Assembly (NCBI GenBank): GCA_003151985.1
Contig: PLZC01000055.1
Coordinates: forward strand, 11,220 to 45,365
Length of the DNA: 34,146 nucleotides
From: Acidobacteriaceae bacterium
Lineage (GTDB): Bacteria > Acidobacteriota > Terriglobia > Terriglobales > Acidobacteriaceae
Direction of reading: 5' to 3'
Part shown: piece by piece, positions 1 to 34,146 of the stretch
How the letters are laid out: each line of letters starts with the position of its first letter
How positions within the stretch are numbered: position 1 is the stretch's first letter
Notes under the pieces: model-generated
Databases searched by the model: none
What the model saw: the letters and a program-made list of their open reading frames with translations, nothing else
Told to the model about the DNA's origin: nothing
Made by a program: the position numbers and the translations under genes

Positions 1-23
1 TTTTCCGCAGCCTGTAAAGCCCG
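1..23. repeat. Dispersed REP-like repeat, partial at window edge
   Basis: The window opens inside a unit with core CCGCAGCCTGTAAAGCCCG. Close relatives occur at 81-111, 33229-33255 and 33271-33302, all intergenic. The left part of the unit lies outside the window. Confidence 0.5.
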
Positions 24-43
24 CTCACTCTTTTGGCGTTGTC

Positions 44-63
44 GGCACGACTGAAGTCGCACC
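44..63. repeat. Short palindromic dispersed repeat, copy 1
   Basis: A near-perfect inverted repeat: GGCACGACT, GA, then AGTCGCACC. A second version lies at 33180-33199 (GGCACAACT, GA, AGTCGTGCC). In both places CGCAGCCTG-type units lie close by, so the two stretches belong to the same mosaic intergenic repeat family. It lies upstream of the DUF362 gene. Confidence 0.55.
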
Positions 64-80
64 CTGTAACAAGGCCTTGC

Positions 81-111
81 GGATGGAGTTTATCAGCAAC
101 CTGCGATCCCG
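81..111. repeat. REP-like repeat unit
   Basis: Begins GGATGGAGTTTATCAGCAAC and continues CTGCGATCCCG, matching the pattern GGAGTTTNNCCGCAGCCTGYGAAGC of the units near 33229 and 33271. It is followed by CCTTTCAAAGCGG, a string also found after the palindrome near 33199. Confidence 0.5.
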
Positions 112-224
112 CGGCCTTTCAAAGCGGACCGGCGCATCACGATTCCCGTTGCCAGAAACACCGGCTTTGCTTACCATCGAAGCTACATTCGAACGCGACA
201 AACTCGTCAAGCGGAGGTTGCACC

Positions 225-1382
225 ATGAAAAGGGACTTCAACCGTAGAGATTTTCTTCAGGGGCTTAGCGCGGCGGCGTTGGGACTGTATCTTCCCCAGT
301 CCCGGCTGCTGGCTGCTACAGCCGCCCCCACGGCTCCTGTAGCGGTAGCGAAATGTACCACTTACGGCCCGGACGTGATGACCACGCTTGCCACCATGTT
401 CGACCAATTGGGCGGGCTGCGCAAGCTGGTGAGCGGCAAGACTGTGGCGATCAAAGTCAACCTGACGGGGAGTTCCACCACGCGGTTCAATGGCATATCG
501 CAGGGGCAAACCTACTGGGTGCATCCGGAGGTGGTGACCGCCACGGTTCACTTGCTGGGCAAGGCGGGCGCGCGAAGGATACGGCTGCTGGAGAGCCCGA
601 CCTCATCCATGGAGCATACGCTGGAAGCGTTCATCTCGCAGGCAGGCTGGAGGATTTCGGATTTGACCAGTGCGGCATCGGGCGTGGAGTTGGAGAACAC
701 GAACTTTGCGGGCGCATCGAAGAAGTTTACGCGGCTGTGGGTGCCGGGCGATGGATTGGTGTTCAAGGCCTACGATATGAACCGCGCCTATGAAGATTGC
801 GATGTTTTTGTCTCCCTGGCCAAGCTGAAGGAGCACAGCACTACCGGCATGACCGGGGCCATGAAGAACTCCTTTGGGATTACGCCGACCACCATTTACG
901 GCGAACACGCCGGTGTGGATGAGCCGAGCAAGGAGTCGGGTGGAGGACGAGCGATGCTGCACATTGGCGACCGGCAGCCTTCAAAGACAGCGCTCTCAGA
1001 GCTTTCGCCGAATTCTCCGCGCGACCCGGGTTACCGCGTGCCGAGGGTAACCGTGGACCTGGTGGCCGCGCGCCCGATCCACCTGAGCATTATCGACGGC
1101 ATTGAGACCGTAGCCGGCGGCGAGGGTCCCTGGGTAAAGGGCATACGGTCGGTTCGCTCCGGTTTGCTGATTGCGGGCACAAACTGCGTAACCACGGACG
1201 CGGTTTGCACTGCGCTTATGGGCTTTGATCCCATGGCGGAGCGGGGCACGGCTCCTTTTGAAAAATGCGACAGTACGCTGAAGCTAGCCGAGCAATTGGG
1301 TATCGGCACTCGCGACCTGAAACGCATTGAAGTGCTGGGGCTGCCCATCGCGAGAGGCAGAGTGGAATTCCGCAAGGCGTAG
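225..1382 (+). CDS. DUF362 domain protein with Tat signal peptide
   Basis: A 385-residue protein. The frame is open further upstream, but the ATG at 225 is preferred: GGAGG lies 7 nt before it, and the N-terminus is then a clear twin-arginine signal (NRRDFLQG, R7-R8, followed by the hydrophobic stretch LSAAALGLYL). The mature part carries DUF362 signatures VAIKVNLTG and LAKLKEHSTTGMTGAMKNS. DUF362 proteins are poorly characterised and some are fused to ferredoxin domains; no CxxCxxC cluster motif is visible here. Tat export suggests folding, possibly with a cofactor, before crossing the inner membrane (inference). The gene is convergent with pyrD, 27 nt apart. Exact activity unknown. Confidence 0.85.
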   Translation: MKRDFNRRDFLQGLSAAALGLYLPQSRLLAATAAPTAPVAVAKCTTYGPDVMTTLATMFDQLGGLRKLVSGKTVAIKVNLTGSSTTRFNGISQGQTYWVHPEVVTATVHLLGKAGARRIRLLESPTSSMEHTLEAFISQAGWRISDLTSAASGVELENTNFAGASKKFTRLWVPGDGLVFKAYDMNRAYEDCDVFVSLAKLKEHSTTGMTGAMKNSFGITPTTIYGEHAGVDEPSKESGGGRAMLHIGDRQPSKTALSELSPNSPRDPGYRVPRVTVDLVAARPIHLSIIDGIETVAGGEGPWVKGIRSVRSGLLIAGTNCVTTDAVCTALMGFDPMAERGTAPFEKCDSTLKLAEQLGIGTRDLKRIEVLGLPIARGRVEFRKA

Positions 1383-1409
1383 AAGCGGCCGTGATTTGGC
1401 GCCCGTGAT

Positions 1410-2336
1410 TCAGGTGCGAGGAAGTTCGAGGGCGCCGGTAAGGCTGGCGACCCGCTCCACCTGGTTACTGCGACACCAGGATTCGAGGCCGCGGGCAAGG
1501 CGCTCACTGGCCCGTGGGTCGGCGTAGCTGGCCGTGCCCACCTGGACGGCGGTAGCGCCGGCAAGCATGAATTCGACCGCGTCTTCCGGCGTGATGATAC
1601 CTCCCATGCCAAGGATAGGAATGTTGACGCTGCGGGCGGTCTCATAAACCATGCGCAAGGCGATGGGCTTGATGGCGGGGCCGGAGAGGCCGCCGGTTAT
1701 GTTGCTGAGGCGCGGGCGCCGCGTTTGAGAGTCAATGGACATGGCAAGGAAGGTGTTGACCAGGCTGACCGCGTCGGCACCGGCGCCCTTGGCGACTTTA
1801 GCCATGTGGGCGACGGAGGTGACGTTGGGGGAGAGCTTGACGATGAGCGGCCGGGTGGAAGCAATCTTGGCACGGCGGACGAGGTATTCGAGCGAGCCAG
1901 GGTCGGCGCCGAAAGCCATGCCACCGGCGTGGACGTTGGGGCAGGAGACATTCAACTCATAGGCTGCAATGCCCTCGACCTGATTGAGTCGCTGAATGAC
2001 GGAAAGATACTCGCCCACGGTGTAGCCGAAGACGTTGACGATGACCTGGCAGCGAGGATAGCGTCGCAGCGGAGGGAGTTTGCGCTCGAGGAAGTCCTGG
2101 ACGCCTACGTTTTGCAGCCCGATGGCGTTGAGCATGCCGGACGCCGTCTGGATGATGCGCGGCGGAGCGTTGCCGGCCATGGGCTCCATGGAGATGCCTT
2201 TGGTGACGAAGCCGCCGATGCGCTCGAGGGAGACGATCTCTTCAAACTCGATGCCATAGCCAAAGGTGCCGCTTGCGGCGATGATTGGACTGACCAGTTC
2301 CAGTCCGGCGAAACTCACTCTCATGTCGGGTTTCAC
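1410..2336 (-). CDS. pyrD: Dihydroorotate dehydrogenase, class 1B catalytic subunit
   Basis: A 308-residue TIM-barrel flavoprotein oxidising dihydroorotate to orotate in pyrimidine synthesis. Visible signatures: the N-terminal ASGTFGYG segment, FVTKG (K46), the ELNVSCPN motif with the catalytic-base Cys (C132) that marks class 1 rather than class 2 enzymes, LIVKLSPN (K167), NTF, and the C-terminal phosphate-binding GMGGI and GTASY. The class 1B enzyme normally pairs with the FAD/[2Fe-2S] subunit PyrK; no pyrK lies in this window. The start is GTG at 2336, with AGGA about 12 nt upstream; an ATG four codons further in (2324) is possible. It is divergent from deoC, which it joins in nucleotide metabolism. 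Confidence 0.93.
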   Translation of the reverse strand: MKPDMRVSFAGLELVSPIIAASGTFGYGIEFEEIVSLERIGGFVTKGISMEPMAGNAPPRIIQTASGMLNAIGLQNVGVQDFLERKLPPLRRYPRCQVIVNVFGYTVGEYLSVIQRLNQVEGIAAYELNVSCPNVHAGGMAFGADPGSLEYLVRRAKIASTRPLIVKLSPNVTSVAHMAKVAKGAGADAVSLVNTFLAMSIDSQTRRPRLSNITGGLSGPAIKPIALRMVYETARSVNIPILGMGGIITPEDAVEFMLAGATAVQVGTASYADPRASERLARGLESWCRSNQVERVASLTGALELPRT

Positions 2337-2524
2337 GCGCGGCAGTTTTCCTTGACCATGGATTCATTGCAGGGACTGGGGGCAGGTGCCGCCCGGAGCC
2401 TCCCATCCATGATACTCGCCCCGGCGCGGCCCGAACGCTGGACGAAATGGGACAGCACTGGATTTGGGCTGGATTAGAGTAGTACTGTGGATCAACCGAA
2501 AAAGACTTAGCCTGGAGATAGAAC

Positions 2525-3256
2525 ATGACGGATTCCTACACTTACGAAGCGATTGCGAAGATGATCGACCACTCGCTGCTGAACCCTACGCTGACCACGC
2601 GGGAATTTGAAGAGGGTTGCGCGCTGGCGATTCGCTATAACGTGGCCAGCGTATGCATTCTGCCGTACTACCTGGCCAGGTGCGCCGAGGTGCTGGCCGG
2701 AACTACGGTGAATGCAAGCACCACCATCGGGTTTCCGCACGGCGGACATACGACGGCCATCAAACTTGCAGAGGTGCGGCAGGCCCTGAAAGATGGCGGG
2801 CAGGAATTGGATGCGGTAATCAATATCAGCAAGGCACGCAGCGGCGATTGGCAGTATGTACAGGATGAGCTTGCGGCGCTTACAGAAGCCGTACACGAGG
2901 GCGGGGCAAAAATTAAAATTATCTTCGAGAATGCCTATTTGGACGATGCGGCGAAGATTCGCTTGTGCGAGATTTGCGGAGAAGTTGGCGTGGATTGGGT
3001 GAAGACTTCAACCGGGTATGCGCCGAGTGGAGCCACGCTTGCGGATTTGGAATTGATGCGGAAGCATTCCCCGGCTAGAGTGCAGGTGAAAGCGGCGGGC
3101 GGTATTCGCGATCTCGATTCCCTGCTCGCGGTTCGTGCGATTGGCGTGACCCGGGCGGGAGCGACGCGCACGGAGACGATGTTGGAAGACTGCCGGAAGC
3201 GGCTGGGGCTTGAACCGATTGCGCAGATTGCGGCGGTGGCGCCAGCGGGCTATTAG
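2525..3256 (+). CDS. deoC: Deoxyribose-phosphate aldolase
   Basis: A 243-residue class I aldolase that splits 2-deoxyribose-5-phosphate into glyceraldehyde-3-phosphate and acetaldehyde in deoxynucleoside salvage. The family signature is complete: IDHSLLNP near the N-terminus, TIGFPHGGHTT, the DAVINI strand (D96), the Schiff-base lysine in WVKTSTGY (K160), the second active-site lysine in VQVKAAGGIR (K189), and the phosphate-binding RAGATRT. The ATG is supported by GGAG 7 nt upstream. A palindromic repeat follows the stop codon and separates it from the convergent gdhA. Normal full length. Confidence 0.96.
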   Translation: MTDSYTYEAIAKMIDHSLLNPTLTTREFEEGCALAIRYNVASVCILPYYLARCAEVLAGTTVNASTTIGFPHGGHTTAIKLAEVRQALKDGGQELDAVINISKARSGDWQYVQDELAALTEAVHEGGAKIKIIFENAYLDDAAKIRLCEICGEVGVDWVKTSTGYAPSGATLADLELMRKHSPARVQVKAAGGIRDLDSLLAVRAIGVTRAGATRTETMLEDCRKRLGLEPIAQIAAVAPAGY

Positions 3257-3263
3257 TGGGCTA

Positions 3264-3300
3264 TCCCACCCTTTCCGCAAAAGACGCGGAAAGGATGGGG
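3264..3300. terminator. Palindromic repeat / likely bidirectional terminator
   Basis: A perfect 9-bp stem CCTTTCCGC / GCGGAAAGG (3270-3278 with 3286-3294) with a 7-nt loop, extended by 4-5 further pairs (TCCCA with TGGGG) after one mismatch. It sits between the convergent deoC and gdhA genes. A second copy with the same outer frame but a different inner stem lies at 31551-31584, so it is also a dispersed repeat. There is no clear T-tract; the terminator role is inferred from position. Confidence 0.6.
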
Positions 3301-3329
3301 CACCCAGCTGTGATGACTAGCCGGCAGAG

Positions 3330-4589
3330 TTACGGATAGATGGAGCGAAGCTGCACGGCTTCGGCTACGCGTCCAATGCCCAGCATGTTCGCGGCGATGC
3401 GCATCGGGACCTTCCGATCCTGTTGGACCTTCAGCACTTCGCGGAAGGCCGTCTTCATTACGCGTTCCAGTCGGTCATAAACGTCCTGCGCCTCCCAGAA
3501 CAAGTGCTGCTCATCTTGCACCCATTCAAAGTAGGAGACCGTGACGCCGCCGGCATTGCACAGAATATCCGGAATCACAAATACGCCCTTGCCTTCAAGG
3601 ATTCTGTCGGCAGCCGGGTTTAGAGGCCCGTTGGCCGCCTCGGCGATGATCTTGGCTTTGACCGCCGATGCATTGTCGGCGCGGATTGTGTTTTCGAGGG
3701 CGGCCGGGACCAGGATGTCGCACTTCAATGCCAGCAACTCTGCAGCGCTGATGGGCTCGCTTTCTGGGAAACCTTGCACGTGCCCGCAAAGGGCCTTCAT
3801 GTGGATCAGTTCCGGAATGTCCAGCCCGTTTTTGCTATAGACGCAGCCTGTGGAATCGCTGACCGCGATTACCTTCGCACCCGCCGAATGAAGCAACTGC
3901 GCCGTGATGGAGCCGGCATTTCCAAAGCCCTGCACCGCTACCGTGGCATGGTCCAGTGGGATGTTCAAGTGCTCGCAGGCGCACTGGATGGTGTAGAAGA
4001 CTCCGCGTCCGGTGGCTTCGTTGCGGCCCAGCGATCCGCCAAGGCTAATCGGCTTTCCGGTAACCACTCCCGGAATTGGATATCCCTTGGTCATGCTGTA
4101 GGTGTCCATGATCCAAGCCATGGTTTGCGAATTGGTGTACACATCGGGAGCGGGTATGTCTCTCTCGGGTCCAATCAACGGAAGAATCGCGCTGGTGTAA
4201 CGGCGAGTCATGCGCTCCAATTCGCGCAGGGACATGTGTTTCGGATCGCATGTGATTCCGCCCTTGGCGCCGCCGAAGGGGATGTTGACCACGGCGCACT
4301 TCCACGTCATCCACGTGGCAAGCGCCTTCACCTCATCCAGCGTTACCTGCGGATGGTAGCGGATGCCGCCCTTGGCAGGGCCGCGCACCATGCTGTGTTG
4401 CACGCGGTAGCCTTCAAACCGATGGATGTGCCCATTGTCCATGCGTACCGGCACTGTCACCATCAGCACACGTTCGGGATACTTGATCATCTCCCGAATA
4501 TCGTTGTCGAGTTCCATGGCGTCTGCGGCAGTGTCGAAGTTCTCCAGCGCAACGTCATACGCGTTTCCCTTGGCTATTTCGGTGATCAT
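3330..4589 (-). CDS. gdhA: Glutamate dehydrogenase (Glu/Leu/Phe/Val dehydrogenase family)
   Basis: A 419-residue protein, typical for the hexameric short glutamate dehydrogenases: glutamate + NAD(P) + water to 2-oxoglutarate, ammonium and NAD(P)H. The catalytic block is intact: GPAKGGIRYHP (K73), WMTWKCAVVNIPFGGAKGG (K97, K109) and PAPDVYT (D149). The dinucleotide fold follows at VAVQGFGNAGS (about residues 217-227). The start is fixed by AAGGAG 5 nt before the ATG. It is the last gene of the minus-strand run, 54 nt after ilvE. In that context it would recycle the glutamate/2-oxoglutarate pair used by IlvE (inference). A leucine or valine dehydrogenase role cannot be excluded by motifs alone. 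Confidence 0.93.
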   Translation of the reverse strand: MITEIAKGNAYDVALENFDTAADAMELDNDIREMIKYPERVLMVTVPVRMDNGHIHRFEGYRVQHSMVRGPAKGGIRYHPQVTLDEVKALATWMTWKCAVVNIPFGGAKGGITCDPKHMSLRELERMTRRYTSAILPLIGPERDIPAPDVYTNSQTMAWIMDTYSMTKGYPIPGVVTGKPISLGGSLGRNEATGRGVFYTIQCACEHLNIPLDHATVAVQGFGNAGSITAQLLHSAGAKVIAVSDSTGCVYSKNGLDIPELIHMKALCGHVQGFPESEPISAAELLALKCDILVPAALENTIRADNASAVKAKIIAEAANGPLNPAADRILEGKGVFVIPDILCNAGGVTVSYFEWVQDEQHLFWEAQDVYDRLERVMKTAFREVLKVQQDRKVPMRIAANMLGIGRVAEAVQLRSIYP

Positions 4590-4643
4590 TTTTTCTCCTT
4601 GCCTGGGCCAGTCTTACCGAACGCTATGTCCCGCGGCCAGGGC

Positions 4644-5624
4644 TCAACTGGCATGTACCAGAAGAGTTGAGTCCTGGTCTTGAGTCTTGAGCGATTGGTA
4701 AACCGGCACAAGCCACTTTTTGTAGTTCTCCAAATTTCCTCGCGTCGCAGCGACGTATAACTCAAGTAAGTCGCGAGTTATCGAACCTATCGCCGCATTC
4801 CCCACGGGGCGATGATCGACTCGCACCACGGGCGCGATGCCTACCGCGGTACCGGTAAGGAATAACTCGTCGCACACGTAAAGCTCACTGCGATCGATGG
4901 GCCGCTCGACAACCTGCAAGTCCATTTCCCGCCGCGCCAGTTCCATGATCGAGTCGCGCGTGATGCCCTCGAGCACGTTCTCGGTCGACGCCGGTGTGAT
5001 CAGCTTGCCGTTGCGCACCATGAAGATGTTGCAGGTTGATCCCTCGGCAACATGGCCGCTTTCATTGAGCAGGATGGCCTCATCGAATCCCGAAAGGCGC
5101 GCTTCGTCGCTGGCCAAGGCACTGTTGACGTACGCTCCGCAGATTTTTCCCCTCGCTGGAATGGCATTGTCCTCGATTCGCCGCCAGGGGCTCACGCCCG
5201 CATGAATGCCCTTGTCGCTATGCAGATAATCGCCAAACGGAAGGGCGATCAATGCAAATGCGTCCTCATCATCGGTGCTCACTCCGATTCGCTCCGCGCT
5301 TTTGTAAGCCAGCGGGCGCACGTAGGCATTTGTCCGCAGGCCATTCCTACGCATCAACTCCAGAGTGATTTCACACAACTCTTCCGGCGAAAGCGGAACA
5401 TCGATGCGCAGAATGCCGGCGTTTCGTTTCCAGCGCTTGTAGTGTTCGAGCGGCCGCACGACAAACAGTTCTTCCTGCGCATCGTTCCAATACGCGCGAA
5501 TGCCTTCAAAGACGCCGGTTCCGTAATGCAGCGCGTGGGTGAGGATTCCCACGCGGGCCTCGCGCAGCGGCACATACTCGCCGCCAAAGTACACAATCAG
5601 GTTCGGATCAGCCTCGGCACGCAT
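4644..5624 (-). CDS. ilvE: Branched-chain amino acid aminotransferase
   Basis: A 326-residue fold-type IV PLP aminotransferase exchanging amino groups between Leu/Ile/Val and 2-oxoglutarate. Visible: HALHYGTGVFEGIRAY near the N-terminus, the PLP lysine in PARGKICGAYVNSALA (K160), EAILLNESGHVAEGSTCNIF with E194, and LFLTGTAVGIAPV. The ATG has GGAGG 6 nt upstream and lies inside the end of the preceding fused oxidoreductase gene (17-nt overlap), which indicates translational coupling. Its position directly after a 2-oxoacid:ferredoxin oxidoreductase suggests it feeds branched 2-oxoacids to that enzyme, or consumes its products in the reductive direction. It could also serve ordinary Ile/Leu/Val biosynthesis. 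Confidence 0.95.
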   Translation of the reverse strand: MRAEADPNLIVYFGGEYVPLREARVGILTHALHYGTGVFEGIRAYWNDAQEELFVVRPLEHYKRWKRNAGILRIDVPLSPEELCEITLELMRRNGLRTNAYVRPLAYKSAERIGVSTDDEDAFALIALPFGDYLHSDKGIHAGVSPWRRIEDNAIPARGKICGAYVNSALASDEARLSGFDEAILLNESGHVAEGSTCNIFMVRNGKLITPASTENVLEGITRDSIMELARREMDLQVVERPIDRSELYVCDELFLTGTAVGIAPVVRVDHRPVGNAAIGSITRDLLELYVAATRGNLENYKKWLVPVYQSLKTQDQDSTLLVHAS

Positions 5625-7083
5625 GGCTCACCTCCGCTTCCTTATAAAGTTCACGCCCACGCGCCAGCGCTCGCTCGTCCAGTTGAACCCAGCGCTGATT
5701 CTTGACCAGCCGTAGCAACGCGGCGTCGATGCTGGCCTCGGGCAATACCGCGGCGATCTCAAGCAGCGCACCGAGCATGACCATGTTGGCGACTCGAGGA
5801 TCACCGAGCTCGTCGGCCACTTGAGAGAACTGGCACGCGAGTACATGCACGTCTTTCCTGTTGCATTCCTCCGGGATGGTCTCGCCGTTGTAGAGAATCC
5901 ACCCATCCGGATGCACGCTCGCATAGAACTTTCGCAGCGATGGTTCATTCATGGCCAACAACACATTGGGCTCGACCACCAGGGGCGAATCGATGGGCCG
6001 GCCTGCGAGCCGCACATGACAGTTCGACGTGCCCGACCGAATCTCGGGCCCATAGGATGGCAGCCACGAAACCTCGAGGCCGGCATCGAGACCGGCTTCC
6101 GCCAGCACTTCCCCGAGCAACAAAACACCCTGGCCGCCGAAACCCGCCACCCGAACACGAAGATCCAGGTCTTCCGCAGGGCGCTTGATTGCCGCCGAAT
6201 TGCCTTCAGGCAAACCCTCTTCATGAACGCCAAGGAGATGCGGAATATCTTCGAGCGCCGGTCCCGCCGCAGCCAATGGCCTTGGCACTGCCTCCTTGGT
6301 CCGATCGCAAAGCACTGCCAGCGGAAATGTCTTTTCCATAACATCGTTGACCCAGTGTTGCGCCTCAACGGGCGGCATCTTCCAAATCGTCGGGCACGGC
6401 GACAACACTTCGACGAGCGAGAATCCCAATCCGCGGACCTGGTTCTCGACGGCGCGCTTGATGGCGCGCTTGGCCTGGGCAATTTGCTTGTTATCTCCAA
6501 GGCCCACGCGCTCGATGTAGACCGGCGCCTGCAAGGTGGCCAGCAATTCGCTGACATGCAGCGGATACCCTTCCGTGGCCGCACTGCGGCCGCCCGGCGT
6601 GGTGGTGCTCTTCTGTCCCAGCAAAGTGGTCGGCGCAGCCTGTCCGCCGGTCATGCTGTAGATTCCGTTGTTCACGAAGATCACCGTGATGTGTTCGCCG
6701 CGATTGGCCGCATGCAGAATTTCCGCGGACCCGATAGCGGACAAGTCCCCGTCGCCCTGGTAGCCAATTACTATGCTCTCAGGCCTGCTGCGCTTCATCG
6801 CCGTGGCTACGGCCGGCGCGCGACCATGAGCGGCCGATACATTGCCGACGTCGAAGTAGTAGTAAGTGAAAACCGAGCAGCCGATAGGGCCGACGAGAAT
6901 TGTCTTGTCCTGGATGCCTAGTTCGTCGATGGCCTGTGCCAGCATTTTATGTACGATGCCGTGTCCGCAGCCGGGGCAAAAGTGCGTCTGGTGGGGAAGT
7001 TCTTCTTTCCGGTCATAGGACTCGTAGAAAGACTTCGCCTTCTCGTGCACCACTGTGTATTCAGAAACCATCTCGCTAGACAT
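5608..7083 (-). CDS. 2-oxoacid:ferredoxin oxidoreductase, fused beta-gamma subunit (VOR-like)
   Basis: A 491-residue fusion. Residues ~30-255 are the thiamine-diphosphate beta subunit: [21 protein letters not shown], and the TPP/Mg motif [16 protein letters not shown]...[13 protein letters not shown]. Residues ~308-485 are the gamma domain: [20 protein letters not shown] and [15 protein letters not shown]. With the alpha and delta partners encoded just upstream it oxidatively decarboxylates 2-oxoacids to acyl-CoA, reducing ferredoxin. The ATG at 7083 overlaps the alpha stop by 8 nt; an ATG at 7071 is an alternative. The frame is open further upstream (to 7218), but that would lie deep in the alpha gene. 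Branched-chain substrates are favoured by the alpha sequence and the ilvE neighbour; 2-oxoglutarate (KOR) is the main alternative. Confidence 0.9.
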
Positions 7084-8170
7084 TGACCATCCGCTCTTCT
7101 TCCGGCACGACCGCCGGCAGGTAACGCTGTGCCTGAATCCGCACAAAATTGAGTATTTCTTCCGTTGATGGAACAATGCCGCCGACGCGGCTGAAGAACT
7201 CGACGGGGATGGACCCATTCAGTGCCAGCCGCACATCTTCGAGCATTTGTCCGTTACTCATTTCCACCACCACAAAGACACGCGCGGTGTTTGTGAGGCA
7301 TTGCAAATGCGCGGTCGGGAAGGGATAGAGGGTGATGGGCCGCAGCAAGCCCACATTCAAGCCCATGGCGCGAGCTTCCGCGGTCACGGCTTTCAAAATC
7401 CGTCCTATGATGCCGTATCCCACCAGAACAATTTCCGCGCCCTCGGTCTGCCATTCTTCGGCTCGCGTCTCAAGCTGCTCGGCAAGGCGGTACTTGGCCT
7501 CCAGAGCGAGGTTATGCGATTCCGACTCATTCAAGTCCAGATGCAGGGAGGTGACAAGGTTGCCGCGTGTTTCCGCCGTGCCCAATACGGCCCAATCCGG
7601 CTGGCGCGGCTCGGTCGCCTTTTGAGGGAACTCCACAGGCTCCATCATCTGGCCAATAAATCCATCTGCCAGCACGACCACCGGATTGCGGTAGCGGTCC
7701 GCCAATTCGAATGCCAGCGCGGTGAGATCCGCCATCTCCTGCACGGAATCCGGCGCAAGCACGAGAGTCCGGTAATTCCCGTGGCCGCCGCCTTTGACAA
7801 CTTGATGGTAGTCGCCTTGCTCGGCGGCAATGTTGCCCAGGCCGGGGCCGCCGCGCGTGATGTCCGCGATGACGCATGGGAGTTGAGCGCCGGCAAGGTA
7901 GCTCATGCCTTCCTGCATCAGGCTGATGCCGGGCCCGCTGGAGGCCGTCATGGCCCGCACGCCTGCCGAGGCCGCGCCGTAAAGCATATTGATGGCCGCG
8001 ACTTCGCTCTCCGCCTGCAGAAAAACGCCGCCGGTCTTTGGCATGCACTCAGCCGCCGACTCAGTGATCTCGCTCGCCGGCGTAATGGGATAGCCATAGA
8101 ACGCACGGCATCCGGCGAGGATTGCGCTCTTCACGATGGCTTCGTTTCCCTTCATCAGTTGCCTGCGCAT
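7076..8170 (-). CDS. vorB: 2-oxoacid:ferredoxin oxidoreductase alpha subunit (VOR-like)
   Basis: A 364-residue pyrimidine-binding alpha subunit. Signatures: [66 protein letters not shown] and [16 protein letters not shown]. These resemble the 3-methyl-2-oxobutanoate:ferredoxin oxidoreductase alpha chains (called VorB or VorA in different databases) more than pyruvate enzymes. The ATG at 8170 is chosen because AAGGAG lies 7 nt before it; it overlaps the delta gene by 16 nt. An internal ATG at 8155 in a TGATG junction has no good ribosome site. It forms the TPP active site together with the beta domain. The substrate cannot be fixed from sequence alone. Confidence 0.88.
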
Positions 8171-8445
8171 TGGGTCGCTCCTTCCAGTCCTGTGCTGACA
8201 TCGCTCTTGCGATTTGTCAGGCGCATCACCGTGATCGCTCCCGGCTCAGGGCAGGCCATGAAACAGATTCCGCAACCCGAGCATCCTTTGCCGGCATAGA
8301 TTGCCGTTCGATAACCGGAATGATTCAGCCGATCGCTCAAGCGAATCACTTTTGGCGGGCATGCTTCCACGCACAGTCCGCAGCCCTTGCACTCATCCGT
8401 ATCTATCCGCAGCAAGCCTCGGTCCCGCTTTGCTTCGTCCATCAT
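8155..8445 (-). CDS. 2-oxoacid:ferredoxin oxidoreductase delta subunit, 2[4Fe-4S] ferredoxin
   Basis: A 96-residue ferredoxin-like subunit with two complete cluster motifs, [12 protein letters not shown] and [12 protein letters not shown], each followed by a short beta segment. It passes electrons from the TPP site to soluble ferredoxin. The frame extends upstream, but the start is placed at 8445 because AAGGGGAG lies 6 nt before a tandem ATG-ATG; this leaves 31 nt after the CoA-transferase stop. The 3' end overlaps the alpha gene. The short length matches VOR/KOR delta subunits, not a free ferredoxin of the operon type with extra domains. Confidence 0.9.
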
Positions 8446-8476
8446 GCTTCGCTCCCCTTCGCTAACTCGATCTTCC

Positions 8477-9793
8477 TTATACACAAACTGCGTCGCGCTC
8501 CAGGTAATGGGAACGCACTGCGAAATCTTCCAGGTCCGCCTGAAAGCGCGGATCGGCAATTGCAATCAACGCTTCGGCTCGCTCGCGCAACGTCTTGCCG
8601 TGCAGATAAGCGATGCCTTGATCGGTTACCACGTAATGCACATCCGCGCGGGATGTAACAACTCCAGCACCGGGCTCAAGTACCGGCACAATCCTCGAGA
8701 CACTGCCACCGCGCGCGGTCGAGGGCAGTGCAATGATGGGCACTCCGCCCTTGGAACGTGCCGCTCCGCGAATGAAATCCAATTGCCCGCCGAAACCGCT
8801 ATAGGGCTTAATCCCGATCGAGTCCGCGCAGACCTGGCCGGTAAGGTCCACCTGCAGCGCCGAATTGATGGCGACCATTCTGTCGTTCTGCGCCACCACA
8901 AACGGGTCGTTGGTGTAGCAAATCGGGCGGAATTCGAAACTCGGATTCTCGTGGATGAAATCGAACAGGCGCTTGGTTCCAAGCGCGAAGGCCACGACCG
9001 CCTTGCCGCGAAGCAGAGACTTCCGGTCCCCGGTCAACACGCCCGCCTCGATCAGATCGATTACGCCATCCGGGCACATCTCGGTGTGAATGCCCAGGTC
9101 CCGCTTGTCGCCAAGGCAGGTGAGCACGGCTTGCGAAATTCCGCCAATACCGGTCTGTAGTGTCGCCCCGTCCGGAATGAGGGAGGCAACATTGCGCGCG
9201 ACTCCCTGGTGCAGCTCGGTTACAGGTTCCGGGCAAAGCTCGAGCAAGGGACGCGAGGTCTCGACGAATGCGGAGATGTTACTAACATGGATGGTTGTAT
9301 CTCCATGCGTGCGCGGCATGCGCTCGTTAACTTCGGCGATAACTACCACGGCACAGCGCGCCGCGGTCAGCGTGCAATCCACGGTGGTTCCAAGACTTAC
9401 AAATCCATGCGCGTCAGGCGGAGAAACCTGCATCAAGACAACATCCAGCGGCATGGCGCCGCTCTCGAGAAGGCCTTCAATCTCGCTGAGGAAAATGGGG
9501 GTGTAATCGGCGCGTCCGGCGGCTACGGCTTCGCGCGTGTTCGGGCCCAGAAACAACCCGCGATGACGGAAATGACCCTCGAATTCCGGCCTGGTATAGT
9601 CCGCACTGCCCAGCGTCATCATGTGGACAACTTCCACATCGCGCACTTCGGGGGACCGGTCTACGAGAGCCTTGACCAACGGTGAAGGAGTGCCACAACC
9701 GGACTGAATCCAGACATGATTCCCGGATTGCACAGCTTGTAATGCCTGTGCCGCATCCATGCGCCTGCCCTGATATTCACCGCGCCAATTCAT
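8477..9793 (-). CDS. Acetyl-CoA hydrolase/transferase family acyl-CoA transferase
   Basis: A 438-residue protein of the 4-hydroxybutyrate / butyryl-CoA:acetate CoA-transferase family. Visible: [25 protein letters not shown], the CoA-site stretch [12 protein letters not shown], the catalytic glutamate in [12 protein letters not shown] (E238), and the C-terminal [12 protein letters not shown] block followed by [13 protein letters not shown]. Such enzymes move CoA between an acyl-CoA and acetate. It is the first gene of the minus-strand run and has GGAGG 9 nt before its ATG. With the oxidoreductase it could turn branched acyl-CoA into free acid, or activate branched acids (inference). Substrate specificity is not readable from sequence. 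Confidence 0.9.
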
Positions 9794-9893
9794 ATGCGAT
9801 TACCTCCGTAAGCATGCCCGCGCCTTGCGCATACAACAATGCCTTTGCGTACGGAGCTTGTTGCAAACGAACCACTTAGACTGAATCCGGGCG

Positions 9894-9904
9894 TCACAAA
9901 GTGA
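9894..9904. promoter_or_regulatory. Candidate operator palindrome TCAC-AAA-GTGA
   Basis: A perfect 4+3+4 inverted repeat about 100 nt upstream of the CoA-transferase start. It shares the CGTCAC string with the palindrome at 9973-9986. The regulator is unknown; it could be chance. Confidence 0.25.
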
Positions 9905-9910
9905 GCCTTT

Positions 9911-9942
9911 CGCGGCCTCTGGGAATTCTCTCAGAGCCCGCG
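9911..9942. other. GC-rich hairpin in divergent promoter region
   Basis: CGCGG + CTCTG pair with CAGAG + CCGCG across a 10-nt loop (one internal C-C mismatch). No T-tract follows on either strand. It may be an mRNA leader structure of the minus-strand operon. Confidence 0.3.
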
Positions 9943-9972
9943 CTAATCTACGCCCTGAAATAGGGAGTCGCT

Positions 9973-9986
9973 GTGACGCCCGTCAC
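9973..9986. promoter_or_regulatory. Candidate operator palindrome GTGACG-CC-CGTCAC
   Basis: A perfect 6-bp inverted repeat with a 2-nt spacer in the divergent intergenic region. The compact dyad looks like a dimeric regulator site. No regulator gene is adjacent. Confidence 0.3.
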
Positions 9987-10328
9987 CTTGCCGATTTGCT
10001 GTATTTCGTTACACAAACCGCCCCCTGCAACGCCGAGAGTGGCCAGCGGATTTGGCCGGACGCCAACTCCTGCCTCAACATGCGCTCACACCAAGTGATG
10101 GACAAGACAGATTGTTGCCCGAGCGAAGCCTTTCCTTCGGGGTTGCGCGTGCATCCCGGATGTATTTTGCAAGCATCTAAAAGCCAGACAGCGCTTCACA
10201 CCTGCAATGCGGCTCGTGGCTAATCGACGAGTTCGCCAATTTTGCGATATCTATTTAGCCGGTCACCAAAATTCTCGCTGCATAAAGACGATATAGGTCG
10301 CGAGAAACGATACTGCAAAGGGTTCCCT

Positions 10329-12983
<2,655 letters not shown>

Positions 12984-12986
12984 CTC

Positions 12987-14750
12987 GTGCACCAGTTCGA
13001 AGTGTGGGCTCCCTTTGCGAAAAGCATGGCGCTGGGAGTAAATGGCAGGTCGCTGCCGATGCAAGGACCGGATACGCAGGGCTGGTGGCGGCTTGAAGCA
13101 AGTGCGGTTGGGCCGGGGACAGATTACGGCTATTTTATTGACGCAGACGAGAAATGTTACCCGGACCCGCGGTCTCTGTGGCAGCCGAATGGTGTACACG
13201 GTCTATCGCGGGTATACGACCAGAATGCGTTTGCATGGACCGGCGGAAAGTTCAAGGCGCCACCGTTGTCGAGCGGCATTATTTATGAGTTGCATATCGG
13301 AACTTTCACCGCGCAAGGCACACTGGACGCAGCGATCGGCAAGCTCGATTACCTGGTCGACCTCGGTATAACTCACGTTGAGCTTATGCCAGTGGCGGCA
13401 TTTGCCGGCAACCATGGCTGGGGCTACGACGGAGTAGCACTTTATGCGGTGCATCAGCCTTATGGCGGTCCCGATGCGCTGAAGCGGTTTGTCAATGCGG
13501 CGCATGGAAAGGGGCTGTCTGTGTTGCTGGATGTGGTCTATAACCATTTCGGCCCGGTGGGAAATTACTCCGGAAAATACGGGCCCTACCTGGTCGACGC
13601 GCATCATACGCCGTGGGGAGGCGCGGTGAATCTTGAAGATGCAGGTTCGCACCAGGTGAGGCGATTCTTCTGTGACAACGCGCTGATGTGGATGCGTGAT
13701 TACCATATCGATGGATTGCGCCTGGACGCGGTGCATGCATTTGTCGACCGGTCCGCGATCCACTTCCTGGAACAACTCGCGTGCGAGGTGGAGACGTTAG
13801 AGGCGGCGTCAGGACGGCGACTCGTAGTGATTGCAGAGAGCGACCTTAACGATCCGCGGATTGTGACACCGCGCGAAGCCGGCGGGCTTGGCATGGATGC
13901 ACAGTGGAGCGACGACTTTCATCATGCGCTCTTTACCTTATTAAGTCCGGGGCCAGCGGAGGGATACTATGCAGACTTTGGCTCGCTTGCACAGTTAGCC
14001 AAAGCAATGGAGTCGACTTATGTATATGACGGGAGTTACTCAACCTATCGGCATCGCGTGCATGGCCGGCCGGCGGGAAGGCTGTCGCAACATCGGTTCC
14101 TGGGTTATATCCAAAACCATGACCAGGTGGGCAACAGGGCAAAGGGAGACAGGATCAGTTCGATTGCAGGGCTCGGGCGCGCGAAGATCGCAGCGGCGGT
14201 GGTGCTGATGAGCCCGTTTATTCCAATGGTCTTTCAGGGCGAAGAGTGGGCAGCTTCATCACCGTTCCAGTACTTTGCAGATCATGACGATCCGGAGATG
14301 GCTCGCTCGGTTTCAGAAGGACGAAAGAAGGAGTTATCAGCATTTGGGCGGGACCCTGCGTCGATACCGGACCCGGAGTGCAAGGAAACCTTTGAACGGT
14401 CGAGGCTGAAATGGGAAGAAGTGAGCCTGGGCGAACATCGCGAGATGCTGGCATGGTATCGGGAGCTAATAAGATTGCGACGATCCACCGCTTGGTTGAA
14501 TGATGGCGAACCGGGAAATACGAAAGTATTTTATGACCAACAAGAAAAGTGGTTCCGCATGGAGCGCGGAAGCATTTCGGTGATCTGCAACCTGGGGGAT
14601 GCCGAACACACATTCCGGGTACCCGAGGGCAGTCGGGCGCTGCTTGCTTCAAGCGAGGCGGTCTCCATGACGAATGAGTCAGTGACGCTAGTGCCGGACA
14701 CAATTGCAGTTCTAAATACTGACCCCATAATGATAAGTGCAGCAAGTTAG
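12987..14750 (+). CDS. treZ: Malto-oligosyltrehalose trehalohydrolase
   Basis: A 587-residue GH13 enzyme that cuts trehalose from the maltooligosyl-trehalose made by TreY. It has an N-terminal CBM48-like domain (FEVWAPFAKSMALGVNG), then IIYELHIGTF, HGWGYDGV, DVVYNHFGP, the nucleophile in IDGLRLDAVHAF (D247), the acid/base in VIAESDLNDP (E284), the transition-state Asp in YIQNHDQVGN (D379), and MVFQGEEWAASSPF. The start is GTG at 12987, with GGAGGGAG ending 8 nt before it, only 3 nt after the treY stop, so the pair is tightly coupled. It converges on the minus-strand treS group. Confidence 0.96.
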   Translation: MHQFEVWAPFAKSMALGVNGRSLPMQGPDTQGWWRLEASAVGPGTDYGYFIDADEKCYPDPRSLWQPNGVHGLSRVYDQNAFAWTGGKFKAPPLSSGIIYELHIGTFTAQGTLDAAIGKLDYLVDLGITHVELMPVAAFAGNHGWGYDGVALYAVHQPYGGPDALKRFVNAAHGKGLSVLLDVVYNHFGPVGNYSGKYGPYLVDAHHTPWGGAVNLEDAGSHQVRRFFCDNALMWMRDYHIDGLRLDAVHAFVDRSAIHFLEQLACEVETLEAASGRRLVVIAESDLNDPRIVTPREAGGLGMDAQWSDDFHHALFTLLSPGPAEGYYADFGSLAQLAKAMESTYVYDGSYSTYRHRVHGRPAGRLSQHRFLGYIQNHDQVGNRAKGDRISSIAGLGRAKIAAAVVLMSPFIPMVFQGEEWAASSPFQYFADHDDPEMARSVSEGRKKELSAFGRDPASIPDPECKETFERSRLKWEEVSLGEHREMLAWYRELIRLRRSTAWLNDGEPGNTKVFYDQQEKWFRMERGSISVICNLGDAEHTFRVPEGSRALLASSEAVSMTNESVTLVPDTIAVLNTDPIMISAAS

Positions 14751-14785
14751 CTCCGCTGTGTGGAGTCAGCAGGGCAGCAAGTTAG
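14739..14785. repeat. Short direct repeat at treZ 3' end
   Basis: GCAGCAAGTTAG occurs at 14739-14750 (including the treZ stop) and again at 14774-14785, 35 nt apart. Between the copies, CTCC and GGAG can pair around GCTGTGT. It looks like a small local duplication in the treZ tail. Confidence 0.45.
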
Positions 14786-14808
14786 ATGCGGCCATCTGAA
14801 CAGGGCCG

Positions 14809-15624
14809 TTAGAAGTGGCGAATAGACTCCTCTGGTGTAGGCGCGGCGGCACTATGCGGAGGAGTGGTGCGGTGGTCGCCGGTGCGTTCGACATTTCTTT
14901 CCAGCGAACGGCTGACCAAATCGCGTGAGCCAAGTCCCACGGCAAGAGCGAGAGTCAGTACGATGCCCCCGAATAAAATGCCAAATGCCAGCTCAACGAC
15001 GTTCCCTCCGACCTGGAGATGGTCGAGTACCATGGCGGCAGTAAGCACAAGCACGAGCCATTTGACGCCAAGCGAAAGGAACCGGGCGTATTGGAGCTGG
15101 GCGTTGACGGCTCCGATTAGTACCGAACGCGCCAGGAATCGAGCGATGATTGTTCCGGCGATGAGCAGCATGATGGCGCCCACGGCATGCGTCAGGTAGG
15201 GGAGCAGCGAGATAGGTAGCGCGGCACCCGTTGCATAGGATGCGTCGAAAGCCGAGACGCCGATGACTAATCCGAGCAGGACGCAGCCCCAGAAGGAAGT
15301 TCGCGCGATGATCTCAGTGGGAGAAGTTGGCGGTGTCCAGTCGACGTTGCCTCGATTGCGCGCGATGCGATCGTCAAACTTGATCCAGGTGAGTCCACGC
15401 CGCAACAGCGCGGAGATGGCCATGCCGATCAACGTAAATATGCCCAGGGCGACAAAGAAGGCAAGGATTCCCGGCAAGACCGCGATGAGCAGCGAGAGAA
15501 CCCTATAAAGCGACTGGTTGAGCGCATCGGACATATGGCGCAAGATCGAAGCGTTGTCGCTGTATGCGGGCGGCATGTTATCGTTTCGGATTCCCTGGAG
15601 TATCACGACGAGTAGGTTGTGCAT
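14809..15624 (-). CDS. Small MscS-related membrane protein (conserved TM-helix repeats)
   Basis: A 271-residue protein with several hydrophobic helices: VLSLLIAVLPGILAFFVALG, then WGCVLLGLVIGVSAF, THAVGAIMLLIAGTIIARFL, WLVLVLTAAMVLDHL, and a last one ending LALAVGLGSRDLVSRSLERN. The last block matches the conserved TM-helix repeat seen beside mechanosensitive channels, but the MscS beta domain does not follow; the C-terminus is short and Pro-rich. The start at 15624 has AAGGAG 8 nt upstream; an ATG at 15663 overlaps the preceding stop (ATGA) and is the alternative. It is downstream of treS-maltokinase and a glycosyltransferase-like gene, so an osmotic role is plausible but inferred. Confidence 0.75.
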   Translation of the reverse strand: MHNLLVVILQGIRNDNMPPAYSDNASILRHMSDALNQSLYRVLSLLIAVLPGILAFFVALGIFTLIGMAISALLRRGLTWIKFDDRIARNRGNVDWTPPTSPTEIIARTSFWGCVLLGLVIGVSAFDASYATGAALPISLLPYLTHAVGAIMLLIAGTIIARFLARSVLIGAVNAQLQYARFLSLGVKWLVLVLTAAMVLDHLQVGGNVVELAFGILFGGIVLTLALAVGLGSRDLVSRSLERNVERTGDHRTTPPHSAAAPTPEESIRHF

Positions 15625-15659
15625 CGGACTCACTCCTTGAATGACTCTATCGGCAGCGG

Positions 15660-16853
15660 TCATGAGTTAAAGCGATCTGGCCAGCGCCAGCGCGCGACGA
15701 GGTATGGTTTGTCAGCTTCGAAAGCAGCCGCAACTGCCTCGATATGTCGCTCGGAACTGGTACCTGAGGCTGTGATGTTAATGTGTCCGGCAACCCACGC
15801 AAGGTAAAGCGGTATCAGCGCGCCGAGCAGGTGACCTCGGTTTATGGTGCGGAGCCGGTAAGCGATGAGGAAGTCGTAGACAATGCGCGCCCAGAGGTTC
15901 TCCGGCATGCGGAACGCCGCGGCATCAACCAGAGAGAGCCGCTTAAGCCCGAGTAATGTGTTAGGCGGTAGAACGAGCGACCAGATTTCCAGAAGGTTTG
16001 TGTAAGCGAGCCGAAAGGCATCGATCATGGAAACGATATCGGAGGTGCCATCGGCAAGGGCCACCTCGGGAATGGGATAACGCGCAGGAGGCAGGCGGCG
16101 GGGACGCTGCCAAAATGCTGCCTTGGCTTCGATGTCGGCGAAGAGAGATCCCGTAACAAGCGCAAGGATTGCATTAATGTTCAATTCTGCCGGCGGCTGG
16201 GGCAGATCGCGCGGACCAACTGCGAATTCGTCGACGGTATATCCGGCTACCAAGGCCTCGCTTACGGGCCAGAGGAGCGCGTCTTCCTGATTGAGCGTGC
16301 TGAATCGCTGAGCGACGCCGGCAAGTCGCTCAGCCATGCGAAGCGAGAGACCGAGATCGATTCCCAAAGGAAAGCGCATGCGACACGCGAAAAGCGCGCG
16401 GGTAAGCGGATAGAGGATAGCGGAATTGACCAATGCGGCGTGAGGCGGCAAATCGTAGAGTGGCATCGCCAGATCCGCGGATCCGCCAAGTACCGCATTC
16501 GCGAGGTCGCACAGACCTTGCGAATTCAGGGAACCCGATTCAGGGCCAAGCATGACAATCCCGCGCGCGTCATTCTTTTGTGCAAGCTGATACGCATTGA
16601 TGAAATCAGCGGCAGTTATGCGCCAGGCGATATTTGTGGTTGGGAAGTTGACTACGCGAAGAGAGGGATGGGCCTCTGCAGCGAAGCCGTTGGGTGTGGC
16701 GATGAGAACTTCATCCGCTGGAAGGGAGAGCGTGAGACAGGCGAGGATACTCTCCAGTTGCTGCGGAGGCATTGCGGCGGCCACAACGAGCAGGCTGGCG
16801 CCGGAACGGAGTGAAGTGGGAGCGGTTTCTGAAACAGGATTTGTGGTCGCCAT
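15660..16853 (-). CDS. Glycosyltransferase-like protein, GT-A type, lacking an evident DXD
   Basis: A 397-residue protein that I recognise only by pattern. Residues ~20-175 resemble the GT-A fold of mannosylglycerate/glucosylglycerate-type synthases: an N-terminal Rossmann-like strand (LLVVAAAMP), a strand where the metal-binding DXD would be expected (GIVMLGPESGSLN, ~98-110), then LAMPLYDLPPH, and AILYPLTRALFACRMRFPLGIDLGLS, which resembles YPLxRALYGxRxRQPIGGDFGLS. The expected acidic DXD is absent, so it may be inactive, metal-independent or a different enzyme. It lies 75 nt after treS-maltokinase and overlaps or abuts the TM gene. The ATG at 16853 has only a weak ribosome site. The fold assignment is tentative; the open frame and operon position are firm. 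Confidence 0.6.
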   Translation of the reverse strand: MATTNPVSETAPTSLRSGASLLVVAAAMPPQQLESILACLTLSLPADEVLIATPNGFAAEAHPSLRVVNFPTTNIAWRITAADFINAYQLAQKNDARGIVMLGPESGSLNSQGLCDLANAVLGGSADLAMPLYDLPPHAALVNSAILYPLTRALFACRMRFPLGIDLGLSLRMAERLAGVAQRFSTLNQEDALLWPVSEALVAGYTVDEFAVGPRDLPQPPAELNINAILALVTGSLFADIEAKAAFWQRPRRLPPARYPIPEVALADGTSDIVSMIDAFRLAYTNLLEIWSLVLPPNTLLGLKRLSLVDAAAFRMPENLWARIVYDFLIAYRLRTINRGHLLGALIPLYLAWVAGHINITASGTSSERHIEAVAAAFEADKPYLVARWRWPDRFNS

Positions 16854-16928
16854 TGTCGCTCAGGGAAAACGGCCTTCCGCGACGAGCTACTTTTGCCAAT
16901 CGCAAACTGGCTTGAACCAGGCCGGTAC

Positions 16929-19900
16929 TTATAAGGATAGGATACCTGCAATCGGTATGGGAAGCCATTCGGGACGATTATTGAGTTCATAAAGCAGCTC
17001 GTAAAGGGCCTTTTCCAGCAGGTAGGCCTCAAGCAACTTCTGAGCCTGCTGCGGCAACGGCAACAGCACCGGATTGGCGGCGATGGTTTCGCGGTAGGCC
17101 GACAGGAATTCGGCGGAGGCAACATTCTGCCACTGACGGGCCCAGGCAGTGAGATTGTTTTTATCGGAATTGGGCGCATTGCCGTCGCGGCCGGCACGGA
17201 ATTGATTGAGCGCGGCATACGCCACGTAGGAGAACGAGCGGATCATGCCGGCCACGTCCTTCAATGGCGACTGCTTTCGGCGGCGCTCGGCAAGGGAACG
17301 CGCGGGTTCGCCTTCGAAATCGAGCAGGACAAAGTCGATCGGTGACTTGGAATCGGTTGAATCACGGCTAACGCAAAGGGTCTGACCCAGGTGGTAATCG
17401 CCGTGTATGCGGATGCGCTGCCCTCCTGACTTAAAGTCGGTGATGGCGCGGCTGCGGACAATGAGTTCAAGACGCCGCGAAAGGAGCAAGCCCGCCGCGT
17501 CCGAGGTCCAATCGTCGAATGTGGAGAGCGTCAATTTGAGAGCTTCAAGAGTGGAGGAGATTTGGGCCTCTATGCGACGGGCGTCGGCTTCGAGATCCTC
17601 CTGGGTGAATGGTTCGGCGTCGAATGCCGGGGCGTCGGCGGGGGTGCTAAGCGCCAGATGCATCTCGGCTGTGCGGCGACCGAGGAGCGCAGCGACTTCG
17701 AGCGAGAGACTGGCGGATTCCATTGCTTTTGACGGGGCCTGAGGCTCGTTGAGAAAGCTGGGTGCGGGTGCCTCGGGTGGAGGTGGAACGGTGGCGATCG
17801 AAGTGAAGAAGCCGGCCAGTTGCTCAAGGAACCATTGCCAGCCGTCGCCCTGGTTCGCAACCAGGCCCTGCAGCATGGCAACCGTGGTCTTTTCGCCCCC
17901 AGCCGGGGTAATGGAAACCTCCCCCAGGAAAGACGCAATGCGTGGGAAATGGGCGATTTCAGTGAGGAATCGACCGATTTCGACGTCAGGATTTTCGCCC
18001 GGCTCCAGCCGTCGGAAGAGCTTCAAAATCAGTTCCTTGCCGTAGATAATTGAAGTATTGGATTGCTCCGCGGAACCGATGCGCGAGGACAGACGGTGTG
18101 AGATGTGTCCGCCGGTGAACGCGATGGAAGCGCGGGCGTCGAGTCGTCCTCCGAGCGGGGTTGGATCGCCCGCGGAGGGAGACTCGCGCGGCTGCAGGCG
18201 CTGCAAGCCGGCCAAAAGCATGGTCGGAGCACCGGAGCGCGGAGGCGCTGCCGTCTGGCCTGGTTGTGCGGTGAGAGGTGCGGGGGCGATGGGCTGGGAG
18301 GCACTCACAGCGTTTTGCGCGGAGGCGGCAGGCACGGGGCCGGCATCCCCGCCAATAGCGGACTGGCCGAGGAGGGTTGAGACTTCTTGCGCCAGAGTGG
18401 CGGACAGGCCAAGCGTTGTGTTGCGTTCGATGAGAGCAAGCAATCCTTGGCGAAAATCCTCGCGCGTGGTAGCGTCGTGCAGGATGGCGGTTCCGACGGA
18501 TGAAGTGAGAGTCGTGAGGATGCTCTGCGGATTGTTGGCGGTAACTTCCCCAGCATCTGCGCCGGCACTCATTGCCAGGGGAAGCTGGTAGACATCCGGG
18601 GCGCCGTCCAGGTAGGTCACCTCGACGAAGAATAAAGCGGGGGAAATGGAACTGACTACTGAGGGATCAGCCGAATTGAAGTCAGTAGCGCCGGGATGGC
18701 TAATGGGAGAAAGATCAACCCAGTCGAGCACGCGTGCGGCTCGGATCTTTCGTGCCTTGGCTCCGAACCAGCGTTGGCTAAGCAGCCATGCGGGAAGCGC
18801 GGTCTCAATCTGTACCAATGCATGGCCACCGAACAGGCCGGCCCAGCCCTTGGTGAGCAGATCGAACGCTGCAACCGCGCTGCCGATGCTTTCGGTCGCA
18901 TCGGCGGCTTCCGGTTCAGGCTGCGGTTCCGGTTCAACGTCGGGGGCCTGTAACTCCAGCCAGAGGAAGGAGTAAGGCGCCAGGCTCAAGGAATAAGGGG
19001 CATCTGTAATGGCTGGAAAGGGAACGTAGCCGAGCATCTCAACCGGCTGCATCCCCGTAAACCCGATTAGATCGAGTGTGACGGGCTGGGCGAAGCGGCT
19101 TAAGTTTGCCACGCATAGTACCGTCTCGTGTGAGCCATCGCCGCGGTCGAGATCGCGCAGGTAGGCGAGGATTTTTCGGTTTACGGGATTCAAGAATGTC
19201 AGGGTTCCGCGGCCAAAGACCTGGAATAGCTTGCGTAGCGCGATCATGTTTCGGGTCCAGTGCAAGAGGCTGGACTGATCGCTGAGTTGAGCTTCAACAT
19301 TCACGACCTGGTAACCGTAGATGGGATCCATGACTACCGGAAAATAAAGCCGCGCGGGGTCGCACTTGGAGAAGCCGGCGTTACGGTCGGAAGTCCACTG
19401 CATGGGGGTACGGACACCGTTGCGGTCGCCAAGATAAATGTTATCGCCCATTCCGAGTTCGTCGCCGTAGTAGAGGATTGGGGTCCCGGGAAAACTGAGC
19501 AGGAGCGAGTTGAGTAACTCGATGCGGCGGCGGTTGTTATCGACCAAGGGCGCGAGCCGGCGTCGAATCCCCACATTGATGCGCATTCGCGGATCAGCCG
19601 AGTAAGCAAAATACATGTAATCGCGCTCGTCGTCTGTCACCATCTCAAGAGTAAGTTCGTCGTGATTGCGCAGGAACAGACCCCACTGGCAGTTATCCGG
19701 AATGGGTGGCGTCTGGGCCATGATGTCGGTTATCGGCAGGCGGTCTTCCTGGCGAAGTGCCATATAGATGCGGGGCATAAGTGGAAAATGAAACGCCATG
19801 TGACATTCGTCGCCATCGCCAAAATAAGGACGGACATCGGCAGGCCACTGGTTGGCTTCGGCCAGGATCAGCCGATTCGCGTAGCCGGCGTCAATTGCTG

Positions 19901-20606
19901 CGCGAAGCGCCTTGATGACGGAGTGCGACTCAGGCAGGTTTTCGCAGGATGTGCCGTCGCGTTCAAGCAGATAGGGAATGGCGTCCATGCGCAGCGCATC
20001 CACACCCATGTCGAGCCAGAAGCGCATGGCATTGAGAACCTCTTCGATGACCAGTGGGCTGTCGAAGTTGAGGTCCGGCTGGTGCGAAAAGAAGCGGTGC
20101 CAATAATAGGCCTTTGCGGTTTCGTCCCAGGTCCAGTTGGACTTCTCTGTGTCGGTGAAGATGATGCGGGCTTCCTTGTATAACTGGTCTGTCTGCGACC
20201 AGACATACATATTGCGCTGCGGTGAGCCTGGGGGAGCAAGGCGCGCGGCCTTGAACCACGGGTGTTGATCGCTGGTATGATTGATAACAAGTTCGATCAT
20301 AACTTGCATGTTGCGCTGGTGGGCGGCATCGAGGAAAGCCTTGAAGTCGCTCAGCGTACCATACGATGGGTTTACGTCGACATAGTTGGAGATGTCATAG
20401 CCGTCGTCGCGGAGGGGCGAAGGAAAAAAAGGCAAGAGCCAGATGCAGGTGATGCCGAGATCCTGGAGATAGTCAAGCCGCGAGAGGAGTCCGGGAAAGT
20501 CGCCGATGCCGTCGCCGTTCGAGTCGGAGAACGCGCGAACGTGGAGTTCGTAGATAATCGCGTCTTTGTACCATAAAGGATCGGTTGCGCTTGCCAGCTT
20601 TTTCAC
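16929..20606 (-). CDS. treS: Trehalose synthase - maltokinase fusion
   Basis: A 1225-residue fusion. Residues 1-~560 are a GH13 trehalose synthase interconverting trehalose and maltose: WYKDAIIYELHVRAF, VINHTSDQHPWF, nucleophile in VDALRMDAIPYL (D208), acid/base in LILAEANQWP (E250), and LFLRNHDELTLEM (D316). After a PEPQPEPEA linker, residues ~620-1225 are a maltokinase (maltose to maltose-1-phosphate): LSQRWFGAKARKI, IYGKELILKLFRRLEPGENP, and the kinase motifs HGDYHLGQ (H1068) and LLDFEGEP. An Ala/Pro-rich stretch of ~60 residues interrupts the kinase N-lobe. The start is GTG at 20606 with GGAG 9 nt upstream. Maltose-1-phosphate normally feeds GlgE glucan synthesis; no glgE is in the window. 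Confidence 0.95.
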   Translation of the reverse strand: MKKLASATDPLWYKDAIIYELHVRAFSDSNGDGIGDFPGLLSRLDYLQDLGITCIWLLPFFPSPLRDDGYDISNYVDVNPSYGTLSDFKAFLDAAHQRNMQVMIELVINHTSDQHPWFKAARLAPPGSPQRNMYVWSQTDQLYKEARIIFTDTEKSNWTWDETAKAYYWHRFFSHQPDLNFDSPLVIEEVLNAMRFWLDMGVDALRMDAIPYLLERDGTSCENLPESHSVIKALRAAIDAGYANRLILAEANQWPADVRPYFGDGDECHMAFHFPLMPRIYMALRQEDRLPITDIMAQTPPIPDNCQWGLFLRNHDELTLEMVTDDERDYMYFAYSADPRMRINVGIRRRLAPLVDNNRRRIELLNSLLLSFPGTPILYYGDELGMGDNIYLGDRNGVRTPMQWTSDRNAGFSKCDPARLYFPVVMDPIYGYQVVNVEAQLSDQSSLLHWTRNMIALRKLFQVFGRGTLTFLNPVNRKILAYLRDLDRGDGSHETVLCVANLSRFAQPVTLDLIGFTGMQPVEMLGYVPFPAITDAPYSLSLAPYSFLWLELQAPDVEPEPQPEPEAADATESIGSAVAAFDLLTKGWAGLFGGHALVQIETALPAWLLSQRWFGAKARKIRAARVLDWVDLSPISHPGATDFNSADPSVVSSISPALFFVEVTYLDGAPDVYQLPLAMSAGADAGEVTANNPQSILTTLTSSVGTAILHDATTREDFRQGLLALIERNTTLGLSATLAQEVSTLLGQSAIGGDAGPVPAASAQNAVSASQPIAPAPLTAQPGQTAAPPRSGAPTMLLAGLQRLQPRESPSAGDPTPLGGRLDARASIAFTGGHISHRLSSRIGSAEQSNTSIIYGKELILKLFRRLEPGENPDVEIGRFLTEIAHFPRIASFLGEVSITPAGGEKTTVAMLQGLVANQGDGWQWFLEQLAGFFTSIATVPPPPEAPAPSFLNEPQAPSKAMESASLSLEVAALLGRRTAEMHLALSTPADAPAFDAEPFTQEDLEADARRIEAQISSTLEALKLTLSTFDDWTSDAAGLLLSRRLELIVRSRAITDFKSGGQRIRIHGDYHLGQTLCVSRDSTDSKSPIDFVLLDFEGEPARSLAERRRKQSPLKDVAGMIRSFSYVAYAALNQFRAGRDGNAPNSDKNNLTAWARQWQNVASAEFLSAYRETIAANPVLLPLPQQAQKLLEAYLLEKALYELLYELNNRPEWLPIPIAGILSL

Positions 20607-20834
20607 TCTTCTGTGCTCCGAGGTACTTTGATGCGGATTTCAGTCCATGGGCGGGCTATCCCCGCGTTCTTATGGAGCGGCGCCAATTCTGAGATCGCTG
20701 TGAATTACCATCTGGATTACTAACTGAGACCGGTTGCCGCGGCGCTCGCCATTCCATGCCAACCCGAGCGCCAATTCATGATTCCAATCTTATAGGCCCA
20801 ATGGTCACTCCACCTTCAGAAAGGATTACCCCCT

Positions 20835-22070
20835 ATGACTCGGCGATTTCCCCTGGTCGGCTGTCCGATTCGCATTTTATTCTCTTTCTTATCTGCGCAG
20901 CTTTGCATTCCGTTTCTTTTGGTCTACATGGGCAGCGCCTTGACTTGCAACGCACAAGGCAAACCGTCTCCAAACCCGGCGCCAGACGTGTTGGTGCTCA
21001 GCAACGGAGATACCCTGCACGGAAAATTCATCAGCGAAGTTGCGGGGAAAGTTACATTCCATACCGATTCGCTGGGAGATATTTCTCTAGCCTGGGAAAA
21101 AATAAAAGAACTCCACGCCACTGAGAGATTTGCTGTTCTCGACAAGAATGTGAAGCTGCGCAGTAAGAAGGATGCCGGGCAAATTCCCGTGGGGAGTTTG
21201 GATGTAGTGAACCAGAAAGTCACGGTGCTTCCAGAGAGTGCTGCGACCATCGCCCCGATTCCGGTACAAGATGCGCAGTTCATCGTGGATGAGGCGGCGC
21301 TTAAAAAACAGGTATATCAGCATCCGAGTTTCTTTTCCGGATGGAATGGCGCGGCCACCGCCGGGGCCGCGGTGGTGACTGCGACGCAGAACCAGTTCAC
21401 TGTGTCGGGCGGAGTAGGAATGGCACGGGTTGTGCCGACGGCGGGATGGCTCAATCCACGCAATCGCACCTCGGCGGGTTTCACGGGGTCTTATGGAAAG
21501 ATCACGCAGCCGGGGTATATTTCCGGAGGAGTCCTGGTGCCGGAGGCGGTGTCAAAGTCGGCGATCTATCACGCGGAAGCGGAACGCGACCTGTATTTTT
21601 CACCGCGTTTCTATGCGTTGGCGCAGACGGCATTCGATCACAATTTTGGTCAAGACCTCGACCTGCAGCAGATATACGGCGGCGGGATTGGATGGACTGC
21701 GTACAAGACCCCAAAGCAGCAAGCGGATTTGAAGGGGACAATCCAATATGAAAAGCAGGCGTTCATCAACGCCGCTCCAGGCAGCGATCTGAATCTGATT
21801 GGATCGACACTGGCGGCGGCTTACTTGCTTCACCTGAAGATGCTGACTTATACGCAGGGTCTGGCTTTCATTCCGGCCTTCAACCAGCCACGTGCGTATT
21901 CTGCCAACGAGACAAACACTTTCGCGTTTCCCGCGTATAAGAATCTCAGCTTTTCTCTGGCATCGAATGACAGTTATCTCAACGATCCTCCCACTTCATT
22001 GCCGCCCACCAAACGGAACTCGTTCCAGTTCACGATGGGCCTGACTTACGCGCTCAAGTCCAAGTATTAG
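20835..22070 (+). CDS. DUF481-like outer-membrane beta-barrel protein
   Basis: A 411-residue exported protein with an N-terminal hydrophobic signal segment (about residues 12-40, ending near NAQG). Next is a small domain typical of this family, LSNGDTLHGKFISEVAGKV and LAWEKIKEL. The C-terminal half alternates polar and aromatic residues, for example AEAERDLYFSPRFYALAQTA and GGGIGWTAYKTPKQQADLKG, as in YdiY/DUF481 barrels. It ends FTMGLTYALKSKY rather than in the usual terminal Phe. AAGGA lies 9 nt before the ATG. It is divergent from treS and convergent with the GH2 gene (7 nt apart). Function unknown. Confidence 0.75.
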   Translation: MTRRFPLVGCPIRILFSFLSAQLCIPFLLVYMGSALTCNAQGKPSPNPAPDVLVLSNGDTLHGKFISEVAGKVTFHTDSLGDISLAWEKIKELHATERFAVLDKNVKLRSKKDAGQIPVGSLDVVNQKVTVLPESAATIAPIPVQDAQFIVDEAALKKQVYQHPSFFSGWNGAATAGAAVVTATQNQFTVSGGVGMARVVPTAGWLNPRNRTSAGFTGSYGKITQPGYISGGVLVPEAVSKSAIYHAEAERDLYFSPRFYALAQTAFDHNFGQDLDLQQIYGGGIGWTAYKTPKQQADLKGTIQYEKQAFINAAPGSDLNLIGSTLAAAYLLHLKMLTYTQGLAFIPAFNQPRAYSANETNTFAFPAYKNLSFSLASNDSYLNDPPTSLPPTKRNSFQFTMGLTYALKSKY

Positions 22071-22077
22071 GTTGTAG

Positions 22078-24297
22078 TTACGGCGTCAGGGTCACATTTC
22101 GGCGGCTGACCGTGGGGCACCACGACTTTCCACAATTGGCTGAGGCCTTTAACTGGAATTCACCAGCCGATGCGGGAACTGTAAGTTCGAGGGCATAACT
22201 CTTTTGCCCTAGCGCCGGCACCTCGAAGGAAGTCTCGGTTTGCGCCTGGATTGCAGCGCCGGCCGGCGTTCCCAACGTAAGTGCCAGTTTCCCGCTGAGC
22301 GCTTCATCCGTATCATTCGTAAGCACAATCTTGAAACTGCGCTTGGAGCCGGCCTGGAGCTTTGGTTGCCAGAAAACCAGATCGACTCCCAATGGCTTGA
22401 AAGCCTGCCCCATGTAATCCTCGAAATAAGGTTGGAATTCGAGCGTCTTCACATCCTTGAAGTTATCGTTGGTAAAGACATGCGGACCTTCTCCATCCAG
22501 GTAAGCGAGGTACAAGACGGCAGCAAATTGCCGAGTGGCCCGCCAGTGCTCTGTAAGTCCAGCCGTCAGATAGGCGTCCAGGAAGAACCTTCTGTCGGCG
22601 GGCGCATCCTTACCTGCAAGGTCGTCATAGACCAACTGACTCAAGAACGTTGGACGCCCATCCCTGTGAAGCCAAAGCCAGTCATACTCGTTGATGATCG
22701 CAGCATGGCCGGGGAACTCCGGCTTGTAACCTGGTCCCTTTTCCAAATCGGTCATGTGAAACAGCGGCGACTTATCACCCCAGGTGTAACTAAAGTAAGT
22801 TATGAATTTGTAAGGGTGAGTTTCGTAAGGGTCATTGGGGCCCTGGGGACCGTTGTAACTATTCTCCCATGGACGGTTGGACAGGTCCATTTTTCTGACA
22901 ACCGGGATGACTTTGTCTCCCAGATAGGGCCAGTGCGTTTCATTGGAAGCATCCCACAACACTACGCTGGGATGGTTCCAGTTATCACGCACAAATTCTT
23001 TGTACTCGGCCAGGATCTGATCTTCGTTCCAGAGTTTGTGGCGGAAGGGCTCTCGATCATCCCAGACGGGGAACTCATATTGGAGGAGCAATCCTGTCTC
23101 ATCGGCCACATCGAGCCAGCGCTGCGGAGGGGGGCCGATGCAAAGGCGGAATGCGTTCCAATGCATCCGCTTGGGAATTTCAACGAGAAACTTCTGGACC
23201 CAGGCTTCATCCCAGGGTAACTGCCCGGAGTCAGGGTCCGCAAAGAAGCGATGAAGCGTGATACTGGCGCCGCGCCAGTAAATTGGCTTGCCATTCAAAA
23301 TTGCTTTTTCGCCTTCGAAGTGAAGCTCACGCATTCCGAAGCGCGTCGTGGCACTGTCCCCGGTGCTCGACGTATCAAGTACGTAAAGAAATGGATGATC
23401 GGGGGACCAGAATTCGGCGCCGGGCATGGCAACTGTCTGTCGCACGAACTTATGTTCGCCCGCGGCGAGCGATACCTGTTGACTGACGGACCTACCAATG
23501 GGAGCGCCGCTCTTCCAAGCCTTGACGCGCTGTGTCAGCGTGAAATTCCGCGCCGGTCCATGATTTGCAAGTTCGGTCTCGACCAGGATTTCGGACGACT
23601 TGACCTGGGGGGCCACTTGAACGCTGTCGATCACCAAATTGTCAGATAGAAGGAGTGAGACGCTGTCATAGATGCCGGGAGTCCAAAGCTCTTTTTCGCC
23701 ATCGCCTCCGGTCATCTCCCATTCAGGAACAGCGCCGGGATGGGCGCCGATGCGCACGAGGAGGCGATTTTCACCTTTCCAAATAATGGCATCGGTCAAG
23801 TCGAAATGGCCGGCGGTAAAGGACCCAAGATGTTCGCCGATCTTCTTGCCGTTCAACCACACGGCGGCGCCGAATTGCGCCTTGTTAATGAGCAGGAGAG
23901 CACGCTGTTTCCGCACCGGCGTTTTGAAGGTGCGCGCGTACCAGAAGAAATTTCTTTTTTGGACGGTGCTTCCGAGCCCTTCGACTTTTTCAGATACCGG
24001 GAGAATATGAGTGTCTGTCACCATCGTGTAGCTCCACTCGTGCGAATGGTATTGATCGACGCCGGGGAACCTGGGCACGGCCGCGTGGACCAATCCCGGT
24101 ACGGGCACCGTGTGCGGGAACGAGGACGGAATGGCATCGGCTGCCACGCTTTCGCCGATCGACCAGGCACCATCGAGCGGCACAGTTACGCGCTGAGCGC
24201 GCAGTGGAATCAAGGAAGAGCTCGCAAAAACAAGGACAACGGTTACTGCTTGTACGATTGCGGCGACGTGCATTCTCACGGTCGGCTTGACTGGCAT
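22078..24297 (-). CDS. Secreted glycoside hydrolase family 2 protein
   Basis: A 739-residue protein. The start at 24297 is preferred over a longer frame because AGGA lies about 9 nt upstream and a clear signal peptide follows (MHVAAIVQAVTVVLVFASSS, cleavage near LRAQ). Domains in order: N-terminal jelly-roll sugar-binding domain (FFWYARTFKTP, AVWLNGKKIGEHLGSF, ~100-220), immunoglobulin-like domain (~225-325), then a TIM barrel with LNGKPIYWRGAS and candidate acid/base in DASNETHWP (E453) and nucleophile in IINEYDWLW (E537). GH2 members include beta-galactosidases, glucuronidases and mannosidases; the substrate is not clear here. It probably acts in the periplasm or outside the cell on plant or microbial polysaccharide fragments (inference). 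Confidence 0.87.
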   Translation of the reverse strand: MPVKPTVRMHVAAIVQAVTVVLVFASSSLIPLRAQRVTVPLDGAWSIGESVAADAIPSSFPHTVPVPGLVHAAVPRFPGVDQYHSHEWSYTMVTDTHILPVSEKVEGLGSTVQKRNFFWYARTFKTPVRKQRALLLINKAQFGAAVWLNGKKIGEHLGSFTAGHFDLTDAIIWKGENRLLVRIGAHPGAVPEWEMTGGDGEKELWTPGIYDSVSLLLSDNLVIDSVQVAPQVKSSEILVETELANHGPARNFTLTQRVKAWKSGAPIGRSVSQQVSLAAGEHKFVRQTVAMPGAEFWSPDHPFLYVLDTSSTGDSATTRFGMRELHFEGEKAILNGKPIYWRGASITLHRFFADPDSGQLPWDEAWVQKFLVEIPKRMHWNAFRLCIGPPPQRWLDVADETGLLLQYEFPVWDDREPFRHKLWNEDQILAEYKEFVRDNWNHPSVVLWDASNETHWPYLGDKVIPVVRKMDLSNRPWENSYNGPQGPNDPYETHPYKFITYFSYTWGDKSPLFHMTDLEKGPGYKPEFPGHAAIINEYDWLWLHRDGRPTFLSQLVYDDLAGKDAPADRRFFLDAYLTAGLTEHWRATRQFAAVLYLAYLDGEGPHVFTNDNFKDVKTLEFQPYFEDYMGQAFKPLGVDLVFWQPKLQAGSKRSFKIVLTNDTDEALSGKLALTLGTPAGAAIQAQTETSFEVPALGQKSYALELTVPASAGEFQLKASANCGKSWCPTVSRRNVTLTP

Positions 24298-24414
24298 GAT
24301 GGCTTTTCCTTTTCGGGAAGCAGCATCAACTGTGGCCGACAGGGGAGCAACTGTCAAGCGCACTTGAGAAATGGGCGATTGATTGTCGTGGCATTTCTAA
24401 AGGCGGTTCCCGAC

Positions 24415-25113
24415 TTAACCCTGAAACCTGTATCCCATGCCGGGGACGGTGATGATCATCTCGGGCTTTTTAGGTAACATCTCTAACTTCTGACGCAGAC
24501 TGGCGACATGCATATCCACGGTGCGAGTGAAGGTGCCGGCCTTCTGTCCCCAGACTTGCTCCAGCAGTTCATCGCGCGAAAGCGTAACTCCCTGGTGTTC
24601 CGCGAAGTAGCGTAATAAGTGGAATTCTCGCGCAGTTAGATTGACAGGCTTGCCGTCTTGAGTCACTTTGGTTTTTCGAATATCTATAACTATGGAACCG
24701 AACTGGTAGATGGGTTGACCCCCGGAACGGGCAAGATCCGTCTTGGCCGGCGCACGCCTTAGAAGGGCCTCGATCCGCGCCATAAGTTCGAGCGTATCGA
24801 ATGGTTTTGTGACATAGTCGTCAGCGCCCAGCTTTAGACCGACAACCTTATCGACAGTTTGGCCGAGAGAGGTAAGAAGGAGAATCGGCGTGCCCAATCC
24901 GGCGCGTCGAAGGTCCGTGCAAAGATCAAGCCCGCTGATATGGGGCAGCATGATGTCGAGAATGATGAGATCGAATGGGAGCCGCAACGCCTTTTCCCCG
25001 CCGGCTTTCCCATCCATCGCGACATCAATAACATACCCTTCGCTGCGCAAGCGGTCTCCGAGCGTCGTGCATAACTCTTCTTCGTCTTCGACAATTAAGA
25101 TATGTTCGTTCAT
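24415..25113 (-). CDS. OmpR-family response regulator
   Basis: A 232-residue regulator. The receiver domain has the acidic pocket IVEDEEE, phosphoacceptor in LIILDIMLPH (D53), LLTSLG, and YVTKPF (K103). The C-terminal winged helix (~135-230) has LTAREFHLLRYFAEHQG, SRDELLEQVWG, RTVDMHVASLRQKL and VPGMGYRF. Its ATG overlaps the kinase stop by four bases (ATGA) with no separate ribosome site, so it is translationally coupled to the kinase. It is the last gene of the porin/binding-protein/kinase cassette, and it has no counterpart in the duplicated upstream copy, so one regulator may serve both halves. Confidence 0.93.
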   Translation of the reverse strand: MNEHILIVEDEEELCTTLGDRLRSEGYVIDVAMDGKAGGEKALRLPFDLIILDIMLPHISGLDLCTDLRRAGLGTPILLLTSLGQTVDKVVGLKLGADDYVTKPFDTLELMARIEALLRRAPAKTDLARSGGQPIYQFGSIVIDIRKTKVTQDGKPVNLTAREFHLLRYFAEHQGVTLSRDELLEQVWGQKAGTFTRTVDMHVASLRQKLEMLPKKPEMIITVPGMGYRFQG

Positions 25114-26612
25114 GGCTTTGACAAACTCGAGGGCCCGGAAACGGGCACGGCCATCTGCATGTCTTCTCCTTTGGCAAACTGTAGATGCAAAGTGAAAATA
25201 CTCCCCAAGGACAGTTCGCTGACAACAGAAATTCGTCCACCCATCGATTCAGCGAGTCTCTTGGCCAGGGACAGCCCCAGGCCGGTTCCATGAAACTGCG
25301 CAGCATGCACGCGCGGGCTGCGGTAGAAAGGTTCGAAGATGCGAACGAGGTCGGAGGAATCGATTCCGATACCGCGATCGGCTACCGAAATTTGCAATTC
25401 CTGGCCGGACCCACGCTCCAATGGCACAGTAAACGCGCGTAGGACTATCAGTCGGTCATCGCCGCCGTACTTGACGGCATTCCCGATCAAGTTTTGCAAA
25501 CACTGCGAGATTCCCGAGATATCGCCCATGACAAGAGGTAGATCCGGCTCAATGTAGAGTTCAAGGACAAATCCCGCCCCATGGATCAGCCCTTCCGCAC
25601 CGGCCACCACCGAATCAATAATCGGTGAAATCTCCAGCGGTTGCAAGATGTATCGGTTCTCGCGATCTTCAGTGGATGCGAAAAGCAGGATCTGATCGAC
25701 CAAATCGCCCATGCTGCGACTTTGATGTTGAATTATTCTGCCATATTTTCGCAGGGCGGTCTCTCCCTGGACGACGCCGTCGGCAAGGTTATCCGCCGCC
25801 AACCGCAACACGGCAAGGGGCGTGCGCAACTCGTGTGAAACGGAAGCGACGAATTCCATTTGCAACTTGGCTAGTTGAATAGCGCTCAGCATGCGGCTTC
25901 TTTGGATGGTCCAAACCGCGATGCCGGACAGGAGGAAGGTAAAGGTGAAGATTCCGATGAGCCGGATGGAGGAGCGGCGCGAGGAGGCAGCCAGGTTGGC
26001 CTGACGGCGGGAAGCATCTTCGCCATAGAGGCGTTTGACCTCGTCGAGGTCCTGCCGAACGTGTTCAAATGCCGGCACGCCAGCGGAAAGATCGAAGCTC
26101 ACGGCCTCTTTCGTGCTCCCCTCCAGAATGGAAGCAAGAACTTCATCTCGAATTGCGAGGTAATTTGTCCAATCGGCAGAAAGGCGATTGGCAAGAGCAT
26201 TCTCTGCGGGCTGCTTCGCCTGATGTGCATATGCGACGATTCCGTCTTTCACTCGCTGGTCCGCGTCGCGAGTCTGGTCAGCGTATTCGACCTGGAGGTT
26301 GCTGTCATTTGTGGTCAAGGCGTGAAGGGTTGAAAGGCGTGTCTCCTGGGCATCGTATTGCAGCTCACCAATCCGCTGCAGTCCATTTACCGAGCCTGTG
26401 TACATTTCCCGCGCCTCGCCATTCGCAGCCTTCAGGTCGCGAATAACGAAGACGCCAATGACCGCAACGACACAGCAGACCGTGAACAGCAAGAAACTGG
26501 CGCTGTGGCGCGAAGTGACGCTCAACAGGCGATCCAGCACCGGAACCGGCTTCATGGAGTGCGAGTTCAAAGCGACTTCTGGCTGCTCTTTCACCTTATT
26601 CGTCTGCCTCAT
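25110..26612 (-). CDS. Sensor histidine kinase with 4HB-like periplasmic domain
   Basis: A 500-residue kinase counted from the ATG at 26612, chosen because the duplicated fragment at 28689-29078 starts at the matching place; the frame is open to 26657. TM1 ~38-58 (FLLFTVCCVVAVIGVFVI), an extracytoplasmic helical region ~59-215 beginning YTGSVNGLQRIGELQYDAQE like the four-helix-bundle chemoreceptor domain, TM2 ~216-236, H-box VSHELRTPL (H260), N-box LIGNAVKYGG, G1 DRGIGID, F-box IFEPFYRS, and G2 HGTGLGLSLA. The complete motif set indicates an active kinase. Its start lies inside the end of the binding-protein gene (17-nt overlap) and its end overlaps the regulator, suggesting that the binding protein may be its ligand receptor (inference). 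Confidence 0.92.
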   Translation of the reverse strand: MRQTNKVKEQPEVALNSHSMKPVPVLDRLLSVTSRHSASFLLFTVCCVVAVIGVFVIRDLKAANGEAREMYTGSVNGLQRIGELQYDAQETRLSTLHALTTNDSNLQVEYADQTRDADQRVKDGIVAYAHQAKQPAENALANRLSADWTNYLAIRDEVLASILEGSTKEAVSFDLSAGVPAFEHVRQDLDEVKRLYGEDASRRQANLAASSRRSSIRLIGIFTFTFLLSGIAVWTIQRSRMLSAIQLAKLQMEFVASVSHELRTPLAVLRLAADNLADGVVQGETALRKYGRIIQHQSRSMGDLVDQILLFASTEDRENRYILQPLEISPIIDSVVAGAEGLIHGAGFVLELYIEPDLPLVMGDISGISQCLQNLIGNAVKYGGDDRLIVLRAFTVPLERGSGQELQISVADRGIGIDSSDLVRIFEPFYRSPRVHAAQFHGTGLGLSLAKRLAESMGGRISVVSELSLGSIFTLHLQFAKGEDMQMAVPVSGPSSLSKP

Positions 26613-27135
26613 CCTGCACTCGGAGTTTATACCCCTTATCGACGGGCATACTTTCATCGATGCGCAACATCTTTACGGAGGCATCCACATTGCTGAGCCG
26701 CAAGTAGCCGATAGCTCCCGGAACGTTGAAAATGAACTTGCGGACACCGACAGGCGTCGAGAGGATTTGGGGGGACACCAGGATCTCACCAGTAAACAGG
26801 CCGTGAAGGAAATGCGTCTTGAACTGACTTTCATTCATGTCGTAGATATCTCGCAGGACGGTCTTGCGTTCCAGCTCCCCAGGGTCGCGCATGACGAGGG
26901 TGATCCGCCTGCCGTCGGCCCAGTGGCTACGGCTACCCAGAAAGATGCTGCGCAATTCAAGGGATGAGAGTTTGTCGACCGGATTCGAACGATTGACAAC
27001 AATGACAAGTGGTTCAGATGGCGTGGTCTGTTGAGCCAAGGGTGGGGCCGGTCGAGCGCCTGGCACACCCGTAGCGTCCGTCTGCAGCCAGACAGCTAGT
27101 GCTACGACGATTACCCAAGTAGTCAGGCGCCGCAT
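26596..27135 (-). CDS. Small PstS-like periplasmic substrate-binding protein
   Basis: A 179-residue exported protein with an N-terminal signal (RRLTTWVIVVALAVWLQ). The mature part has the pattern of stand-alone phosphate-binding-like domains: VIVVNRSNPVDKLSSLELRS, IFLGSRSHWADGRRITLVMR, FKTHFLHGLFTGE and VPGAIGYLR. It is about half the length of ABC-transporter PstS proteins, and no permease or ATPase lies nearby. It is 16 nt downstream of the porin, and its 3' end contains the start of the histidine kinase. A paralogue of the same length lies at 29053-29592. The ligand could be phosphate or another oxyanion; it may act as a sensory accessory to the kinase (inference). Confidence 0.82.
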   Translation of the reverse strand: MRRLTTWVIVVALAVWLQTDATGVPGARPAPPLAQQTTPSEPLVIVVNRSNPVDKLSSLELRSIFLGSRSHWADGRRITLVMRDPGELERKTVLRDIYDMNESQFKTHFLHGLFTGEILVSPQILSTPVGVRKFIFNVPGAIGYLRLSNVDASVKMLRIDESMPVDKGYKLRVQDEADE

Positions 27136-27151
27136 GATGAATGAATTCCCG

Positions 27152-28549
27152 TCAGAAGGTGAAGCCTAGCTGCATTGTGAGCCCAGTGGTTCCGTGCTGG
27201 CTGCGCAAGAAAGTGTAGTTGTATTGAAATTTGAGGGCTACAGACTCGCTGGCATCGTAGCGCAAGCCGGCCAGCGGGCCGTGCCGGAGGGCCACGTCAG
27301 TAAATACTGGCTCACGATTGGAGACATTCACGTACTCGTAGCGAAAATAGGGACGGTACGAACCAAATTGCCGGGAGAGCTGGGTATAAAACCCCGGGAT
27401 ATTGAAGGAGGCGGTGCTATTCAGGGGAGTGTGGCGATCGAGCAAGGCTTCATTAAGCCACTCGAACTTTGGACGAATGAGTATCGCATGAGCGGCAACG
27501 ATGGTCTCCTCGATTCTCGGGTTGTTGGCAGGAGCAAGAATATCCCGATAAACGGAAAGGCCGGTTTGGAAACCACGCAGAGCTTCAGGCCGGGCGAACA
27601 GCGCCACGTTATAGGCTTTGTGGTTCTCATCGTCGACCTCGTTATGCACCGGTTCCTCCTGCAATGGGGATCGCGACTCACGTCCGTTACCAACTTCTGC
27701 AACATAATGCAATCCTAGTTGTCCGGAGGGAATTTGGCCGGAAGCGGACACGCCAACCATGTGGATGGGAAGAATTCCTCCGTGATCCTCGAAGTCAAAT
27801 AAGAAAGGCCTGCCTGTGGTTGTCTGCAACCAGGTGCTGTGATGATACGCAGTGTTGTAGTAGCCGATCGCAGTGTGTCCACGACCTGCGGATATATTCA
27901 GCAAATCGTTGAAGGAATACTGGAGAAGATAGCGCTCGAGGTCGACGCCGAAGGAATTCTCCGCCGGTTGCGGCTGGCCGTAGTAGCTGTTTGGTCCGGC
28001 TTCAAACACAATTTCGCTAAGAAACTTGAACTTGTCGGAGACGTCCGAGGTGACGAACAGATCGAGTTGCCCCAGCGAAAAGGAAGTTGCATCGCCCTTC
28101 ATGGTGTCGCCATGGAGGGAAACGTCTCCGAATCCGCGAATGCGCAAAAGGGTCTTGCTCAGGTCCATTCTGTCGGCCATGGCATTGTCGGAAGAGGTTG
28201 GCTCGGACTCCGGGGCGGCGGCAGGAGGCATCTGGGATGCGCCCGATGCCTGGACGGCGGGACCGGCCGTCGGCGGGGTCGTTTCGGCCTTCACCGCTTT
28301 TTGACTTCGCGAAGCTAGAGCAGGCGTGGGATCGGCTGCGCCAGTCTGGGGCCGTTCGGTCTCCAGTTGCTTGACCCTGGCTTCGAGCTGGTCGATTCTT
28401 TTAAGCAAGAGTTGCAGCGTTTCCTTGTCGACCCCCGGCCCATCCCCGGCCTGTTGCGCATAGAGGGCAGAGCCGCACAGAAGGGCCAGGAAGGCATGGG
28501 CCGCAAATCGGCCGCCCAGCCTCTTGAAGATCAAATGGTATGGACGCAT
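27152..28549 (-). CDS. Outer-membrane porin with N-terminal coiled coil (copy A)
   Basis: A 465-residue exported protein. Signal peptide (HAFLALLCGSALYAQQ), then a heptad-like coiled coil LKRIDQLEARVKQLETERP (~46-66), an Ala/Pro-rich linker to ~125, and a beta-barrel from about LRIRGFGDVSLHGD to the end. The barrel closes with the BAM-type terminal pattern MQLGFTF ending in Phe. The coiled coil suggests a trimer, as in OprP/OprO-like or SlpA-like porins (inference). AGGAGGGAG lies just before the ATG. It is the first gene of the downstream cassette and is paralogous to 29611-30996. Confidence 0.85.
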   Translation of the reverse strand: MRPYHLIFKRLGGRFAAHAFLALLCGSALYAQQAGDGPGVDKETLQLLLKRIDQLEARVKQLETERPQTGAADPTPALASRSQKAVKAETTPPTAGPAVQASGASQMPPAAAPESEPTSSDNAMADRMDLSKTLLRIRGFGDVSLHGDTMKGDATSFSLGQLDLFVTSDVSDKFKFLSEIVFEAGPNSYYGQPQPAENSFGVDLERYLLQYSFNDLLNISAGRGHTAIGYYNTAYHHSTWLQTTTGRPFLFDFEDHGGILPIHMVGVSASGQIPSGQLGLHYVAEVGNGRESRSPLQEEPVHNEVDDENHKAYNVALFARPEALRGFQTGLSVYRDILAPANNPRIEETIVAAHAILIRPKFEWLNEALLDRHTPLNSTASFNIPGFYTQLSRQFGSYRPYFRYEYVNVSNREPVFTDVALRHGPLAGLRYDASESVALKFQYNYTFLRSQHGTTGLTMQLGFTF

Positions 28550-28688
28550 CGCGTCTCCCTCCTGTATCCGAAACCGCTGAACAGTATACTTCGGCCGGGG
28601 CCCGGCGAATATTGGGCGGGCGCCACGACCAGGTACACAGCAAAGATTTCACGGTTTCGGAAATCACCTTGTACAGTAGCGGAACAAT

Positions 28689-29078
28689 TCACTGTCTACG
28701 TTGTCCGCAATCAACTAACTTCCGCAGACAACAGGCAGCACTCGGCAGCTTTGCGGATTGGAGCGCGTCGGAAGAACTGAAACGGATTGCAAGCCGTGTT
28801 TCCCGGGCATCGAACTGCAACTGACCAATCCGCTGCAGGCCATTTACCGAGCCTGTGTACATTTCCTGTGCCTCGGCATTCGCCGCCTTCAGATCGCGAA
28901 TAACAAAGACACCAATAACCGGAACGACCGAACAGACCACGGATAGCAAAAAAATGGCGCTGTGGCGCGAAATGGCGCTCAGCAGCTGGTCCAGCGGCGG
29001 GACTGGATTGATGGAGCGCGAATTCAAAGCGGATTTTAGTTTTTCTCTCGCCTTAATTGGCCGCCTGGTCCTGCACAT
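28689..29078 (-). pseudogene. Truncated histidine kinase fragment
   Basis: An open frame of 129 codons whose first ~96 residues match the intact kinase at 25110-26612 (shared stretches include VIGVFVIRDLKAAN, EMYTGSVNGLQRIG and DARETRL), covering the cytoplasmic tail, TM1 and the first periplasmic helix. Similarity stops near 28791 and the last ~33 residues are unrelated read-through. The rest of the periplasmic domain, TM2, the HisKA and ATPase domains and the following regulator are missing. It overlaps the binding-protein gene upstream (26 nt), as in the intact copy. Most likely a remnant of unequal recombination; a small membrane-anchored protein is possible. Confidence 0.85.
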
Positions 29079-29592
29079 GTAACTTGTATCTCTTATCGGC
29101 AGGCATCAGTTCGTCTATACGCACCACTTTTACGGAATCATCAACGTCGCTCTGGCGCAGGTAGCCAATGGCTCCCGGAACATTGAAGATGAACTTGCGA
29201 ACACCGGCAGGGGTAGAGAGCGTCTTTGGTGACACGAGGATCTCCCCCGTGTACAGGCCGTGGATGAAATGAGTTTTAAACTGACTTTCATTCATTCCGC
29301 ACACCTCCCGTAAGATGACCTTGCGCTCGTGTTCCCCCGGGTCCCGCATGACGAGTGTAATTCGCCTGCCGTTTGGCCAGTAGCCGCGGTTACCCAGAAA
29401 AATGCTGCGCAGCTCGGCGAAGGAGAGTTTTTCCACCGGGTTGGACCGATTCATGACAATAACGAGTGGTTCAGATGGCGTGCTTTGTTGCGCCAAATGC
29501 GAGTTGGAGTAAGCGACGGGCGCCCGAGCGGCGTCCGACAGGGGCCCCGCAGCCAGTATAACGACGATCGTGCAAGTCACCAGGCGCCGCAT
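29053..29592 (-). CDS. Small PstS-like periplasmic substrate-binding protein (paralogue)
   Basis: A 179-residue exported protein, paralogous to 26596-27135 and identical in length from the chosen ATG at 29592; the frame also allows a TTG at 29601. Signal: RRLVTCTIVVILAAG. Core: VIVMNRSNPVEKLSFAELRS, IFLGNRGYWPNGRRITLVMR, QFKTHFIHGLYTGEILVS and VPGAIGYLR. It is 18 nt after its porin. Strong conservation of the binding core against a more variable signal and linker suggests both copies are under selection. Its kinase partner is truncated, so it may signal through the downstream intact kinase. Confidence 0.82.
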   Translation of the reverse strand: MRRLVTCTIVVILAAGPLSDAARAPVAYSNSHLAQQSTPSEPLVIVMNRSNPVEKLSFAELRSIFLGNRGYWPNGRRITLVMRDPGEHERKVILREVCGMNESQFKTHFIHGLYTGEILVSPKTLSTPAGVRKFIFNVPGAIGYLRQSDVDDSVKVVRIDELMPADKRYKLHVQDQAAN

Positions 29593-29610
29593 GATAGACA
29601 ACTCGTCTTT

Positions 29611-30996
29611 CTAGAAAGTGAACCCAAGTTGCAGAGTGAGGCTATTAATGTTCGGCCGATTGCGTAGCAAAAGGTAGTCGTATTGGAACTTCAGTGCCAC
29701 AAATTCGCTGGCATCGAAACGCAAGCCTGCCACCGGCCCATGCCGCAAGCCCACATCCGGGAACACCGGGTTACGCTGGGAAACATTCACGTACTCATAG
29801 CGGAAATAGGGCCGGTAGAGGCCCCATTGGTTTGAGACTTGGGAATAGAAGCCGGGAGTATTCGTAGTGGAGCTTCCGATCGGCGTCAGGCGATCGAGCA
29901 CGGCTTCACTTAACCATTCGTACTTTGGACGGATGAGAATGGCGTGACCGGCAAGGATCGACTCACCGATTCTGGGTGCCTTGTCGGGAGCGAGCACGTC
30001 GCGATAAAACGAGAAGCCGGCCTGGAAACCCGGGACAGCTTCGGGTTTTGCGAACAGGGCCAGGTTAAAGGCCTTGTGAGTCTTGTCGTCAACTACATTT
30101 TGAACCGGCACTTGATTCAGCGGGTCTCTCGAGGCGCGCCCATTGCCTAATTCAGCAACGTAGTGCAGTCCCAGCTGTCCGGCAGGGAGGCGTCCTGCGG
30201 CAGAGACGCCAATCATGTGGATTGGAAGGATTCCTCCACGATCTTCAAAGTCGTAGATGAACGGTCTCCTTGTGGTTGTTTGCATCCATGCGCTGTGATG
30301 ATAAGCCGTGTTGTAGTAGCCGATGGCCAGGTGTCCCTTGCCTGCCGATATATTGAAATAGTCGTTGTAGGAGTATTGCAGGAGATAGCGTTCCACATCC
30401 GTCGTAATCTGGTTCTCGGTTCCTTTCGCATGCCCGTACACATCCTCCGGGCCGCCCTCAAACACAATCTCGCTGAGGAATCTGAAGTTTTCCGAGACGT
30501 CGGAGGTCACAAACAGATCAAGCTGTCCGAGCGAAAAGGAGGTGGTGTCGCCCTTTCCGGTGTCGCCATGGAGATCAACGTCTCCGAATCCGCGAATGCG
30601 CAAAAGGGTCTTGCTGAGGTCCATTCTGTCGGCCATGCCATTGTCGGATGGCGGTTGGTCGGACTCAGGGGCGGCGGCAGAAGGCATTTTGGGGGAACCC
30701 GATGCCTGAGCTGCGGGGCTGGCCGGAGGCGGGGTCGTTTCCGCCGTCATCGCCGTCTGGCTCGCAGGAGCGGGAGCGGAGTTGGCGGCGCCAGTTTGCG
30801 GCCGCTCGGCCTCCAGTTGCCTGACCCTGGATTCAAGCTGGTCAATTCTAGTCAGCAGGAGCTGCAGCGTTGCTTTGTCGACCGTTTGTCCGTCACCAGC
30901 CTGTTGGGCATAGAGGGCAGAGCCACACAGAACAGCCAGGAAGCCTAAGGCCGCTAATCGGCCTCCCCACTTGAAAATTACATGGTATGGACGCAT
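29611..30996 (-). CDS. Outer-membrane porin with N-terminal coiled coil (copy B)
   Basis: A 461-residue paralogue of the porin at 27152-28549. The start at 30996 matches that paralogue (MRPYHVIFKW against MRPYHLIFKR) and has AGGAGG 8 nt upstream; the frame continues upstream to a TTG at 31131. Signal peptide FLAVLCGSALYAQQ, coiled coil LLTRIDQLESRVRQLEAERP, Ala/Pro-rich linker, then a barrel opening LRIRGFGDVDLHGD and closing with LQLGFTF. Barrel strands are highly similar between the copies while loops differ, for example QPQPAENSFG against HAKGTENQIT. Surface-loop divergence after duplication suggests altered permeability or phage/antigen escape (inference). Confidence 0.85.
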   Translation of the reverse strand: MRPYHVIFKWGGRLAALGFLAVLCGSALYAQQAGDGQTVDKATLQLLLTRIDQLESRVRQLEAERPQTGAANSAPAPASQTAMTAETTPPPASPAAQASGSPKMPSAAAPESDQPPSDNGMADRMDLSKTLLRIRGFGDVDLHGDTGKGDTTSFSLGQLDLFVTSDVSENFRFLSEIVFEGGPEDVYGHAKGTENQITTDVERYLLQYSYNDYFNISAGKGHLAIGYYNTAYHHSAWMQTTTRRPFIYDFEDRGGILPIHMIGVSAAGRLPAGQLGLHYVAELGNGRASRDPLNQVPVQNVVDDKTHKAFNLALFAKPEAVPGFQAGFSFYRDVLAPDKAPRIGESILAGHAILIRPKYEWLSEAVLDRLTPIGSSTTNTPGFYSQVSNQWGLYRPYFRYEYVNVSQRNPVFPDVGLRHGPVAGLRFDASEFVALKFQYDYLLLRNRPNINSLTLQLGFTF

Positions 30997-31131
30997 CGCG
31001 TCTTCCTCCTGCATCCGAAACCGCATGAGCCTTGTGTTTTGGCCGGGGGCCGGGCCAATGCAGGCGAGCGCCACAACCAGAGATACTGCAAGAATTAGCG
31101 GTTTCGGGGGTCTCCTTCTACAGTAGCGCAA
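30997..31131 (-). other. Porin leader encoding an in-frame signal-like peptide
   Basis: The 135 nt before the porin ATG are open in the same frame. They encode a positively charged, then hydrophobic segment (RRRPPKPLILAVSLVVALAC, then IGPAPGQ) resembling a signal peptide. The only upstream start is TTG at 31131. The homologous leader of the other porin (28550-28684) has this frame interrupted. It could be a decayed leader or an alternative N-terminus; not called as a gene. Confidence 0.35.
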
Positions 31132-31273
31132 AATTGAATGCCTATGTTGCGCTTGCCCGATATTGGAGAGTATCTCTTCGACCTCGCTCCAACGGCCTGG
31201 ATTGGCATTGAAAAGGGGTATTTTTGACTCAAAACAGGCTGAAATCTGCCGGTCATGGTTACTGATTAGTTAT

Positions 31274-31311
31274 TAACTCAAATTCTTAACTTGTTCATTT
31301 ATTGTGAGTTA
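31274..31311. promoter_or_regulatory. Candidate dyad TAACTCA ... TGAGTTA
   Basis: A perfect 7-bp inverted repeat (31274-31280 and 31305-31311) separated by 24 nt in the AT-rich part upstream of the porin cassette. It encloses a second TTAAC at 31286-31290. It may be a regulator site or promoter element; not proven. Confidence 0.25.
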
Positions 31312-31345
31312 CACAGAATGCGGGGGTCAAAAAGAAGGCTCCGGA

Positions 31346-31368
31346 GGGGGAGGGGGGGGAGTACGGGG
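31346..31368 (+). other. G-run cluster with G-quadruplex potential
   Basis: Runs of five, eight and four G separated by A and AGTAC, on the plus strand. The eight-G run can supply two tracts, so four G3 tracts with short loops fit. Homopolymers of this kind are also prone to sequencing error. Confidence 0.4.
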
Positions 31369-31550
31369 ATTTTCGACGATTTTCGGCTCGTAATTGAGCG
31401 GTGACCAGTTCCCATAAGGACGTCTGAGCGGAGATGGATTTGACGTGTATTTTGGTCACCGTGGACACTCCTATGAATAGTGTGCGCCGAATGATCGTAA
31501 TTATATGCAACGGTTTGAACGACGAAGACCTGTCTGTGAGATCTGCGGTA

Positions 31551-31584
31551 TCCCACCCTTGCGTAGAAAAACGCAAGGATGGGG
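31551..31584. terminator. Palindromic repeat / likely xylB terminator, copy 2
   Basis: An 8-bp perfect stem CCTTGCGT / ACGCAAGG with a 6-nt loop, extended by TCCCA/TGGGG after one mismatch, as in the copy at 3264-3300. The outer frame (TATCCCACCC ... GGATGGGGCACCCAGCT) is the same in both while the inner stem sequence differs with pairing kept. Both copies lie just past the 3' end of a minus-strand gene (gdhA, xylB). Confidence 0.6.
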
Positions 31585-31624
31585 CACCCAGCTACTGTGA
31601 CGGATTCAAGGGTCGGCCACCCGC

Positions 31625-33100
31625 CTATCGCAGGGTTTTCAGCGCGGGGTAGAGCTTGCGCCACTTGGCGTATCCGGCCTTGTATGCTGCGAGATCGGCG
31701 GCATCCGGCTCGATGCGCTGGGCTACCTCGATGGCCTGGGCGCAGGCTTCGTCCAGGTTGGCCCAGTGGCCCGCGCCTACGCCGGCCATCATGGCGCATC
31801 CGAATGCCCCGCCCTCTTCGGCGGTGAGCACTTCGACGGCCTGGCCGTAGATCCCGGCCTGGATCTTGCGCCACAGCGAACCGCGCGCGCCCCCGCCGCC
31901 GAGGCGAATAGCGGTGACCGGAATGCCCAACTCGGCGAAAAGGGTGAAGGTGTCTTGAAGCGAGTAAGCCACGCCTTCGAGCACGGCCCGAACAAAATGC
32001 GCCGCCGTGTGGCCAGTGGAGATGCCGGCAAATGCCGCTCGCACTTCAGGGTCAAGGTGCGGAGTGCGCTCGCCCAGCAGATAGGGCGCCCACTCGAGGC
32101 CTTCGCTGCCCGCGGGAATCCTGGCTGCCGCGTCGGTCAAGTCGTCGTACTTGCGGCCGGCGAAGAAGGTCTCCCGGAGCCAACTGAGGCTCAGGCCTGC
32201 GGATTGCGTGACGCCCATGACGTGCCACAGACCCGGCACGGCGTGACAGAAAGTGTGGAGGCGGCCTTTGGGGTCCTTGGTGGGATTCGCGGTGGCGGCA
32301 AAAACTACGCCGGAGGTGCCGATTGTGGCTGAAACCGACCCCGGCTGCAGGATGCCCATGCCGACGGCGCCGGCTCCTTGATCGCCTGCGCCTGCCACAA
32401 CAGGCGTGCCCGCGGCCAATCCCGTGTGCCCCGCAGCGGCTTCGCTGATGCGCGCGCAGACCTCGGGCGACTCATAGACCTTGGGCAGCCAGGACTCGGG
32501 AATCCCCGCAGCCGCGGCCACTTCGCGGGACCAGCGGCGATGCGTCACGTCCAGGAGCAGCGTCCCCGAGGCCTCCTGTACGTCGATGGCAAACTCGCCG
32601 GTGAGCTTGTAGCGCACATAGTCCTTGGGGCACATGATGTGGCGAATCTTGGCGAAGGTGTGCGGCTCATGCTTCTTGACCCACAGCAGCTTGGTGAGCG
32701 TGAAGTTGGGCAGGGCCGGGTTGCAGGTGAGCTCGATGAGGCGCTCGTAGCCGATTTTCTCCGTAAGCCAGTCGCATTCGGGCTGGGTCCGGGTATCGCA
32801 CCAGATGAGCGCTGGGCGCAGCACCTGGCCGTTTTCATCCAGCATGACCGCGCCGTGCATTTGGCCGGTCAAGCCTAGCGCGGAAATGGGCTGGCGCGGC
32901 TCAGGGGCGGCTGCCAGCGCCTTGCGGATGGCATCCTGGGCAGCGCGCCACCAGTCGTCGGGGTCCTGCTCGGCCCAGCCCGGGTGGGGAGTGCGAAAGG
33001 CCGCATGTTCGCTGGAAGCGCCGGAAATCAATTTGCCCGCCGCATCCACTACCACGGCGCGCGTACCACCCGTTCCCACATCCATTCCAAGAAACCACAT
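31625..33100 (-). CDS. xylB: Xylulokinase (FGGY family)
   Basis: A 491-residue carbohydrate kinase that phosphorylates D-xylulose to xylulose-5-phosphate for the pentose phosphate pathway. The start at 33100 is set by AGGAGGG upstream and the family N-terminus MWFLGMDVGTGGTRAVVVD (D7); the frame continues 28 codons upstream without support. Signatures: LTGQMHGAVMLDENG and LIWCDTRTQPE, catalytic base in GAGDQGAGAVGMG (D240), IGTSGVVFA, YLLGERTPHLDP and IRLGGGGARGSLWRKIQAGI. Residues WCDTR and QMHG favour xylulokinase over glycerol or ribulose kinase. No xylA, transporter or regulator is next to it; a dispersed repeat lies on either side. Confidence 0.93.
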   Translation of the reverse strand: MWFLGMDVGTGGTRAVVVDAAGKLISGASSEHAAFRTPHPGWAEQDPDDWWRAAQDAIRKALAAAPEPRQPISALGLTGQMHGAVMLDENGQVLRPALIWCDTRTQPECDWLTEKIGYERLIELTCNPALPNFTLTKLLWVKKHEPHTFAKIRHIMCPKDYVRYKLTGEFAIDVQEASGTLLLDVTHRRWSREVAAAAGIPESWLPKVYESPEVCARISEAAAGHTGLAAGTPVVAGAGDQGAGAVGMGILQPGSVSATIGTSGVVFAATANPTKDPKGRLHTFCHAVPGLWHVMGVTQSAGLSLSWLRETFFAGRKYDDLTDAAARIPAGSEGLEWAPYLLGERTPHLDPEVRAAFAGISTGHTAAHFVRAVLEGVAYSLQDTFTLFAELGIPVTAIRLGGGGARGSLWRKIQAGIYGQAVEVLTAEEGGAFGCAMMAGVGAGHWANLDEACAQAIEVAQRIEPDAADLAAYKAGYAKWRKLYPALKTLR

Positions 33101-33179
33101 AACGGCTGCCCTCCTGATATAAATCGCTTTTTCTCGGCGCTCGCAGCATAGCAGCTTTGCCGAGTGGCGGAAAAGAGGC

Positions 33180-33199
33180 GGCACAACTGAAGTCGTGCC
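33180..33199. repeat. Short palindromic dispersed repeat, copy 2
   Basis: GGCACAACT, GA, AGTCGTGCC: the same palindrome as 44-63 with arms differing at two positions. CCTTTCAAAGCG follows directly. Confidence 0.55.
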
Positions 33200-33228
33200 C
33201 TTTCAAAGCGAACAGGTTCCGTTCCCGA

Positions 33229-33302
33229 ATGGAGTTTTTCCGCAGCCTGTGAAGCACATACCCTTCAACGGATCGAGTTTACCCGCAGCCTGCGAAGCCC
33301 GT
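33229..33302. repeat. Two adjacent REP-like units
   Basis: Unit one (33229-33255) has GGAGTTTTTCCGCAGCCTGT then GAAGC. Unit two (33271-33302) has CGAGTTTACCCGCAGCCTGC then GAAGCCCG. Each is followed by TACCCTTCA or ATACCCTTCA. They match the units at 1-23 and 81-111. Confidence 0.55.
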
Positions 33303-33458
33303 ACCCTTCACTCCTGAAGGATCTTGCCGGCCGGTCCCATGATGGGAGACGCTTGCCCGGACTGTGACCGATGGCACAGGCGGCGACTTTCTGCCGGGCG
33401 ACAATGAATGGGTTAGGCCCACGAGCGATTTGCTGCGCGGGCAGGGAGAAAACTACGC

Positions 33459-34146
33459 ATGAGCGATTTAGCCGGGCTTGCTGAAGCCGTTACCGTTGAC
33501 CCGTTGGTTGGTCATCCAGCCGACTACCATGTATTCCACAAGTTCATCGAGCGTTGCAAGAACCTGCCGGCCATCACTACCGCGGTCGTGTGGCCGCTGT
33601 CCGACGTGGCTCTCAGGGGCACTGTTGAGGCCGCAATCGCAGAAATCATTGAGCCAACTCTGATCGGCGACAAAGCGGCCATCCTGGCTCTGGCCGCTCA
33701 AATCGGAGTGGACATAACCCCCTATCCAATCCTGCATGCCGACACTGAAGAGAAGGCCACCGAGTTGGGCGTGGCCATGTGCCGCGCCGGAAATGCGCAG
33801 GCGATGATGAAGGGCAGCCTGCACACCGATGTGCTGATGAAGGTGGCCATGAACCGCGATACGGGGTTGCGCACCGCCCGCCGCATCTCCCATGTATTCA
33901 TCATGGATACGCCGGCTTACTCGCGCACCCTGATGATTACGGACGCGGCCATCAACATCACGCCGGAGCTTGAGGACAAGGTCCATATCGTCCAGAACGC
34001 CATTGACCTTGCCATCGCGCTGGGCATCCCGGAGCCCAAGGTGGCGCTGCTCTCGGCCGTCGAAACCGTGAGCCCCAAGATCAAGTCCACGCTCGACGCC
34101 GCCGCGCTTTGCAAGATGGCGGACCGCGGCCAGATCACGGGCGGCA
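33459..34146 (+). CDS. Phosphate acetyl/butyryltransferase family protein, 5' part
   Basis: Open from ATG 33459 to the window end: 229 codons, no stop, so the 3' end is missing. GGGAG lies about 10 nt before the ATG. Recognised features of the PTA/PTB family: VFHKFIERCKNLPAITTAVV, EPTLIGDK, AMMKGSLHTDVLMK, SHVFIMDTP, MITDAAINITP, and ALLSAVETVSPKI. The N-terminus (GHPADYHVFHKFIERC) resembles the Ptb-like enzymes that exchange acyl-CoA and phosphate, giving acyl phosphate for ATP formation by an acyl kinase. An acetate or butyrate kinase gene may follow outside the window. It could join the acyl-CoA chemistry of the 3330-9793 operon, but the two are far apart. Confidence 0.88.
   Translation, partial: MSDLAGLAEAVTVDPLVGHPADYHVFHKFIERCKNLPAITTAVVWPLSDVALRGTVEAAIAEIIEPTLIGDKAAILALAAQIGVDITPYPILHADTEEKATELGVAMCRAGNAQAMMKGSLHTDVLMKVAMNRDTGLRTARRISHVFIMDTPAYSRTLMITDAAINITPELEDKVHIVQNAIDLAIALGIPEPKVALLSAVETVSPKIKSTLDAAALCKMADRGQITGG

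Follow-up and report, generated by a model that had tools for sequence, protein, structure and literature searches.

Organisation of the locus

Within the window (the whole 34,146-nucleotide stretch of DNA that was analysed, from a soil acidobacterium of the Acidobacteriaceae), four genes lie on the same (-) strand between positions 24415 and 28549, in the order porin, binding protein, kinase and response regulator. The layout was confirmed from the sequence and is as an earlier sequence-only reading had given it: four co-directional genes, with a gap of 16 nt between the porin and binding protein genes, an overlap of 17 nt between the binding protein and kinase genes, and an overlap of 4 nt between the kinase and regulator genes.

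The first gene (27152..28549, -) encodes a porin of 465 aa, assigned from its sequence, a structural model and Foldseek matches. The protein starts with a hydrophobic helix, presumably a signal segment, which in the model is followed by a coiled coil (residues ~42–65), a disordered Pro/Ala-rich linker (~67–132) and a beta-barrel (~135–465) whose last residue is F. The model (pLDDT 72) resembles the trimeric porins OmpU, OmpC and OprP in Foldseek; at this model quality, OprP (2o4v) appeared at rank 17, below OmpU and OmpC, with TM scores of 0.50/0.56. No Pfam family, Porin_O_P (PF07396) included, matched either of the two window porins at E 0.1. Upstream of the porin, no excess of 11-nt direct repeats was found in 17 named loci and both window copies (L091 and L114 were dropped, as no start was found), and autoregulation is therefore unsupported. 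A repeat period of 10 in the same region stood out, being equalled in 1 of 60 shuffles, but was not trusted because 16 periods had been tried.

The second gene (26596..27135, -) encodes a single-lobe PstS-like periplasmic protein of 179 aa, identified by Pfam, a model and structure matches. It is followed by a sensor histidine kinase of 500 aa (25110..26612, -; Pfam and our own reading of transmembrane segments), whose start is the ATG at 26612; the mechanical list of open reading frames begins it at 26657. Pfam assigns 4HB_MCP_1, HisKA and HATPase_c to the kinase, with HAMP not listed, and two transmembrane segments, by our reading, flank the 4HB ectodomain. The last gene (24415..25113, -) encodes a response regulator of the OmpR/PhoB type (232 aa; Pfam) with Response_reg and Trans_reg_C domains, so that the two proteins have the composition of an OmpR/PhoB-type pair, HisKA and HATPase_c with Response_reg and Trans_reg_C. 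Both scored below the equivalog cut-offs for the phosphate system, at 154.8 of 334.2 for PhoR and 183.2 of 296.2 for PhoB. That no ABC permease lies near, as had been stated before, was borne out: none was found in Pfam scans of 17 window proteins (10242–33986), and a BPD_transp_1 search of the genome, which is 73% complete, gave 8 matches with none on this contig.

A tandem copy lies upstream on the same (-) strand. Its porin (29611..30996; sequence) is 72% identical to the first, and its single-lobe PstS-like protein (29053..29592; sequence and tree) is 71% identical to its counterpart, with which it pairs in the tree. According to the earlier reading, both copies keep binding protein and kinase coupled, but the upstream kinase is a remnant, a 129-codon open reading frame (28689..29078; sequence and Pfam) in which ~93 residues correspond to the N-terminus of the kinase (its residues 3–95, at 70% identity) before unrelated sequence follows, and no kinase core or regulator was found before the next porin. 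The truncation could conceivably be a misassembly artefact, although ~100 nt at the junction resemble, by eye, neither paralogue, which disfavours a simple collapse.

The binding protein corresponds to one lobe of PstS

The binding protein falls just below the cut-off of its Pfam family, PBP_like_2 (PF12849; 25.2 vs 27 bits), and below that of the PstS family TIGR02136 (21.6 of 206.6). Its model contains one confident domain, at approximately residues 41–173, and the best structure match places residues 37–175 on residues 104–235 of 4exl, which we take to be lobe 2 of PstS, with 122 residues superimposed at an rmsd of 1.6 Å and a Z of 18.4. Some rows of the structure search align residues 29–179 over longer chain ranges, at an rmsd of 3.5–4.4. 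Judged from the model, the binding protein consists of PstS lobe 2 and nothing of lobe 1, in keeping with the earlier remark that this 179-aa protein is half the size of transporter PstS. The two-lobe architecture with a ligand held between the lobes is accordingly missing. The window protein shares with PstS (PF12849; 4exl, 1twy, 4gd5) the lobe-2 fold, the PGAI segment and the IF-G---W motif, but differs from it in having neither lobe 1, nor the Ser-Gly-Thr loop, nor an adjoining permease.

In PstS lobe 2, an Arg and the Ser-Gly-Thr anion loop are presumably the phosphate ligands. The loop is here replaced by x-x-Glu, the Glu being present in 36 of 39 close relatives and 11 of 23 wider ones, while the column aligned with the PstS Arg holds L in 16, M in 14, R in 8 and W in 1 of the close relatives. 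N51, W72 and PGA 139–141 are invariant in all 39 close relatives, and among the wider relatives N51 is found in 17/23 and W72 in 19/23. As lobe 1 and the Ser-Gly-Thr loop are both missing, phosphate capture in the manner of PstS is unlikely for this protein, and phosphate held in the PstS way is probably not the ligand of the cassette. The PstS-like ligand capture proposed in the sequence-only reading is thus not upheld for a single lobe that has lost the loop and scores below both the PBP_like_2 and the PstS-family cut-offs.

The proposal amounts to a phosphate or oxyanion sensor, in which phosphate or a similar anion enters through the porin, is bound by the small PstS-like protein and is read by the kinase. 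PstS is indeed the closest fold, the PstS-type Arg is kept in the window protein (R83), in 8/39 close and in 11/23 wider relatives, and AioX-AioS-AioR (PMC5908839) and PstS-CtpL (PMC4926252) are known oxyanion precedents. Against this stand the missing lobe 1, the predominance of L and M in the Arg column, the replaced anion loop, and the PBP_like_2, TIGR02136, PhoB and PhoR scores, all under their cut-offs; such a sensor therefore seems distinctly improbable. In public records the name "phosphate ABC transporter substrate-binding protein" is often given to such small proteins, which implies both transport and phosphate. The evidence on the single-lobe proteins points instead towards signalling and away from phosphate binding of the PstS type.

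Conservation of the gene order

The order porin, binding protein, histidine kinase, response regulator, whose conservation the earlier reading had suggested counting, proved to be a conserved unit, complete in 19 of 38 named related loci (counting L088, whose kinase is split and whose regulator runs off the end of the contig). All 38 have a same-strand porin no more than one gene upstream, which in 3 of them is fragmented. Among 200 genomes of the family, 10 of 11 matches to the kinase sensor domain adjoin a binding-protein gene, two of the ten being the window's own, so the kinase does not usually occur without its binding protein. A binding-protein gene in conserved adjacency to the kinase gene is the arrangement of binding-protein-activated two-component systems.

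In a census of 297 genomes of the phylum, a barrel-sized open reading frame with an aromatic C-terminus was found directly upstream in 26 of 39 places outside the window's own genome, compared with 4 of 250 control genes, the controls being anchored at the start of the open reading frame and the binding proteins at the start of the HMM match. The other 13 of the 39 places had no such porin. Directly downstream, open reading frames of at least 250 aa within 650 nt were scored and flagged if they had more than 4 TM-like segments; the only one flagged, with 7, adjoins L068, which is a full-length PstS. By this measure, an ABC permease next to the binding-protein gene is not the usual arrangement.

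The association of the cassette genes exceeds chance, and the porin, the one-lobe PstS derivative, the histidine kinase with its 4HB ectodomain and the OmpR-type regulator are inherited together. Across 18 cassettes, evolutionary distances are correlated (r of 0.71–0.88) among the binding protein, the porin, the ectodomain, the kinase core and the regulator. These correlations may reflect species history only, and the partial correlation between binding protein and ectodomain (0.22) is no larger than that between binding protein and kinase core (0.27).

The porin and half-protein form the steadier partnership

The steadier partnership, which the earlier reading missed, is that of the porin with the half-protein, and the receptor is exchangeable. 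Beside the pair lie histidine and hybrid kinases (for L037, L041, L047, L057, L064, L071, L111, L116 and L117, the hybrid/HisKA label comes from motifs and from phmmer comparison with the kinase and regulator of the window), chemoreceptors (labelled MCP from a motif only in L058, L063, L146 and L153), c-di-GMP enzymes, SpoIIE phosphatases, a nucleotide cyclase and Ser/Thr kinases; the labels of L078, L167, L168 and L169 are those of the record annotation. One ectodomain is common to HisKA kinases, PAS-HATPase kinases (L112, tested with Pfam, and L110, labelled by its alignment with L112), hybrid kinases (L111, L116) and a GGDEF-EAL protein (L115, labelled from a motif and a reading of the alignment), and all of these receptors sit in porin–binding protein loci.

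Besides Acidobacteriota, the pair was seen in two assemblies from Verrucomicrobiota and on plasmids from Beta- and Gammaproteobacteria. Eighteen places were examined among the plasmid matches; those outside this set include two from Listeria and others from Pseudoalteromonas, Vibrio and Pseudomonas. The twenty loci of one set were picked by hand from weaker search matches. Four contigs occur in two collections (L036/L113, L064/L117, L082/L149 and L086/L147), and both entries of each were kept in the tree and in the Ser/Thr-kinase counts. In this quick tree, built without bootstrap and with long branches for L071, L057, L171 and L047, a clade of related single-lobe proteins without a porin was recovered (21 rows, SH-aLRT 99); like the 13 phylum places without one, it counts against a porin-linked reading. 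On plasmid L078, ABC-transporter genes lie at a distance of ~3.7 kb, on the opposite strand. An apparent fusion of porin and binding protein in L144 (600 aa) was treated as a frameshift because the sequence at the join, where the porin ends, is out of frame; this protein was scanned unmended and excluded from the tree.

A receptor is often absent directly downstream, being missing there in 9 of the 38 named loci and present in only 14 of the 39 phylum places, and the pair may therefore have a function of its own. Plain co-expression, in which an uptake pair of porin and solute chaperone shares an operon with its regulator and the binding protein makes no contact with the receptor, would account for the many pairs that have no receptor gene directly downstream. 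It is nonetheless very unlikely, since more than four TM-like segments occur among the scored, directly downstream open reading frames only beside the full-length PstS, the kinase ectodomain hardly occurs in the family without the binding protein, and receptors with no DNA-binding output (MCP, SpoIIE, cyclase) fill the same slot.

The constancy of the porin could also mean that the porin is itself what is sensed, the one-lobe protein binding its periplasmic coiled coil or unassembled barrel and telling the receptor about porin supply or assembly. No single receptor class is as steady a partner as the porin, whose model has a coiled coil and long linker preceding the barrel, and the half-protein has lost the anion loop yet keeps N51, W72 and PGA 139–141 in every close relative. 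Chemoreceptor, phosphatase and cyclase outputs, however, seem better suited to solute sensing than to porin quality control, and we consider this explanation unlikely.

The occurrence of a pore and a half-protein, in distant bacteria, beside so many sensor types suggests a sensing front end that is interchangeable and has been overlooked. More tentatively, porin and half-PstS could conceivably be a general swappable front end of Gram-negative bacteria for most receptor classes, with a putative binding site completed by the receptor or the porin. If so, the cell would sense what its own pore admits. A common front end of this kind would offer a hypothesis on what feeds many orphan receptors, as well as a test of one-lobe signalling without flytrap closure.

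Proposed mechanism and relation to known systems

On balance, we lean towards reading the locus as a porin-linked three-component sensing cassette, with a putative periplasmic adaptor feeding a four-helix receptor. The porin would admit a cue, or itself present one; the one-lobe protein would read it in the periplasm and dock on the ectodomain of the kinase, which would then signal to the regulator. A single lobe precludes Venus-flytrap closure within one molecule, and ligand recognition would therefore need a partner surface, for which the candidates are the porin, the ectodomain of the kinase and another copy of the lobe protein, unless the protein acts purely as an adaptor.

Receptors fed by binding proteins are already known, and the window binding protein, being single-lobed, departs from the bilobal proteins of the GltB-GtrS and AioXSR kind. 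In the glucose sensing of Pseudomonas aeruginosa, as described in PMC7927077, GltB-GtrS-GltR with OprB and GltFGK likewise brings a porin, a binding protein, a kinase and a regulator into one circuit, in which GltB binds the GtrS ectodomain (KD 0.1 uM for GtrS) and is required for signalling. According to the same account, however, GltB serves a complete ABC importer whose genes lie with its own, and the genes form two operons, gltBFGK-oprB and glk-gtrS-gltR, whereas the window protein has one lobe and no adjoining importer. AioX-AioS-AioR, with its ArxX and ArrX relatives in arsenic oxyanion sensing, has the same cluster of binding protein, kinase and regulator and the same signalling use, but AioX is bilobal and PhnD-like, and the main text of the source mentions no porin (PMC5908839). 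In phosphate chemotaxis, PstS similarly serves as the input of a transmembrane receptor, forming a 1:1 complex with the CtpL ectodomain (KD 3.7 uM); there PstS has both lobes at full length, the source states that the ectodomain of CtpL is no four-helix bundle, and no porin partner is mentioned in the relevant parts of the report (PMC4926252).

In searches of the open-licence PMC literature, no listed title or abstract opening described a sensing set of porin and single-lobe protein. This agrees with the sequence-only reading, which knew of no named system with precisely these members, although GltB-GtrS-GltR with OprB and AioXSR are close relatives. A further likeness, by description only, is to DbfQ-DbfRS of Vibrio cholerae, in which a small periplasmic protein is encoded beside a two-component system and is described as its regulator (PMC12714742).

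Gene order of the cassette and its upstream copy

The cassette is real and conserved. In the window it comprises four minus-strand genes, for a porin (27152–28549) and a small PstS-like periplasmic binding protein (26596–27135, 179 aa), followed by a kinase with 4HB_MCP_1, HisKA and HATPase_c domains (25110–26612) and an OmpR-type regulator with Response_reg and Trans_reg_C domains (24415–25113). The gap of 16 nt between the first two genes and the subsequent overlaps of 17 and 4 nt are as described in a sequence-only reading, which had further argued that the coupling of binding protein to kinase was kept in both cassette copies. That argument fails, since the upstream tandem copy holds only an N-terminal kinase remnant (28689–29078), where the N-terminus and the start of the ectodomain are kept (70% identity across kinase residues 3–95), followed by unrelated sequence up to the next porin. 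The porin and binding protein of this copy are 72% and 71% identical to those of the first. In the tree the binding proteins of the two window copies pair with each other (SH-aLRT 95), within a six-row set whose other members all bear the full cassette, so the truncated copy appears to stem from a lineage-specific duplication. Elsewhere in the window, alpha-amylase-family genes (10242–20606), one with a maltokinase N-cap (16929–20606), resemble a trehalose/glycogen cluster.

Porin and binding protein are co-inherited: a scan of species genomes yielded 38 loci with the binding protein (L-numbers denote loci of relatives), and in all 38 a same-strand porin lies at most one gene upstream, being fragmented in three (L094, L101, L102) and separated by one gene in L110 and L112. 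The complete order, with kinase and regulator downstream, was found in 19 of the 38, including L088, where the kinase is split over two ORFs and the contig ends inside the regulator. Another receptor follows in seven loci, namely PAS-HATPase kinases (L110, L112), hybrid kinases (L111, L116 and L117, the last 572 nt away), an MCP (L113) and a GGDEF-EAL protein (L115). Nine loci have no receptor directly downstream, and in three the contig ends, the start of a kinase being already visible in L094. Conversely, the kinase sensor domain gave 11 matches in 200 genomes of the family, ten of which adjoin a binding-protein match (two of these being the window's own kinase and remnant), so that a kinase without the binding protein is not the usual arrangement; the sole match elsewhere is an 819-aa protein with 24% identity.

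Fold and anion site of the binding protein

By sequence, the binding protein matches residues 74–191 of 265 in the PstS structure 4exl, which, from the lobe borders, we take to be the second lobe. In the predicted model, blocks within residues 41–170 have pLDDT > 90, and the model superposes on 4exl residues 104–235 with a Z-score of 18.4 and an rmsd of 1.6 Å over 122 residues, the next-best folds being LysR effector domains (Z approximately 10). The Ser-Gly-Thr loop has given way to other residues, Glu standing at this place in 36 of 39 relatives and 11 of 23 members of a wider set. Because of this superposition and loop replacement, the protein is predicted to have kept the fold of a single PstS lobe, and it has lost the anion loop together with the closing partner lobe. 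This weakens the suspected sensing of phosphate, by which the small PstS-like protein would bind the anion for the kinase. The PstS arginine is present in the window protein and in 11/23 of the wider set, and the same column in the 39 relatives holds L (16), M (14), R (8) and W (1). N51, W72 and P139-G140-A141 are invariant in 39/39 relatives and common, though variable, in the wider set.

Exchange of receptor outputs behind a possible shared front end

The ectodomain motif QETRR--LYALTT-DSN-Q and, more weakly, a later stretch, RDEVLASILEGS, are recognisable across HisKA, PAS-HATPase and hybrid kinases and the GGDEF-EAL protein (alignment A5), the cytoplasmic parts of which differ in kind. Such retention of the periplasmic domain while outputs change supports a common periplasmic partner of the receptors. 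A 4HB domain also occurs in the MCP of L036; no Pfam match to 4HB was obtained for the ectodomains of the SpoIIE and cyclase proteins or of the L145 MCP. A quick tree requires at least 12 changes of output class among the receptor-bearing loci.

The porin would supply the cue, the single-lobe protein would relay it to the four-helix ectodomain, and the kinase would hand the signal to the regulator. Of the sensing scheme first proposed, the conserved four-gene cassette stands, while coupling in both copies does not and the phosphate reading is weakened by the replaced anion loop and absent partner lobe. Precedents for binding-protein-fed receptors are GltB–GtrS (PMC7927077), AioX–AioS (PMC5908839) and PstS–CtpL (PMC4926252), and a 2024 abstract describes many binding-protein-activated kinases as encoded adjoining their binding protein (PMC11113362). 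Unusual here are the half size of the binding protein, its steady pairing with a porin and how many receptor classes are served. The wider pairing of porin and half-protein, as a proposed front end, is the more interesting finding.

Census within the phylum and family

The binding protein had 41 matches over 297 phylum genomes, two being the window's own, and the other 39 were all read. A barrel-sized ORF with an aromatic last residue lies directly upstream in 26/39, compared to 4/250 control genes from the same loci. The 13 loci without it are L038, L045, L048, L049, L050, L053, L054, L060 (close to the end of its contig), L066, L068 (a full-length PstS followed by a 7-TM ORF), L069, L072 and L073. 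Receptors follow in 14 of the 39, with some classes assigned from motifs, phmmer or alignment: MCPs (L036, L058, L063), hybrid or HisKA kinases (L037, L041, L047, L057, L064, L071), HisKA_3 kinases (L052, L060), a SpoIIE phosphatase (L038), an adenylate/guanylate cyclase (L042) and a Ser/Thr kinase (L039). Under a stricter motif rule the count was 8/39, compared to 7/224 control genes. In L062 (5764–6453), downstream of a barrel-sized gene, the single-lobe protein carries a C-terminal extension resembling, by eye, a TonB C-terminal domain.

Twenty further family loci had a porin in 13/19 (L144 dropped). Their receptors comprise three MCPs, two HisKA kinases (one on a contig already counted), one hybrid kinase and one SpoIIE. 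Another 20, hand-picked from weaker matches, had a porin in only six, and the 14 porin-less members all fall in one porin-less clade of 21 rows. The next gene in clade members L045, L163, L178, L183, L185, L186 and L194 encodes approximately 500 aa, a TPR protein in both tested (L163 and L045), which suggests another role for these single-lobe proteins.

Ser/Thr kinases are common in this phylum. One was present in 18/133 loci, every one with a porin (L082 and L149, both counted, are one contig), and such a kinase often lies close to porin pairs that lack a receptor downstream, counted as a raw frequency. The L149 kinase (7505–10318), upstream of its pair, carries a PD40 propeller; close homologues are found upstream in the same orientation in L035, L097, L102, L105 and L106, these five pairs and that of L149 being without a histidine kinase, and on the opposite strand in L107 and L108. 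In L040, L043, L158, L159 and L160 an opposite-strand Ser/Thr kinase gene converges on the pair and stops about 35 nt or less from the gene for the binding protein.

Occurrence in other phyla and on plasmids

L110 and L112, from assemblies named Limisphaerales and Pedosphaera, which we take to be Verrucomicrobiota, have the order porin, SCO-like gene, binding protein, kinase. The SCO-like thioredoxin-fold gene (L110 1409–2107, L112 5273–5869), recognised by eye with its CQGVC motif, may point to a cue that is a metal or redox signal.

The proteobacterial examples were taken from plasmid records. A porin- or barrel-size gene precedes the binding protein and an EAL protein (Caballeronia), an MCP and a diguanylate cyclase (Ideonella, Massilia) or a GGDEF protein (Comamonadaceae). 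In Pseudoalteromonas CF6-2 an MCP gene convergent with the pair follows porin and binding protein; in P. xiamenensis the MCP is divergent and stands before the porin and binding protein; and P. aeruginosa plasmids have the order MCP, porin, binding protein. Counting against the pattern, one Caballeronia plasmid has ABC-transporter genes approximately 3.7 kb further along, on the opposite strand. Two Salinivibrio matches are part of a longer protein with no adjoining porin, Bsw20308 has no porin annotated upstream of the binding protein, and in Saccharobesus the upstream gene lacks the aromatic end and no receptor follows the binding protein. The binding protein precedes a porin-size gene in two Alteromonas loci and a second P. 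xiamenensis locus, and, as read from ORFs without a gene table, in Photobacterium and Vibrio. On two Alteromonas plasmids (L166, L173) the binding protein/porin-sized pair adjoins type IV CRISPR csf genes.
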